Assembly: GCA_030849805.1 (NCBI GenBank)
Contig: JASANZ010002186.1
Location: 1 to 64,000, forward strand
Direction: 5' to 3'
From: Sergeia podlipaevii
Lineage: Eukaryota; Euglenozoa; Kinetoplastea; Trypanosomatida; Trypanosomatidae
Length of the DNA: 64,000 bases
This document shows positions 1 through 64,000 of this stretch, piece by piece. A model generated the notes under the pieces. That model was given only the letters and a program-made list of their open reading frames with translations. It was not told the DNA's origin and did no database searches. The position numbers and the translations under genes are program-made. Every line of letters starts with the position of its first letter. Position 1 is the stretch's first letter.

Positions 1-1345
1 CGCTCTACACTACAGTAGAATGTGCATCATACAATTTAAAAAAATACTTCAAAAGTTTTTGAAAAGAAAAAAGAATAGTTATCGCACAAGATAAAGAAAA
101 ATATTTGTACCACACATAATAAAGCAATACAAAGGCTGATGTTATGTACCCATAGCAATACAGGGGTCCCTCCTGCAGGATCACACCTTTCAGAGGTTAT
201 CTTGACAAAAATAGACAGTACCAACGCTCACTGCTTGTCTAGCTGTCTCGAGCTGTTATGATTGTTGCTTTTCAAAAAAGGTAGAGAGAGGATTACAATA
301 CAAGCTGTTCATATCGTTACAGCTGAGAGGCCGCTGTCTTTGGAAATACCACAAACAAAATTAGCAAATAAAAAAAATTACAAGGTTAGTATATACCGGA
401 AATATAGACAGATAAATGAATGCTGACAACAAAAAACGCTTCATTTGAGCAAAGCAGTATAATATGCATCAAAGATATAAATAGGTACACTGCTGCTGAA
501 CATTCATTACACTTTTTAAAGAATCTCAAGAATAACATCTTTCACAACTATCTAATGTCGAATTCTGAAAGAGGAAACGGAAATACCGCAAGCAAAATTA
601 GCAAATTAGATATAAAAATTGCAAAGTCGGTATATATCGGAAAAATAGACAGATAAATGAATACTGACAACAAAAAAAAAACAGTTCATTTAAGCAACGC
701 AGTATAATATGCATCTAGGTTTTAAATAGATACACTGTTGCTGAACATTCATTACACTTTTTATAGAGTGTCAAGAATAACATCTTTCACAACTATCTAA
801 TGTCGAATTCTGAAAGAGAAAATAGAAAAGTAAGCTAGGTGACTGTATAGCTGTTTATAAGTCCTCATTGAAAGTAATCTAAACCGTGTGTGTAGTAGAG
901 ATCGCTTTCATTGATCCTCCGGCTGTGTTGAATACCATAAAATTTTCTGCAACCTACAAGAACTGTTCATTGCTTTTTAAGAATCATCTCTTGCAATGTG
1001 TAAGATAACTCCCCGCATACATACTTTTGAGGTGAGCTATTGGTCATTGCCAGGAGGGTTCCTTGAGTAAGACAGTTATATATATATATTTTAAAAAAAG
1101 GTTAAGACTTGCGCTACAGCCTTATCTATATGTACATAAATACTGGAACTTTTCGTGCACAGATTTTACAAAATAACGACAAAATACAATGTCAACGGTA
1201 TTCTTGACAGCGCATAGCTCCTTAGAAAAAAAATATTAGTACCATTCAGCAATCTTGTTTTCTTCTCCTGTAGCTGTTCCCCTAAAAGCAAAAAAGGGAA
1301 GTACAGTCGCTCTTGTATATTGCAGCACAGCAGGCACCCTTACAC
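1..1345. other. AT-rich stretch downstream of the glycosyltransferase gene
   Basis: No convincing gene. The stretch is AT-rich and lies on the 3' side of the minus-strand glycosyltransferase, so it probably includes its 3' UTR. The only clear structure is the tandem repeat at 342-825, annotated separately. Open frames here are short and low in complexity. Confidence 0.6.
342..825. repeat. Two-copy tandem repeat, unit about 240 bases
   Basis: The block beginning ggaaatacc at 342 recurs at 579. Matching landmarks include gataaatgaa at 411 and 652, and tctaatgtcg at 551 and 796. The offset drifts from 238 to 245 because of small indels in A-runs. The copies are about 342-578 and 579-825 and differ at scattered positions, so the duplication is not very recent. 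An open frame at 420-656 spans the unit boundary and does not look coding. Confidence 0.85.
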
Positions 1346-2869
1346 TCATATTGTGATTTCGATTTTACTCAAGGACGCTGCGCACATCGTGCGATACAAC
1401 ACACGACTGTGAGTTGATGACGACCACAGGTGCATGTGGCTCCCGGACAGAAACTCCTGTGTCTCACGGCGGGAGTCATCGTTGAACATCATCGGCAAGT
1501 ACCATTGAATAAATGGTAGCGCTTGTTTGACACGTCGCAACTTATCTTCTCCAGCCATGTGTGCCATTATCGGAAACACACGATGTGTGACACCATCCAC
1601 AATATCCACACCATCACGCGGCCTTAGGGACAGAAGCGGAGGGGCAATGTCAATCACACCACTTCCCTCTTGCACACGACGCTTGGAAAAACTCGCAGGG
1701 CCACCGGACTGCTGGTACACTTCATGGATATACTTGTCATCAATCGGATAGTTATACTCGTAGTACATCTCGCTGTCCGGCTTAGAGTCGGACTCGTTCC
1801 GTATAAAGGAAAAATTATAGGTGAGTACTCCATCCGTTTTATTCGCGGGCCATCTTTCGTTGGTCAGTTGATAATTTCCCTGCGCTTTTCGAACAAAGAG
1901 AGCAGTGAACTCCTGAAGTTCCTCCAGTTGTATTATCCCTGCGCGCAACCCATTTGATGAGCGCATGTCTTGCCACTGAGCGGGATCGTTCGCAATCAGC
2001 GCGTCACTGCCCATCTCCCAGTACCGGAGTTCCTTGTACAGATGAGCCAGAACACTCTGATCGGATCCCCATGTGCCATCCATAACAGGTGTGTGTGTAT
2101 TTGTGTATTCCACAATGGCTTGGTACACCTCACGTAGTGCCCACACACGCGCAACAAAAGTGCCGCTGTTCAAGTAGCGCATACTGTTAAGGTGCGACCT
2201 TACTCGTGGTGCGAGCACCATCCCGTGTTCCTCCGCGTATGCCTTCGACGCATTTATCATGATGTCAAAATCTACTGCGCAAGACTTCAGTCCACGAAAG
2301 AAGTGTCGAGAATAGCAATTGCTTTCCCCTGAAACCACAAACGGCGCCATCTTCCGTCCCTCGCGTACCGCGCGTGGATCCACTTCACGCGGACTGGCAG
2401 CCGACTCGGCGATGAAGCGATCAATATATGGGAGCGGGTCCATCCCAGTGAAGAGGGCGTCAGAGTCAGTGAAGATCAGCACATCCTCGTCACACAGACC
2501 CGACTCAACAAGAGTATTAAGCACAATATCAATTTTACTTAAAAGTCGAAAGCCTTGATAATCATACCCAATGACAACTGTCGGCAGCCCACTCATATGC
2601 GCAGAGGCAACGTTGATGCACAGCTCATCGGTGATGTGTGTGCTGACAACAACTGCCATCACACGCACCTCGCCACCCCTGCCATCCGAGCGGCGCAGGT
2701 ATACCTCCTCCTCATCAACTGGTGAGGGATTTAGGGATTGGGGTTCGCTGGACGAAAAAAGCAACCATAACAGCATGACCTGGAGCGCAATAAGCAGACA
2801 CACGGCAGCGCGCAATGCCCTCTTCACGTGTTTGGGCAATCTGAGCTTAGCGTGCCCTCTACTGGTCAT
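1346..2869 (-). CDS. PLOD-type (ESAG3-like) glycosyltransferase, type II membrane protein
   Basis: The 507-residue protein has a short basic N-terminus, one hydrophobic segment at about residues 18-40 and a lumenal part, the layout of a Golgi/ER type II glycosyltransferase. The GT-A fold is supported by a metal-binding motif in FTDSDALF, then FVVSGESNCY, RYLNSGTFVARV and a downstream SDQSVL block. The order matches the glycosyltransferase domain of procollagen lysyl hydroxylases (PLOD) and the trypanosome ESAG3 family. The donor sugar and acceptor cannot be read from sequence. It is the only long intact gene on the minus strand. Its ATG at 2869 lies on the side of the strand-switch region. 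Fold is fairly certain; the ESAG3 assignment is moderate. Confidence 0.75.
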   Translation of the reverse strand: MTSRGHAKLRLPKHVKRALRAAVCLLIALQVMLLWLLFSSSEPQSLNPSPVDEEEVYLRRSDGRGGEVRVMAVVVSTHITDELCINVASAHMSGLPTVVIGYDYQGFRLLSKIDIVLNTLVESGLCDEDVLIFTDSDALFTGMDPLPYIDRFIAESAASPREVDPRAVREGRKMAPFVVSGESNCYSRHFFRGLKSCAVDFDIMINASKAYAEEHGMVLAPRVRSHLNSMRYLNSGTFVARVWALREVYQAIVEYTNTHTPVMDGTWGSDQSVLAHLYKELRYWEMGSDALIANDPAQWQDMRSSNGLRAGIIQLEELQEFTALFVRKAQGNYQLTNERWPANKTDGVLTYNFSFIRNESDSKPDSEMYYEYNYPIDDKYIHEVYQQSGGPASFSKRRVQEGSGVIDIAPPLLSLRPRDGVDIVDGVTHRVFPIMAHMAGEDKLRRVKQALPFIQWYLPMMFNDDSRRETQEFLSGSHMHLWSSSTHSRVLYRTMCAASLSKIEITI

Positions 2870-4209
2870 GAGCGCGATTGCAGGTCAAAAGGTTCTGATG
2901 TGATAGAGAATTGACACTGAAAAACTCCACGCTGTGCACAGATGAAAGTCTGCTGTGTAGACGCTGACAAAAGGTGTTTAACTATCAAAAGAAAAAAAAA
3001 AAAGTTAGCAAGAGAGATATAGAAGGTATAGCATTGCCACGTAGTACAAGTAAATAAAAAGATATGACAAAAGTAGAGTGGTATACAAGTTTAACAGACA
3101 GCTAGCGTCTCAAGTCACCTTGAATGGTGATCAGTTCGATAGTCTGTTGCCATCAACACCGAGTAGAAGGACTAGAACAACCTCTTTAATCTTACGGCAT
3201 GGGAAGTTCCGTACCACACTTCCAACATCCACAGTTGTAATGAGTCTCAGTAAGAAGCTTGACATTAGCTTTTGCTATGGGATCACAGCGTATTTATACT
3301 TGATACAATGAAAAAAGAAACAAAGAGGAAAGCTGCAAAGTAGTGAAATCCACAACGCAACGTCGAATAACATACGTAGCAGCTCACTACAGCTAGCTAG
3401 TACGTGCCAGCTATGAATGAAGCAAGAAAAAAGTCACAATGTATCTGTGCTCAAAATGAAAAAAGGGAAAGCCACCAAGCAACATAAGAAAACCCCCTCA
3501 TCTTTACAACAAACACAATACTACTGCCACAAAAATAGCAAAATCCCATAACACAATTGAGGTCCAAAAAAAAAAAAATGGAGAACTAAAATGATGTTAA
3601 ATATCGCATTTGATATCATAAAAGAAAATGAAAGTATCAGAAATGGAAAGCAGCTAATTTACGAGGCAACCTTGATTAAACAAATGCGCTTACGAAGAAT
3701 GAATCGCACAAGAACAACAATAAAGAAGAACAAAATACATTACTTAATACATCTCTGCAACTGGAGCTTCTCACAAAAGAAAAAAAGGGTACGCTCAGCG
3801 CAAGCAAATAGATCTGTAGATGGGCGGGTTAATGCAAAAAAGTAACTGTCGGCACAACTGGTAAACCCTGTAAAATTGGAAATAAAAAAAGTTCAAAATA
3901 ATAAGATATAAAGATTGTATATTTAAAAAAGATGTGCCTTTCTAAAAAAAGAAAACGAAGCGGCAACATAACGTGAACACCATTGTTGTTGCATTGTCGC
4001 CGTAAGAGCACAGTCAGCTCTCTTTACCATAATGGTGCACCATAAACGAAGCTCCATCAAGCACATCCCAGCAAGCGATCTTCATTTTTATTTTTCTTCG
4101 TAAACACCTATTTCCAGGTCTGCTCCGGCGCGCCAGCCACCATTCCAAATACCCCCTTACAAACAATCGCCTAGAGCTCCAAATGCGCGAAGACGTGGAG
4201 ACCAGTCCC
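2870..4209. other. Intergenic, AT-rich
   Basis: Nothing gene-like was found between the glycosyltransferase start and the retroelement remnant. The sequence is rich in A-runs on the plus strand, which are T-runs on the minus strand and could serve minus-strand trans-splicing. A short open frame at 3591-3845 is lysine/arginine/asparagine-rich, as expected for translated A-rich DNA. Confidence 0.5.
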
Positions 4210-5640
4210 TCAGTCAGAGGGCGGTGCGAGGCTCAGGCTAGATCGGATGCTCGATGTGGATCGATATCGCTTTCTGGGCTTCACCTCACCCTTTTCATCC
4301 ATCCTTGTGTGCAATGCCGAAGCAAGGAGGGGAGGGGAAACTATTAAGGGAGGGGGAGAGGATACAGTCTGCTCGTGAGCGGAGACAGCAACGGCCTCTT
4401 CATTCTTCTCCAGGGAGTCGATGAGGGCCGGAGCAGGTAGCTTGAAGACTTCGGCCAAGTACATGGCAAGCTGCTTGCTGTTGAAAAGTTTGTCCCGTTT
4501 TATCTCCTGTAGGTTGTACTTGTTTCGGATGGTTACCAGAGCTCGGCAGATGAGGAAGTGACCCGAAGTTTCCATACACCTCGTGTGTCGGAACCATGGG
4601 TCTCTCTTTACCCTGTACTGGGCATCATTGTGGTACCTATCCAAGTGTGTTGCGAGGGAGAGATCATTGGCGAATGTGTTGTTGCACTGCGGGCAGAGGA
4701 GTCTAGTAGAAGGGTTCTGAACAGTCACCCGCTCGTCCTTCTCCGCAGCAACCGTGTACTGTCTCATCTCGGGGTGCTTAGTGCGCATATGGAAGGCAAG
4801 GCCGGCCGTGGAGGTGTAGGGCCGTTTGCGGAAGCTGCACGGGTGCGGCGCGGGGTCTTTCACGTTGGCGTCTGGTGCGCGAGAGTCTCCAACCTTATGC
4901 ATCTTGTACACGTGCACGTGCATATTGCCCTTGTACGCATACTCGCTCGGACAGTACAGGCACTTGAATCACTGTATCGTAACGGACTCAGTCTTTGGTC
5001 TGTGGCGTGGTGACAGCTCGCTATCTGGTCTTACGAAGAGTGTCTCACCTGGATGATGCCGTCATATGTGTCTATTGACCGCGGTAGTGCGAAAATGTAG
5101 TCTATAGTAGGGACACTTCATCCCCACGTAGTCTTGCTGTTCTTCCCGATTTCGACCTGCTTTCACACGTTGCTCTTCTGCTAAAGGAAGAGGCTTGTCT
5201 GGATGAGCTGAGCGTGCGTGGCGGACCAGCCACAATGCATGATACTGCTTCTCGCAGTATGGGCACTGATACTTGCCATCCACACGTGCGCAGATGGGCC
5301 TCTTTTGCGGAGTGGAACATTCTGGGGGTGGAGGGCTCGCAGCGCGTCCAGCGTTGGGACACTTGTGCGCGTCAAAGTGAAGCTGCACTGTGTATTCCTT
5401 CCCGCAATCCGCACATCGCAGAATCGGGCCTTGGAGCCTGGCAACTGAAGCAGGGACTTCCAAACGTGGAACTTTGGGTGGGGGCGGCTGCATCTCAGTG
5501 TGGTCAGTCAGCGCCCCTTTTACCAACTTCTTCTTATCCACTGCCGTTTCCAGGTGGCTCTTAGTCATATGATCTGCGTAGGCTTCTCTCTCTACCGTTT
5601 GGAGCTGACAGTGCTGGCAGAGAATCATCTGGCCAATAGA
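4210..5640 (-). pseudogene. Retroelement C2H2 zinc-finger region, copy A
   Basis: Open pieces at 5062-5628 and 4210-4923 carry successive C2H2-like modules, including MILCQHCQLQTV, LRCADCGKEYTVQLHFDAH, YQCPYCEKQYHALWLVRH, FKCLYCPSEYAYKG and LLCPQCNNTFANDLSLATH. The pieces are separated by TGA codons, one just after NRHI near 5060 and one just before FKCLYC near 4973. In ingi/L1Tc elements such fingers form the polyprotein C-terminus and probably bind nucleic acid. The reading frame enters from the RNase H piece through a frameshift near 5640. Confidence 0.75.
4731..5003. repeat. Direct repeat, copy 1 (zinc-finger block)
   Basis: This is the partner of 6317-6590: about 272 bases in the same orientation with roughly 27 differences by eye. 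Both copies lie inside the decayed retroelement. Confidence 0.85.
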
Positions 5641-6316
5641 GGGGGCTGCAACTGCCTTTCTCTACACCAAGGCAGCCTGATTTGCCAGCAGCTTGCCGAT
5701 ACTGCTTGTTCAAGGACGCATAGCACCATCGACACGATGTATCCTCCGATAACCTGATCAACCTATTCAACCAACCATAGTGCGACGAGATGCCACACCG
5801 AAATTGGGCCATCAACGCTTCTCCGCATCGGGAAAACGAGTTATCCTTTGGTGCTGGGTTGTTGTCCCTTAGCAGTGTCTGTCGGTGAGTAGGGGGGATG
5901 GCCAATTTCCGCTGTGTAGGACAAACATGCCTCCTTCGCACAGCAGTAACAATGTCGGTGATCCATGCCGAGGCGGTCCGGGGAAGGTGAGCCGCTGCCT
6001 TTGCCTTCACATCGGCAGCTTCATTCCTTTCCAGGTCACAGTGTCCAAAGATGAATTGGAAGGACAGTCTAGCATGTCTCTGTACTAGGCTCAGGATTAT
6101 CGACCATATGCGTCTCAGTACACCATCTTGCACCGTGGTGGGGCCCATGTTGAGCGCAGCAAGGGCCGAAAGGAGTCCGTGTAGATAGCTATTACTTTCT
6201 TACCTTTCTTTTTGGGATGTACTGTAATAGCATACGGAGCTCAGCTTCCAGGGCCAGGCATTCAGTCCTATAGCTGCACGCCAAAGATCCACCTTCACCG
6301 CTCCGTTGATCCACCC
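5561..6316 (-). pseudogene. Retroelement RNase H domain remnant
   Basis: The minus-strand open piece at 5561-6148 contains FGHCDLERNEAADVKAKAA, resembling the C-terminal half of RNase H domains in ingi-clade retroelements, and a later CRWC cluster. The N-terminal part lies at about 6180-6316 in another frame (SYRTECLALEAELRMLL, then IYTDS after a break). Frameshifts near 6180 and 5640 make it non-functional. It would have degraded the RNA strand of the RNA-DNA hybrid during retrotransposition. Confidence 0.75.
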
Positions 6317-6590
6317 GCTCGTCCTTCTCCGCAGCAACCGTGTACTGTCTCATCTCGGGGTCCTTAGTGCGCATATGTAAGGCAAGGCCAGCCGTGGAGG
6401 TGTAGGGCCGTTTGCGGAAGCTGCACGGGTGCGGCACGGGGTCTATCACATTGGGATCTGATGTGCTAGAGTCTCCGACCTTATGCATCTTGAACACGTG
6501 CACGTGCATGTTGCCCCATGTACGCGTACTTATTCAGGCAGTACGGGCACTTGAATCACTGTATCGTAACGGACTCCGTCTTCGGCTTGC
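6317..6590. repeat. Direct repeat, copy 2 (zinc-finger block)
   Basis: This is the partner of 4731-5003. The left edge at 6317 is a sharp junction with RNase H sequence. The right edge fades near 6590. Confidence 0.85.
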
Positions 6591-6600
6591 GGTCATTGTG
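6317..6600 (-). pseudogene. Retroelement zinc-finger fragment, copy B
   Basis: This segment is about 90% identical to 4731-5003 and encodes the same finger pair, KMHKVGDSS and HPCSFRKRPYTSTAGL. It shares the in-frame TGA in front of FKCPYC. It ends abruptly at 6317, where sequence switches to the middle of an RNase H domain. Related sequence may continue to about 6730, with a Cys/His-containing stretch upstream of this finger. Confidence 0.7.
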
Positions 6601-6730
6601 CAAGTGGCAGCGCTGCCAGCCGGCGCGGGCAGCTGTGGAGCGTTGCAAGCGTGCTATGTGTCCCAGGTCTCTCAGACAAGGATTTACCCCAGGGCTTGTA
6701 TGCCAAATGTCACGACCCCGCAAACGTAAG

Positions 6731-7781
6731 CGAGGTACATTTGCAGGCTCCTGACTTCCCCCAGCTCGGGGTACTAGTCCCTGATACCACGAAGAGCTCA
6801 TCGGTATCATCAGGGCAAAGGTATAAAAGCAGTGAAAACAGATATGTGCTGAAGGTACACGCAGAAATAGCAACAAAAGTGCCTTCAGGTCAAACAAAAA
6901 TTTTGGGGTGATGCGTGCGAACTCGAAGGGGGAGTGCAAAGGCCTTTAGAGATGCCATATCAGCAAGCCATGGTGGTACACTTGTAAAGAACCTACACGA
7001 ACAGATGAGCTGCAAAGGGACACCATGTGCACAATAAGTCTAACAAAGAGCAGTACGTTAAGCACTGTATCCATGACTAACTCTGACGGTGCGTGATATC
7101 CTTTCGGAGTCAACTCAATATGGTTAGATTTATTGTAGGTAGGTATGTTCAGCCCATCAAGAATATATGCATTATCTGTTTGTTCAAATGCGGGAACAGG
7201 CGCTGTCATTAAGCATGAAAATGTGGGGAAGCAATTCTGTGTGGTGCGTAGTACGCCAATATAGAGCAGAAGATAAACAAGATCATTGATGTGGCTACTG
7301 CTTCTGTAGAGAAAATATAAAAATGTGTGCTCAGTCGCATGGCATACAGCAAGTCATGAGCGGCACTATATGCCTCTCGCTTCCTCATGAAAATATTCCG
7401 ACAGAAAAAATATTTGAAGAATCTTCGGAAAGCTCTTGATGTGCTGTACTTACTTAAGACACCAAAACAAAAAGAGATAAAAAGCTAGATAAGCTTTGTG
7501 CTAGAAAGCGTTCGATTGTCTTCCGATTTCATTGAACAATGTGCCGTACACAAGATTGCATAAAAATCAATTTGACACAAATCTTTGAAAGAAAGGCGTG
7601 TCATTCGACTTTGAGCACATCACAAAATTGAAACAGTTTTACGGTGTGGCATTTGTCACACAGTCACAGTATTTTGAGGTTCATAAAAGTGTTTTCGTTT
7701 AAATCTGTATTCTGTGTGCTTTTCCTCAATCTTCATAATTGTTGTTTTGAAGACACATATAAAAAGATCTATAAAGAAAAG
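6731..7781. other. Region with no firm gene
   Basis: A minus-strand open frame at 6946-7209 (87 codons, ending VYHHGLLIWHL) has a fairly protein-like composition but no recognisable motif. It could be a gene fragment, a small unknown gene or chance. The rest is AT-rich and without structure that I can name. Confidence 0.4.
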
Positions 7782-8330
7782 TCATGAAAGCATACAGCTT
7801 GGAGACTGAAGAATCGTAAAACGCTCATATTCTCTATTGAGAAGATCGATTAGGCAGTCACATCGTGCAAGCTGATCGACGTTAAGAATCGAGCCGGCCT
7901 CCATTGGAACAGCCACATGTAGCGACGACTTTGTAATTATGTTACGGTGAACGAGGGTGGATATCCAGTATTGGAATTTAGGATAGGAGTTAAACAAGTG
8001 GTTAAATTGTGAAGGGCAATGGTGCCAAGTAGGGGTGCCTGTTGCGGACGCCTGTGCACACAGAAGCTGGGGTACAGTACCACTGAGCGGCCGTATTAGA
8101 TTTAGATGTTCGATGTCACGCTTCAAAACGGGTTGGAACGTCTCTCCGCACCCTGGTAACCATAGGTTGTGAGAAACATTCATATACAATAGTTTCAGTC
8201 CAATTTTCGTTGCAAGGCATGAAGAAATCCACAGTGGAGAACGAAAGTCGCGCGCTGTCGCCAAGAAGGACAGCTGTGTGACAATGTATGGATTCTCTAT
8301 TAAAGAATGTGAGTCAATGAAGTAGTGCAT
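7782..8330 (-). CDS. Hypothetical protein, possible ArdC-N-like fold
   Basis: This open frame of 182 residues reads towards the left. Upstream on the minus strand (about 8360-8410) is a long pyrimidine-rich tract followed by AG sites shortly before the ATG, which looks like a trans-splice acceptor and supports expression. There is no signal peptide or membrane segment. The N-terminal block ENPYIVTQLSFLATARDFRS followed by PLWISSCLATKIGLKLL resembles the N-terminal pattern of ArdC-type single-strand DNA-binding domains (small residues, then SPxW, then a helix ending in LG). Such domains are thought to have been recruited by kinetoplastids. That link is my inference from pattern only. Equally possible is a fragment of an unrelated family. 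Confidence 0.45.
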   Translation of the reverse strand: MHYFIDSHSLIENPYIVTQLSFLATARDFRSPLWISSCLATKIGLKLLYMNVSHNLWLPGCGETFQPVLKRDIEHLNLIRPLSGTVPQLLCAQASATGTPTWHHCPSQFNHLFNSYPKFQYWISTLVHRNIITKSSLHVAVPMEAGSILNVDQLARCDCLIDLLNREYERFTILQSPSCMLS

Positions 8331-8489
8331 GTTGTCAATAGCTTTTGTTGTACCTCTACTTTACGTTGCAAAAGAAAAAAGAAGCGGACAGAAAAAATAC
8401 ATAAGAGCATAGCAAAAAAAGAGATAATGAAATGCGGCACCGTCGGCGACAGGATAGCGCGGCGCTATCCCTAAAACCTGAAAGGACGT

Positions 8490-8502
8490 CCCCCCCCCCC
8501 CC
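8490..8502 (+). repeat. Poly(C) run, 13 bases
   Basis: Uninterrupted C-run inside the strand-switch region. Similar runs occur at 25350-25360, 43114-43125 and 62585-62595, all in non-coding DNA and all C on the plus strand. Confidence 0.9.
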
Positions 8503-9227
8503 AACCCCGCACGCAGGGCGGATTGCCCTGTTGTATAGGAGCTCCTGTGTCATCCAGGCAACGCAAAATAGGGGGAGGGGCACAATGACGTTCGGCATTC
8601 AATTCTATAACAAAAAGAAAAGTGATTCGTTGATTTCGAAGTAACTATTTTTGTGGGTTGAGATAATTTGTTTTTCTCATAGCACCTGGTTAAATATTGT
8701 CCTACGTTGCAAAATGTATTCAAGAGCTTTATATATTTGCTGCTTGTGTTTCTCCCGATGAGCGGAAAATCATTATAGCGCAACTGCCCTAAGCAGTTCC
8801 GTACTAGATGAAAAATTTCCCAAAAGCTACGAAAAAAAAAAAAATCAATGAGAGCAATATTCTCGTAGTCAGTGTGTGGCCACTTTTATCTTCTTCATGA
8901 ATACACACAAAAAAAGCCCAGTACTCTCGATGTAAAATATATATTTCTATTTACGTTTTCACTTGTATTTACTATCACAGATAATTTCCTGATTAAATTG
9001 GTACATATATACATACATTGTGACTATTTGTGTGTAGTTGTCTATGTCTATGCAATTGATATTTCTGCAAATTATTGCTTTTTAGTGAGACTGATAAGTT
9101 TATCGCCTATCGCACACTTTTTTTCAATATTCATTTTTTTATGCGTTGTTTAAAAACCATACCCACTTTTTAAAATGCTTTTTCTCGTTATTTCTGTGTT
9201 TTGATTTATTTCTATTTTTACTTTTAG

Positions 9228-9259
9228 CTTTCTTTTTTCCCCACAAAAAAAGTATACAG
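9228..9259 (+). promoter_or_regulatory. Probable spliced-leader acceptor of fibrillarin
   Basis: A pyrimidine tract at 9228-9241 is followed by AG at 9251-9252 and again at 9258-9259, directly before the ATG at 9260. Another AG at 9226-9227 lies upstream of the tract. Any of these would give a 5' UTR of at most 32 bases and would exclude upstream start codons. Confidence 0.6.
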
Positions 9260-10177
9260 ATGCGCGGTGGATTTGGCGGACGTGGCGGTGGTCGCGGTGG
9301 TGGTCGTGGCGGCGGTTTCGGTGGTCGCGGAGGCGCAGGCGGTCGTGGCGGTGGCGGTCGTGGCGGCTTTGGCGATCGCGGTGGCGGTCGCGGTGGCGGT
9401 CGCGGCGGAGGTCGTGGAGGTCGTGGTGGCGGTCGCGGCGGCGCTGGCGCTAAGGTCATTGTCGAGCCACATATGCTTCACCCTGGTGTCTTTGTTTCAA
9501 AAGGCAAAGCTGATTCTCTTTGCACACTGAACATGGTGCCTGGTATTTCTGTTTACGGTGAAAAACGTATTGAACTTGGCGCTACCCAGGGCGGTGATGA
9601 AAAAAAAGAGTACCGTTTGTGGAATCCCTACCGCTCAAAGTTGGCTGCGTCGATTTATAGTGGCGTGAGCAGCATCCATATGGGCCCTGGTTCTAAAGTT
9701 CTGTACCTCGGTGGTGCTACGGGGACAACTGTTAGCCACGTAAGCGATCTCGTTGGTCCTGAAGGCATGGTGTATGCAGTAGAGTTTTCCCATCGCGTCG
9801 GCCGCGATCTTGTGGAGATGTCCAAGCGTCGCCCGAACATTGTGCCCATTATCGAGGATGCTCGCTACCCTATGAAGTACCGCATGCTTGTCCCTATGGT
9901 TGACTGCATTTTTATGGATGTTGCACAGCCTGATCAGGCTCGTATTCTTGCTCTCAATGCGCAAGCTTTCCTCCGCAATGGTGGCCACTACGTGGTTTCT
10001 ATCAAGGCAAACTGCATTGACTCAACCCTTGATGCTGCTGTTGTTATTGCGTCAGAGCAGAACAAACTCAAGAAAGATAAGCTGAGGCCTCTTGAGCAGG
10101 CTAGTCTAGAGCCTTTTGAGAGAGATCATGCGGTGGTCGTGGGTGTTTACCGCCCTGTTAAGAAGAGTGCGAGCTAA
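9260..10177 (+). CDS. Fibrillarin (NOP1), rRNA 2'-O-methyltransferase
   Basis: This is the catalytic subunit of C/D-box snoRNPs. It transfers methyl groups from S-adenosylmethionine to rRNA riboses in the nucleolus. The 305-residue protein starts with a glycine/arginine-rich domain (about residues 1-70, GGRGG repeats). The conserved methyltransferase follows, with [18 protein letters not shown], the SAM-binding [26 protein letters not shown] and the catalytic region [10 protein letters not shown] chose the ATG at 9260 because the GAR domain begins there and the frame upstream is only a pyrimidine tract. It is the first gene of the plus-strand array. Its C/D guide partners appear to be encoded at the far end of the window. 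Confidence 0.97.
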
Positions 10178-10901
10178 GAAACGAGAAAGCAACAAACTTA
10201 AGGAGGCCATTATATTGGTTTCACTAAATGCCTGTTCTGGTTAATAAATGAAAAAATGTGTCATTTTAGTTTTGCAGTTGTGTAGGCTATTCGGAAAATT
10301 TAAAACAGAAGGAAGAAAAAGAAGCTGACGACGAGATATCTTTTATTTGTGTCATTAAGGCATACAGTTTTCTTCATTTTCTTTTTTTTTTCCATAACAA
10401 ATTGAACCGACTTAAAGAAAAAAAAATGATACGCTTTTATAAAACCTGTTTCCAATGCAAAAAAAAAACTCTTTGAAATATTTACTGCTTAATTGCCAGT
10501 GGTGCTGGCTTGTTTTAGTGTTACGGCTGCTTGTTTTGCTGTAGCATTTTTAGTCCCTTTTTTCTTGCTGAGAATCATATTATGTATATGATTTTTTTGT
10601 TGACGAGAAAAAGCATATATATGTACATATATATTTCGGATTCGCATTTACTTCCTCTTTCTACTTCTTTGTATTCTGCTTTTTTTTAACTGTTAAATAT
10701 AAATTCAACTTTAAGGAATTATTATATATATATTTATTTATTTATTTATTGAAAAGGCACGACTTCATTGTTGGCGTCATATTTTCTGTTTGGAAAAAAG
10801 TGTTGCAATTTTTTTCATATATTATTTTTAGTTGTATTCATTGAAGGCAATTCGAAAGTTTTATATTCACAGTCCGCTTTTCTACTATTTTTTTTTTTTA
10901 G
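10178..10901. other. Intergenic: fibrillarin 3' UTR and cullin leader
   Basis: No gene. AT-rich, with ATTTA-like repeats at about 10729-10750 that resemble AU-rich stability elements in the likely 3' UTR. A T-run at 10888-10899 ends in AG at 10900-10901, directly abutting the cullin ATG. Confidence 0.6.
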
Positions 10902-13007
10902 ATGATGAACAGAAAACGTTCTTTAGACTCAGAATTAGTTGATGCGCGATGGAAAATAATTGAGGAATCAATTCAGTCTCTTTTTAAAAGACAGCGGTCT
11001 CGTCATTCTTTTCAATCTGTGCATCATGCTGTTTTCCAATTATGTCAGGCGCACTGTGGAAGTCGGGTACTCAGTAACTTAGAAGAGCTGTTTGGGCAAA
11101 AATCTAAAGATATTCTTTCTAAACTACTCAAATGCAGCACAACGACTATCATTGATGCTTTTTCTTCTCAGTGGGGTGAATACAATGATGTGCTGCGACG
11201 TGTCAATGATGTTTTGTTATATTTCAACAAGCATTATATTGGTGCTTGTTATCGTCAAACGGTGCAAGAACTGGGGGAACGCATTTTTTGCAGTACTATT
11301 TTTAGTGATGAAGCGCTGACCTCTAATCTCATTACGGCCATCACATTTGCGATAGAGCAAGATAACAAGTGGGAATCAATTAATGATTTGTCAAAGGATT
11401 TGCTCTATATTGACAAGGGTTTGCTCTACGAGCGGTTTATCGAGGCGCCGTACGTGAGAATTCTTACGCGGAAATATAAGGTGGAAGGTCCTAAGCGCCA
11501 GGCATCAATGTTGGTTCCTGAGTACATTTGTTGGTTTGAAGGAGTAATTCAAATGGAAAGAGGAAGATCTCACAGACTGTTGTCACAAACGGCTGTGCCG
11601 AAAGTCGAATCCTCTTTGTATGATGTGCTGATTCGCAAGTGCCGGAGTTTTATTTTGGGAAGTGAATCAGGCTGTGTTGCACTCGTCCGCAAATTTGATT
11701 ATGAAGCAATTCATCACATTGCAAGTGTCTTTTTACTTATAAATGAGATAAACGCCGTTGTGGACATAATTAGCACCGAGCTGACCGCTATGGCAGAGGC
11801 CGCTGTTAGCAAGTGCGCGCTTAGTCCCACCGATGCTGTTAACAGAATGATACAGCTCGTAAACCAATCTCACAAGCTTGTCGCGAGTTTTGCAAATTTA
11901 ATTGGCTCTGGTGCGGGATTTTCACGACTCTCACGTGCAATTGACTATCCCATTAATGGTAATCATCAATTCATAGAGGCTGTGTCATTTTATTTTGACA
12001 CGAATATTAGGCAAGCAAAGGGAAAGGAGGATTTGCGTCAACTGTGCGAAGATGTTATTGCACTTTTGCGGCGGATAGAAGATAAGGATTTTTTTGAGCT
12101 TTCATTTCGCCACTATCTTGCAGCCCGACTGATTCACGCAAAGCCGGAGGCTATTGATGCCGAGTATGTTTTTATTGAGGAGTTGAAGCGCCAAAGTGGC
12201 GCAACAGCTGTCAGTCGACTGGAACGTATGATTGAGGACATTAGGAACGCTTCGAATGAAGAGACTGACCTTATTCACGATGTGGGAATGACAAATCGGC
12301 AGCACAAATTGGATTTTCAAGTTACCATTTTGACCGGTGCGTTTTGGCCGCAGTTTCCAGTAGTTCGCATGACCTTCCCGCAGCCAATGGAGCATTACAT
12401 GAATGCGTTCCGAGAGTTGTATACTTCACGCCATAACGGGCGAAAGTTGGTGTTTCAGGCAAATCTCGGAACGGTTACCTTTCACCTCTCCTTGCGCGGT
12501 CACCAGTATCAGATTTCTGCGCCAACATCGTTCGTCAATACAATAAAGGCGCTAAACAGCAATGATGCCATCTCTGTTAGTCAAGTCTGCGAGGTTAGCT
12601 CACTAAGCAAAGCAGAGGTTGATGCGCAGGTGGCTCTTCTTCAAAGAAAGGCTCTTGTATCACGAAGTGCAAACTCCTTTTCATTTAACCACGATTTTTT
12701 CTCTCACCAGCGTTCCATAGGCATCGCATCGGACATGATCTCGTTGCCAAAGGCGTCAAGGGAGCGAAAGGCTGAACACCGGCAGATTGAATCGTCGCGC
12801 TCCTCCAGTATCGATGCCATTATTGTGAAAATATTGAAGAAGGAAAAGAGTATCCAGCATGATTCTCTTTGTGAAGCAATTATTAAAACGCTTTCACCCG
12901 TTTTTGTGCCAAAGATAGCCGACATAAAAGCGAGAATCGAGGTACTTATAGGAAAGGGTTATGTGGCCAGAGGGAATCTAGCAGGGTATTATGTATATTG
13001 TGAGTAG
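10902..13007 (+). CDS. Cullin, scaffold of a cullin-RING ubiquitin ligase
   Basis: Cullins join a substrate adaptor at the N-terminus to RBX1 and the E2 at the C-terminus, and are activated by NEDD8. The 701-residue protein has the expected length. It has an alpha-helical N-terminal repeat region, a cullin-homology region (about residues 380-560, including LTGAFWPQFP), and a C-terminal winged helix with the neddylation site. The block IDAIIVKILKKEKSI matches the cullin consensus around the acceptor lysine, which I place at about K646. It ends with GYYVYCE, close to the usual YxYLA end. Which cullin class it is cannot be decided by eye. The ATG at 10902 touches an AG preceded by a T-run; a second ATG follows immediately at 10905. 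Confidence 0.93.
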   Translation: MMNRKRSLDSELVDARWKIIEESIQSLFKRQRSRHSFQSVHHAVFQLCQAHCGSRVLSNLEELFGQKSKDILSKLLKCSTTTIIDAFSSQWGEYNDVLRRVNDVLLYFNKHYIGACYRQTVQELGERIFCSTIFSDEALTSNLITAITFAIEQDNKWESINDLSKDLLYIDKGLLYERFIEAPYVRILTRKYKVEGPKRQASMLVPEYICWFEGVIQMERGRSHRLLSQTAVPKVESSLYDVLIRKCRSFILGSESGCVALVRKFDYEAIHHIASVFLLINEINAVVDIISTELTAMAEAAVSKCALSPTDAVNRMIQLVNQSHKLVASFANLIGSGAGFSRLSRAIDYPINGNHQFIEAVSFYFDTNIRQAKGKEDLRQLCEDVIALLRRIEDKDFFELSFRHYLAARLIHAKPEAIDAEYVFIEELKRQSGATAVSRLERMIEDIRNASNEETDLIHDVGMTNRQHKLDFQVTILTGAFWPQFPVVRMTFPQPMEHYMNAFRELYTSRHNGRKLVFQANLGTVTFHLSLRGHQYQISAPTSFVNTIKALNSNDAISVSQVCEVSSLSKAEVDAQVALLQRKALVSRSANSFSFNHDFFSHQRSIGIASDMISLPKASRERKAEHRQIESSRSSSIDAIIVKILKKEKSIQHDSLCEAIIKTLSPVFVPKIADIKARIEVLIGKGYVARGNLAGYYVYCE

Positions 13008-13371
13008 AGTGCATTTTTTTGTTGTTGCTGGCTGGGTAGTGGGAAAGGGAAGCATCAGTTACTTGAAGTCAAAATGCCAGGGACGAGTGTGATATATATA
13101 TATATATATATATAAACATATATTGTATCAGCGTACAGTGTTATTCTTTTACGTTTTATTTCATCCTGTTGCCAAAAAAAAAAAAAAAATTAATGGAGAG
13201 TTACAATTGTAAAAATGTTCTTTGCTTTCCTCTGATGCCTGGCGCACTAGTGTACACGAGCGGAGAAGGTCATCTCTGTAATTCCTGCATAAATTTGTTT
13301 CTCCTTTTGAACGTCTTTTTGAATATTTTTGCTCCCATTGGTACAAGAGTAAACGTGCTGTAGAAAACTCA
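13008..13371. other. Intergenic with (TA)n and poly(A) runs
   Basis: A TA dinucleotide run at 13092-13115 and an A-run at 13174-13189. A pyrimidine-rich stretch at about 13295-13335 precedes the PEX22 gene. No gene seen. Confidence 0.6.
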
Positions 13372-14010
13372 ATGCGGCGCAAACCCTTTGTTGAAACTTT
13401 ACTTCAGCAAGTCGCAGGCTCCTTCATGACCTGGGTGGCAGTCGCTGTTGGTGCGGTTACCTTGTATTTCTTTTACAAAGGCAGGCGGGGTACCCGACAA
13501 CCACCCCCACCCCCGCCACGCACAATTGCTGGGAATGCAGTCTCCCAGTCTAATATGAGCGACGATGGGAATGATTTGATGAACAAGATCAAAAGGAAAC
13601 ACTTTGTTGGTAGTAAGGTGTGTATCGCCTGGGAAGTGTTGTGCGATGGAAGCACGTGGCGCGATGAGGGTGCTGCCGAGGATGTGCTCAGGTGGTATGC
13701 CTTCTCATCAGATGTCTATTTGATGTGCAGCATTCAAAATGATCAAGAAAAGAGTGTCATACTTGGCATGCTGAAGGACAAAGAGAGACTTCAGCGCCAC
13801 AAGATTCTCTTCTGCACAAGTGCAAAAGGATATGAAGCATTTACGCGACAGATCTGCCCAGCGTTGTTGCTCACACACGATTCTTTTCAGGCTTCCTTCT
13901 TGAGCGGAGTGCTGCCTTATATCGTATTAGTTGGTGGAAAGGAAACTGTGAACAAAGGTAATGTTGCCTGTGTCTCTTCCGTAACCGCCGTTGCATTCGA
14001 GGAGTCGTAA
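13372..14010 (+). CDS. PEX22: PEX22-like peroxisomal/glycosomal membrane anchor of PEX4
   Basis: PEX22 tethers the ubiquitin-conjugating enzyme PEX4 to the peroxisome membrane (in trypanosomes the glycosome), so that the import receptor PEX5 can be monoubiquitinated and recycled. The 212-residue protein has one membrane segment at about residues 17-36, a proline-rich linker (PPPPPP), and a Rossmann-like C-terminal domain. The blocks DVYLMCSIQNDQEK, HKILFCTSAKGYEAFTRQI and PYIVLVGG correspond well to the plant PEX22 pattern (a DLYLM strand, a KVLFC strand with an FxRQ helix, and a closing strand). That likeness is from memory of the family, not an alignment. The protein is short and poorly conserved, so a profile search is the natural test. 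Confidence 0.75.
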   Translation: MRRKPFVETLLQQVAGSFMTWVAVAVGAVTLYFFYKGRRGTRQPPPPPPRTIAGNAVSQSNMSDDGNDLMNKIKRKHFVGSKVCIAWEVLCDGSTWRDEGAAEDVLRWYAFSSDVYLMCSIQNDQEKSVILGMLKDKERLQRHKILFCTSAKGYEAFTRQICPALLLTHDSFQASFLSGVLPYIVLVGGKETVNKGNVACVSSVTAVAFEES

Positions 14011-14427
14011 CGCTGGTGAAATGGAAATCGAAACAACAGCTGATAGTAGGTCTATCGCAAAGGGAAAAGCTTCTTTCCTTAAGCCTTCTTGACCGTGTGA
14101 ACCACTTGATATATTTTTATGGTCTCTCTCTTCTATATAATTTGCATGTTTATTCGGCTGTGCTTGAAGGCACTCAACATTCATTCAATTTCTTGCAATC
14201 TATATAGTTACTAATGCTTTTTTAAAATATGTCTTTACGATAAAGAAATCATCTTAGCACATAATAATCGATTAGTGGATCCTATCATTTCTGCTATTTT
14301 TCACTCTTTTTTATTTATTCACTCTACCTTCATCTTCATTCTTTAAAAATATAGGATAGCACTATTTAGCGAGGTTGCTGTTTGCGATCACAAATTCCTT
14401 TTTGGATTTGTTTTTTAGTTTATAGAA
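14011..14427. other. Intergenic, AT-rich
   Basis: No gene. Contains the PEX22 3' UTR and a pyrimidine tract ending in AG at 14417-14418, ten bases before the p14 start codon. Confidence 0.6.
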
Positions 14428-14787
14428 ATGTCAGATGAGCGTATTCTTCTGGTAACTGGGATCCCATCGAAGTTACTAAATGGAGAGTATTTATACAAGT
14501 TGTTCGGTGAGTATGGGGCTGTTCAGCAAATACGAATTGGATCATCTTCCTTGACGAAGAGTTGTGCTATTGTTGTATATGAGCAATGTGAAGCAGCCAA
14601 GTGCGCTTGCGATGCGCTCCCCACATTTCCTCTTTATAAGGATCATGTTTTGCGAGTGTCAGTATACGATGAAACTCGAGACAAGAGGGCTTTAGAGCGC
14701 CGGAAGCGGAAGAGGGAGGTGCAGGCAGAGTATAAGAAGCATGTCGCAGAGTCTGGCGAAACTGCGCCAGAGACCGACCACCTGTAA
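14428..14787 (+). CDS. SF3b14a/p14 (SF3B6), U2 snRNP RRM protein
   Basis: p14 is the small SF3b subunit that contacts the branch-point adenosine and SF3B1 in the U2 snRNP. In trypanosomes SF3b serves mainly trans-splicing. The 119-residue protein is one RRM. RNP2-like ILLVTGIPS is at about residues 6-14 and the RNP1-like segment CAIVVYEQ at about 49-56, in the family order with FGEYGAVQQIRIG between them. A basic C-terminal tail (RRKRKREVQ) follows, as in p14. The length fits. A second SF3b subunit, PHF5A, lies 31 kb downstream in the same array. Confidence 0.9.
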   Translation: MSDERILLVTGIPSKLLNGEYLYKLFGEYGAVQQIRIGSSSLTKSCAIVVYEQCEAAKCACDALPTFPLYKDHVLRVSVYDETRDKRALERRKRKREVQAEYKKHVAESGETAPETDHL

Positions 14788-15157
14788 AATATAATGGGAA
14801 AGCAGGGACACGCAGTGTTTCAGTCTACAATTGCTCACATAAGTAATGAAAATTAACACGTTGCCATACTTTTGCGTACGCTTTCAGTTGCGATTAAGGT
14901 ATGAATGCACTACAGGAAATACTTGTTTTTGTACCATTTAAAAAAAATCCTTTTCTGTTTGATTTTTTCTATCCATCCGTTTTCACGGACTTTTTCTTTT
15001 GCAGTTGCGGGTTTTAGTTGTACTGCCTTTACATACTTCAAAGGAAAAATATACATTTAGCTTTGAGCACATTCAGGTTGTTATTCTAGTACTCCCCAAC
15101 ACTACCACCCACCCACACACACACACACGCACACCAACAGTAGAGAAAAGGGGGAAA
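14788..15157. other. Intergenic with pyrimidine tract and (CA)n
   Basis: A long pyrimidine-rich stretch at about 14950-15001 ends in AG at 15003-15004, the likely acceptor for the mu-adaptin gene. A CA run at 15114-15128 sits in its probable 5' UTR. The open frame reaches left through this stretch only via a non-ATG codon. Confidence 0.6.
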
Positions 15158-16468
15158 ATGATAGGTGTTTTGATGTTTCTTAATGCGCGAGGCGACGTTG
15201 TTCTCTCACGGCAATTTCGTGATGGCTATAGTATTAGAATGCTTGCTGACATCTTCCGCGATGAACTGATCTCCACACAGAAAGTTGATAGATGCCCAGT
15301 GAACGCAGTTAATGCCTACTGCTTCATTCATCTCAAGCTTTCTGACATGTTCCTTGTGATGGTTTCGAGTAATAACGTAAACTGTCTGGCTTGTATGCAA
15401 TACGGTGTCCGTCTCTTGCAGCTTATTCATGGATATTACAAGACAATTGACGAAACAGTTCTCAAGGAGAACTTTGTCGCACTTCAGCAGATTATCGATG
15501 AGACTGCCGACCTTGGCTATCCTCATGTAACAGATTTGGAGGCCCTCAAGCAGTTTATCCCTGAGGGTGGTATTGACTGCGCTGTTACCAAGGACTCAAA
15601 AGAATCACAGTGTGTGACTCAGAAACTCATGGGCGACGTGCCATGGAGAACAGAGGGCCTAATCTACAGCGTGAACGAAATGTTTGTGGACGTTGTTGAG
15701 AATGTCAATATGCTAGTTTCGAATACAGGAGAGATTCTTCATAGCGACATATTAGGGAAGGTTGTTGTAAATAACTTTCTTTCTGGTATGCCTGAGTGTG
15801 AATTAATGTTGAATGCTCGAGCATATGGTGAAGCGCGCATAGATGCAGAGAGGGACGCAGAGGACGGAAGCGAGATTAAGCTTGGGGATGTGTCATTCCA
15901 CAAATGCGTGCGACTTGGCAAGTTTGACGAGCCGCAAAGTATTCGTTTTGTTCCTCCAGATGGTGAGTTTACCTTGATGAAGTATCACTCAGACATCAGT
16001 GTGCAACCTCCCGTGATTATCACTGAGGCATGCGTGGAGGAGCTTTCCAAAACTCGTATGACGGTTATGTTCAATCTGAAATGCGGTTTCCCAGAAGGGC
16101 AAGCAGTTACCGACGTTAAGGTAACCATTGGATGCCCAGAGAACACCGCATGTGCCACCGTTAAGGTTGGAAAAGGGAAGGCGAAGTACAAAAACACTGA
16201 GTGCGTCATCACTTGGGACATCTCGAAAATTTATGCTGGTGAAGAAGTAGCCTTTTTTGCAGAAGTGAAGCAGATCGCACCCACGCTAGGCACCACTGAG
16301 ACGACGTGGTCAATGCCATCAGCATGTGTACAATTTACGTGTATCTCACACTCACTCACTGGAATGAAAATCACTGAGCTCAAGCTGCACGAGCCAGTAT
16401 TTCTATACACGCCTTGCAAGTGGATTAGATATGTTACCCAAGCAGGGCAGTATCAATGTCGCCTCTGA
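15158..16468 (+). CDS. Adaptor complex mu subunit, best fit AP-2 mu
   Basis: Mu adaptins form the medium chain of clathrin adaptors and read YxxPhi sorting signals on membrane cargo. The 436-residue protein has a longin-like N-terminal domain (about residues 1-140, starting MIGVLMFLNARGDVVLSR) and a mu-homology domain (about 170-436). The opening resembles AP-2 mu more than the AP-1, AP-3 or AP-4 forms, and so does the block around YGVRLLQLIHGYYKTIDE. I chose the ATG at 15158 because it opens the conserved longin strand; codons to the left translate repeats. AP-2 is reported missing from T. brucei and close relatives but present in T. cruzi, so this gene has taxonomic weight. Confidence 0.85.
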   Translation: MIGVLMFLNARGDVVLSRQFRDGYSIRMLADIFRDELISTQKVDRCPVNAVNAYCFIHLKLSDMFLVMVSSNNVNCLACMQYGVRLLQLIHGYYKTIDETVLKENFVALQQIIDETADLGYPHVTDLEALKQFIPEGGIDCAVTKDSKESQCVTQKLMGDVPWRTEGLIYSVNEMFVDVVENVNMLVSNTGEILHSDILGKVVVNNFLSGMPECELMLNARAYGEARIDAERDAEDGSEIKLGDVSFHKCVRLGKFDEPQSIRFVPPDGEFTLMKYHSDISVQPPVIITEACVEELSKTRMTVMFNLKCGFPEGQAVTDVKVTIGCPENTACATVKVGKGKAKYKNTECVITWDISKIYAGEEVAFFAEVKQIAPTLGTTETTWSMPSACVQFTCISHSLTGMKITELKLHEPVFLYTPCKWIRYVTQAGQYQCRL

Positions 16469-16930
16469 GCACATGTGTGGGTTGTAGAGTATTTTTTTCT
16501 TTGCCTATTTGTGCGAGAAAAATTGTAAGTATTGCTTTTCATTGTTGTTATTATTGCACTTACGTGGTTTGCCGCTATATGTTGCGGCGTCCACTGCTCA
16601 CTAAGTGCTTTGTGACATGCTTGATATTGCTTTTGTGTGTCCAATTTTTTTTTTCTATGTGTGTACGTCTCTTATACAAAGTATGCACTCGTACATAAAC
16701 AAGGCTGATGCTTTTATCGATACCAAAAAAAATCAGTCCTGGAGGAGGAGGAGGAGGAGGATGGGGAGGACGGCGCACACTTGTTGAATATTTATTATTA
16801 TTTTCTTTTGCATTGCTATTGTGACGTACTGATCGAAACGACTTTACTCTTCACTTTTCTATTTGGTGATCCTGTTTTTATTGGTGGCCGTTTTTCTTTT
16901 TAAAGTTAGAAGGAGCGGACTGAAGTTGTT
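16469..16930. other. Intergenic with (GGA)n
   Basis: A GGA run at 16741-16761 lies in the likely adaptin 3' UTR. A pyrimidine tract at about 16845-16903 with AG near 16907 probably serves the small gene that follows. No gene seen. Confidence 0.6.
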
Positions 16931-17131
16931 ATGTCATCTGAAATTGACGAGGCTGCTTCACCGCATCAGTTGTATCGTAGATCGCTTCTTTGTCATGAGC
17001 GCGAGTTGTTGCTTCATGACTACAACGAAATCAAGGACATTGCTCAAAACTTATTGATGCTCGCTGCGCAAAGCAACGATTGCTCATTGGCAGAAGTGTA
17101 CGAAAAGATAGGTGTCACAGCTAGCAAATGA
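16931..17131 (+). CDS. Small hypothetical protein (66 residues)
   Basis: I do not recognise it. The frame starts at the first ATG after a convincing pyrimidine tract and AG. The protein is soluble and predicted mostly helical, with a block HERELLLHDYNEIKDIAQNL that has amphipathic spacing. It has no signal peptide or membrane segment. Its place between adaptin and RRP41, each with normal intergenic spacing, favours a genuine gene. It may be a small subunit of a complex, but nothing shows which. Confidence 0.55.
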   Translation: MSSEIDEAASPHQLYRRSLLCHERELLLHDYNEIKDIAQNLLMLAAQSNDCSLAEVYEKIGVTASK

Positions 17132-17465
17132 GCACGTAAGTACTACGTTTTTTGTTGCTGTTGCTTGAATATACTGCAGCAGACCAATAAAAAGGTATTG
17201 GGCACAATTGAAGAGGTTACAGAAAAACATTACTAACTTTTTCAGCTGCACTATTTATTGCTGTCGAAATGAGAAGAAATAAACCTTTCAATTATTTGGT
17301 TGGTTGCGCGAGTACAAGATATGTTGTTTTTGTGTTATGAAATTAGTTGTTGACTCTTGCTTTATTTTCTCTGCTCTTCTTTTCTTATGCATAGTTTAGC
17401 TTTTTGTATATTATTATTTCTGTTGTCCGCTGCGTTTCGTGTCTTCATAGCGGCCAGAACAGTAT
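17132..17465. other. Intergenic
   Basis: No gene. A pyrimidine-rich stretch at about 17350-17440 precedes RRP41. Confidence 0.6.
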
Positions 17466-18206
17466 ATGTCGTGTCACAAAGAGTATGTTAATCCGGCTGG
17501 TCTGCGTATTGATGGCCGAAGACCCTATGAGTCCCGCCAGATGTCTATAGAGTTTGGTACCCTTTCAGGATGTGATGGTAGTTGTGTGACAGAGATGGGG
17601 CGATCAAGAGTGTGTGCAACTGTGTTGGGTCCTAAGGAGTCTGCCAACCGGCAAGAAGCCAGGCACGATGAGGCAATTATTACGTGCGAAGTGGCGGTTG
17701 CGGCGTTTGCTGGTGAGCACCGAAGGAATCCACAGAGACGTAACAAACTAGCGGACGACATTAGCTCTGCAGTGGTGCAGGTTGCACGTTCGGTTGTTCT
17801 CCTCTCTCAGTACCCCAACTCGCAGATACACATCTACGTTGAAATTCTCCAGAACGATGGAAATGAGAAGGTCGCGAGTATTAGCGCTGCCTGCCTGGCC
17901 TTAGTTGACGCGAATGTGGCAATGCGCGACGCCGTGTGCTGCGCAAGTGTTGGGCTCCTTGACAACACGATACTGGTTGATCTAACAACAGAAGAACTAA
18001 AATCCTTATGCCCGACCGTGGCGGCTGCATTTACGGCACACGGCACAGAGAACATTATTTGGTGCGAAACAAGCTCACGCATGTCTGCAGATTCCGTCGG
18101 TCAGCTTATGGCTGCAGCACAAAAGAGTGCCAGTACAGTGTTTGATGACGTGATGAAGAAAGCCCTAGAAGACCATGCGCTGGAGATTCTGAAGATTCAG
18201 AGCTAA
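17466..18206 (+). CDS. RRP41: Exosome core subunit RRP41 (SKI6)
   Basis: RRP41 is an RNase PH-type ring subunit of the RNA exosome, which performs 3'-5' processing and decay of rRNA precursors and other RNAs. The 246-residue protein carries the RNase PH fold: GLRIDGRRPYESRQM at the start, then a substrate-side block SCVTEMGRSRVCATVLGPKE, ISSAVVQVARSVVLLSQYP, and IHIYVEILQNDG with SISAACLALVDA. The length and opening match RRP41 better than RRP46 or MTR3. The ring is generally catalytically inactive in eukaryotes. The gene lies about 1.1 kb upstream of MTR4, the helicase that feeds the exosome. Confidence 0.9.
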   Translation: MSCHKEYVNPAGLRIDGRRPYESRQMSIEFGTLSGCDGSCVTEMGRSRVCATVLGPKESANRQEARHDEAIITCEVAVAAFAGEHRRNPQRRNKLADDISSAVVQVARSVVLLSQYPNSQIHIYVEILQNDGNEKVASISAACLALVDANVAMRDAVCCASVGLLDNTILVDLTTEELKSLCPTVAAAFTAHGTENIIWCETSSRMSADSVGQLMAAAQKSASTVFDDVMKKALEDHALEILKIQS

Positions 18207-18542
18207 TCTGGATCGCTGTCCGCTACCTCATTTATTTATTTTTTCTTCTTAAATTTTGGCAGTACGCTTAAATAAATATTCATTAAGTTGCTTGTACTAA
18301 GAAGTAACACTATTTAAAGCAAATAGCATTTGCATCAACTATTACATAGAATCTCATGTATCGTTTCTTGTATTTTTGTTGTGTAGTGCAGAGCTTGATT
18401 GCTTTCATTCAAGTTGCTTGCTTGTTATTTTTATCATAATTGTCGCTGTTGCTCTCGTTCTTACCATGTCAAAGACAGTGTCTGTGGAAGAAGACGGAAG
18501 TATTTTGTCCGTCACTTCACCCATTAGGGGCAGTTAGCACCA
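18207..18542. other. Intergenic
   Basis: No gene. Pyrimidine tracts at about 18360-18450 precede the peroxidase-like gene. Confidence 0.6.
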
Positions 18543-19001
18543 ATGTCTTCAATATTTTCATTTAGCGCCTCCCAGAACGGCTTGGCTATCCCCTTGACGA
18601 TGTACACAGAGCACATCGTAGTGGTTGTGAATACCGCATCTAGATGCAGTATGGCGTTCTCAAACCTGCAGTTGCTAAACCAAGTGCAAAGTTTTTACAA
18701 TCAGAAGAAATTTACGGTTCTTGCTTTTCCTTGCGCTCAGTTTGCTAATCAGGAGCCACTGTCCAGCTGCGACCTCGTTGTGTGGCGAAATGAACAGCAC
18801 ATCCAATTCCCTGTGTTCGACAAGGTCAATATTAAAGGGAAGGATGCAGACCCGCTCTTTCAGATGCTGCAAAGAGAACTTGGGAAAGCGCGCTGGAACT
18901 ACACAAAATACGTTTGTGATAGAGCTGGAGTCCCACGGTTTCGTTTAGAGCCATCATGTTCACCCGCTGAACTCCAGGAGGCAATTGAGAAGCTTCTTTG
19001 A
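18543..19001 (+). CDS. Divergent glutathione peroxidase-like protein
   Basis: Trypanosome GPX-type enzymes reduce lipid hydroperoxides using tryparedoxin. The 152-residue protein has the thioredoxin-like GPX fold with recognisable blocks: VVNTASRCS (catalytic Cys kept, the usual next Gly replaced by Ser), FTVLAFPCAQFANQEP (catalytic Gln) and WNYTKYVCDRAGVP (catalytic Trp/Asn). The resolving Cys, normally about 11 residues after QEP, is absent. A Cys occurs only four residues after QEP. The protein is also shorter than the usual 160-180 residues. It may be an altered-function paralogue of the standard tryparedoxin peroxidases. Activity cannot be judged from sequence. Confidence 0.8.
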   Translation: MSSIFSFSASQNGLAIPLTMYTEHIVVVVNTASRCSMAFSNLQLLNQVQSFYNQKKFTVLAFPCAQFANQEPLSSCDLVVWRNEQHIQFPVFDKVNIKGKDADPLFQMLQRELGKARWNYTKYVCDRAGVPRFRLEPSCSPAELQEAIEKLL

Positions 19002-19355
19002 GGGTGGGCGTGTGGGTACAATTGATGTTGTAGTCAGTGATTGCATCGGAAGGTTCTACGCAAGCATTTTGCTTTGCACACATGCAAGTTACATTGCGAA
19101 CAATAATTAAATAATGAAAGCTGTTATTGATGTTACTCAGGCCATGTCTGAGTGACACTAAAGTTATACTACTTTTGGGGTTATGAGCCCAACGAAATCT
19201 TCGGTAATGTTGTTAATATTTCTTCTTTTTTCTTCTTTGCGTATACATCTTCTATTTTTGTTCGATGAAACTTTCATTATGTACTTGCTTTTGCCCACTT
19301 CAAGTAGAAAGCAAAGCAATTTGCAATACACCGCTCCTTTGCAAAATAATATAGA
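19002..19355. other. Intergenic
   Basis: No gene. A pyrimidine-rich stretch at about 19215-19260 is the likely MTR4 acceptor region. Confidence 0.6.
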
Positions 19356-22214
19356 ATGTCTGAGGATCGCGACGGACAGCCAGAGAAGAAGAGGGTGCGC
19401 CGCGAGATTGACCCAGCTATTAAGTTTCCTTATGAGCTTGACACCTTTCAGAAGGCGAGTATTGACGCACTTGAAGATGGTGACAGCGTCCTTGTGTCTG
19501 CGCATACATCTGCTGGTAAGACAACGGTGGCGCTCTATGCCATCGCCAAGGCACTGCGGGAGAAGAAGCGCGTTATTTACACCTCTCCCATTAAGGCACT
19601 TAGCAATCAGAAATTTCGCGAGTTCTCTGAGAAATTTGATTCTGTTGGCCTTATGACTGGCGATACCACAATTAAGTCCGACTCAGACTGTTTGGTTATG
19701 ACGACAGAAATTCTTCGCAGCATGCTCTACCGTGGCACTGAGATGCTGCGCGAGGTTGGCTGTGTTGTGTTTGATGAAGTGCACTACATGCGCGATAAAT
19801 CTCGTGGTGTCGTGTGGGAGGAGACGATTAGTCTTCTGCCTGAGGGCTGTCAGTATGTCTTTCTTTCTGCAACCATTCCTAACGCGCGTGAGTTTGCTGA
19901 CTGGGTGGAAAGCATTCACCCCACCACCAAGGTCCATGTCATTCACACAGACTACCGTCCAGTACCGCTGCAGCACTACCTATACCCCTCCGGGGCCGAG
20001 GGTATTTTTCTTATTGTTGACGAGAAGAGCAAATTTCGTGACGATAATTTTAGCAAGGCCATGTCATCTATGGGTGCCGAGCAGAACGGGACAGGTGGTG
20101 GTACAGCCGGAGCAATCAGTGAGGGTCGAAAAGGTGCGGGTCAGAAGGGTCGGATGCAGCGCGGTGGAGGATCTTCGCAGTCCATCATGGAAATCATCAA
20201 ACTGGTGATGGACCGCAATATGTACCCTGTTATTGTCTTTTCATTTGCAAAGGCAGAGTGTGAGCGGAATGCGCTGGCTCTCTCGCGCCTCAACTTTAAC
20301 AACACCGAGGAGGATGCGCTGGTGACTGAAGTGTTCAACAACGCAATGGAGTCGCTGGCAGAGGAAGACAGGAAGCTCCCGGCAATTGAGCATCTTCTTC
20401 CGTTGCTGAAGCGTGGCGTTGGTATCCACCATTCCGGTCTTTTACCTATTCTGAAGGAGGTTGTGGAGATTCTTTTTCAGGCCGGGCTTGTAAAGGTGCT
20501 CTTCTCCACTGAAACTTTCTCGATGGGGCTCAATATGCCTGCGCGTACCGTTGTCTTTACGTCCGTCAAGAAGTGGGACGGCGAGAAGAACCGTTACCTG
20601 ACTGGCGGAGAGTACATTCAAATGTCCGGACGTGCCGGCCGTCGTGGCCTCGATCGTGTAGGTGTTGTTATTGCCATGGTAGATGAGGCCGTGGAGCCGG
20701 ACACACTTAAGCAATTGACCGGGGGCGGGGCAGATGTGCTCTTGAGTAGCTTTCACTTGACGTACAACATGGTACTGAACTTGCTGCGTGTTGAGGACAT
20801 TGATCCTGAGTTTATGATGAAGCGGAGTTTCGCGCAGTTTCAGCGCCTTAGGGATAAGCCAGCGCTCGAGGTAAAGAGCGCTACTTTGCGAAGCGCCATT
20901 GCAGCTATTCAGGTGGAGCAGGAGGAGGTGTTTAGGCAATACACAGTATGCAAAAATCTCATTGAAAAGAAGCAGGTGGAAGTGAACGCAATAGTGCGCC
21001 AACCCAAGTTCCTGCGCAACTGGACTCAAGCGGGCAGGTTTGTGCGCATTATTAGAGCGTCGGACAAGATGGACTTTGGCTGGGGCGTGTGCCGCTCCTT
21101 TGCAGCCAAAACCGCAGATTCTCAAATGAATGACCCGAGCAACTATTCGGTCAATGTGTCCGTAATTTGTGCAAAGGCCGATACCGCTGGTTCAGGATCT
21201 TTAACGCCATGCCACGTCACGCAGTACACCTCAGCCACAGCCGATTTGTACACTGTCACATTCGACTTCACCGACGTAGACCGTCTCTCAACGCTGAAGA
21301 TTGGCTTGCCGGCACACCCAGACTCCGAGCAAGGTCGTTCGCAGCTGATGCAGACTCTTTCGCGTTTGCACCAGGAATTTGAGGAGGATAATGTGCCAAC
21401 GCTTAGCGCCGCACAGATGGTCAACGACGACGCTCAGCTGACCCGGCTTCTGAGTCAAATTAGCAATCTGAAAGTTCAGCTGAATGAGAATTCCCTCGTC
21501 AAATGCCCGACGCCTGAACTGCTGTCTGGCTTCGATCAGTACAAGGAAAAGGCTGAGCTGAACACGCAGTTGGAGGAGGTGACGGAACAACTTGGTAGTA
21601 TGAGTACTGCGGTGTTCTCAGAGGAACTGAAGCAAATGATGCGTGTGCTTCGGCGTCTGGACTACATTGATAAAGACAACATTATTCTTCGCAAGGCGCG
21701 TGTGGCATGCGAAATTACGACAACAGACGAGAATGAAATTCTGCTTACCGAGCTTCTCTTTAAGGGTGTGCTCAATTCCATGGAGACGGAAATGATTGTG
21801 GCGCTTCTTTCTTGCTTGGTAAATGTTCACAGGACACCCGATGGCTTCTCGCTTCCTCAAGAATTTGAGCACCCGCTGAAGGATTTAAATGAAATCGTCA
21901 CCCGCATCGCTACTGTCAGTGTTGAGAGCGGGTTGATACAGGAGAATACATCGGTGGAGAAGGTACTGCCGTCACTCATGGAAGTAACTTACTTATGGGC
22001 AAAAGGGGCCAAATTTGTAGATCTTGTGAGCAAAACAAACGCGTACGAGGGCGAAATTGTGCGCATGATGCGTCGTCTTGAAGAAATGCTGCGTCAACTA
22101 GCTTCTGCTGCTCGCTCACCTGCTATTGGTAGTATCGAATTGCACGATAAGTTTCTCAAGGGAATTCAGCTAATCAAGCGTGACATTGTGTTTGCTTCGT
22201 CTCTCTATCTGTAA
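19356..22214 (+). CDS. MTR4: MTR4-type DExH RNA helicase (TRAMP/exosome cofactor)
   Basis: MTR4 is a nuclear 3'-5' RNA helicase that unwinds and delivers substrates to the exosome, alone or in TRAMP. The 952-residue protein shows Ski2-family motifs: AHTSAGKTTVAL (Walker A, about residues 49-60), TSPIKALSNQ (Ia), DEVHYMRD (II, about 138-145), LSATIPN (III), GIHHSGLLP, and QMSGRAGRRGLDR (VI, about 422-434). The C-terminal half has the arch/KOW insertion region and the helical DSHCT domain. A glycine-rich insert at about residues 235-270 separates the two RecA parts. The N-terminus is short, as in other trypanosomatid forms. MTR4 rather than SKI2 is favoured by length and by the short N-terminus. 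Confidence 0.93.
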   Translation: MSEDRDGQPEKKRVRREIDPAIKFPYELDTFQKASIDALEDGDSVLVSAHTSAGKTTVALYAIAKALREKKRVIYTSPIKALSNQKFREFSEKFDSVGLMTGDTTIKSDSDCLVMTTEILRSMLYRGTEMLREVGCVVFDEVHYMRDKSRGVVWEETISLLPEGCQYVFLSATIPNAREFADWVESIHPTTKVHVIHTDYRPVPLQHYLYPSGAEGIFLIVDEKSKFRDDNFSKAMSSMGAEQNGTGGGTAGAISEGRKGAGQKGRMQRGGGSSQSIMEIIKLVMDRNMYPVIVFSFAKAECERNALALSRLNFNNTEEDALVTEVFNNAMESLAEEDRKLPAIEHLLPLLKRGVGIHHSGLLPILKEVVEILFQAGLVKVLFSTETFSMGLNMPARTVVFTSVKKWDGEKNRYLTGGEYIQMSGRAGRRGLDRVGVVIAMVDEAVEPDTLKQLTGGGADVLLSSFHLTYNMVLNLLRVEDIDPEFMMKRSFAQFQRLRDKPALEVKSATLRSAIAAIQVEQEEVFRQYTVCKNLIEKKQVEVNAIVRQPKFLRNWTQAGRFVRIIRASDKMDFGWGVCRSFAAKTADSQMNDPSNYSVNVSVICAKADTAGSGSLTPCHVTQYTSATADLYTVTFDFTDVDRLSTLKIGLPAHPDSEQGRSQLMQTLSRLHQEFEEDNVPTLSAAQMVNDDAQLTRLLSQISNLKVQLNENSLVKCPTPELLSGFDQYKEKAELNTQLEEVTEQLGSMSTAVFSEELKQMMRVLRRLDYIDKDNIILRKARVACEITTTDENEILLTELLFKGVLNSMETEMIVALLSCLVNVHRTPDGFSLPQEFEHPLKDLNEIVTRIATVSVESGLIQENTSVEKVLPSLMEVTYLWAKGAKFVDLVSKTNAYEGEIVRMMRRLEEMLRQLASAARSPAIGSIELHDKFLKGIQLIKRDIVFASSLYL

Positions 22215-22753
22215 CGGGAGAAGTTCTTCTTTTTATGTGTTTGTGTGTGTGTGTGTGTGTCTACTTTTTGGCGAAGAAATAATGGCGCAGCAACTTGGGA
22301 GTGATCGCGAGGACATTTGTGAGGAATTAAAATTAGGGGCCATGTTACGAATGAAAGTCAATCTCAGTTGTAGCATTGTCTGTGCGCTGCTAAACTTCTG
22401 CGTATAAGCGGCTTTTAAAAAAGCCAAGCATAATTATATAAACGAGATTGCCTACATCATTTCTCGCTTACACAGGTATACCAACAAATAACAGTACTAC
22501 GAATCTAACCGAGAATAATTAAATGAACAGATACATACGCACGTATTTTAACACGTTCTTTGTGGTGTTGTAAAATTTGGTGGAGACCAAGCTCTTCATG
22601 TTACTGTTGGGTGTTTACAAACCAACGCCTCCTTAATTCAAATGTCGACGCTCAGGCGCCATTCTCTTTTGTTTTTGGTATTATGCACTTGCTACTCATG
22701 TTAACAGCTTCTTCTTTACGTTTCCCTTCTTTTTTTTTTTGTTTTCTTTGAGC
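22215..22753. other. Intergenic, MTR4 3' UTR and Obg leader
   Basis: A TG dinucleotide run at about 22242-22260 follows the MTR4 stop. A strong pyrimidine tract at 22710-22749 ends in AG at 22751-22752. A short frame at 22180-22407 overlaps the end of MTR4 and does not look coding. Confidence 0.6.
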
Positions 22754-22858
22754 ATGGTAGTGCGGGCATATTTACATTTTTTTGATGACCTCCCATCAAA
22801 AGCTTTCCCGGAAGGTGCACCAGAGATTTGTAGACAGTGTCAAGGTTTTGCTGTGTAG
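22754..22858 (+). promoter_or_regulatory. Overlapping upstream ORF of the Obg gene
   Basis: Directly after the AG at 22751-22752 comes an ATG at 22754 that opens a 34-codon frame. It runs past the Obg start at 22785 in another frame and stops at 22856-22858. A second AG at 22759-22760 would remove this ATG if used as acceptor. If the first AG is used, the uORF should reduce translation of the main protein. Confidence 0.5.
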
Positions 22859-24218
22859 TGGTGCTGGCGGAGATGGTGCTAGCGTCATGCTACACGAGCA
22901 CAGCAACGAATTTGCCGGGCCTGGTGGCGGCAACGGCGGAAATGGTGGAAATATTCTACTTCGGTGCACGAAGCAGTCAACGGACCTTTCAAAAATACTA
23001 GACATGGGTTCCCAACTGTCCGCTGGAGACGGCAGCTGCGGTTTCTCAAGGGTTGCTCATGGCAAAAGAGGAAAGGATCTGTGGCTGTCACTTCCTGTGG
23101 GAAGTGAGGTTATTGATGTAGACACTAATCAAGTTCTTTATGACATGGATGAAGATGGTATGGAGGTGCTTTTGCTCGAAGGAGGTCAAGGTGGCAAGGG
23201 AAATGCGTCCTTTGCCAACAAGTGGCACCACTCACCGGTTGAGTCGACGCGGGGGCTTCCGGGAAACACAATGCTTGCTCAGATTGAGCTCAAAACGATT
23301 GCTGACTGTGGTTTCATTGGGTACCCCAATGCAGGCAAGTCCTCGCTGTTGTCTGCTATCAGCACTAGTAAGCCCGCAATCGCACCATATGCGTTTACGA
23401 CGCTTCGCCCCTATGTGGGCGTCATGCACGATTTATATGGCAACACGTGCCGCATCGCGGATGTACCAGGACTGATTGAAGGCGCGTATGAGAATCGTGG
23501 TCTCGGTCATCAGTTTCTGCGTCATGTTGAGCGTACGCAATCTCTCGCGTACGTTGTGGATATGTGCGACGCCTATAATCCCCTAGATAAGGAGACTCCT
23601 TTGCAGCCATGGGAAGTAGTAGAACTGCTGAGCCAGGAGCTGGAGTACTATCAACCCCATCTAAGTGACAAGGCGATTATGATATTCGCAAACAAGATGG
23701 ATCTCGAGAAGGATTGCACTGGCATACCTACCAAAGATAAGCTGGAGGAACTGAAGAAACGTACCCAGCTTCCTGTTTTCCCCATATCCGCCGCCTTAGG
23801 GATTGCACTTGGCTTTCAGCATTTGCAAACGGGATTGTCGCAGGCGACACAGTTTATGTGCAGTGAGATTTTTCGAAAGAAGTCACATGAGCGGCAAATT
23901 CGTCAGCAACGACGCGTTGATGAACAAAACCAGTTAAATGACATCTTTAAAGCCAAGCACAATGGCATTTTTTCTTTTACCAGTGCGAAAAAGGAGAAGG
24001 AATGTCAAGATGTTGAAACAGCTGGCGGAGCCCTCTCGTTGGTAGATCAGCAACTTGGTACGCTCGGTGACAGCGGCCTGGGGGATGTATTTGACGGCTA
24101 TGAAAACTCTGTCGCCCGTGGAAAACTTCATGAGTACCGAGACCTCACCATGAAGGGAAAGTACTGGTCTCTCACTCGCCACCAGGGCGAAAAGGTGCGA
24201 GACGAGAAATGGAAGTAA
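22785..24218 (+). CDS. Obg-family GTPase, probably mitochondrial ribosome assembly
   Basis: Obg GTPases assist large ribosomal subunit maturation; eukaryotic MTG2/GTPBP5 acts in mitochondria. The 477-residue protein begins with a glycine-rich Obg fold (about residues 10-165, with SGAGGDGASV and GGNGGNGGNI) and continues into a G domain: GYPNAGKSS (G1), DVPGLIEGA (G3), NKMD (G4) and an SAA block (G5). A C-terminal extension of about 130 residues is charged and has no known domain. The ATG at 22785 is chosen; the frame upstream opens only on a TTG. The N-terminus is short and basic, compatible with mitochondrial targeting but not proof. An overlapping uORF is noted separately. Confidence 0.92.
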   Translation: MTSHQKLSRKVHQRFVDSVKVLLCSGAGGDGASVMLHEHSNEFAGPGGGNGGNGGNILLRCTKQSTDLSKILDMGSQLSAGDGSCGFSRVAHGKRGKDLWLSLPVGSEVIDVDTNQVLYDMDEDGMEVLLLEGGQGGKGNASFANKWHHSPVESTRGLPGNTMLAQIELKTIADCGFIGYPNAGKSSLLSAISTSKPAIAPYAFTTLRPYVGVMHDLYGNTCRIADVPGLIEGAYENRGLGHQFLRHVERTQSLAYVVDMCDAYNPLDKETPLQPWEVVELLSQELEYYQPHLSDKAIMIFANKMDLEKDCTGIPTKDKLEELKKRTQLPVFPISAALGIALGFQHLQTGLSQATQFMCSEIFRKKSHERQIRQQRRVDEQNQLNDIFKAKHNGIFSFTSAKKEKECQDVETAGGALSLVDQQLGTLGDSGLGDVFDGYENSVARGKLHEYRDLTMKGKYWSLTRHQGEKVRDEKWK

Positions 24219-24498
24219 AATTTTCTGCTGGATGCCTCCTGTTGACAGCAGGCGCTTTTATTCACAGTATGGACAAAGAAAAAAATCTAAGCGATATATT
24301 AAAAAGATAATTTATGCTTTTTTTTTGACATATTACCGCAGACAGTAACGCATGATTTTTTTTTTTAACTTGGTTGCCTTTTATCTTTTGTTCATTTTCC
24401 ATCACTTTTTCTTTCTGTCATTTTTATTGCTCAATATTTTATTTTCTTGTAGCGTAGGCAATCAATAGCAAGAAAGAGAGTAGTTAAATCGTGAAAGA
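24219..24498. other. Intergenic
   Basis: No gene. T-rich tract at about 24352-24451 with AG near 24454, upstream of the bromodomain gene. Confidence 0.55.
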
Positions 24499-25161
24499 AT
24501 GGATTTTGCTAAGAAGCATCCCAGGGAGGAGTCTTTCCGAAAAGACCGGGTGCTCTCTTTCATCAACAGGCTGTGGAACGCGGATACGCTTGGGATGTTT
24601 CATCATCCTGTCAGCGCTTCCGAAGTTCCGGGCTACTATGAGGTTATTGCTGACCCCATAGACCTTTCCACGATTAAGCAAATGATTGAAGGTGGAAAGT
24701 ACACAAGCGAAGCAGAGGTGGAGGACGATGTTGCGCGTATGATCTCTAACGCGCTGGAATTCAATGAGAAGGGATCGAAATGGCATGACTTGGCACTCGA
24801 GTTCCGAAAGACGTACCTGTCGCTGGCAAAGCAGTCTGGGCTAGCTTTTGATGATGATAGTGCCTTTATTCCATCGAAGAAGCTTAAGGATGACGAGTCG
24901 ACGCTGCGAAAGGCGGAGAAGAGCTGTGATGAGGAACTCGGTGCCGTACTGGATGTCTTGGAGAAGGAAAAGGAGATACCGCTGGAAGAGTTGCGAGCCA
25001 AGTATGCGCGCATGAAGGCCTCCTCTGAAGGATCTGAGGAGGACGATAGCGACGAAGACAATGATGACTCTTCGGAAGAAGATGAAGAGGGCTTTGATAG
25101 TAGCGATGAAGAAGACTCTGGCGATGAATACCTTGATGACGAAAGCTCTAGTGATGAGTAG
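24499..25161 (+). CDS. Bromodomain factor (BDF2-like)
   Basis: Bromodomain factors read acetyl-lysine on histones and mark transcription start regions in trypanosomes. The 220-residue protein has one bromodomain at about residues 15-110: HHPVSASEVPGYYEVIADPI and the following PIDLSTIK form the ZA loop and helix, and NALEFNEKGS supplies the acetyl-lysine-binding Asn. A helical linker and a strongly acidic serine-rich tail (about 175-220, EEDDSDEDNDDSSEEDEE) follow. A small one-bromodomain protein with an acidic tail best resembles BDF2 of T. cruzi and T. brucei, but the numbered assignment is tentative. Confidence 0.85.
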   Translation: MDFAKKHPREESFRKDRVLSFINRLWNADTLGMFHHPVSASEVPGYYEVIADPIDLSTIKQMIEGGKYTSEAEVEDDVARMISNALEFNEKGSKWHDLALEFRKTYLSLAKQSGLAFDDDSAFIPSKKLKDDESTLRKAEKSCDEELGAVLDVLEKEKEIPLEELRAKYARMKASSEGSEEDDSDEDNDDSSEEDEEGFDSSDEEDSGDEYLDDESSSDE

Positions 25162-25583
25162 TCTAATAGTGCCTAGTATGCATTGTTTCACTTCGTACAT
25201 GACTGAAATCTGGTCATTACAAAGACGCAGTTGCTGCTACTGGACCTTTCCATATTTTGTGTCACCTTACAAGCTGCTCGCGCCTTCTGTAACAGAGGAT
25301 TATATGCATACCTAATGGCGCATCTTATTTGATTAAACTCACAGTTGAACCCCCCCCCCCGTTTAGTGATTTACTCACATTGCGCTATAGACACTGTTTT
25401 TTTGTCACCTGCATACAACGCCTGTGCTGCTTTCCTTTTGACTCCTCCTTTTATCTTCGAAGGGAAAAAAAAATATTTACATTTTTTTGTTGTTGTTTCA
25501 TTTACGGCGATTAGATAAAGCCATAGAGAGGTAGAGAGGGGAAGGCACATACAGGTTCTTTTGCAAGCATTCATTGCTTCAAA
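25162..25583. other. Intergenic with poly(C) run
   Basis: An 11-base C-run at 25350-25360 and T-rich tracts at 25410-25505. No gene seen. Confidence 0.6.
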
Positions 25584-26105
25584 ATGGTTAAACGTCCTAG
25601 TTTACTCCAGGTGTGGTCGGCCGTATTGGCGCTTTTTGAACTGCCGACCATTGTGACGCTCATGCAGGGCACATCTAATGTAGTAGCTGCAACCCCGTGG
25701 TTTGACGACAAGAATTACTACCGTAAAAACCCAACGATTGGGCTACTCTACAGCACCGTACTACTGATCATTGTTGTCGACCGACTTCTTGTCGCATACC
25801 TACCGCGTATGAAACTGCTTGTTTTGTATACTGCCGTGATTCACTTTTTGGAGATGATTTTCTTTGCAACGTTGATGAGTGTGAGGGAAGAGCCGCCGCA
25901 AGGTATCTGCTATGTCTACATGGTCGTTATCGTATTCAACGCATGTTTGTACACGTTTAGCTTTTTGACTCTGAGGGCGGAACAGAAGGCTGTCGTGGTG
26001 GCGGCCGACCACAGTCGTACCAGGCAGCTACGCGAAATTAGGGAAATGCGGGCGAGATATGCGAGAGAGCAGCAACAAAGCGTACAAGTCGAGAATTCCG
26101 CGTAG
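25584..26105 (+). CDS. Four-helix membrane protein, Erg28-like (paralogue 1)
   Basis: The 173-residue protein has four predicted membrane helices (about residues 8-28, 50-70, 74-97, 108-130) and a charged arginine-rich C-terminal tail. The first helix, the polar loop with TPWFDDKNYY, the acidic/basic pair in the second helix and the HFLEMIFF helix resemble the layout of Erg28, the ER scaffold that holds C-4 demethylation enzymes of sterol synthesis. The likeness is in pattern only, so the role is inferred. The next gene encodes a related protein. Confidence 0.6.
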   Translation: MVKRPSLLQVWSAVLALFELPTIVTLMQGTSNVVAATPWFDDKNYYRKNPTIGLLYSTVLLIIVVDRLLVAYLPRMKLLVLYTAVIHFLEMIFFATLMSVREEPPQGICYVYMVVIVFNACLYTFSFLTLRAEQKAVVVAADHSRTRQLREIREMRARYAREQQQSVQVENSA

Positions 26106-26548
26106 TGGTTGCTTTTACAGACTCTGTAAGAGTGGTTTATCGTGTGCCATGCCGCATTGTCAACTTGCGTGATGATATCATTCTTTATCTATTGTTGTTG
26201 TTACTGTTATCTGCGCCATGTGCATTATTCTCATGCTTGCTATTTTGCTAAACGAAGAAAAAAAAACGACGAGAAATTGATGTGGCAAACTCAGTCAATG
26301 ATATTACGTTGCAATTTCGAACCACCATTATTTTTTTCTCTCAAGCTGTGGGCTTTTAGCGTGTTTTCAAATTCATACATCCTTTTTTTTCTTTTTTTAT
26401 CATCAGCATAGAAATAGAACGTCCTCATTATTATTATTCTGTTTTCTTTACAGCACATTTATTCGCACGGTTTGGTGTCTCTTCTTTTTCTTGTTGTTGT
26501 TATTGTCTGCATACTTTTAAGAAACATAATTTTAAACGTACTTTGCAA
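26106..26548. other. Intergenic
   Basis: No gene. Pyrimidine-rich at 26430-26520, before the second four-helix protein. Confidence 0.6.
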
Positions 26549-26953
26549 ATGACCTCAGTTAGATGGTATACTGTAGCAATGGTGCTATCAGACCTGTACA
26601 TAGTACTGCATGTATGGATTACTGGCACTCATGCACTGTCAGATGGCACTGTATGGTTTGATCGTAACTCAAACAGTCCACTCGGTGCTTTGGTTTTCAC
26701 AGCTGCTGTTGCCTTTCTTACTCTACCGCTTGTATTTGTAGTGATAGACTCTTTGAATCGCTGGCTGCTCCTGAACGCAGCTATTGCGGAGACCGTGCGG
26801 CTTCTTCTGTTCAGTCTGCTATTCAAGTACAATGGCAATGCCTCGCAGTACAACACTTTGCTGCTCACTTTCATGGCATGGAATGTGGCATTTTACTGGC
26901 GCAACTGGTATACCACGATGTCAGAAATGGTGGCTAACATGAAAAAGGAGTGA
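26549..26953 (+). CDS. Four-helix membrane protein, Erg28-like (paralogue 2)
   Basis: The 134-residue protein has four predicted membrane helices. It shares with its upstream neighbour an opening helix, a WFDxN loop (VWFDRN here, PWFDDK there), a short hydrophilic turn and a final helix ending in a charged tail, so the two are probably an old tandem duplication. Its size is close to yeast and human Erg28. The ATG at 26549 is used because the frame upstream starts on TTG. A sterol-synthesis scaffold role is inferred, not shown. Confidence 0.6.
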   Translation: MTSVRWYTVAMVLSDLYIVLHVWITGTHALSDGTVWFDRNSNSPLGALVFTAAVAFLTLPLVFVVIDSLNRWLLLNAAIAETVRLLLFSLLFKYNGNASQYNTLLLTFMAWNVAFYWRNWYTTMSEMVANMKKE

Positions 26954-27281
26954 AGCAAGACGTTTTTTTTTTTTTATCACAACGTTTTTGTGTACATTTG
27001 CAGTGTATTTTACAAATAAACATTCAAGTGCACTTGCATATCTTCTACTTGTTTAAACATTGGCAGTGCTGGTTCGCTGAACGTGAAACTTTGATTTCTC
27101 ACATGTACACATACTTTTTACTTTTATTTATGTACATGCCTATACACCTTACTGTAACTGTTATTAGCTTCTCTTTAATTGCCTCTTTTATCAACATCTT
27201 CTTTTTTTTTTATGCACATTTTCAAGTAAATAATTTTTCCTTTTTTCTACACTCCTCGTAAGCTTTTATCACTAAAAAAAA
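26954..27281. other. Intergenic
   Basis: No gene. T-rich tracts at 27160-27250 precede the succinyl-CoA synthetase gene. Confidence 0.6.
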
Positions 27282-28526
27282 ATGTTCCGCATTGGTCGTC
27301 TTTGCACTCCTAAGGCATCCGGTATTCAGCGCCGCTTCTTCAACATTCACGAGTACCAGTCCAAGCGTATCCTCAAGGATTCTGGCTGCAAGGTCGAGTT
27401 TGGCATCCCCTGCACCACCCTCGCCGAGGTTGAGGCAGCTTGCAACAAGATTAAGACCGATAAGAAGGTAGTCAAGTCCCAGATTCTCGCTGGTGGCCGT
27501 GGTCAGGGTACCTTCAAGGATGGCTACAAGGGTGGCGTGAAGGTGTGCAACTCTACCGGTGAGGCACTTGAGGCGGCCAAGGCTATGCTTGGCAACACGC
27601 TTGTGACGAAGCAGACTGGCCCCAAGGGACAGATTGTCAATACCCTCTATGTCACCGAGGCTGTTTCTGGCATTAAGCGTGAGCTTTACCTTTCCCTCGT
27701 TCTTGATCGCAAGAGTGCGTCCCCCATGTTCATCGGTAGCGCTGAGGGCGGTATGGGCATTGAAGAGCTTGCCAAGTCCAACCCCGAGAAGATCAAGACC
27801 ATGAAGGTCAACGTGGCTGAGGGTGTGGACCATGACGCTTGCGTCCTCTACGCCAAGGAGCTCGGATTTACTGGTGAGACCGCCGAGCTGGCTGCTGAGC
27901 AGATCAAGAACTTGTACAACATTGGTAAGTCCAAGGACTGCACTATGGTGGAAATCAACCCCTTTGTTGAGCTTGAGAAGGGCGACGTGATGGAGATCGA
28001 TGCTAAGCTGAGCTTCGACGACAATGCCGCCTTCCGCCAGAAAGAAATTTTTGCCATGGAGGACAAGACCCAGATTGACGCCAAGGAGGTGCTTGCTAAG
28101 GAGCACGATCTTAACTACATTGCCCTTGACGGCAACGTCGGTTGCCTCGTCAACGGTGCTGGCCTTGCCATGGCCACCATGGATCTCATTTCTCTCCACG
28201 GTGGTAGCCCCGCCAACTTCCTTGATGTCGGTGGTAGCGCCGATGAGAACCAGATTGTCGCAGCTTTCAAGATTATCACCGGCGACCCGAACGTGAAGAG
28301 CATTCTGGTCAACATCTTTGGCGGCATCATGCACTGCGATGTCATTGCGCAGGGTGTTGTTAACGCCTCCAAGACTCTTAATACCACGATCCCCATTATT
28401 GTGCGTCTGAGCGGTACCAACGAGGAGCTTGGCAAGGAGATTCTGCGCAAGAGCGGTATGGAGGTTCACGCCGCTGAGGACTTTGAGTCTGCCGCCAAGC
28501 TTGCTGTGGAGTTATCCAAGAAGTAA
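27282..28526 (+). CDS. Succinyl-CoA synthetase beta subunit, mitochondrial
   Basis: This subunit pairs with the alpha subunit to convert succinyl-CoA to succinate with substrate-level phosphorylation. In trypanosomes it also works in the acetate:succinate CoA-transferase cycle. The 414-residue protein has a basic amphipathic mitochondrial presequence (about residues 1-20, ending before FFNIHEYQSK). An ATP-grasp domain follows, with AGGRGQGTFKDGYKGG and EINPFVE, and a C-terminal ligase domain with FLDVGGSADE and IFGGIMHCD. Codon use is strongly biased, as expected for high expression, and this also produces a long antisense open frame. Whether ADP or GDP is preferred is not evident. Confidence 0.95.
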   Translation: MFRIGRLCTPKASGIQRRFFNIHEYQSKRILKDSGCKVEFGIPCTTLAEVEAACNKIKTDKKVVKSQILAGGRGQGTFKDGYKGGVKVCNSTGEALEAAKAMLGNTLVTKQTGPKGQIVNTLYVTEAVSGIKRELYLSLVLDRKSASPMFIGSAEGGMGIEELAKSNPEKIKTMKVNVAEGVDHDACVLYAKELGFTGETAELAAEQIKNLYNIGKSKDCTMVEINPFVELEKGDVMEIDAKLSFDDNAAFRQKEIFAMEDKTQIDAKEVLAKEHDLNYIALDGNVGCLVNGAGLAMATMDLISLHGGSPANFLDVGGSADENQIVAAFKIITGDPNVKSILVNIFGGIMHCDVIAQGVVNASKTLNTTIPIIVRLSGTNEELGKEILRKSGMEVHAAEDFESAAKLAVELSKK

Positions 28527-29930
28527 AGCGCTTGACTCACATGTGGTTTTATTTTATTATATCTGTGGGAGGTTGAAGAGCTAAGATACATTGAAAAGAA
28601 GAAAAGCAAAAAAGGCTACAGCACGTACGTTGTATACGCTGCACAAGATTGCATACAATACCAGTATGGCTTCTCTTTGTGCTATATTAATATATATTGC
28701 TATTACTATTAAATATGTATTTGAGTGTATCCAATCTTTTTTGGATGGATTGCCTGCAAAAATTTGCCTACCATCTGCTCAATAAAACGTGATTCTATTG
28801 GTTGTGAATGGTGAGATGGAAGCAATGGGGGACGCGTGCAAAAAGAAGGTATAGTTTGCATATGTTTCTCTGCGATAATATAAGGGAGAGGGGTGCATTC
28901 CCGGAGCTAGCCTGTCTTGAGTACTCGGGTAACTGCGTGCGACAAAAATGGAATGAGTCTGCTGCACTGTTTCCACTCCCATATTTCGCTTGCTGGCACT
29001 TTTTTTTTTTGCTTTCTCACCTTTTGAGTACCCAGGCAGAGGTCTGCTTCAGTGTTGTCCTGGGTATTCGGCAGTTTACCTTCTTTTTTTTCTTTAAATG
29101 AGAGGATGAATGAACGATCGATCGCATTATAGGAAGTTAGTATGAGGCTTGGTGAAACCGCCATCCTTTTTTTTGATCTATCACATTCTCTTTTTGTTTG
29201 GGTACTTCTACTGATTTTGCTGAAGCAGAAAGGGGTGAGTTGATGGTTAGAAAAGATGCTTTATTTGAGTAGGTGCAGATAATATATAAGATGCTTTTTT
29301 TCTCTTTTTTTTATATATATGGCTTTTGTAGCAGTGAGCACTTCTCAAGAATACGTAGTCAAGAGTGACGAGAAATGCAAAGGACACCAGGTGGGACCTG
29401 GCCACACTTCTAAAGACATGCAAAAGGGCGTTGGAGGAGATTTCTTTGATAACGCAGAAAAGAGAGAAAATAATAATATATGTAAGTCAAATGGGTTTCT
29501 CTTGAATGTGTGAAGTGCTTACTTCGATGGAAAGCCATCTCGCAATTTTTTTCACCATATTTCCTCCTTTGAAGAGGTTTCCTTTAGCTTTCTTTTGACA
29601 GACAATGTTCTGTGGCGAAGGGATTACAGAAGGTGGGATAAGGGATATCTAGCAGCTGTCTTGCAGATGGGTCACTGAATTCATTTTTGGTGAGTGTGTG
29701 ATTCTGTTTGTGCTGCTTCCAAGAATGTATTATGCACTTGATTTGCTTCATTTATTTATTTTTCACCGACCTGCTTATTTCACTTTCCGAATTTTACAAG
29801 TACACTAGCAACCATATTAAGATTTAGTATCGTATTAAATCCGTAGTGTACGCAGGAGCATCACCTACGAACAGAAATAGTTAAGTGACAATAAAAGCAG
29901 AGATTATCTTCGAGGTCGCAGGCAGTCAAT
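28527..29930. other. Long intergenic stretch before the giant kinase gene
   Basis: No firm gene in 1.4 kb. A 64-codon frame at 29319-29513 follows a T-rich tract and has a hydrophilic product beginning MAFVAVSTSQEYVV; I see no motif and rate it as unlikely. Several T-rich tracts with AG lie at 29160-29330 and 29540-29600. Confidence 0.5.
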
Positions 29931-32900
29931 ATGTACGTAGACAGTCTTGTCGGGGAACTTCGGGGTGCTCTCAACGATAGCGTGGATGCAATCAGCGCTA
30001 TGCTACAGCGGAAAGACTTTAGCGACGTTATTGTTCTTCTTGAAGATATTGAACAGCGTCTGAGTAGCCACACTGCACATTTCAAGCAAACTCATGTGAG
30101 CACTAGCTGGCTGTGGGATGTGTTGTGTTTCAGGGCATCTACACCTACCGATAAACAGCAAGCTACACTTCTGAGCATTCTGCCTCGTCTGAGGGAGAAC
30201 GTTTGTGTCTCTAGCAACCGCGAGGATTCTAAAGCACTCAAGAAGTGTCTGTCCACTTTGCTGTTCGCTCTACAGTATCCATTTCGCAGGTGCGTGGCCA
30301 CCGTGCAGTTGGCGCGTGCTCGGGATGTTGTCTGGGATGTATTCATGTCGTTGCATCATTTGCACAAGCACACAGATTCACAAGCAGAGTGCCTCAGTGT
30401 CTTGCGATCTATTATTGCCCCAGAAACCTTTTTAGCAGCAGCGCAGGGCGGAGCAGAGCCTGATTCGCAAGACGCGGCCATTTCTGGAGTGCAGTTTGGT
30501 GTAGACGAGATGGCAGGGGTTTGTGTGTCAGTGTGTGAAAGAAAGGCTGCGGGTGGAGGTCGACTCAAGTCGATGGCGATGCAACTGTTAGGGTGCATGA
30601 GTGCGCGTTACCCGGTAGATATGTCTGCAAAGGCAAGCCGTGTTTTCGAGTGCTTCAAGTGTGTGGCTAGCCGCCTAACGGAGCAAACAGACGTAGAACA
30701 GATGGTTGGCGAGGGTTTTTTTTTAGGGATAAAGGACTACCTTAAAGTATTCCCACTAAGCTACACAGTAGCTTCGGAGCGTGCGTTCGTTGTCACGTTG
30801 CATCAGATGGTAAAAAACGCCATGCTACTCGCAGAGAGTACTTCCAACTATCGATTTTGTAAGTCAGCACTCGTCTTTCTCCGTCACCACGCTACTACCA
30901 CGCTTGCAGAGTGTATTGCGAGTGATGCAGAGGATTACTTTTCCATCTTACAGCGCTTGTGGGAGCATAAAAACGTGGATGTTCATAGGGCTGCATATCC
31001 AGCCACCGCAAGCTTTCTGCAAGCTCTCTCACAGCAGTTGAGCGAATTGTCGCCAGCGGCTTCCATATTTCCTGCACCAGCAGCGGACACCAGCCTAGTC
31101 TTAGGAAGGTTGCTAGACAAATTGGAGGCTACTCTGCGCTTTCAAGATAGCACTCGATCCCAACTTGCCTTTGCGCTAGTGGCGTGCGGTTACTTGGCAC
31201 GGCCACTTCGCTACCGTTGCGGCGATGTGGCGCTTTTAGCGGTATTTGATGGCCTAGCAGAGAAATGTGATGTTGTTTTTTCTGCTGCTGCTGCTGCCAC
31301 CGCCACCGCTGCTACACCTGCATACGTCGCAGGCGCTGATGGAAGCGTGGATGCGCAGCCATTAGTTGGAGGCGATGATATCGTTCGCCTGATCCCTCAG
31401 TTCCTTACCGCGTTCGCTTGCTTCTTTTTAGAAATTCCCTACATTTCCCAGTCGGGGTTGAAGTCAGCCCAGACAGTCGTCGGCACCGCACTCACGCTTT
31501 TGCCTCATCCAGCCTTTTTTGAGCGCATTAGAGACGTTACTGCACCGGCACTGCTGAAGTTGCTTGTGTCGGTTCAGTATCACGGTGCAGTGACGCAGAT
31601 GTCGCTGTACTCGTGGGTTTGTGAGCGCACACTACAACTAGTAGCGGGTGAGAAGAGTGCGTGCGAAAGTGAAGATGATAGCGGCTCGACTGATGAGGGA
31701 GAGAATGGTGAACCGGACTTGTTCACGGAGGAGCCCAATGAGGCACAGTACTTGCAGCAACTAGCTGGCAACGCGCACACTGTTTATGCTCGCTTGTGGT
31801 TGCGCCTACTCTCGTCGCAAGCATGCGAGGATCGAAGCTGGGGATATCCTTGGCAGTCTGTCGATGTTGCAAGGCCCCAGGCACAGCTTCGGGTGACATT
31901 CCAGCGTTTGCTGCTGCAGACCGTGAGGGGGTTGGACTTGGCAGTGACGGCAACGAGCGGAGGGGAAACGCTCCCGCTTCATGTGGTGCTGATGCTAGGC
32001 CAGGGGGCAATACAACCGCGATGCCAGGCGGACTATCAGGCATTTTTGCGCCTCGTTGCGCTTCACACTGCCATTGCCCGTTCACTTTGGTGTCAAATGG
32101 ACAATGCGAGCGCCGCAGCGGAGATTGCGCTGGGTGACAGACTAGGGGAGTGGCTCGTGCATGTGCTGCGTATTGCAAAACTTTATCCGCATGTATCAGG
32201 GTTTCTTGTACTGAGCTATACTGCTCTACAGGTGGCACGTGGGAGTGCAAGTTTGTCTGATGGGGTACAACGGACTCTCATGGATGCTGCGGCTGTCTGC
32301 GAGCAGCGTCTGCAAATCTGCACCGATGAGCTGCTGTATCAGTGTTGTATGTTTCTTCTCGTGGTATCTCGTTGGATCCCCGCCAGTCCTCAGGCGCTGG
32401 TAAAGCCGCTTACTATTGTGCTCGCGTGCCACAGCGGTATTATGGCGGATGTTGAGACTGTTAATGCGGAGTCCGCGCTTGCGATACTATTTGACTGTGT
32501 TGAGCACCAACCCCATGCAGCAGCGGTTCTTGTGCCGTCTCTCCTCGCGTCTGCTTCAGTCATGGAGCAGCCTCGCGTGCGAGATCGTCTGTGTCTTTTA
32601 GCAGCCAAGTATGGAATCGAAATATCAGCTGCCCTCCTTAGAGGCAGTGTTGCCGTCCACGCAAAAAGTGTCGTTGGCCCTGCTTATGCACCACAGCGTC
32701 CGCGCTGGAAGGTACGGGAGGTGTTGTTAAAGCTGCCGTTTGGTGGCACTGAAATTCATTTCCCTGTTGTTAGACTCCTGCCCAAGGTTGTGCATCTTAG
32801 TCAGTATGCCACTGAGCGCACAACACGCACCACAAGCGCCGAGCTCCTCCACTTTGCCGTCACGTGGATGCTGGGCAATGGGGCTGGGTGCGAAGATGTG

Positions 32901-35900
32901 TTTCCGGCTATGGTGCAGCTCGCTGCCCAAGGCACCGATGATGGAGCAGTGGCCGCAGAGATATTTCACGCGTTACTCTTGCAGTGTGCACGTTGGTTTG
33001 GCGGCGCTGGGAAGGTGAAAGAAGCCGAGACACTTGAGCGCGTCTTGCTGGAGCAGCTGGGTAGCAGCAGTGGAGCAGTACGCCGCGTGGCGTCGGAGGC
33101 GCTAGTGGAGTATGTCCGCTGGAGCAGCAAAAGGCACCCAAGTGGCAGCAGTCGAACTGGAGTGTCCCAAGGCGTACGAGTGTTGCTGCTGTCTGAGTCT
33201 ATCCGGGCACGTCTGGGGGCTGCTACGTTTCTCCATCAATTACTAGCTGCTGTTCGGGCTGAAAGCGCCGCCATGCTAGTTGGTGACGCGCACTCTCTGG
33301 TGTCCGCCTTGGCTAGCGCTGCTCGCCTTTCACTGTGCCAAAGTAATAGTGAAGAATTTGGTGTGATGAGGGAGCTTAGCACATGCATGCGGCTCCTTTG
33401 TGAATTTTATCAAAGCACCAGCAGCGGCTCCCGCTCCAGAGAGGCTCTGCAAAAGCTGTCAGTCAAGTCTGCCGAGGACGTAGAAGCAGCGCTGCTCTGT
33501 GCATGCAAGGAGACTGCCTGTATAGCAAATGAGACAGCGATAGCTGCGGCGCGACTGCTAGGGGTGATTTCTAGTGTGCGTACAGACGTGGGACAACACT
33601 GGCGGTGGTCCCACAATCACGGCCCGCTACTGAATCAGTTGATGGCAACCGGTACGGCTGCAGAGGAAGTACAAGGTGGGCTGGCGTTGTGTAGCGTCCT
33701 GATCGAGGCCGCTGTACTGCCGCCTCCACCAGGGACAGCTGGAGCTGGATCCAGCAAGAGGTCACATCCAGACAGCATAGAGGGGCCCACTGTGCACGAT
33801 GCGGTACGTTTGCTTTTATGTAATGCCAGTGCGGCAATTGCAAAGTATGCCATTGCGTTGAGCTTGCAGGATGCGAACGGTGCTGTTGGTATGCCCGAGT
33901 TCTTTTATAGTCTCCAGCGCTTCCTGCGCAGTGTCATCCAGCAACAAAGGGACCGAAGTTCATCTGATAAATCGACGTACATGAAGCGAGAGGTGGCCAG
34001 TCATCTTGTATCTTCTTCGCTGTTCAAGTGCACGGCTGCCATGCTGCTTGCCAGTGAGACCACAGGAAGCATCGGACCTAGTAGTGAGCGTCGTGACTGT
34101 GCTATAGCGCTGTTAGAGTCCGTGTCTGTCTTGCTGCCATGGCACGCTGAGGCGGATAGCATGCGCAGTCAGTTAGTAGATGCCCTGAGGGAAAAACTGC
34201 CCCTTTTTTGCCGACAGAGCACAAAGGAGGGGTGCATGGACATGTTTTTAGCCTCTCCAATTTCTGTGAGTGACTCGGTGGCGGACGTGGCAGCATTGAC
34301 TAGGCTGCCTTTTGTTAATGCAGATGGGCGTACAGACCCAATCAACGTGTGGACAGCCGTTGTGGGTCTCCCTCCTTTCTCCAGCGTTTCTCGGGCAATG
34401 GCTGCTCTCACGCAATTTTTGCATGATGCCGTCCGCGACTCCCGTGTCGCTCTCACTCATCGAGGAGCCTTGGTGTGTCGGTCAGTGGCGCTGCTGTTAG
34501 TGGGAGGTGGTGGAGTAGGTTTTGGCGACCTGCTGACTGCCGTATTGGGCAAGGATGAAGAAAGGGAGGACAGTGTTGCTCCGGGACGTGTGCGCTTTGC
34601 GGCGGCGACCCGGGAGGTGGAGGAGGAAGAAGAAGAAGAGAAGGAGGCGACCCAGGGAGACTGCAAGGACAGAGTTGGCTTCAGAGTAGCTACTGACGTG
34701 GTGCTCGACATGTGTTCTACAATACTGACTGAGGCGTGTGAGTCGGAGCGCTATGTTGCCTTGGCTCAATATGTTCGGGACATTGCCAGCGCTGTGACAG
34801 CCTCGATTGTGTATCAGGATAAGAGGAAAAGGGCAGACTCGATGTCCGCGGACTTGGGAAACCCATCGGGTGGTTGGGATTACGAGCAAAACGTGCCTGT
34901 TCTCTTGCTTCGGCATGCATTGCGTCTGCAGGTGAGGTGCTTCTCTGTAGAACACATGAGGCACGCGCTTGTGGAAGCCACGACGGCTGTCGTTTTGGCT
35001 CCAGTACATGTCGACATGGCTGTGGTGAGCCTCCAGCTCCAGATGATGGAGGCGTGCTGGCGGATTGATAGTGCTGGCGCGTGGAGTTGTGGCGCACTGC
35101 GCACGGCAGCAGTTGATGTCGTGAAGCGCGCTTGCACGTCGGAGGCGTGGACAGGAAGGCGGCACGCGCTCCTCAGCAGTCGTGACGCTACCCGCTTATT
35201 AGTGCTCAGTTCTCGCGTATACCGGGCACTTCTGGGCGGTGATGCACGCACTGAGGATTTTCCCGAGATAGCTAAACTCGTTGCTTGTGGAGTGCATACT
35301 ATGGAATGTATCGTGAGAGAAGAGCTTCCTCTTGACTGGCGCGAGGTTGGCTCTGAGACGCTGCAGTCTAGCAACTACCACGCCGTCGTTCAGGGTCTCA
35401 CAGTGATGTGTGGCGCTCTCACGCCTCGAAGCACGGCTGCCTTGCGCACGATGCTTCCCCTTCTTGCGCAGACAGACCTGCCACACAGCGCTGCGATAGC
35501 GGCAACGGTTGATACCGCGCTTCACAGCCTCCGCTCGGCAGAGTTACTGGCCCTTTGCCAAGAATGCATGCAGCTACAAAAGGAGGCTCTTCCGCGGCAA
35601 ATGTGGTGGGCCGCGACGTACCGCATCAGCCTCCCTGCGCTGCGCTCATTTCCAGTGGACATTCGCGTTAGCTTCTTTGTGGAGCATGTGTCCTACTGGG
35701 TGAGGGAATCAGAAGAAACCCCTATCATCAGCTGTCATAAGCAGTCAAACGCGCTGACACTTCTGGAAACGATGTATCGGCTGACCGACGCGACGGATCT
35801 TAAAGGGCGGATTAATGACGCCTACACAGGGCGTGAAGGATCGGCGAACACAGGAAAGGAGCTTACCTTGGCACTCATCAAACTGTGCAGCGCCGCACGT

Positions 35901-38900
35901 GTGTTTGCTTATCCTGGTGGTGCTAATTCGACAGCGGAAATGAGCGAATTAAGGGCAGAGGCACGAATGGACTTACTCAGCTACCGGCAGGCAGCTTACA
36001 GGTGTCTTGTTGCGGTTCTCACCGCTACTCAGGATAAAGAAGCTGTTTTTGTAAAGCTACTGCTTGACTCTAGTAATGTTGATATGTGGAACAAAATTAT
36101 CAACACGACGTGTGCACACGAACTTAGTATTGAAACAAATTTTCTGCGCGTAGCGGAAGTTGTGGCCAAGGAGAGCAGTGACTGGGAGCTGAAGGATCTG
36201 AGGCCCACGTCTTCTAAGCGTGGCGCCAGACTCACAGGAGCTCCAGGTGCTGCGGAAGGCATTACTTTGGATTCTTGGTGGCTATCTATGCAGCCTATTG
36301 ACTATCACTCTTCAGTTGGGCCCACCAATGGTGAGTCAGCAAACAGCTTTATGAATCATGCGTTGCACTCTCAACGGCTAAGCGCACAAAGACGGCAGAA
36401 CCCACTGCTTTCACACTATGGGTGGTCTCAGCGCACCATGCCGCTGCCAAGTTCTTCGTTTACCTCGATGATTGACATGGATGAAGTTTGGCGCAGTACG
36501 TGTAGTGGTGTGCTGTTTTCTCTAATTGACTTCATGATCGACCGCTTTGGCTGTAGCCATCCCATGTCGAGTGCACATGGTGTCGCGGCTACGTCACTGT
36601 GGGTGCGGGAAGTGGAGCAGTTGCTGGCATCAGACAAGATCCACACTAACGCACGATTAGTTGTTTTGCGTATGGTACAGCTGCGCAGGGGCTTCTTTGC
36701 ACAGCATGCTAGCATTCTGCGGGACGCTGTTATTGCAGTCGCCACGCATCCTTCAGTGTCAAGTGGGGGTCTGCTTCACTACGTCGCAAGAGATGTAGTT
36801 GTAATGGTGATGGGCTGGGTACGGGACGGATACACGAGTTGGTCTGAAGGCACGGGAGCATATAACTTGGTGCGCTTTCTTGTGCATGCAGTGCCTCGTA
36901 CAGACTCGGCGTACGTGGGGCGGTGTAACATTGAGCTGTTTAAGGCGCTTTGGGAGCAGGTCGCAACAGTGCCGTGCCTGCGTCCATCTGACCTTGCTCT
37001 GGTGTTGCGGTCAGACGCGAGCGCAGTGCCTGTATGTGTGCAAATGTGTGGCGTCATTGCTGACTCTGGCACCTGCCTAGCCACTCTTGCTGCTCCCACT
37101 ACTGTAGCCCCATCAGAAGTTCGTGAGTTGTATCAAGAACTGCTCAAGTACATAGAGGGGCAAAAAGGAGATGGAGCGCTGGCTGCGGCCGAAGTCGTCG
37201 GAATGGAACTACGTGCATTGCAGGCACATCAAGCGTCACCACAAGAAAGTGGTAGCGGCAGCAGTAGCCGTGTGATTGCCTCTGCTGTTATGGAGGACCT
37301 TTACGTACTGCTCAGGGAGGGCACGGTTCGCGTGCTGATGAAGCTGTGGAGGAGTGGCAACAGCAGCACTGCAGCTTTAAAGGCGCTTCGCGTAGTAGAG
37401 ACGTACAACTCATCAGTGCTGTCTGATTTTCTTCCAAGCACGGTGTTTGCGAACTTTGCCAGCAGTGGTAGTGATACGCAGTTGTTAGTGATGGATGTTT
37501 TGGGGTGTGCGCCTAAGCAATGTGCGCGTGTGTATGACATACTTCATGCGCAATTTGCAGGATCGCTTACCCGGTATAACGTAGCGGTACGAAACGCTCT
37601 CTACGCACTTCTTGCTCTTCTTGTGCCCCATCTCAGCGTGGATGCCTTACGCAAAACGTCTAGCTTATTTCTTACGGAGGAGGCGCTTCGGCACATGAGC
37701 GGGACGGAGGATAGTCGCGTTGCCTTCTATAAGCTGTGCGTGGCAGTACTATCAAATACTTCAGGGCACAAGTTGGGAGAAGAGAAAGCAGAAGGAAGCG
37801 GCCAGAGAGCCTTCACACAACCGGTGTACGACATACTCATCAGTTCAGGACTGCAGGATTCCTCCTTGTTTGTGCAAGACGTTGTATTAGAATACATGGA
37901 CAAGTATGGCTGCTCTGAGCACGCAGCGGAGCGCCTTGCGCAGCTATTGGATGCACTGAAAGTGAGCAAATGTGATGCGTGGCTAAGGCACGCGGCTGTG
38001 CTACTCCTCTCGCTGTCGCGCCGCTCTCGTTCATTTGACGATTGCTCATTTCTGTTCTCAAAGCCGCTGGTTGAGTGCAATTTCACTCGCATGGTGCTGG
38101 GCTCTAAGTCTCAGGCCTCGGTCTCTAGGCAGGCACCACTCTTTTCTCAAAGTGTCGCAGAGGCGCTGCGCGGTGTGGGTGGCGTCACTGCTGCTGCAGT
38201 CAATTCCATTACCTATGTGGGTGCCAGTCAGCACTCCAGTGCGGTAGGCGCGCACTCCTTACAGACTTCAACACAAAGCTCGGTTGGCGGTAGCAGCGCC
38301 GCCGCTTCATGGCGCCGCGGTCGGCCTTTGCCTAGCTCCCTGCAAATGGACAGCGCAGGGCAGTTCACGGCGCTCGCTATGGGCCGGAGCTCTCCTAGAA
38401 GCCAAGTGCGGTCTGGCCTTATTTTTACACGAAGCGGCGAGAGTGTGTCAGGGGCACGCGACTTTACACTGCGAAGACTGCAAGCGTTGCCAGAATCTGC
38501 GAAAGTGCTCAAGTACATGCAGGCTGCGGCTCGCAATCTCACTGACCGAGTGGAGGAAGAGAGGAAAAAGGCGTCTCTGCAGGCATCACAGGTGATTGTG
38601 TTCAGGGACTACAGAGAAGGAGAAGTGCCTGACATTCAGGTGTCGCTTCAAGGGTTTGTGACCCCGCTGCAGGCACTGTGCTTACGTGACAGTGAAGTAG
38701 CTTCGCTGGTGTGTGCCACTTTGGCAGAAGATATACTTGCTGCGATGTCAGCGCCAGCCACCGCACAAGGAGTCCCCCACGCCCCGTCGCCAGTACCGTA
38801 TTTTGCAAGGGATGCTGGCAATCGAAGTTTGCCGCCCGATGCTGACAGTGCTCGGCTGTCGGCGTGTCTTCGTGATTTAGTTGAGCGCACTGTGGTGGAC

Positions 38901-41900
38901 GCTCCGTCCTCTGCAGCATCTACATTTTTTACGCGAGAAGCCGCGTTTCTTTATAGAAAAGCAGGAGGCAGCATCACCACTGCACAGTGCCAGGCACTGG
39001 TGGCTGGAACGCGAGGTGGCGAGAAAGAAGAGAGCAACGACGTCAGCCACGAAGGTGCTGTTGTGCAGCTCGTGGACGATGTTATGGCGACTATTTGTAG
39101 GAAGGATGAACGTGCTGACGGCAAGTCAAGTGAAGAGGAAGAAGAAGGTGCTGAACGCGAACAGCGCCGGGTTGGGTGGCTGGCATACAGCAACGCCCTC
39201 CAAAGTGCGGGAGACGCTGATATGTCCGCAATTGCAATAGGAAAGTTTCTCAGCAAAGAGGATGCGGGTGTTTTCACGGAAGCGCTACGCATGAGCGAGG
39301 ATGGTGCATTTGCCTTAGAGGCAGAGAGGCTGCAGAGCTGGCTAGAGAGCCATGGAAACTCAGCTCCAGGTGTCCGAGATGTGCTCAGCCATCAGCTCCG
39401 CGTTGCCAAGCACGCACTGCTGCAGTGGGAGTCAATGGCTGACACCTTCCCGTCAGCAGCAACCTCGATGACAGAATGGTGCATCGCTACAAGAAGTGAA
39501 GCTCGACTTGTGATACCCATCCTTGTACGCGGCAGCACGCACCAAGACAAGGCCAGCATACCTGGCACACTGCAAGCGGTAATGGAGAAGGCATGGCCCG
39601 CTGAGTGGAGCCAAGTCTTGCTAGGTCAAGGGCGTTGGACGGAATGTGAGCAATATGTGAGCTCAGTGCTGCCTCGTGTGTTGGCCAGCAGCGACGGCAA
39701 TGGAATCAAGTACAGAGAGGCCTTTAGGCTAATGCTTTCGCTGGATGCCGCGTGCGTACTCTCGTCTGTGGAGCGGGATCAACCACGGGCGATGGAGTCA
39801 CTACGACAGTATATCGCCACCGTTCCACTAGCTGCGACGGAAGGTGTTCATATAGACGCACATGTTGTGGATGAGGCACTATGGGTGCGGGCATGTGTAG
39901 ATGCGGCCCTCGGCGACCGATATTCTGAAAAGTTTTTTCCTAATGATTTGGAGGCGCTGCGCAGCGCTAGTAGGAGTGCGCAGCAGTGTATATGCCAGCG
40001 CGCGGGTGAGTCTCTGCTTAGCACTCGTGAGTGGAATGGAGCGGTGAGAACGTTGCTTGCACACGCGCACAAACTGGGAAGTTCCGAGGCGCACCTGTGG
40101 CCACTTGCGGCACGTGCGCGCGCCTTTGATATTGCGTATAGTGCCAAGTACTATCGCGCGCCGTCGTCATCTCCTCAGGAGCAACTAGAGAAGCTGGTGC
40201 TTCGCTACAGCACTCGCCGTGATAGTCTAACTGAGACAGATCGGCGTAAGCTTGGGGCTGACCTCGCCCTATGCGCCATCACACTTGGGCTGAACCACAG
40301 GGGCAGCGTAAATCGTCCATCGGACCTGTACGCAGAGGCAAAAAAGCTTGCTGAATGCACAGAGGAAGGGTTTATCGAGAACGATCTTGTGTTGCTTGAT
40401 GCCATTGATCACATTCTATCACACATTACGCAAGGAGCGTGGCACCAGCACAAGGGTACTGGCAGCCACGATAGTGACGCGGTAGCGGGGTGCTGGAGGA
40501 TGTTTGCCTCAACAATGGTTCGTTGTCTCCATGCACATGGTGGGACCTCGGCTGTGGAGAGTAGGACCGCCGCTCCCATCACACGTGTGCCTAGGCTGCT
40601 GCAATTATTTGACGTTCTCGGCAAAGTTGCAGGCGGGGAAGATGCTGAGTGGGCCGCCACACTTGAATCCCTGGCTGCATTACCAGTAACGGTGTGGCTG
40701 CCATGGACATCGCAACTAATCAGCGCAGTGCTGCGGACGGGGCACCCGTTGCTGGCGGAGGTGCTGGCGGGGCTCGCGGAGGCACACCCGCAGAGTGTTT
40801 ACTTTCCTTATCACTGCGCTACGGAGGAACTTCGCAATTTGGAAGTGGCGTGTGCATCACCCGCTGCGGCTCGTACTGCAGGAGCAGCGAAGGTAAGCAG
40901 TGTCACAGACCGGGATGCGCCGATAAGACTGGGTGCAGCACTCAATAGATTGAGACAAACTCTTCTCTTTAGTAGCGAGCTTGCTGCAGTGCGTGCCTTT
41001 GCCTCTGAACTGCACAAGCTACACGATCCCGAGCAACGTCTTATCACATGGATGCGTGCTATCTCTGGCGAGCTTCAGCAGTACTCTACTAGTAATGCCA
41101 ACGACAGAGAGCACTACGATCGAGCGCAGGAGCTTTTTCTCAAAGCATGCGCGGACTGTCTTGATCCGAGTCAGTGGCAAGAGACGGAGGTGGTCAATCG
41201 GCGGTATGCTGCACTCGGAGCGAGTGAGAACGTGAAGGAACTCTTTTGCAAAGATGGTGTCCTCACAAAGGACCCCACAGCGTTCTCAAAGGCATTTACG
41301 GAGGCCTTAAATCGTCTGAAAAAAGGAGGTGCTGAAGAGGCACACAAGGCACTCTATGCGGCAGATACCATGCTACTGGAGAACTACAGTGCGAGGTTGT
41401 CGCAATGCTTTGAAGTGGCAGTAGCTAAGGGAGAGCAACAGATACTGCTTCCCATACAGCCAGTCATGCTGCTGCACACATCGAGCGCCGAGCCGCTCAA
41501 GGAATGCGTTTTTGAGGCTGCGTCAAGCATGAAGGTAATGAGGTCAAAGGAGCGGCCAAAGCGACTAACGCTGTTCACTTCACGCGGGCCACATATGTTC
41601 CTGGCCAAAGGCGGAGATGACTTGAGGCTTGATCAGCGCATTCAAGAAATATTTGTTGTATTGAACGGATTTCTGCTGTCTTCATCGTCTTCTTATGTGG
41701 TCAGGGACTCCTCTACACGCTGCTGGAGGCGTCATATTATACGCACCTACTCTGTGATTCCGGTGTCACGGTTCATGGGGTTGGTGGAGTGGGTGCCTGA
41801 GACTGAGGTGCTAAGCAGTATCATTAGCAATGCCCGCAGTGACTTCGACACTATTTTTAGTACAGCTAGCGCAGCGTTCCGTGTGGGATTTCCAAGTGTT

Positions 41901-42728
41901 GAGGACCACTTAAAATCGTACGTTAATAAGCCCAACACGCGTGGTCAGTTTTCGAGTTGGTTTGACAACATTGTGCGGAAGATTCCGTCTGATATGCTGG
42001 AGCACGGTCTCATGGAATTGGCGCCAAGTCACTGCGGGTGGTATGCGGTACGCAACGCCTTCTTGCAATCGAATGCCGCGGTCTCTATTGCATCGTATGT
42101 GCTCGGAGTGGGGGATCGCCACTTGAGCAACTTTCTTGTCGACAAATTTACTGGAGAATTGATTGCGATTGATTTTGGTTACGCTTTTGGTGAAGCAGTG
42201 CGCAAGCTCCCTATCCCTGAGCTGGTCCCCTTCCGGCTTTCGCCCCAAATGCACTATGTGCAAGGGGCACTTGGCTCCGCCGTTACCGAACGCCCGATGC
42301 AGCACGTACTGCATGTTTTGCGATCCTCTCGGAGCATAATCGAGGGTTTGGTGGCGTCCTTTGCGTATGAGCCGCTTGTGCAGTGGAAGTATGAGAGCAT
42401 TTATGCAGGTCAGAGCAGTGATGAGGCTGCCACTTCTAGGATTGTGTCTGTATCGCGTAAGCTGAACCTTGAGTGCCCGGGTACTCTCCTCCTTGAGGAC
42501 CTGAAAGCTAATCGGTTTGTAGCAAAGGGCAAGAGGAGCCTTCTTGAAGCGATCCAAACTGTAGTAGAGGCAGATGGGAGAAGGCGTGCTGAGCATAATC
42601 CAGCAGAGACTGAAATGGCAAATGATAATAACTTAGCAGAGCAGGCTTTTGTGAACTACTTGGTGGATCTTGCAACAGATAGCAATGTCCTTGGGCGAGC
42701 ATATAGTGGTTGGCAGCCTTTTTTCTAG
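29931..42728 (+). CDS. DNA-PKcs-like giant PI3K-related kinase
   Basis: DNA-PKcs is the Ku-recruited kinase of non-homologous end joining. The protein has 4265 residues in one open frame, close to human DNA-PKcs. It consists of a very long helical-repeat region, a FAT-like region, and a C-terminal kinase domain with FLAKGGDDLRLDQRIQEIF (ATP-binding Lys near residue 3892), GVGDRHLSNFL (catalytic loop, about 4057-4067) and IAIDFGYAFGEAVRKLPIPE (DFG, about 4077-4083). The FATC end is LVDLATDSNVLGRAYSGWQP plus FF. The spacing and words of the catalytic and FATC blocks match DNA-PKcs rather than ATM, ATR or TOR. Acidic insertions occur near residues 579, 1562 and 3066, and an alanine run near 450. 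Confidence 0.92.
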   Translation: MYVDSLVGELRGALNDSVDAISAMLQRKDFSDVIVLLEDIEQRLSSHTAHFKQTHVSTSWLWDVLCFRASTPTDKQQATLLSILPRLRENVCVSSNREDSKALKKCLSTLLFALQYPFRRCVATVQLARARDVVWDVFMSLHHLHKHTDSQAECLSVLRSIIAPETFLAAAQGGAEPDSQDAAISGVQFGVDEMAGVCVSVCERKAAGGGRLKSMAMQLLGCMSARYPVDMSAKASRVFECFKCVASRLTEQTDVEQMVGEGFFLGIKDYLKVFPLSYTVASERAFVVTLHQMVKNAMLLAESTSNYRFCKSALVFLRHHATTTLAECIASDAEDYFSILQRLWEHKNVDVHRAAYPATASFLQALSQQLSELSPAASIFPAPAADTSLVLGRLLDKLEATLRFQDSTRSQLAFALVACGYLARPLRYRCGDVALLAVFDGLAEKCDVVFSAAAAATATAATPAYVAGADGSVDAQPLVGGDDIVRLIPQFLTAFACFFLEIPYISQSGLKSAQTVVGTALTLLPHPAFFERIRDVTAPALLKLLVSVQYHGAVTQMSLYSWVCERTLQLVAGEKSACESEDDSGSTDEGENGEPDLFTEEPNEAQYLQQLAGNAHTVYARLWLRLLSSQACEDRSWGYPWQSVDVARPQAQLRVTFQRLLLQTVRGLDLAVTATSGGETLPLHVVLMLGQGAIQPRCQADYQAFLRLVALHTAIARSLWCQMDNASAAAEIALGDRLGEWLVHVLRIAKLYPHVSGFLVLSYTALQVARGSASLSDGVQRTLMDAAAVCEQRLQICTDELLYQCCMFLLVVSRWIPASPQALVKPLTIVLACHSGIMADVETVNAESALAILFDCVEHQPHAAAVLVPSLLASASVMEQPRVRDRLCLLAAKYGIEISAALLRGSVAVHAKSVVGPAYAPQRPRWKVREVLLKLPFGGTEIHFPVVRLLPKVVHLSQYATERTTRTTSAELLHFAVTWMLGNGAGCEDVFPAMVQLAAQGTDDGAVAAEIFHALLLQCARWFGGAGKVKEAETLERVLLEQLGSSSGAVRRVASEALVEYVRWSSKRHPSGSSRTGVSQGVRVLLLSESIRARLGAATFLHQLLAAVRAESAAMLVGDAHSLVSALASAARLSLCQSNSEEFGVMRELSTCMRLLCEFYQSTSSGSRSREALQKLSVKSAEDVEAALLCACKETACIANETAIAAARLLGVISSVRTDVGQHWRWSHNHGPLLNQLMATGTAAEEVQGGLALCSVLIEAAVLPPPPGTAGAGSSKRSHPDSIEGPTVHDAVRLLLCNASAAIAKYAIALSLQDANGAVGMPEFFYSLQRFLRSVIQQQRDRSSSDKSTYMKREVASHLVSSSLFKCTAAMLLASETTGSIGPSSERRDCAIALLESVSVLLPWHAEADSMRSQLVDALREKLPLFCRQSTKEGCMDMFLASPISVSDSVADVAALTRLPFVNADGRTDPINVWTAVVGLPPFSSVSRAMAALTQFLHDAVRDSRVALTHRGALVCRSVALLLVGGGGVGFGDLLTAVLGKDEEREDSVAPGRVRFAAATREVEEEEEEEKEATQGDCKDRVGFRVATDVVLDMCSTILTEACESERYVALAQYVRDIASAVTASIVYQDKRKRADSMSADLGNPSGGWDYEQNVPVLLLRHALRLQVRCFSVEHMRHALVEATTAVVLAPVHVDMAVVSLQLQMMEACWRIDSAGAWSCGALRTAAVDVVKRACTSEAWTGRRHALLSSRDATRLLVLSSRVYRALLGGDARTEDFPEIAKLVACGVHTMECIVREELPLDWREVGSETLQSSNYHAVVQGLTVMCGALTPRSTAALRTMLPLLAQTDLPHSAAIAATVDTALHSLRSAELLALCQECMQLQKEALPRQMWWAATYRISLPALRSFPVDIRVSFFVEHVSYWVRESEETPIISCHKQSNALTLLETMYRLTDATDLKGRINDAYTGREGSANTGKELTLALIKLCSAARVFAYPGGANSTAEMSELRAEARMDLLSYRQAAYRCLVAVLTATQDKEAVFVKLLLDSSNVDMWNKIINTTCAHELSIETNFLRVAEVVAKESSDWELKDLRPTSSKRGARLTGAPGAAEGITLDSWWLSMQPIDYHSSVGPTNGESANSFMNHALHSQRLSAQRRQNPLLSHYGWSQRTMPLPSSSFTSMIDMDEVWRSTCSGVLFSLIDFMIDRFGCSHPMSSAHGVAATSLWVREVEQLLASDKIHTNARLVVLRMVQLRRGFFAQHASILRDAVIAVATHPSVSSGGLLHYVARDVVVMVMGWVRDGYTSWSEGTGAYNLVRFLVHAVPRTDSAYVGRCNIELFKALWEQVATVPCLRPSDLALVLRSDASAVPVCVQMCGVIADSGTCLATLAAPTTVAPSEVRELYQELLKYIEGQKGDGALAAAEVVGMELRALQAHQASPQESGSGSSSRVIASAVMEDLYVLLREGTVRVLMKLWRSGNSSTAALKALRVVETYNSSVLSDFLPSTVFANFASSGSDTQLLVMDVLGCAPKQCARVYDILHAQFAGSLTRYNVAVRNALYALLALLVPHLSVDALRKTSSLFLTEEALRHMSGTEDSRVAFYKLCVAVLSNTSGHKLGEEKAEGSGQRAFTQPVYDILISSGLQDSSLFVQDVVLEYMDKYGCSEHAAERLAQLLDALKVSKCDAWLRHAAVLLLSLSRRSRSFDDCSFLFSKPLVECNFTRMVLGSKSQASVSRQAPLFSQSVAEALRGVGGVTAAAVNSITYVGASQHSSAVGAHSLQTSTQSSVGGSSAAASWRRGRPLPSSLQMDSAGQFTALAMGRSSPRSQVRSGLIFTRSGESVSGARDFTLRRLQALPESAKVLKYMQAAARNLTDRVEEERKKASLQASQVIVFRDYREGEVPDIQVSLQGFVTPLQALCLRDSEVASLVCATLAEDILAAMSAPATAQGVPHAPSPVPYFARDAGNRSLPPDADSARLSACLRDLVERTVVDAPSSAASTFFTREAAFLYRKAGGSITTAQCQALVAGTRGGEKEESNDVSHEGAVVQLVDDVMATICRKDERADGKSSEEEEEGAEREQRRVGWLAYSNALQSAGDADMSAIAIGKFLSKEDAGVFTEALRMSEDGAFALEAERLQSWLESHGNSAPGVRDVLSHQLRVAKHALLQWESMADTFPSAATSMTEWCIATRSEARLVIPILVRGSTHQDKASIPGTLQAVMEKAWPAEWSQVLLGQGRWTECEQYVSSVLPRVLASSDGNGIKYREAFRLMLSLDAACVLSSVERDQPRAMESLRQYIATVPLAATEGVHIDAHVVDEALWVRACVDAALGDRYSEKFFPNDLEALRSASRSAQQCICQRAGESLLSTREWNGAVRTLLAHAHKLGSSEAHLWPLAARARAFDIAYSAKYYRAPSSSPQEQLEKLVLRYSTRRDSLTETDRRKLGADLALCAITLGLNHRGSVNRPSDLYAEAKKLAECTEEGFIENDLVLLDAIDHILSHITQGAWHQHKGTGSHDSDAVAGCWRMFASTMVRCLHAHGGTSAVESRTAAPITRVPRLLQLFDVLGKVAGGEDAEWAATLESLAALPVTVWLPWTSQLISAVLRTGHPLLAEVLAGLAEAHPQSVYFPYHCATEELRNLEVACASPAAARTAGAAKVSSVTDRDAPIRLGAALNRLRQTLLFSSELAAVRAFASELHKLHDPEQRLITWMRAISGELQQYSTSNANDREHYDRAQELFLKACADCLDPSQWQETEVVNRRYAALGASENVKELFCKDGVLTKDPTAFSKAFTEALNRLKKGGAEEAHKALYAADTMLLENYSARLSQCFEVAVAKGEQQILLPIQPVMLLHTSSAEPLKECVFEAASSMKVMRSKERPKRLTLFTSRGPHMFLAKGGDDLRLDQRIQEIFVVLNGFLLSSSSSYVVRDSSTRCWRRHIIRTYSVIPVSRFMGLVEWVPETEVLSSIISNARSDFDTIFSTASAAFRVGFPSVEDHLKSYVNKPNTRGQFSSWFDNIVRKIPSDMLEHGLMELAPSHCGWYAVRNAFLQSNAAVSIASYVLGVGDRHLSNFLVDKFTGELIAIDFGYAFGEAVRKLPIPELVPFRLSPQMHYVQGALGSAVTERPMQHVLHVLRSSRSIIEGLVASFAYEPLVQWKYESIYAGQSSDEAATSRIVSVSRKLNLECPGTLLLEDLKANRFVAKGKRSLLEAIQTVVEADGRRRAEHNPAETEMANDNNLAEQAFVNYLVDLATDSNVLGRAYSGWQPFF

Positions 42729-43152
42729 AGCCACAAGCATTCCTGCGAATATAATCAGGTTTTTTTTTTAAGCTGAATTACATTTTTTATATATTTTCTT
42801 TGCTATTGTTGCATGTGAGTGTGTGTACACCACGTTAGCTACAAAAAAATAATAATATCTGATATGCAACGCATGTCCTCATTATTTTTTTTGTTTTCTT
42901 CTGCTCAGTCGCGCGCACAAACGTAGAAACTTTTTTTTTGGCTGTTGTTGGAATATACGTGTTTTAGTGTGTCTTTCATAAGTATTGTTCTTGTCACTTT
43001 TCTTGCTTATATAAATATTGCCATCCTCTTACTCGGTACTTTCTTTTCATTACTATTCTTTTGTTCTTTTTAAACGACTCAAGGTAATTTCTTGCTTTGT
43101 CGAGTGGAATATTCCCCCCCCCCCCACTAGTTTTGCTTTTATTCACACTTGA
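42729..43152. other. Intergenic with poly(C) run
   Basis: A 12-base C-run at 43114-43125 sits 27 bases before the HRD1-like start codon, after T-rich tracts at 42880-43070. No gene seen. Confidence 0.6.
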
Positions 43153-44757
43153 ATGTCAGTTGTACTCACCATAGCGGGCGTGCGACCGCTTGAAAGTTAT
43201 TATATTGTCTTGGTGATTGGCTTGCTGCTGTACTGGAATACAAAATCAATTGCGTCCCATTTCTCTATTGCGCTGGAATGGACGTTCTACACAACTGAGA
43301 TACGCAGCGCGTTCGGTATTCTTGCCTACTGGGTAGAGCAATGTCTTTGTCTGAGAAGTGTACCTCAAGCACAGCTGGCTTCCATGGGACTTCTCGGATC
43401 ACTGTCAATGTTTATAGACGCCGTCGGTCTTGCCCTCTACACCGGTAGTGCATCAAGCACCTGGACTGGCGCCACTACTACACGCGTGTTGCTTGGCTGC
43501 TGGGTTGCCAGGACGTGGCGATGGTACATGGAATGGCAGCAGTGCTCGGTACGTGAGCACATGACGACGTGTATGGCTGCCGCGTGCATTACTGCGTGTA
43601 GTCTCTTACAATGGTCGTACTACACAACATTGCCGGACTCACCAGAAGCAGACAGTAGTGGCGCTCTGCTGAAGTACGCGGCCACTGTGCATTCCGTGTC
43701 TCTGGGCTTGCAGAGCTTTGCAATCGTGTTCAGCTGCCTGCTGCGCTGGTTTGGCTATCGGCTGCTCAATGAAGGACCTAGGGTAGTAGGAGTCACGCAA
43801 AGATCTTTTGAGAATACCATCATTGACCCTGACTCTGACGAGTTTCGCCTCTATGGACGGTATGGGTACTATTTTATACTCTTCTTTGTGACGTGGTATT
43901 GCAGCCCAGCATCTATGCCGCTCTTAAATCAATTAGTCGTACTCGTAAACTTGTACATGGCAGTCGCCACATCACGCACCATTACGGCGTATAAAGCCCT
44001 GCTCCACTCCTTTCCAGAAGTCACGGTGGGTTCTCAGGAGCTATGTAATATCTGTCTGGGAGACTTTGCGCATGGCGTGCTGGCGAAGCAACTACCATGC
44101 GGTCATGTATTTCACGGGCCTTGCATTCGTAAGTGGCTCTTGCGAAAGAACATCTGCCCAACGTGCCGGAGAGTAGCCACTCAAAACGTCTCGCCAGCGC
44201 ACGCTCCGCAGCCGCAACCAGACACAGAACATTCCCAGCAGAGGACAGGTCCTGTGATGATCTATATGCCAGCTACCGCTCGCACTCTCTCCGGCTCCCT
44301 CCAACCCCTTGCTCCACGTATGCCGTATCGCGTAGACCTGCACGCGGCAGCGGTCCCCCCCATGGCACGTGATATTGCAGAACCTAGAATATCGGCCACA
44401 CACACTAGTGGTGGCGATACAGTTGTACAGTCGCCTACATCATCCGCATTGGCATTCATACGGCGACAAGTGGCCGCACAGCAGCAGCAGCAGCAGCAGC
44501 GACCGCCAAGGGAAGACATTAATGCGCAGCTAACTCTAATTACTACACAACTCGGTACAGTTACAGAGCAAAGAAGAAAAGCGCAGGCACAACTGGCCAT
44601 TACTCAGTCAGCAAAGCCAGAACAGAACACGATAGACGACATTTTCACAGAGGGGCAGCCACTCACTGCAACGCACGAGCAACGGCAGCAGCACAAGCGT
44701 CCTCGTGATGAGGATGCAACCACAGAGGGTCTAGCGGCGAAGCAGCCGAGGCGATAG
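43153..44757 (+). CDS. HRD1/synoviolin-like membrane RING-H2 ubiquitin ligase
   Basis: HRD1 is the ER membrane ligase that ubiquitinates misfolded proteins during ER-associated degradation and forms part of the retrotranslocation channel. The 534-residue protein has several membrane helices in residues 1-270. A RING-H2 finger at about residues 298-341 follows (CNICLGDF, then LPCGHVFHGPCIRKWL, then CPTCRR, with Cys/His order C3H2C3). A long hydrophilic tail contains a glutamine run near residues 443-450 and a basic end. Topology and RING position fit HRD1; gp78-type ligases are the alternative. No CUE domain is visible. Confidence 0.85.
   Translation: MSVVLTIAGVRPLESYYIVLVIGLLLYWNTKSIASHFSIALEWTFYTTEIRSAFGILAYWVEQCLCLRSVPQAQLASMGLLGSLSMFIDAVGLALYTGSASSTWTGATTTRVLLGCWVARTWRWYMEWQQCSVREHMTTCMAAACITACSLLQWSYYTTLPDSPEADSSGALLKYAATVHSVSLGLQSFAIVFSCLLRWFGYRLLNEGPRVVGVTQRSFENTIIDPDSDEFRLYGRYGYYFILFFVTWYCSPASMPLLNQLVVLVNLYMAVATSRTITAYKALLHSFPEVTVGSQELCNICLGDFAHGVLAKQLPCGHVFHGPCIRKWLLRKNICPTCRRVATQNVSPAHAPQPQPDTEHSQQRTGPVMIYMPATARTLSGSLQPLAPRMPYRVDLHAAAVPPMARDIAEPRISATHTSGGDTVVQSPTSSALAFIRRQVAAQQQQQQQRPPREDINAQLTLITTQLGTVTEQRRKAQAQLAITQSAKPEQNTIDDIFTEGQPLTATHEQRQQHKRPRDEDATTEGLAAKQPRR
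44482..44502 (+). repeat. (CAG)n run encoding polyglutamine
   Basis: Perfect CAG repeat of about seven units inside the HRD1-like gene. It translates to a glutamine run in the disordered tail and is prone to length change. Confidence 0.85.
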
Positions 44758-45193
44758 TGTCTGCAGATGCTGCACTCCTGCACATCGCCTGTCATTCGTA
44801 TACAGGCGAGCAGAACCGAATACCGCTTGCAGAAAACTTTTTGACCGGAGAATTCACAGTGCGGCGCATAAAAGTTGCTTTCCCATATATACCAAATTCA
44901 AGAAAGGAAAAAGTATCTTATAATTGTACATAGTGGTTCTTGACGTCTGTGATTATATGTGTGAATGGTTATTGTCTTCGCCCAAATGTCAAAAAAAAAA
45001 AAACTCTTTTTTCCTTTTTCTTTTGAACGTTATCATTTTTTATTATTTTTGTGTGGAAGCGAAAAAAAAATAAAGCGCGTTCTTGATAGTGCCCACTTAG
45101 CAGTAAAAAAAGAACGAACACTCTGCACATTTACGCACGTGGGTTTCAATAAAATAAAAGGTAACATCTATTGAATAATTTTTCCATTTAGCA
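44758..45193. other. Intergenic
   Basis: No gene. A-runs at 44991-45003 and 45062-45071. The tract attttttccatttag ends in AG at 45190-45191, two bases before the PHF5A start. Confidence 0.6.
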
Positions 45194-45535
45194 ATGCTGC
45201 GACACTCCAAGCAGGACCTTCAGATGTGCCGTAAGACGGCTGGGACCTCTCTAGGATATGTATGCCATCAGCACGAGGGGCGATGCGTGATATGCGACTT
45301 GCAGTTTGACGAGGTGCTGCCGACCATGCGGCCCGTGCACCTGTGCGATGACTGCGGTCTTGTAGCAGAGGGAAGCGAGAGGTGCGTCATGTGCGGTAAT
45401 ACGCGCACTGCTGAAGTTGCGTACTACTGTCAGTACTGTGTAGCGCTGGAGAAGGATAGAGATGGATGCCCACGCGTTCTCAACCAGAGCAGACAGCAGC
45501 GCCTGAACGCGCTAAGAGCTGCACTTCCAAAGTAA
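45194..45535 (+). CDS. PHF5A/Rds3 (SF3b14b), SF3b zinc-knot subunit
   Basis: PHF5A is the small knotted zinc protein that helps SF3B1 form the branch-site pocket of the U2 snRNP. The 113-residue protein has the family opening (DLQMCRKTAG) and the expected series of CxxC pairs, CVICD, CDDCG, CVMCG and CQYC, and then EKDRDGCPRVLN, the most conserved PHF5A block. It has a slightly longer central loop than the human protein (about eight residues, in LQFDEVLPTMRP). The role in trans-splicing is inferred from the family. Confidence 0.95.
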   Translation: MLRHSKQDLQMCRKTAGTSLGYVCHQHEGRCVICDLQFDEVLPTMRPVHLCDDCGLVAEGSERCVMCGNTRTAEVAYYCQYCVALEKDRDGCPRVLNQSRQQRLNALRAALPK

Positions 45536-46028
45536 ATCAATGAGGATGGGTGTGGGTGAACTTAATCTTTTTAAGTATGTTGTGCCTTGGAGAATGTCAC
45601 CGTTGGCAAAAAAAAAAAAAAGGTGTGCAAGGTGATTGCATAATTGCGTTGTTAGAAGGAACCTAAGTGTAATTGTACACTATACTGCATTAGACAAAAT
45701 GCCACTGAAAGAAACGTATGATGCGCTCTCTCCTTTGCTTCGTTGGGTTATACGTTGGGGTCGATACGCAAAAATACGCGCCACTTCACTATTGTCATTT
45801 TTTCCCATGTTGTTGTTTTCTCTCTCTCTCTCCCCCTTCCGCTTGATCGCAATGTACGGTGTGTAGAAACACTAAAAACGCACTGCACTCTCTCTCTCTC
45901 TCTCCCTGTGTTGACGTGCCAGGTGCTGTGCGAGTGTGCGTGTGTGCAATAAACGGGATTTGCTTGCCCAACGCAGCACTTCGCAGGTATTTTAACCAAA
46001 TTAGGCGAATTGGCAATTTAATCTCATA
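45536..46028. other. Intergenic with CT runs
   Basis: CT-rich tracts at 45819-45840 and 45889-45908 probably serve trans-splicing of the following gene. A 76-codon frame at 45636-45866 ends in the CT tract and does not look coding. No gene seen. Confidence 0.6.
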
Positions 46029-47042
46029 ATGTGGCGATACAGTTCCACCGTAGCAGCTGCAGCAGCAGTGACGGTCGCACATCGCTCTTTGGTGCAGCGC
46101 ACTTTAGTGTGCCGTGGATTGGAACAAGTTCAGGACGTACCTAGCTCAACGGATCGTAAGCCCACAGGTATGCATCGAGGTCCTGGCAAGCGTCAGACAT
46201 CACCACGTGAGGCGGACAAGTATCAATTTATCAAGAAGTGGGATTTGCAGATGCGAGAGACGTGGGACGAACTGGAGCCATTCAAGGGCTTGCCCAAACC
46301 CAAGAAGCAGTTTGGCAACGAGGCTTGTGAGATCATCTGGCCATATGCGTTGCTGCTTGAGCGCGTAGTAAAGGTGCATCCCTTCACCAAGTCTATTTAC
46401 GTGTATTACAGTCAAAAGCAGGCCACTGAAGAAGGGAAACTAGCAATGGAGACTGCCAAGGCCTTCTCAAGGGAGTTTCTTGTCCCTATCACCTTTCACA
46501 ACTCTCAGGTTTACATAGAGACAGAGATGCTGTTGGAGTACAGTGAGACGCCATGGGTGGTGATGCATTGCCTGGATGGGACACAGCGCGTTTCCCCCAT
46601 TAAAGTGTCTGAGGGCACATCTCCCGCGGCTGGTGCTCAGCAGGTGCTCGCGTCTGTTGTGAAGTCCTGTGAGGATATGGGCAGGAGCGTGAAGAACCCA
46701 AAGGAGGTGACACGTGCGTTGAACGAGCGGCCTCTGCAGAATCAGTACTTGCGCATTAACTACCAGTGGTATGGCGACACGCCAGAGGAGCGTATGAGCC
46801 ACTTGGTTCAGTGGGACTTTGACCCAGCTGCAGTGGAACCACACCTGCGCTCCCGCACTCGTCACGTGCTTGACTGGATGAACTACGATGGCAACCTGCC
46901 AACCCACAATTCAGTTCGTGTGAATGTTCGCCGCGAATCAGCAAGGATGCGCAAGCCAAACGTTGTTTCCGGGCCCAAGACCTTCTTTAACTCCGCTGGG
47001 TCTCGGGCTAACGCGCGTACTGGCCGCTTTGGGCCAAAGTAG
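46029..47042 (+). CDS. Mitochondrial protein, possible mitoribosomal L51/S25-type fold
   Basis: The 337-residue protein has a basic, alanine-rich N-terminus without acids (about residues 1-30, MWRYSSTVAAAAAV), as expected for mitochondrial import. Its middle part (about 110-190) reads as alternating strands and helices. VKVHPFTKSIYVYYS, AKAFSREFLVPITFHN and TPWVVMHCLDGT could form a thioredoxin-like L51/S25/CI-B8 domain of mitochondrial ribosomal proteins. The tail is basic and rich in asparagine and arginine, which would suit rRNA contact. I do not recognise the family with confidence. A mitoribosomal role is inference. Confidence 0.65.
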   Translation: MWRYSSTVAAAAAVTVAHRSLVQRTLVCRGLEQVQDVPSSTDRKPTGMHRGPGKRQTSPREADKYQFIKKWDLQMRETWDELEPFKGLPKPKKQFGNEACEIIWPYALLLERVVKVHPFTKSIYVYYSQKQATEEGKLAMETAKAFSREFLVPITFHNSQVYIETEMLLEYSETPWVVMHCLDGTQRVSPIKVSEGTSPAAGAQQVLASVVKSCEDMGRSVKNPKEVTRALNERPLQNQYLRINYQWYGDTPEERMSHLVQWDFDPAAVEPHLRSRTRHVLDWMNYDGNLPTHNSVRVNVRRESARMRKPNVVSGPKTFFNSAGSRANARTGRFGPK

Positions 47043-47405
47043 TTGTGCCAAGAGGTCCTTAGGCGATGTGCTGACAATTTTCAAGCGCGAGATTGGTGTT
47101 GTGTTGGGAGGTCGTTTGGACCACTTCTTCTTTTCTCGTTTGTAACTGTGTAGGAACCCAAAACAAATGAACTATTATTCCAAGTACCACACGATGTGCT
47201 CTCCCGCCAATGTGAAGGAGAAAGGTTTAAGATGCGCTGCTAAGATTAATTCATCGCTACACATTGACGCCTACTGCATATTACTTTCTTCATCTCTTCT
47301 TCCATTTAGGCTCTGTGTACAGCAGCTGCCACTCTAACTGAGTTAGCTCCTACATATTACATACAAATATACACACAATAACAGACGAACATTAGTTGCT
47401 CTCTT
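47043..47405. other. Intergenic
   Basis: No gene. A pyrimidine tract at 47285-47308 with AG at 47310-47311 probably serves the next small gene. Confidence 0.6.
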
Positions 47406-47603
47406 ATGGAATATTCAGACAGTGACAACGATCTTCAGATGGCGGCACGAGATAGCGCCAAGCACGAGGAAAGCATCCAAAACGAGGCTTATCGCCAGGC
47501 ATTTAGTGAACTGTCAGGCGAGCTCTACGTGGAAGTGTACAAGGCAGCTATTGCTGAATCAATGGCGGAAAGGAAAGAAGCATGGAAGCTGACCAGCGCG
47601 TAA
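47406..47603 (+). CDS. Small acidic hypothetical protein (65 residues)
   Basis: I do not recognise it. It begins at the first good ATG after a pyrimidine tract and AG, and normal intergenic spacing separates it from both neighbours. The product is acidic at the N-terminus (MEYSDSDNDLQ) and helical in the rest (YRQAFSELSGELYVEVYKAA), without membrane segments. It may be a small subunit of a larger complex, but there is no direct indication. Confidence 0.5.
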   Translation: MEYSDSDNDLQMAARDSAKHEESIQNEAYRQAFSELSGELYVEVYKAAIAESMAERKEAWKLTSA

Positions 47604-47956
47604 AGGGGGGTTTCTATATATATCTGTATATATAAATAAAGAGGAAAATATATTTTTTTCTATTGCTTGCATTACTCAATAATCCGCATATATTCAGCGA
47701 CACAAGTATTTATACGCATGCCCGATAAGGTGCCAATTTGCTAGCATTTCACTACTCAGCTTTGTCCATAGCGTTGTTTTAATAAACTGTTAACATTTTT
47801 GAACTAATGGTTTTTTTTTTCCTTTTTTGTCCTTTTTGCTTGTTTGCAGGCCGAAGGCATAGACCCATCTCCAGAATTAGGTGCCAATTGGTGCATCTTC
47901 ACACGTTTTCTACACATCACATTCACTTTTTAAAACATACAAGTGAAACAGATTGA
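47604..47956. other. Intergenic
   Basis: No gene. T-rich tract at about 47811-47847 with AG at 47848-47849. Confidence 0.6.
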
Positions 47957-50299
47957 ATGAGGTCGACCGAGTCAGCTGCCATTATCGGATGGCTCGATGC
48001 TGTCGGCGACATGCTGAATCCAGAGAGGCACCTCCATCACAGAGTGACAGTCGCGCAACTAGAGTGCATGCGTCACGCAATGCCGCCGCCACAAGAACAA
48101 CTGAGGCTCTCATGGGGCGCGACGGTGTGGCCGCAACCGCACGAGCCTTCACTGGTATACCTTGCCCGATGCCTTGCACACCATAGCGCTGTGACGCTGC
48201 TGAGTCCGTACCTTGCAGTGATAGATGACACACGGGTGGAGGACACTTGCGGTGGAGTACGGACAGAGCTTCGAAGCGAGGTGTGCAGCGTCGTCGCTTT
48301 GCGGCTTGGTGCCGCTGACATCGGGATGGTGAAGACAGGGTGGGATGCTCTGCCCTGCTCTTGTCACCACACTCTCAGTGACCGTGGCGAAGCACAGCAG
48401 TTGCTTCCTCTTCAGTATGGTGGTAGTAACTGCTCAACATGCGGCCGTGCCTTCCCTCTTGTGCCACACTGGAGTGCCCGTGCGTATGTTGTGCTGAGAA
48501 TGTGCGATGGCTTACGCTGCCCTGCTCTGGTTTGCGGGGAGGAGTGTGTGACAGCTCTTCAGCTAGGGAGGATGGTGAGAGTGCTGGTGTCTGAAGCTGC
48601 TCCGCGGCAGCAGCAGCGGGAAAGCCAGCTGATGGTGGTGCACAGCGTGCAAACACACAGGTGTGATGGTGGCCTCGCCGCCTCCTTCATTGAGCGGCCA
48701 CCTTTTAGTCGTCAGTCGCCAGGGGTGCGGTGTGATAGCACTGGCATGAAGTTTGAGGAGCTCTGCAGACGGTTTGTGCCCGGCATCGTGGGGCATGACG
48801 GGGCGAAGGCTCTTCTGCTGCTCTCAACACTGCACACACTTCATCGCGCCGTTCATAGCGAAGAGCGGCAGTCGACCCAGCAGCCCTTGCATGTGCTGCT
48901 ACTCGGCCCCACGCGCAGCGGCAAGTCAACTCTCCTGCAGGGTATTGCGAAATTGTACGGGAGGTTCGTAGGCACAGTGGGAGCCACCGTCGTAGTTCAA
49001 GGCAAGAATCAAACCGCTGCGGCTGCTCGGGGTGATATTGCCGCTGCCCTGCCCTCCATCAAGGGCGACATACTGCACGGTGGGCCCGTTCTGACCGCAT
49101 TTGCTCTTGTGATGGATGATGTGGGTGGTGCTGTGGCTGGTGGGCGGAGTAGCGGCAGTGGCAGTCGGCCCTTCACGCAGCTTAGAGAATTGCTGGAGGA
49201 TGGTGTTTGCGGGGCTGCAGTGGGCACTGGTGTGAATGGCCACGAGGAGTGGCTAAAGGACGCCGTTTTTGCCACCGGCGTGCAGCTTGTGGCGGCGGCG
49301 CACGAAGAGGCCAGAAGCTCATCGGCACTTGCACGTCTCTTTCCGTTGATTGCGCTGCTTACCCCTTCCTCCTCTCTTGAGCACAGCGCGCGTATAGGTG
49401 AATGTGCGTTGCATTCTGTCTCGCGGACCAGGGAATCTCAGTCACGGTCGCAGACCCGCTCCTCTTCACGTGCCTCTTCCTTCGGAAGTTGTGCCCAGAG
49501 TGGCAACGCCAGTGTCTCTCGAGATGCAGCGGCTGCTCTGACGTCGGCAATGCTGGAAGACATTGTTCGCAGAGCACCAAGCGAAGCCGCACTCTTGGCC
49601 ACAATGCCACAGGTAGCTCTGAGGGAATACTACGTTAGCCAGTTGCGGTCCTGTGCTGGACTAGTGGAAAGGGCAACTGGGCAAGCGTGCGGCCATCTAC
49701 CTCTGCCCGCCTCCCTGCGCGGAACGGCTTTATCCAGAGGAAATGCTGTCGGTCTTGTAAATATACCATTTGAGCGACACCTGCGCGTGCTCGCCTCCCT
49801 TTCTATGGCTCGCCTAGTGGCAGAGTATGCAGGTGCCTTCAGTCACCAAGCTGCTGTTCAACCTTGCGATGAGGATGACACCAAACAATGGACGAGGGAG
49901 ATGGCAGAGCAAGTATGGGCAGTTTACGAGTTCCACATGCGCTGCGCGGCCGCTGCCCTCGATGCAAGCGCCACCATCACCAGCACTACTGCGACTGCTC
50001 CCGAGCCCAGTAGTACAAGTAACATGAGCTTGCGCTATGGAGCTGGTTGCTGTCTATCAGGAAGCAAAGGACTGAAACGACAGCGCAGCCGCAAGGCAGC
50101 AAAGCTGCATTTTGCCGAAGTACTTGGGCAGACGCAGGCGCGCCTTGGAGTGGTAGTATCGCCTGACGAGGCTCGCGCCATATATGACGCGTTGGGTGGC
50201 TTGGACACGATGAGCGACACCTACGATACGGTCATGGCGCAGCTACAGCACGAAGGCGCGCTTCTACGGCGACCTGGAGGATGGTCCGTTACGATGTAG
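47957..50299 (+). CDS. Divergent MCM8/MCM9-like AAA+ ATPase
   Basis: MCM8 and MCM9 are helicase-type ATPases that act in homologous recombination and replication repair. The 780-residue protein has an MCM layout: a Cys/His pair CSCHH near residue 134 and CSTC near 158 as a possible zinc site, then FVPGIVGHDGAKALLLLSTL, then Walker A GPTRSGKS (about 316-323) and a Walker B-like FALVMDDVGG (about 382-391). Several motifs are altered. The usual DE of Walker B is DD. The sensor-1 AAANP is AAAHE. The arginine-finger SRFDL is replaced by LARLFPL. A serine/arginine-rich insert lies near residues 490-520. It is clearly in the MCM superfamily; the subtype and activity are unsure. Confidence 0.75.
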   Translation: MRSTESAAIIGWLDAVGDMLNPERHLHHRVTVAQLECMRHAMPPPQEQLRLSWGATVWPQPHEPSLVYLARCLAHHSAVTLLSPYLAVIDDTRVEDTCGGVRTELRSEVCSVVALRLGAADIGMVKTGWDALPCSCHHTLSDRGEAQQLLPLQYGGSNCSTCGRAFPLVPHWSARAYVVLRMCDGLRCPALVCGEECVTALQLGRMVRVLVSEAAPRQQQRESQLMVVHSVQTHRCDGGLAASFIERPPFSRQSPGVRCDSTGMKFEELCRRFVPGIVGHDGAKALLLLSTLHTLHRAVHSEERQSTQQPLHVLLLGPTRSGKSTLLQGIAKLYGRFVGTVGATVVVQGKNQTAAAARGDIAAALPSIKGDILHGGPVLTAFALVMDDVGGAVAGGRSSGSGSRPFTQLRELLEDGVCGAAVGTGVNGHEEWLKDAVFATGVQLVAAAHEEARSSSALARLFPLIALLTPSSSLEHSARIGECALHSVSRTRESQSRSQTRSSSRASSFGSCAQSGNASVSRDAAAALTSAMLEDIVRRAPSEAALLATMPQVALREYYVSQLRSCAGLVERATGQACGHLPLPASLRGTALSRGNAVGLVNIPFERHLRVLASLSMARLVAEYAGAFSHQAAVQPCDEDDTKQWTREMAEQVWAVYEFHMRCAAAALDASATITSTTATAPEPSSTSNMSLRYGAGCCLSGSKGLKRQRSRKAAKLHFAEVLGQTQARLGVVVSPDEARAIYDALGGLDTMSDTYDTVMAQLQHEGALLRRPGGWSVTM

Positions 50300-50753
50300 T
50301 AGCTTAAATCGACACTCACCACAGTGTGGCGCGACTGGAGCAACAGACGGCCGCTGCTGCTGTTCGCCCCATCATTAAAACTACTTTATCTTTTCTCATA
50401 CGTCTTTCTTCTTCTTCTTTCAAAGCATTCAGATTTGACGCTGGCAGATCAATCGTGACCAAAATACAAGATGTCCATATACGTGTGGAGAAGAGGCAGC
50501 TGGCCTCCATTTTTGTTCTATAGCACCAACTGCAGACGTGCTTCATTTGCATCAACATCTCTTTTTCTTTTCCTTGCAGAACTTGAGCTTTTCTTCCTCT
50601 TTTCTTCAATTTCATTATTATTATTATATTACTATTTACTATTATTATTGTTTTGAGATACACGAATGTCACGCTAGTAGGAAACGTGTCATTACGTACA
50701 CACACATATATATATATTGAAATACAGAATTACACCGCGCCGTGCGCAAAGAC
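50300..50753. other. Intergenic
   Basis: No gene. Pyrimidine-rich at 50570-50630 with interspersed ATT triplets, and a TA/CA-rich segment at 50699-50718. The ABC transporter frame reaches left to 50742 only through a GTG. Confidence 0.6.
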
Positions 50754-52691
50754 ATGGTAACACCAACGAGCAGCACGCAGGTGCCCATGCCCTCTCATCC
50801 CTCGGCCCCACCTCCACACGTGCTGCTCACATGGCGGGACGTCTCGTATCATGTACCCGGTATTGGAAGAGCCGAGAAGACGCTTCTGCATGCTGTGTCA
50901 GGATATGTACGTAGTGGCGACATGCTTGCCATATTGGGCCCTTCTGGTGCTGGCAAGACCACTCTGTTGAACGTGCTAGCACAGAGGAAAGGCGGGAGCA
51001 GTTGTCACGGGCGGATGGAAGGTGAAGTGCTGGTGAATGGAGTCCCCATCGATGCGAACGACTTTAAGCGGTTCAGTGGGTACGTACAGCAGGAGGACCT
51101 CTTGCACAGTTATGTCACTGTCGAGGAAACCGTCACATTTGCGGCCACACTGCGTACCCTCCCCAGCGTGAGCAACGCTGAGATTTACTCTCGCGTACAG
51201 CGGGTGCTTCAGTTGCTGGGGATCGAACATGTTCGGGGTAGACTCGTTGGCGGTGCCACTGTCCAGGGAATCAGCGGCGGCGAGAAGAAGCGATGCGCTA
51301 TCGCTGCTGAGCTGGTCACTACCCCTGCATTGCTTTTTCTGGATGAGCCCACCACAGGTCTGGACACATTCACAGCACAGCACCTTTTGTCACTGTTGCG
51401 CTCCATGGCAGCCTCAGGGATGGCGGTGGTCTTCTCTATTCACCAGCCACGCGCTAGCGTCTATCGTCTCTTTGACAAGGTGCTCCTGCTGAATGGCATG
51501 GGCGAGGAGGCATTTTTTGGCCCTGCGGCAGATGCGGTGCCATTTTTTCAGGGGATTGGGATAGTCACGGGGGATGTGGCGAATCCAGCGGACTTTCTAA
51601 TGGACGCGGTCTCTGCGCTGGAGGCTGATGAGCAACTTCTACTTTCTTGTGCACCTGTCGTGAGCGACAGCGCTGCATTCTCTTTTTATGTTCCTCCTCC
51701 AACGCAAGCGGGCGACATTGCCGCTGCATTCCGCACGATGAAGCTCCCTAGCATTTTGGCGGAGCTCGACGCGCTGGCGCTTGACTCGGGGGGTCATCCG
51801 CTGCGCAGCGACGCTACGTCGGGTCGCCTCAGCAGACCGTACTTTCGGGGAACATGGACGCAGATCCGCGCAGTTGCAGGGAGGTGTTTCCGCAACAAGT
51901 TGCGCGACCCAGTCGCCACCGTGGTGAGCATTACTGTCTCACTTATATTTGCCCTTCTGATTGGTTCCATGTATTTCCGTGTAGGCAACGCGCAAGCATC
52001 CATACGCAATCGCATGGGGGCTCTCTTCTTCATCACGATGATCACCACATTTTCTTCTCTTGGCAGCCTTGAGCTGTTCCTCGCGGACAGAAGCATCTAC
52101 AGCCGCGAGCATAGAAACGGTATGTACTCCGCCGCTGCCTACTACGTGGGGAAGGTTCTGCAAGACGTGCCAGTTGGTGTGGCTGTCAATGTCGCCTTCA
52201 GCACTATATTGTACTACATGATTGGGTTCCAGTGGGATCTGACCAAGTTTGGTCTCTTTGCCCTCGTAAGTGTCCTTCTCATGTTGAACAGCTACGCCAT
52301 GTGTTTGTTTGTCTCAAATCTTTCGAGGAACTATGCGGTGGCAAACATTGTCGCCTCACTAACCCTCGTGCTGTACCTACTGCCCTCTGGTGGCATGCTT
52401 ACTAGCCTTGATAGCATTCCGTTTGTGTGGCGATGGATCAAATACGTTTCCTTCGTCCGCTATGGTTTTGCTGCATTGGTGATTGGTGAGTTTGACGGTC
52501 TGACGTTCACCTGTGACGACTCCCCTGGTGCAGACCTGTTCCCGTGCATTACATCCGGGAAGGTGTATGCAGCCAGCCAGGGGTTTTATGCTGAAGATCT
52601 AGGCAAGTATGTTGGCTTCACAGCTGCAAGCATTCTTGTTTACTGGCTTCTTGGGTTTATGCTGTTGGTGTTGTGGCGATCCGATGAATAA
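50754..52691 (+). CDS. ABCG (White-type) half transporter
   Basis: ABCG half transporters dimerise to move lipids, sterols or drugs across membranes. The 645-residue protein is in the reverse order typical of subfamily G, with the ATPase domain first. It has Walker A GPSGAGKT (about residues 62-69), signature ISGGEKKR (about 173-180), Walker B LLFLDEP and an H-loop in FSIHQPRAS. A linker follows, then a six-helix membrane domain at about 375-645. The extracellular loop before the last helix contains several Cys (TCDDSPGADLFPC), as in other ABCG proteins. Start chosen at the first ATG, 50754. Substrate is not predictable. Confidence 0.95.
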   Translation: MVTPTSSTQVPMPSHPSAPPPHVLLTWRDVSYHVPGIGRAEKTLLHAVSGYVRSGDMLAILGPSGAGKTTLLNVLAQRKGGSSCHGRMEGEVLVNGVPIDANDFKRFSGYVQQEDLLHSYVTVEETVTFAATLRTLPSVSNAEIYSRVQRVLQLLGIEHVRGRLVGGATVQGISGGEKKRCAIAAELVTTPALLFLDEPTTGLDTFTAQHLLSLLRSMAASGMAVVFSIHQPRASVYRLFDKVLLLNGMGEEAFFGPAADAVPFFQGIGIVTGDVANPADFLMDAVSALEADEQLLLSCAPVVSDSAAFSFYVPPPTQAGDIAAAFRTMKLPSILAELDALALDSGGHPLRSDATSGRLSRPYFRGTWTQIRAVAGRCFRNKLRDPVATVVSITVSLIFALLIGSMYFRVGNAQASIRNRMGALFFITMITTFSSLGSLELFLADRSIYSREHRNGMYSAAAYYVGKVLQDVPVGVAVNVAFSTILYYMIGFQWDLTKFGLFALVSVLLMLNSYAMCLFVSNLSRNYAVANIVASLTLVLYLLPSGGMLTSLDSIPFVWRWIKYVSFVRYGFAALVIGEFDGLTFTCDDSPGADLFPCITSGKVYAASQGFYAEDLGKYVGFTAASILVYWLLGFMLLVLWRSDE

Positions 52692-53338
52692 TAATTAAAA
52701 AAAGGACAACTTGCTTCGCGCAAAACCACTCACTGTGTATGTTGCTTGCATTTTTCTTTGCTTTTGTTGTATATATATATTTCCTAAGGGCATACCTGTC
52801 ACCCATCAGAAGTGTGTGTGTGCTTTATAGTGCTTGGGAACAATAAACACACCAAGCCAATTAGGCCTGTTTCTATACAAGTTTCAGCTTTGCATATTGT
52901 GTTGCTATCATTATTATTATTATTATTATTTGCTTTCTTTGTCTTGATATATGTTTCTTTCCTCCTTTCCCTTTCCTTTCCCTCTTTCAACATTCTCTAT
53001 ATATCTCTGCAGTATAATTAGAAATACACAAGTGGAGGAGCCACTGTCGCTGCACACTACATAGTGCTTTGTGTGTGCGTGTTATTATTATTTTTTTGTA
53101 AGGGAAGCCTACTTGTGGTGAACACAACAACGCGCAAAATATAAATAGAAGATAGGCGACAAGAGAATACAACACACAAGCCCATATACTGATTTATTCT
53201 CGCTCAATACACACATATTGCACACATATATAGAGAAGGAGAAATATATTTATATCAGGGATAGTTATAGTCGACTTGAACGTACCTGTGCACTGAAGAA
53301 GTGGAAGAGACACAGAAGCAGCCAACAGCCGAGACACT
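52692..53338. other. Intergenic with (ATT)n
   Basis: An ATT triplet run at about 52909-52930, pyrimidine tract at 52930-52985 and a second T-rich tract at 53085-53098. No gene seen. The CFAP65 leader may be up to about 240 bases long if the latter tract directs splicing. Confidence 0.6.
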
Positions 53339-56300
53339 ATGACCACGCTTGTGACGACCCGCGAGCAGCGGCGAAGAAAACTGGGCGTGGACTGCCCAGA
53401 CCGCATATGCTGGAAGAACTGGGAGGCTGGCGAGGAATATGCACGCAAACTTGTCATTAAGAACGTCGAGGGCCGCGCGCAGACCATTTCCTATCGATTG
53501 CCAGAGCGCAAGACTACCTTTCTGACCCCCTACCCCGAGCCTGTGATGCTGAGCAGCGGCATGTCATTTGAGCTAGAGATCCGCTTCTGTCCGACGGAGG
53601 TAGTGGAGATCAACGATCTGCTGGAGATTGCGGTGGAGGGCCGTGGTTCCTTTGTGGTCTATCTAGAGTGTCTCACGCCATTTGCCAAGATGTCTGTACC
53701 CAAGTCCTACGACTTTGAGTTCTGCCCGGTAAGCGTGACGGCTAGCACAGAAAAGAAGATAGAGAACACGGGCACGGTGCCGCTGGACTTTTACTGGGAG
53801 GTCCCCCCGCCTTTTTCTATTGTACCGCCTTCTGGGTCGCTAGCCCCTGGAGAGTCTATGCGTGTGACCATGTACTTTACACCGCGTGAGGCGTGTGCAG
53901 TCATGTGCCAGGCAGTCTGCAAGATGGAAAACCTTGATGAAGTAATTGCAATTATGCGGCTGTCAGGCATTGGCAAGTACCCACACGTGCGCTTTGCTTA
54001 CGAGGACCCTGCTGTGCTTGGTGTGCCCACGCCAGTTACTATACCGGGGGAGAAGGGCACGAAACCTGCAACTCTGGCTAGTGGTAGCAAGGATGGACTA
54101 TCAGGACTACCCATTCTGCCACTCGCCTCTTCCAGCGCACAGCTTGACTTTAAGGATGTGATAGCGGGAAGCTCCCCAACGACTGAGTTTTTTCTTGAGA
54201 ATCCTTCACCCGTGTCTGCACAAGTTACACTTAAGAGGCACGACGACGCGCTCACGTGTCCCTTCACAGTAGCCCCTGCTTCGTGCACCATTCCACGCGG
54301 TGGACGCCAGAGATTTCGCATTACGTACAAGGCCAAAGATGCGGGGACGCTTCACAGGAACCGCTTTGAGTGGAAGGCACTTGCCGGCAACACTATTAGC
54401 CTGGAGGTCAGAGGTGCCGTGGTGGGCCCGGCCGTGAAGGTGTCAACAAGCCACATGAACTTTGGTGATGTAAATTTAGAGCAGATGCCCCCAGAGAAGG
54501 AACTCACACGCTACGTGCAGCTCAAGAACTATTCCGACGTGGAGACGCATTTCCAGCTTCTGTCCACTTCCCCTGGAGCTGTCTTTTACTGCGAGCCCTG
54601 CGTGGGCAGCATTGAGGCGAAGGGAAGTGTGAAGGTGAAGGTGTGCTTCAGACCCACATCGGCCATCAACTACCTCAGGCGGCTTGTCATCCTTGTTGAG
54701 AACGCAGCAAGCGCGCTCTATGTGGACGTGTTTGGCTCTGCCTACGACGCCTACTCCCGGCCCCTCCCTTTTGACCTTGCGCAGGTGGAGGCGTTTAATC
54801 TCCGCATGGAGCGTGGACTAGGCCTCTGCACACCTGACGAACTGGAAGTTATTGCTACCGCAGTGCTGCGCGAGCGCAACCCCGTCACTGAAGAGGACAT
54901 GGTGACTCAAAATGTGTGGCGCTCCGTCGCACAGGACGCCAACAACAGCACTAGTGGTACGTTCCTGCAGAAGCGAACTGGTAGACTACCGTATGCGCAG
55001 TTGCTGCCAGACGAAGCAGCCCCTCCTACAAGACCCTTCTCGCTGGAGACCTCCACGCTTGTGTTCGGTGGCCACAACGCCTCTACACAGAGCGTGTCTG
55101 TGGCCAACTCCTCAGAAGCCATGGCAACGGCGGTGTGGTGCTTGCCCGTTGGCTCGCCTTACACAGTGACGCCGGGGCAGCAGGACATCGCACCTGGCGG
55201 CATGGCAGTGTTCCAGGTGATGTACCAAGGTAATGCATACGCAGCTGGAGGGAATGAGTTTGGTGCGGCAGCGTCCTCTCTGGCATTTCACGCCCAGTAC
55301 TTGGAGTGTTACGTGAACTACAAGCAAATGCGCTCCTTTCGCCTGGTGAACGAAAACTCCTTTACTCCTCCGCACTGTCTGACGCTGCAGTGCTGTCAGG
55401 AGCGCAAGAACCCCGAGGCAAAGCTGGCTGTCGGTGCTGTCGGCGGCGGTGGTGGGGCCTCGCTGGCAGCGCTAACAAAGCTTGAGTCCTCATTAGCCTT
55501 GCCACCTAGCAGGGTAGGGGACAGTAGCTACCAAGTGGTGGCGATCGAAAACACCAGCGACGTGGTTCTACTGTACGAAGTTCGAGATATCGTAGTGCAT
55601 GACATGAGCGAGAAGGTGTGCGACGATGTTACGGTGGTGGTGACTGCGCAAGATGGCACGACAATGACGACGACACCGGCGGCGAGCGCGAGCAGCGGCG
55701 CAGTTGTGATGGCGGCACGGCAGCACCAGAAGATTCAAATGATGGAGGACTCTGCGGAGGTGTTCCGCTGCTTTCCCCCCAGTGGGCTGCTACATCCCCA
55801 TCAGCGGGTGCTGATGTTGATTGAGTTCCGACCTCATACGCTTGCACGATATGAGGCCGAGGCCACGATTGCGTTCAACAACAACAACGAAGACACGGCA
55901 GTGATGCTTCTGAAAGGAGAGAGCTGTATCCCGAGGCTGACGCTCGAGGATTCCAAGCGCAAGCTCACCTTTCGCCCGACTTGCATCACGGGCGAGACAA
56001 GGCGCGAGATGCGACTGCTCAACCCCACCGCCATCCCCATTGCTTTTCAGTTTTGTCCCTGCCAGGAGCTCCTCAGCGTCGTCAGGTTCGATCCCCCTAG
56101 TGGCGTGCTGGAGGCAGGACAGCGGCTGGTGGCTGCGGCATATTTTAGTCCCGAGCAGCCGCGCGTGTACGAAGGAAGAGTGGCAATGGTGCTGCGCGAT
56201 GACCGAGAGCGGCCTAGTGTGCCCATATGGCAGTGCTTGGCACGCTACTGCGGCGCGTCCAGTAGCTCCACGGACAAGGCTGATGCGGAGATGATGATGA

Positions 56301-58792
56301 CGCACGAGTACGTCATGACTATTGCTGCGGTTGGTGAGGGCATGCATGGCATGGTGGAGGTGGAGCCCACCGTGCTGGACTGCGGTGATATTGCTGGGCT
56401 AGAGCCCCAGACAGTCTCGCTAACGCTGTACAACAGCGGAATGTGCGAAGTGGAGTATGAAGTCCGTGTGATGGTGCGTGCAGAGCCAGCGGAGTGGCGG
56501 CATGTGACGGTACCCCCGAAGCTGCGCAACTACACGGGCATCCTGCCCGCTCGCTCTCATGCTGCAGTGCTGGTGACAGTACAACCCTCCGCCGGCTTGT
56601 CTGAGTACGTGCTTTACGCCATGATATGCGGCATCGGTACAAACATCCGTGATGTGGCCAGTCCTGCCACTGCTGAGGAAGCGATGCAGCACCCGCATTG
56701 TGTTCTCACGATACGAGGCACGCGGCCTGCCATCCAGGTCACGGACGTACGCTCCCTCACACAGCAGCGCTCCCACTTGTGGCGACAGCTTGCAATCAAC
56801 CAGATCAATGAGCAGCTCGCCTCGGCGGTGATGCCGATCGATGTGGAGAAGGCGTCCTTCGCATTCCCGCAGTACATCCAGGGCCTCGTGCCGGTTGCGA
56901 TGGACCTCGGTGTGGGGCATCCCATGATGCCTACTATGTCTGCCACGCTCATGATCGAGAACGCCGGTGACTGTCCTGCAGATTTCAGTTTTTGGGCACC
57001 AATCGACAATGACGTGCACGGCGAGACCTGGTTTGTGGAGGATGAGGAACTCAAGGACATTCAGCGTGTCATTGACAGTGGCATCATCGAGCTCACACCA
57101 CGCAGTGGCACTATTGCAGTCGGCAGCAGCGCTACAGTGACGATTCGATATCGCTTCAGCACCGTCGGCGTGCACACGCTACCGATGCTGTTAAGGGTCA
57201 GCGATGGTAAGAAGGTACTGCTGGTGCTTGAAGGCCGCACATTGCCTCCTAAGATGAATGCCGTCGCGCTACATCACCCTTCCACATACGAACTAATGGC
57301 CGTGGCTCTTGGTGACGTGGAGCCGCCAATGCAAGCCATCACAATCGACAACCCCTTCAATCGTGAGGTGGAGTATTCAGTGGACGTTGAGGCTCTGAGA
57401 GAGCTAGCGGAACAGAACTACGGCTTTCCAATACTGCAGTGTGTGACCCCCACCGGCGTTCTCGCCCCCCGCTCTGTGGCACAGCTGCTATGGTACTTCA
57501 GGCCTCTGGAAGCGAAGGAATACGTGATGCAGGTGCCAGTGCACGTGACGGATGGCGAGAGCTATTTGCTAACGTTTGTAGGAACGGGCTATCACCCGCG
57601 CAAGACCACCACTGCTGCTATTAGGGCGGCAATCGCAAGCTCCTTCCTTGCCCTGCCAGCTGCACCGTCTCTGTGCCTTACTCCTGCTCTTCCGGTTACC
57701 CTGTTTTTAGATGTTTGCTACCTCGGTGCTGTGCCGTACTTCTCGCTTCATCGTCGCACGTGCGTGCTGGAGAATCACCATCACGCCCACACGTACTCCT
57801 TCCAGTGGGACGCGCGGCACACGTACGGCGACCACACTGTGACGGTGCAACCCGAGAATGGACTGCTGAGGCCCGGCGAGCGCGTTGAGTGCCGAGTGGT
57901 ACTGTATAGCGGCAGTACCAGCCAGATGGTGGAGTGGCCGGCCATGTGCCACGTCACCAATGAAACAATGTATGCGCGAGAGACGCAGGCGCAGGAGGAG
58001 GTGGATCGGGGAGAGATGGAGTCTACGCGTGGCGCTGGCGGAGAGGAGAGAAATCAACTTGACATTGACTCACCTGCTCCTGGCACTGGTCCAACGGGCC
58101 CCTTCAAGCGCACCACGTGCACTAAAATGTACAACACCTCCACCGCCCGCAAGGGTCGCCGTCCGGTCACAGAGATTCCACTAGAGTCCCTTGGTGTGGC
58201 GGCGCTCGCGGCGCGGACAGCAGCGGCGCGCAGGCGTCTAGCGGAACAAGGCAACAGCGATGAGGATGGAGCGTTAGCATCCACTGGTGGTGTCGCTGGA
58301 GAGGGCAGTGCGGTGATCTGGAATGCGCTGGAGTTGTTGGTGCAGGCACGCGTGATGCCACTGGAAGAGTACGAGCGTGTGTACGGCATGGAGGCGGTGC
58401 AGCACACCTACTTCCCTGCACTTAACATGTTTACTGACCCAATGTCTGGCCTCTGTGACGCGTACCCGCAGCGGCGCAACATCACGATGGAGGACATTGG
58501 CTTTGTGCGTGATGTGATGGACGAAATGCTACGTTCTATCGTTGCCCTGCCGAGAGTGCAAAGCGCCTTCACGGAGCCAATGGTTAGGGGCCTTGTGCGG
58601 TATAGAGACCTTGTGCCTGCCCCGAAAACAAAGACTGACAAGCTGAAACGCAGGAAGGATAAGAAGAAGCCACGCGCTGCTGGTGAGGGGGCTGTGGGCT
58701 ATGTGAGTAACGTACTGGAAGAGGTGCTCGAGGACCTACTATTTGGAGTTGTCGGCGCTATCGCGGATGCTGCCTCGCACGGAGGGGCATAG
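53339..58792 (+). CDS. CFAP65: CFAP65 (CCDC108) axonemal protein
   Basis: CFAP65 is a central-apparatus protein of motile flagella with many ASH/MSP-type immunoglobulin-like domains. The 1817-residue protein is near the length of animal CFAP65. It opens with the family block WKNWEAGEEYARKLVIKNVE. It continues with repeated beta-sandwich units, for example FYWEVPPPFSIVPPSGSLAP, FGDVNLEQMPPEKE, FRCFPPSGLLHPHQRVLM and FDPPSGVLEAGQRLVAAAYF. The tail is charged with a lysine-rich segment near residue 1765 (KTDKLKRRKDKKK). No membrane anchor is evident. It should sit in the flagellum, where it is needed for normal beating in other organisms. Confidence 0.9.
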   Translation: MTTLVTTREQRRRKLGVDCPDRICWKNWEAGEEYARKLVIKNVEGRAQTISYRLPERKTTFLTPYPEPVMLSSGMSFELEIRFCPTEVVEINDLLEIAVEGRGSFVVYLECLTPFAKMSVPKSYDFEFCPVSVTASTEKKIENTGTVPLDFYWEVPPPFSIVPPSGSLAPGESMRVTMYFTPREACAVMCQAVCKMENLDEVIAIMRLSGIGKYPHVRFAYEDPAVLGVPTPVTIPGEKGTKPATLASGSKDGLSGLPILPLASSSAQLDFKDVIAGSSPTTEFFLENPSPVSAQVTLKRHDDALTCPFTVAPASCTIPRGGRQRFRITYKAKDAGTLHRNRFEWKALAGNTISLEVRGAVVGPAVKVSTSHMNFGDVNLEQMPPEKELTRYVQLKNYSDVETHFQLLSTSPGAVFYCEPCVGSIEAKGSVKVKVCFRPTSAINYLRRLVILVENAASALYVDVFGSAYDAYSRPLPFDLAQVEAFNLRMERGLGLCTPDELEVIATAVLRERNPVTEEDMVTQNVWRSVAQDANNSTSGTFLQKRTGRLPYAQLLPDEAAPPTRPFSLETSTLVFGGHNASTQSVSVANSSEAMATAVWCLPVGSPYTVTPGQQDIAPGGMAVFQVMYQGNAYAAGGNEFGAAASSLAFHAQYLECYVNYKQMRSFRLVNENSFTPPHCLTLQCCQERKNPEAKLAVGAVGGGGGASLAALTKLESSLALPPSRVGDSSYQVVAIENTSDVVLLYEVRDIVVHDMSEKVCDDVTVVVTAQDGTTMTTTPAASASSGAVVMAARQHQKIQMMEDSAEVFRCFPPSGLLHPHQRVLMLIEFRPHTLARYEAEATIAFNNNNEDTAVMLLKGESCIPRLTLEDSKRKLTFRPTCITGETRREMRLLNPTAIPIAFQFCPCQELLSVVRFDPPSGVLEAGQRLVAAAYFSPEQPRVYEGRVAMVLRDDRERPSVPIWQCLARYCGASSSSTDKADAEMMMTHEYVMTIAAVGEGMHGMVEVEPTVLDCGDIAGLEPQTVSLTLYNSGMCEVEYEVRVMVRAEPAEWRHVTVPPKLRNYTGILPARSHAAVLVTVQPSAGLSEYVLYAMICGIGTNIRDVASPATAEEAMQHPHCVLTIRGTRPAIQVTDVRSLTQQRSHLWRQLAINQINEQLASAVMPIDVEKASFAFPQYIQGLVPVAMDLGVGHPMMPTMSATLMIENAGDCPADFSFWAPIDNDVHGETWFVEDEELKDIQRVIDSGIIELTPRSGTIAVGSSATVTIRYRFSTVGVHTLPMLLRVSDGKKVLLVLEGRTLPPKMNAVALHHPSTYELMAVALGDVEPPMQAITIDNPFNREVEYSVDVEALRELAEQNYGFPILQCVTPTGVLAPRSVAQLLWYFRPLEAKEYVMQVPVHVTDGESYLLTFVGTGYHPRKTTTAAIRAAIASSFLALPAAPSLCLTPALPVTLFLDVCYLGAVPYFSLHRRTCVLENHHHAHTYSFQWDARHTYGDHTVTVQPENGLLRPGERVECRVVLYSGSTSQMVEWPAMCHVTNETMYARETQAQEEVDRGEMESTRGAGGEERNQLDIDSPAPGTGPTGPFKRTTCTKMYNTSTARKGRRPVTEIPLESLGVAALAARTAAARRRLAEQGNSDEDGALASTGGVAGEGSAVIWNALELLVQARVMPLEEYERVYGMEAVQHTYFPALNMFTDPMSGLCDAYPQRRNITMEDIGFVRDVMDEMLRSIVALPRVQSAFTEPMVRGLVRYRDLVPAPKTKTDKLKRRKDKKKPRAAGEGAVGYVSNVLEEVLEDLLFGVVGAIADAASHGGA

Positions 58793-59287
58793 GATTGAGG
58801 GGGTGGGGTCGTTCTTGTCACCCGCATGTAACAAGCCACGTTTGCAATCGTGTTTATTGGATGGAAGACAGCAGTACTGCTGCCGCGTTGGAGGAACTCG
58901 TCTCGCGTCGTTTGTGTATGCGGCGTGAAGATGTCCTGTGTAGTTTCTTTTTTTGATTTTCCACAGGAAAGAAGCTCTGTGTTTGTTTCGCAGAGGCTAT
59001 ATGTACAGAAGGAGAGGATGGCAGCCAAGGCCATAACTACGCAATTTTATATAGAGGCATCAACAACGAAAGGAAAAAAAAAATGAAATGATGAATAAAT
59101 TGCATCCAGAAAGATGTGTCATTAGCGGTAAGTTTACTGGCAGCCTTCGCTATCGTGCGAGAGCTGCTATTTGTAATCATTGTTGTTGTTGATGTGTCAC
59201 TATAACAATATGCCTGTTTTTTCATCTCTTTTTTTTTCCATTTATTTCTTCTTCGTTATATTTTCTTTCCTCTAGCTCTAGGGAAAC
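58793..59287. other. Intergenic
   Basis: No gene. A pyrimidine tract at 59218-59273 ends in AG at 59274-59275, the likely acceptor of the first RPS24 gene. Confidence 0.6.
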
Positions 59288-59701
59288 ATGGTCTTTCAGA
59301 AGAAGAAGGCTGAGGTGTCCATCCGCACCTCCCAGTTCAAGGTGAACAAGCTGCTTAACCGCAAGCAGTTCATCGTGGAGGTCAACCACCCCCAGTGGTG
59401 CGGTACCGTCCCCACCCAGCTTATCCGCAAGAAGCTCGCCACCCTCTACAAGGTCCCTGATGAGAACCAGGTCTCCGTCTTTGGCTTCCAGACCAAGTTT
59501 GGTGGCGGCAAGACTACTGGCTTCGGTCTGATCTACGACACACTCGCCGATCTCAAGCGCATTGAGCCCAACTACCGCAAGACCCGCATGGGCTTCGGTA
59601 AGGCTCGCCTGCCCGCCCGCAAGTCCGTCAAGGAGCGCCGCAACCGTAACAAGAAGATCCGCGGTAAGGCGAAGGGTAAGGCCCAGACCAAGAAGAAGTA
59701 A
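59288..59701 (+). CDS. RPS24: Ribosomal protein eS24 (RPS24), copy 1
   Basis: This is a small-subunit ribosomal protein needed for 18S rRNA maturation. The 137-residue protein shows the family blocks: LLNRKQFIVEVNHPQ, KKLATLYKVPDENQVSVFGF, TKFGGGKTTGFGLIYD and a basic tail KGKAQTKKK. Codon use is very biased toward C-ending codons, as in highly expressed genes. The AG at 59274-59275 leaves a 12-base 5' UTR. An almost identical gene follows 308 bases downstream. Confidence 0.97.
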   Translation: MVFQKKKAEVSIRTSQFKVNKLLNRKQFIVEVNHPQWCGTVPTQLIRKKLATLYKVPDENQVSVFGFQTKFGGGKTTGFGLIYDTLADLKRIEPNYRKTRMGFGKARLPARKSVKERRNRNKKIRGKAKGKAQTKKK

Positions 59702-60009
59702 AGAGATTCTCTTTCTTCTTGCCGCTGCAACCAGCATCCCTCTTGTTTATGATTTTATTACATTATTTTCATTTTTTAAAAAAAGTATTTGAGTATTGTG
59801 CACTGCACCTGCGTAGTACTGTATGGGGTAGTTCGGTGCCTTGAGTTTCTTTCAGTACTTAGCTAGCCTCTATGCTGCTTGATCTTCTTTACTCCGTTCT
59901 TTCTGTATCTGATGATGTCTTCTCTTTATCTTGATCCTCTTTCTTCTTATCTTTCACATAAACAAAAATTAAATGCTGTTTTTTATTAACACATACAGAC
60001 GAAAAGGAA
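59702..60009. other. Spacer between the two RPS24 genes
   Basis: No gene. Unlike the coding regions, this spacer has no similarity to the sequences flanking copy 2 on its right. Pyrimidine-rich at 59886-59955. AG at 59997-59998 precedes the copy 2 ATG by 11 bases. Confidence 0.6.
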
Positions 60010-60423
60010 ATGGTCTTTCAGAAGAAGAAGGCTGAGGTGTCTATCCGCACCTCCCAGTTCAAGGTGAACAAGCTGCTTAACCGCAAGCAGTTCATCGTGG
60101 AGGTCAACCACCCCCAGTGGTGCGGTACCGTCCCCACCCAGCTTATCCGCAAGAAGCTCGCCACCCTCTACAAGGTCCCTGATGAGAACCAGGTCTCCGT
60201 CTTTGGCTTCCAGACCAAGTTTGGTGGCGGCAAGACTACTGGCTTCGGTCTGATCTACGACACACTCGCCGATCTCAAGCGCATTGAGCCCAACTACCGC
60301 AAGACCCGCATGGGCTTCGGTAAGGCTCGCCTGCCCGCCCGCAAGTCCGTCAAGGAGCGCCGCAACCGTAACAAGAAGATCCGCGGTAAGGCGAAGGGTA
60401 AGGCCCAGACCAAGAAGAAGTAA
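60010..60423 (+). CDS. RPS24: Ribosomal protein eS24 (RPS24), copy 2
   Basis: The protein is identical to copy 1 over all 137 residues. By eye only one base differs in the coding region (a synonymous C/T in a serine codon near the 5' end). Similarity stops at the start and stop codons. Two copies would raise output of an abundant protein, a common arrangement for trypanosomatid ribosomal genes, and different UTRs could give different mRNA stability. Confidence 0.97.
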   Translation: MVFQKKKAEVSIRTSQFKVNKLLNRKQFIVEVNHPQWCGTVPTQLIRKKLATLYKVPDENQVSVFGFQTKFGGGKTTGFGLIYDTLADLKRIEPNYRKTRMGFGKARLPARKSVKERRNRNKKIRGKAKGKAQTKKK

Positions 60424-60953
60424 GGCCACTGAGGTAGTCTTTGCAATGTTCTTATGCACACTTGCCTTTTCTTTCAATAGTATGTTTTATTTCTAACCAA
60501 AACAAATAAATAAATATACATATATATGCATATTGTAATGCTGATTTTTTTTTCCCTTCCAGGTCTACCACAGCCATGAGCGGAGGGTATTGCCAGCTAT
60601 CTTGTGCAAGGAAGCTGTGCGAGATATCATGCAGGTGAGTAGTACGACTCAACCTTTATCTGGGCTTTACTTGCTCACTTGTTAGTGTACTACTTTTTTT
60701 GTTGTTTCAAGTACATATTTTTTTTTCTTTTATTTGCTCTTCTTCTTTATTTTTTTCTATAAAAAGGAGAAAAGGGCTCTGTCTACATTTCAGCTAGGCA
60801 GTTGTGAAACATCACTTTGCAACATAAGTAGCAACTCTCTTTCCCTTGCGCGCTCGTGGTTCACTCTCGAGACGGAAAGAAGCACAAGATCATTTTTGGA
60901 TACATTCTCTTTGTTTTTTGATATATAGGTGCGCATTGTGCTGCTGAGAGGAA
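60424..60953. other. Intergenic with an exon-like segment
   Basis: A clean acceptor (tttttttttcccttccag) ends at 60562, and a donor-like GTGAGT starts at 60635; the 72 bases between read openly in frame and begin VYHSHERRVLPAIL. It also holds a 20-codon ATG frame (60577-60639). I cannot name a gene. T-rich tracts at 60715-60765 and 60898-60920 with AG at 60927-60928 probably serve the SPRY gene. Confidence 0.45.
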
Positions 60954-61736
60954 ATGCAGAATTCATCGCCCGTGCGACAGCCAGAGAGTCCATATGGTCG
61001 CGCCGAGGGTGCTATGAATGGTAGCGTTAGTAACGACATGGAACCTCTCGCTGTCAGCCGCAATGTGTACGTTCCAGCCACCGCTCACACAACCAAGTGC
61101 GTCTCATTCAAGTGGGCTCGAGCGTGCTCTGTATATGATATAAAAGGAACAGCAGTGGTTCATAATGGAGGAGGGGTATGTTCATACCGCCCTGTGTACG
61201 GTGATCTGGCCATGGCACCTAAGACTGGAAAGTATTTTTATGAATTCCGTGTGAACAGTGACAACTGTCGTATAGGAATGGCCACACGAATTGCCTACCC
61301 AGACGATGAGGCACTTGAGAACCACGAATTTGGTTTTGTTGTCGACGGTGTAGAACCCAGCCAACGTGATCTTAGCTACCTACAGACCATTGGTGCAGTG
61401 CCTACACCAGAGCGAGCCATAGCAGCATACATGGATCTGCAGACATCACGTGTCTACGTTAATGGCGTTGAGAAGAAAACACTTTGGCGCACGTTTATTC
61501 CCGTGTCTGGTGCTCTCTTGTCCTTTGTGGTGGATACTGAGGAAGGTGTAGTGCAAATGTTCGTGAACAAGAAGTATGTTGGTCTCGTCTTTGATCACAA
61601 CGCTGGTTTGAAGGGAGAGACCATCTACCCCGTCGTTGCCTTTGCAGGGTTCGACATGAACAATCGCAATCTCGGACAGGGGAACATCGGGGCGACTATC
61701 AGCCAGCCGCACAAGTTCGACTGTGTTTATTTCTAA
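60954..61736 (+). CDS. SPRY-domain protein
   Basis: SPRY domains are beta-sandwich modules for protein-protein contact. The 260-residue protein has a disordered N-terminus (about residues 1-45) and then one SPRY domain. It is marked by GKYFYEFRVNSDNCRIGMAT, EFGFVVDG, IAAYMDLQTSRVYVNGVE and GETIYPVVAFAG, the usual order of strand motifs. No other domain, signal peptide or membrane segment is seen. The partner and process are unknown. Confidence 0.85.
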   Translation: MQNSSPVRQPESPYGRAEGAMNGSVSNDMEPLAVSRNVYVPATAHTTKCVSFKWARACSVYDIKGTAVVHNGGGVCSYRPVYGDLAMAPKTGKYFYEFRVNSDNCRIGMATRIAYPDDEALENHEFGFVVDGVEPSQRDLSYLQTIGAVPTPERAIAAYMDLQTSRVYVNGVEKKTLWRTFIPVSGALLSFVVDTEEGVVQMFVNKKYVGLVFDHNAGLKGETIYPVVAFAGFDMNNRNLGQGNIGATISQPHKFDCVYF

Positions 61737-62709
61737 GCTACAGTGAAGCGATGTGTCTAGCTATCTCCTTGCACACGTGCGCACGCCAGCTTGCCGACCC
61801 ACTGACTTACTTCATTATTATTATTATTATTATTATTATTTTGCATTCTTTTGCTCTAGTATTCCTTCCCCTGCCCCCTCCCCTCTCTCTCTCTCTTCCT
61901 GGGACTCCTTGCCATTGCTCTCCTCTATATGTATTATTGCCGATTTGTTCGTTGCCGCACAGATACGACGTTGTGCGTGACCTACTTCAGCAACTAGAAA
62001 GAATAGTTGATGGAGGGGGAGGGTTCGAGAAGCAAACATTGCCAAAAGGAAAAGCGTGCTTCTGGCGAGAGAGAGGGAAACGCAACGCTTCTGTACACTT
62101 AATATACATAATTACATTTTTTTTATTATTATGTGAACTATGCATTCCAAGTGCCAGGAGGGAAAAGATGCAAGTGGTAACAGGCAATATGGCTGTGTTC
62201 ATGTGTGCGAATCTGTACTTCTTATGCCTTGGATGCAGTGAAGCTAACATCTGGAGCTTCTCTGTTGTACGTATTTGATTTGATGTATTGAACTATCAAC
62301 ACACAGTTGATGAAAAAAAAAGGAGGGAATTCATTCACGCTGAAATACAAAGCACTGTTTAACAAAAGAAAAAAAAAGGTTACTTATGGGGTGTAACATA
62401 CTACACTGCTAACACTACAATTTACAAAAAAAAAATGGGCTAAAGGACTGACTCTGTCAAGGCAGCAATGCTCTACAACGCAGAAGCACCATCTTCTCAC
62501 TGCCTCGATGAAATGGAGACGAATGCTTATCTCAAGTTCCTTCTCCCTTCTTCTCTTTTTCTTCTTTGACCATTGGTCCTCCTTCCCCCCCCCCCTTCTC
62601 TCTCTCTCTCTCTCTCTCAATTCTGTGTGATCAAGGGAACGCTCAGTTGTCGAGGGTCTAAGTGCGTGAATAGGCATCCTTTCAAAGTAGTGTGTATCAG
62701 ACTTGACAC
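61737..62709. other. Long intergenic stretch with simple repeats
   Basis: No gene in nearly 1 kb. It contains a TTA triplet run at 61814-61840, CT runs at 61880-61896 and 62596-62618, and an 11-base C-run at 62585-62595. Frames over the repeats (such as 61751-62278) translate low-complexity sequence. The CT tract is the likely splice signal for the deacylase gene. Confidence 0.6.
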
Positions 62710-63168
62710 ATGAAGGCAATTATTCAACGGGTTCTTAGTGGCTCCGTTACTTCCGAGGGCGAAGTGGTTGGCTCCATCGGCAAAGGGATGTCAGTTCTTC
62801 TCGGTATTTCGAGGGATGACACGGTTGAGGACGCCGAGTACATCATCCGAAAGCTTTTAGCTGTGCGCATCTGGAATGATGAGGAGGGCAAGCGGCACTG
62901 GAGGAGGAATGTGAAAGACATCGACGGCGGCATTCTTCTTATCTCTCAGTTCACTTTGATGCATGTTATGAAGGGCAACTCCCCTGACTTCCATAAGGCC
63001 ATGAACCCAACCGATGCTCTTGAAATGTTCAACGTGATGTGTGGCAAGCTTCGCGCACAATACGCTGCGGACAGGATTGCCACCGGCAACTTCCAACACT
63101 ATATGAATATCGAGCAGGTTATGGACGGGCCGGTGACGCTAGTCCTTGATAGCAAAAACCGTGACTAA
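62710..63168 (+). CDS. DTD: D-aminoacyl-tRNA deacylase (DTD)
   Basis: DTD removes D-amino acids (and glycine mischarged on tRNA-Ala) from tRNA and so proofreads translation. The 152-residue protein has the normal length and the family's motifs: IIQRVLSGSVT at the start, ISQFTLMHVMKGNSPDFHKA containing the SQxxL active-site motif, and DGPVTLVLDS for the GPVT-type cross-subunit motif near the end. The enzyme normally works as a cytosolic homodimer. Confidence 0.93.
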   Translation: MKAIIQRVLSGSVTSEGEVVGSIGKGMSVLLGISRDDTVEDAEYIIRKLLAVRIWNDEEGKRHWRRNVKDIDGGILLISQFTLMHVMKGNSPDFHKAMNPTDALEMFNVMCGKLRAQYAADRIATGNFQHYMNIEQVMDGPVTLVLDSKNRD

Positions 63169-63548
63169 GACATTCTTGCCATGGTGTATCTGAACAATAA
63201 ATAATGCTCACAGGTGTGGTTCAGTAAGACAAGCAAAATCTCTTTCTTTTATTTAATATATTCGTTCTTGTTGTAAAGTAGTTGACCGGGGCTCTCACAC
63301 TGCATTTTTTCTCCTTTATCAATTTCTAGTTGTGCGTGTTTCTATCACCTCACACTCTGTCATGTCTTTTTATTGCCTACTTTCTTCTTGTGTTTATTCT
63401 TCAATGAATAGAAGGAGACAAAGGGATACTCAGCAAACACTAGTGCAATACAGCCATAATGCGATCATGTAGGGCATTGCTGGTCAAGGCAACTCTCGAC
63501 CCCTCATGTATTTGTCAAAAGGTAGGTTATATACTTTTTTCTCTGTTA
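63169..63548. other. Intergenic before the snoRNA repeat
   Basis: No protein gene. A possible hairpin at about 63466-63522 (catg/aggg arms facing ccct/catg) was noticed but has no box motif. The first repeat unit starts at 63549. Confidence 0.5.
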
Positions 63549-63552
63549 CGAA

Positions 63553-63617
63553 GGCCGTCTTTCCCGCGGATTGACTGTTTCATAGCCACCCCCGCTTAGT
63601 GCAACGTCCTGAGAGCT
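63553..63617 (+). ncRNA. Candidate H/ACA-like snoRNA (single hairpin, AGA box)
   Basis: A 65-base hairpin: lower stem GG.CGT with ACG.CC, an internal pocket, an upper stem GCGG with CCGC, then AGA at 63612-63614 and three bases to the end. Trypanosomatid H/ACA RNAs are single hairpins of this length that end AGA plus three bases and guide pseudouridylation. Distance from upper stem to AGA (16 bases) fits the family rule. Lower stem is short, so confidence is moderate. Confidence 0.5.
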
Positions 63618-63680
63618 CTGTCTATTCCCATCCCTCCCTTTCCCCTCCTCTGAGTTGCTAGATGTAACTTACGCCCTCGC

Positions 63681-63782
63681 CTCCGCATGATGACCACGAA
63701 TGCTTAGGACACCTTTAGAGCGCCACACATGGTGGCGTGGTGAAAACATACAGCTTCAAGTCTCGATTCAGCTGATTCGGAG
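63681..63782 (+). ncRNA. Candidate C/D-box snoRNA
   Basis: C box ATGATGA at 63687-63693 and D box CTGA at 63772-63775 are framed by a terminal stem CTCCG (63681-63685) with CGGAG (63778-63782), the full hallmark of a C/D RNA. The guide region would be the 10-15 bases before the D box. By the D+5 rule, the base facing T63767 in the target RNA would be 2'-O-methylated by fibrillarin. Confidence 0.65.
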
Positions 63783-63848
63783 TGCAATGCGTGATTGACT
63801 GTCCCTGTGTGTATCTGTATGTATGACCGCCGCTTTCAGCTGTGCGAA

Positions 63849-63913
63849 GGCCGTCTTTTCCGCGGATTGACTGTTTCATAGCCACCCCCGCTTAGTGCAA
63901 CGTCCTGAGAGCT
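63849..63913 (+). ncRNA. Candidate H/ACA-like snoRNA, second repeat copy
   Basis: Second copy of the single-hairpin RNA at 63553-63617. It keeps the lower stem, upper stem and AGA box. The visible difference is a C/T in the 5' pocket strand (cttttcc instead of ctttccc), which could alter guide specificity. Confidence 0.45.
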
Positions 63914-63976
63914 CTGTCTATTCCCATCCCTCCCTTCCCCCTCCTCCGAATTGCTAGATGTAACTTACGCCCTCGC

Positions 63977-64000
63977 TCCCGCATGATGACCACGAATGCT
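63977..64000 (+). ncRNA. Candidate C/D-box snoRNA, second copy, truncated by window end
   Basis: C box ATGATGA at 63983-63989. The left stem arm reads TCCCG instead of CTCCG, so a compensating change would be expected in the right arm beyond the window. The D box is not visible. Confidence 0.45.

What the first reader, a model, noticed from the sequence alone, without database searches (positions are those of the whole stretch)
29931..42728. Intact DNA-PKcs-like kinase in a trypanosomatid
The 12.8-kb frame is unbroken and keeps the ATP Lys, catalytic loop, DFG and a FATC end matching DNA-PKcs. Trypanosomatids are generally held to have Ku but to lack the XRCC4/Ligase IV machinery of end joining. 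A maintained DNA-PKcs suggests a role outside classical joining, for example telomeres, microhomology joining or rRNA maturation.
Basis: partly seen in the sequence, partly recalled or inferred. Interest (0 to 1): 0.75.

Follow-up and report, generated by a model that had tools for sequence, protein, structure and literature searches.

The report
Trypanosomatid keeps DNA-PKcs and ligase IV
This genome of an unnamed trypanosomatid (a relative of Leishmania and Trypanosoma) carries an intact gene for the giant DNA-break kinase DNA-PKcs and, against the usual view of its group, also genes for the Ku proteins and DNA ligase IV, the core of ordinary end-joining repair.

Summary
In detail: 29931-42728 (+) is one open frame of 4265 codons encoding a DNA-PKcs, with Pfam domains N, CC3 and CC5, intact kinase residues, FATC and the YRxGxxPD synapsis motif. 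It falls in the DNA-PKcs clade, apart from this genome's ATM-, ATR- and TOR-type kinases. Best reading: a retained classical end-joining core. XRCC4 and XLF were not found, in searches without a positive control; no second BRCT was recognised in the ligase. DNA-PKcs in Leishmania, Endotrypanum and Crithidia is already published. New, within the papers searched, is ligase IV in trypanosomatids and DNA-PKcs in one outside Leishmaniinae. The two Leishmaniinae DNA-PKcs seen have an eroded synapsis region, and the deposited L. donovani protein lacks the DFG aspartate.

The parts
29931..42728 (+). DNA-PKcs gene, 4265 codons plus stop
30576..31283 (+). DNA-PKcs_N domain (residues 216-451)
   Evidence: Pfam PF20500, E 2.6e-9
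35625..36821 (+). DNAPKcs_CC3 (residues 1899-2297)
   Evidence: Pfam PF08163, E 2.1e-12
36867..38759 (+). DNAPKcs_CC5 (residues 2313-2943)
   Evidence: Pfam PF19704, E 2.1e-22
38109..38405 (+). stretch with five [S/T]Q sites (residues 2727-2825), aligned in part with the loop that carries the ABCDE autophosphorylation sites in animals
   Evidence: alignment; clustering only weakly above chance (24 of 500 shuffles reach it)
38610..38633 (+). YRPD synapsis motif, YREGEVPD (residues 2894-2901)
   Evidence: motif as defined in PMC8549938 (passage)
41598..42389 (+). PI3/4-type kinase domain (residues 3890-4153)
   Evidence: Pfam PF00454, E 4e-43
41607..41609 (+). ATP-binding lysine K3893
   Evidence: K in 127 of 127 aligned kinase rows
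42114..42131 (+). catalytic loop DRHLSN (residues 4062-4067)
   Evidence: D, H and N each in 127 of 127 rows
42171..42179 (+). DFG motif (residues 4081-4083)
   Evidence: aspartate in 126 of 127 rows; the exception is the L. donovani protein P0003
42642..42725 (+). FATC domain (residues 4238-4265)

Best explanation
The gene is the orthologue of DNA-PKcs and most likely works as in other eukaryotes: Ku70/Ku80 binds a broken DNA end, the Ku80 C-terminal arm recruits DNA-PKcs, two DNA-PKcs molecules hold the ends together, the kinase phosphorylates itself and partners to release the ends, and ligase IV seals them. Shown here by sequence: DNA-PKcs domains, kinase residues and synapsis motif; Ku70; Ku80 with its DNA-PKcs-binding domain; a ligase IV with intact catalytic motifs, all in one genome assembly. 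Inferred: that the parts form a complex, that an unrecognised XRCC4-like partner exists, that classical end joining is active, and that the system was inherited from the kinetoplastid ancestor and lost piece by piece in other trypanosomatid lineages.
For: DNA-PKcs Pfam domains; none of them was listed at E up to 0.01 in the stretches read of the other six FATC kinases of the genome (L023 only 2704 of 5349 and L025 2607 of 3079 codons of the open frame). PIKK tree of 36 rows: DNA-PKcs separates from ATM/ATR/TOR at 100/99, window row with Novymonas, L. donovani and unnamed P0007 at 100/100. YRxGxxPD present in the window protein and in 0 of the 6 other PIKK stretches. Ku80: Ku_PK_bind E 5e-20; tail EEVLDDTLLDLIS against human EEGGDVDDLLDMI (PMC8549938 passage), compared by eye. 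Ku70 on C54. LIG4: best PDB match ligase 4, E 2e-83, against 7e-33 for ligase 3 and 7e-28 for ligase 1; tree groups it with Novymonas P0126 and P0122-P0125 (SH-aLRT 100, quick search, no bootstrap); KYDGER and motif V intact; the first 13 Foldseek matches of its model are, by chain or title, ligase IV.
Against: XRCC4 (PF06632) and XLF (PF09302) gave no match at E up to 10, without any positive control. In the ligase Pfam gives no BRCT at E up to 10; a first BRCT aligns with relatives, no second one was recognised. Outside kinase and FATC the protein is only about 8-23% identical to the coral and fish proteins. The DNA-PKcs model has low confidence (mean pLDDT 60.3) and its PDB matches mix DNA-PKcs with mTOR; the ligase model's TM-scores are low (0.21-0.30 over the query for those 13). 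Ku_PK_bind is also kept in T. cruzi, which is reported to lack DNA-PKcs, so it does not prove a working DNA-PK. No expression, binding, selection or repair data.
Confidence: 0.8

Rival explanations
1. One reading: DNA-PKcs is kept for a role outside classical joining (telomeres, microhomology joining, rRNA maturation), with Ku as partner.
For: Trypanosomatid Ku is tied to telomeres in the literature (PMC8377203 passages; PMC6635534 section); Leishmania keeps a DNA-PKcs while reported to lack Lig4; XRCC4 and XLF not detected here.
Against: A ligase IV with intact catalytic motifs is in the same genome, and the synapsis motif and kinase residues are intact, unlike in the two Leishmaniinae sequences seen.
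Confidence: 0.12
2. A decaying relic: the frame is open but the protein no longer does repair.
For: Strong divergence of the HEAT arms; the L. donovani homologue has lost the DFG aspartate and, like the Novymonas one, the YRPD region.
Against: 4265 codons open with positive coding score in all 11 segments; active-site, FATC and YRPD residues kept.
Confidence: 0.05
3. The end-joining genes come from a contaminating free-living kinetoplastid in the assembly.
For: Draft assembly of 576 contigs from an unnamed source.
Against: DNA-PKcs and LIG4 group with sequences of named trypanosomatids and not with the unnamed P0004-P0006 or P0127-P0132; one gene each found for Ku70, Ku80, ATM-type, ATR, LIG1 and LIG4, though the tool calls its counts lower bounds for large families.
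Confidence: 0.02
4. It is another PIKK (ATM, ATR, TOR, SMG1) misread as DNA-PKcs.
For: The kinase part also matches mTOR (E 8e-36) and ATR (2e-28) in the PDB.
Against: Tree, CC3/CC5/N domains, YRPD, and separate ATM-, ATR- and TOR-type genes in the genome.
Confidence: 0.01

Closest known systems
DNA-PKcs (PRKDC), animal type
   Same: Domain order DNA-PKcs_N, CC3, CC5, kinase, FATC; active-site residues; YRxGxxPD motif; Ku partner with PK-binding domain
   Different: 17-20% overall identity to the plant, fungal, animal and amoeboid rows; Pfam FAT not listed; weak [S/T]Q cluster; XRCC4 and XLF not found
Putative DNA-PKcs of Leishmaniinae (L. donovani P0003, Novymonas P0002; LmjF.36.2940 in PMC8377203)
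   Same: Closest named relatives (39-40% in kinase/FATC); same clade at 100/100
   Different: Both lack YRPD and have an eroded region before it; P0003 has G for the DFG aspartate; the window protein keeps both
DNA ligase IV
   Same: Catalytic motifs, alignable first BRCT region and the stretch after it; tree position
   Different: No second BRCT recognised; long low-confidence C-terminal extension
End joining in Bodo saltans (inferred from Cas9 repair products, PMC9544060 passages)
   Same: A kinetoplastid in which non-homologous end joining is reported as likely active
   Different: Free-living relative, not a trypanosomatid; 'ligase', 'Ku70' and 'Ku80' do not occur in that paper's text

Membership tests
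DNA-PKcs | DNA-PKcs HEAT regions (Pfam N, CC3, CC5) | tested here: met
   all above Pfam cut-offs; PF20502 not listed
DNA-PKcs | PIKK kinase with intact ATP Lys, catalytic loop, DFG, and C-terminal FATC | tested here: met
DNA-PKcs | YRxGxxPD synapsis motif (PMC8549938) | tested here: met
   YREGEVPD at residue 2894. 94 of the 121 proteins P0001-P0121 have the exact motif; of the 27 without, 9 are ATM/ATR/TOR-type by their Pfam domains, so 18 others lack it too and the motif is not strictly invariant in this set
DNA-PKcs | Phylogenetic grouping with DNA-PKcs, not ATM/ATR/TOR | tested here: met
   SMG1 was not in the tree
DNA-PKcs | DNA- and Ku-dependent kinase activity | not testable with these tools
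   needs protein
Ku70/Ku80 | Ku_N and Ku beta-barrel in both; Ku80 with PK-binding domain | tested here: met
   (two genes); PDB best matches Ku80 and Ku70
DNA ligase IV | Groups with LIG4, not LIG1 or LIG3 | tested here: met
   (LIG1 and LIG3 in the tree by one long row each)
DNA ligase IV | Catalytic lysine motif and motif V | tested here: met
DNA ligase IV | Tandem BRCTs with XRCC4-binding linker | tested here: inconclusive
   first BRCT region and following stretch align and are modelled with confidence; Pfam lists no BRCT in the window protein at E up to 10 but some in relatives; second BRCT not recognised
Classical NHEJ system | XRCC4 and XLF | tested here: inconclusive
   no match at E up to 10, no positive control
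Classical NHEJ system | Artemis | tested here: inconclusive
   one DRMBL/SNM1-family gene, subtype not resolved
Classical NHEJ system | End joining in cells | not testable with these tools
   experiment

The most novel reading that the evidence does not exclude
Classical end joining was not lost at the base of trypanosomatids. Its core survives in some lineages (complete but for unseen XRCC4/XLF here, in part in Novymonas) and has been dismantled step by step elsewhere: LIG4 and DNA-PKcs gone in Trypanosoma, LIG4 gone and DNA-PKcs decayed towards a kinase-dead scaffold in Leishmania. The family would then be a graded natural series showing what each part does, and Ku and Leishmania DNA-PKcs would be leftovers or reuses of a recently lost pathway.
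Probability: 0.6. Interest if true: 0.75.

Novelty: new member of a known kind. Interest (0 to 1): 0.6.

Why it matters
That trypanosomatids have Ku but no ligase IV is treated as a rule: PMC6635534 states it for all examined species except the Ku-less jaculum lineage, and a 2025 review repeats it for T. cruzi, T. brucei and Leishmania (PMC12578213 passage). It frames the question why Ku is retained and how these cells repair Cas9 cuts. A trypanosomatid with Ku, DNA-PKcs and ligase IV together breaks the rule as a family-wide statement, moves at least some losses to later, repeated events, and makes 'what is Ku for without ligase IV' testable by comparing species that have and lack it.

Tried and rejected
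The ATP-dependent ligase search gave six matches in five genes; I asked whether two of them were LIG4 (note), and searches showed one LIG4-type and one LIG3-type gene. Horizontal origin of LIG4 was considered and judged unlikely, because the tree nests it among kinetoplastid-like rows and, outside these, a transcript (P0136) that I take for Euglena from its name. The [S/T]Q cluster as evidence for ABCDE regulation is weak (24 of 500 shuffles). My Ku80 tail pattern was written after seeing the tails and is description only: it matched 10 of 23 proteins, several misses being truncated models. A link between LIG4 and bacterial symbionts was considered, since Novymonas and Angomonas carry symbionts (PMC8472099 passage); no bacterial 16S was found in this assembly (0 matches, but only 5 of 364 first-look candidates were scored), so it is not claimed. 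A Pol theta gene was sought (six matches in five genes); for the 819 aa read of the best one the best PDB matches are bacterial Pol I (E 1e-52), with Pol theta behind (1e-42); the other four were not followed up. Naming the organism failed: no assembly of 23.4 Mb is in the 21-species table read (PMC10441713, section 7 part 1), and text finds in PMC8472099, PMC12278014 and PMC8312217 gave none. dN/dS could not be computed.

Rows left out: one search used 35 of the 51 LIG4 hits (P0157-P0172 left out) plus three ligases of this genome; one search used 23 of the 26 Ku80 hits (P0196-P0198 left out) plus the window's; one search used 36 of 127 kinase segments, chosen by hand to span the families; one search listed 120 of 204 hits and only those were used; searches scored only the 7989 and 7993 candidates sharing most words.

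Full report
What is there. The frame at 29931-42728 on the + strand is one uninterrupted gene of 4265 codons. Chance cannot explain it (log10 probability about -80); the codon-usage score supports this frame alone and is positive in all 11 segments, though lower than in the six other PIKKs, which were part of the reference set. Pfam finds DNA-PKcs_N, CC3 and CC5, a PI3/4-type kinase and FATC; Pfam FAT and PF20502, which many relatives carry, were not listed. The three DNA-PKcs domains were not listed at E up to 0.01 in the stretches read of the other six FATC proteins of the genome; two of these were read in part (L023 2704 of 5349, L025 2607 of 3079 codons of the open frame). The closest PDB sequences are DNA-PKcs (E 1.7e-68; mTOR next at 8e-36). 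ATP lysine, catalytic-loop D, H and N, and DFG aspartate are all present. The protein also has YREGEVPD at residue 2894. A review (PMC8549938, passages) calls YRxGxxPD invariant in DNA-PKcs of vertebrates, invertebrates, oomycetes, amoebae and plants and places it at the synapsis interface. Here the exact motif occurs in 94 of the 121 proteins P0001-P0121 and in 0 of the 6 other PIKK stretches of this genome. Of the 27 proteins without it, 9 are ATM/ATR/TOR-type by Pfam and 18 are not, so its absence is not unique to Leishmaniinae.

Which PIKK. In a tree of 36 kinase/FATC segments DNA-PKcs separates from ATM, ATR and TOR at 100/99. The window protein sits with Novymonas, L. donovani and unnamed P0007 at 100/100, inside an eight-row clade at 98/96; P0007 is a long branch. 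The other FATC genes of this genome are ATR (L025), an ATM-type (L023) and four TOR-type genes (L022, L024, L026, L027) by tree and domains. SMG1 was not in the tree. A model of residues 3101-4265 has low confidence (mean pLDDT 60.3); its three best PDB matches are DNA-PKcs, mixed below with mTOR, so it adds little.

The partners. Two Ku genes were found. The one on C559 (763 aa) has Ku_N, the Ku barrel and Ku_PK_bind at E 5e-20, and matches Ku80 in the PDB. The one on C54 (917 aa) matches Ku70. The Ku80 protein ends EEVLDDTLLDLIS; the human DNA-PKcs-binding motif is EEGGDVDDLLDMI (PMC8549938 passage). The likeness is by eye: the PDB alignment of the C-terminal 164 residues stops nine residues before the end. 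Unnamed P0173-P0175 end DDDLMDLIY, EDDVMDLIV and EDDLMDLIE; five Trypanosoma rows end in V-L-N-M-I plus one residue; L. major and L. mexicana in D-W-L-x-E-I-Q. Keeping Ku_PK_bind is not by itself telling, because T. cruzi keeps it (PMC11936186 passage) while reported to lack DNA-PKcs.

Ligase IV. An ATP-dependent ligase search gave six matches in five genes. One, on C570 (1192 aa), matches ligase 4 far better than ligase 3 or 1 (E 2.4e-83, 6.5e-33, 6.8e-28). The LIG4 search returned P0126, named 'DNA ligase-like protein' of Novymonas esmeraldas (42%), and P0123 (54%), whose organism name was cut off in the listing. I infer P0123 to be Angomonas deanei from the style of its name and its contig length of 771,299; the A. 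deanei Ku80 P0182 lies on a contig of 774,942, the chromosome N50 published for that species (PMC8022732 passages). In the tree the window ligase, P0122-P0125 and Novymonas form a clade at SH-aLRT 100 inside larger clades with unnamed rows and P0136, which I take for Euglena from its transcript name; this was a quick search without bootstrap, with one long row each for LIG1 and LIG3. K-Y-D-G-E-R and motif V are intact, the first BRCT region aligns, and it is followed by D-H-Y-Y-E-P-C-T-L-E-S-L-R-H-S-L, aligned with the stretch after BRCT1 of animal LIG4, where the XRCC4-binding linker lies (that last point is recalled). The model (mean pLDDT 71.9) folds that region with confidence, followed by a long helix; the rest of the C-terminus has mostly low confidence and shows no second BRCT that I could recognise. 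The first 13 Foldseek matches are, by chain or title, ligase IV, with low TM-scores.

What was not found. XRCC4 and XLF families gave no match at E up to 10, but neither rang in any control genome, so this does not show absence. One DRMBL gene of the SNM1/Artemis family and two neighbouring Pol X genes are present.

What the literature says. [quoted passage not shown] its species table was not seen. PMC12578213 (passage) says T. cruzi, T. brucei and Leishmania have Ku but not Lig4. PMC8377203 (passages) reports a putative DNA-PKcs in Leishmania, Endotrypanum and Crithidia and says most kinetoplastids, including T. brucei and T. cruzi, appear to lack it. Lees-Miller et al. 2020 is not held. The searches listed 15-25 papers each out of 44 to 720 that met the terms; among those listed, none reports ligase IV in a trypanosomatid by title and start of abstract. 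PMC3616161, PMC8022732 and PMC8406214, genome papers on Angomonas, Strigomonas and Novymonas, gave no passage on ligase IV or end joining in text finds. PMC9544060 (passages) reports likely non-homologous end joining in the free-living kinetoplastid Bodo saltans, which fits an older origin. PMC12153298 (passage) notes that Blastocrithidia lacks both Ku proteins.

The pattern across relatives. The window genome has Ku70, Ku80, DNA-PKcs with DFG and YRPD, and LIG4. Novymonas has Ku80, DNA-PKcs with DFG but no YRPD, and LIG4. The L. donovani DNA-PKcs entry has neither YRPD nor the DFG aspartate. This looks like stepwise erosion, but it rests on one deposited Leishmania protein cluster and two outside LIG4-bearing genomes with a known or inferred name. 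Protein searches cannot prove absence.

Organism. The genome is 23,386,757 bases in 576 contigs and unnamed. The closest named relatives of its Ku80 are Angomonas deanei (50%), Phytomonas (49%) and T. cruzi (43-44%), ahead of Leishmania (39%) and of any non-trypanosomatid named (28% or less). Ku80, LIG4 and DNA-PKcs all lie outside the sampled Leishmaniinae rows, and Ku80 outside the five T. cruzi-type rows (which genera are Leishmaniinae is partly recalled). Its exact position was not resolved; the Ku80 tree is weak at the fork that matters (46/83).

Verdict. The most likely function is DNA-PK in a retained classical end-joining core (0.8), with a non-joining role as the main rival (0.12). 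The kinase is a new member of a known family. The surprise is the company it keeps.

Noticed in passing
P0003 (L. donovani DNA-PKcs): The DFG aspartate is replaced by glycine in the deposited sequence (the only one of 127 aligned kinase rows), and the YRPD region is eroded; Novymonas keeps DFG but not YRPD. A kinase-dead DNA-PKcs in Leishmania is possible.
   Followed up: partly
L016:2999-6853 (+), genome contig C214: A 1285-aa ligase whose best PDB match is DNA ligase 3 (E 2.6e-117; ligase 1 at 8e-43, ligase 4 at 2.5e-34), with weak BRCT matches and a weak match to CHD1L. I recall no ligase 3 described in trypanosomatids, but made no literature search for it.
   Followed up: partly
L021:2284-3756 (-) and L021:4624-6261 (-), genome contig C544: Tandem ligase genes with an N-terminal DUF4379-type zinc motif, presumably the kinetoplast ligases k-alpha and k-beta (label recalled).
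   Followed up: no
P0123: Ligase IV on a 771-kb contig, probably Angomonas deanei (inferred).
   Followed up: partly
L026:1541-9688 (-), genome contig C569: A TOR-type kinase with a PDZ-like stretch at residues 1433-1482 (Pfam PDZ_6, E 3e-5, below the curated cut-off).
   Followed up: no
window 53339-58789 (+): An 1817-aa CFAP65-type flagellar protein with many Ig-like/ASH domains, downstream of the kinase on the same strand.
   Followed up: no
genome contig C236, 10527-13293: Two neighbouring Pol X (DNA_pol_B_palm) genes, probably the known polymerase beta pair (recalled).
   Followed up: no
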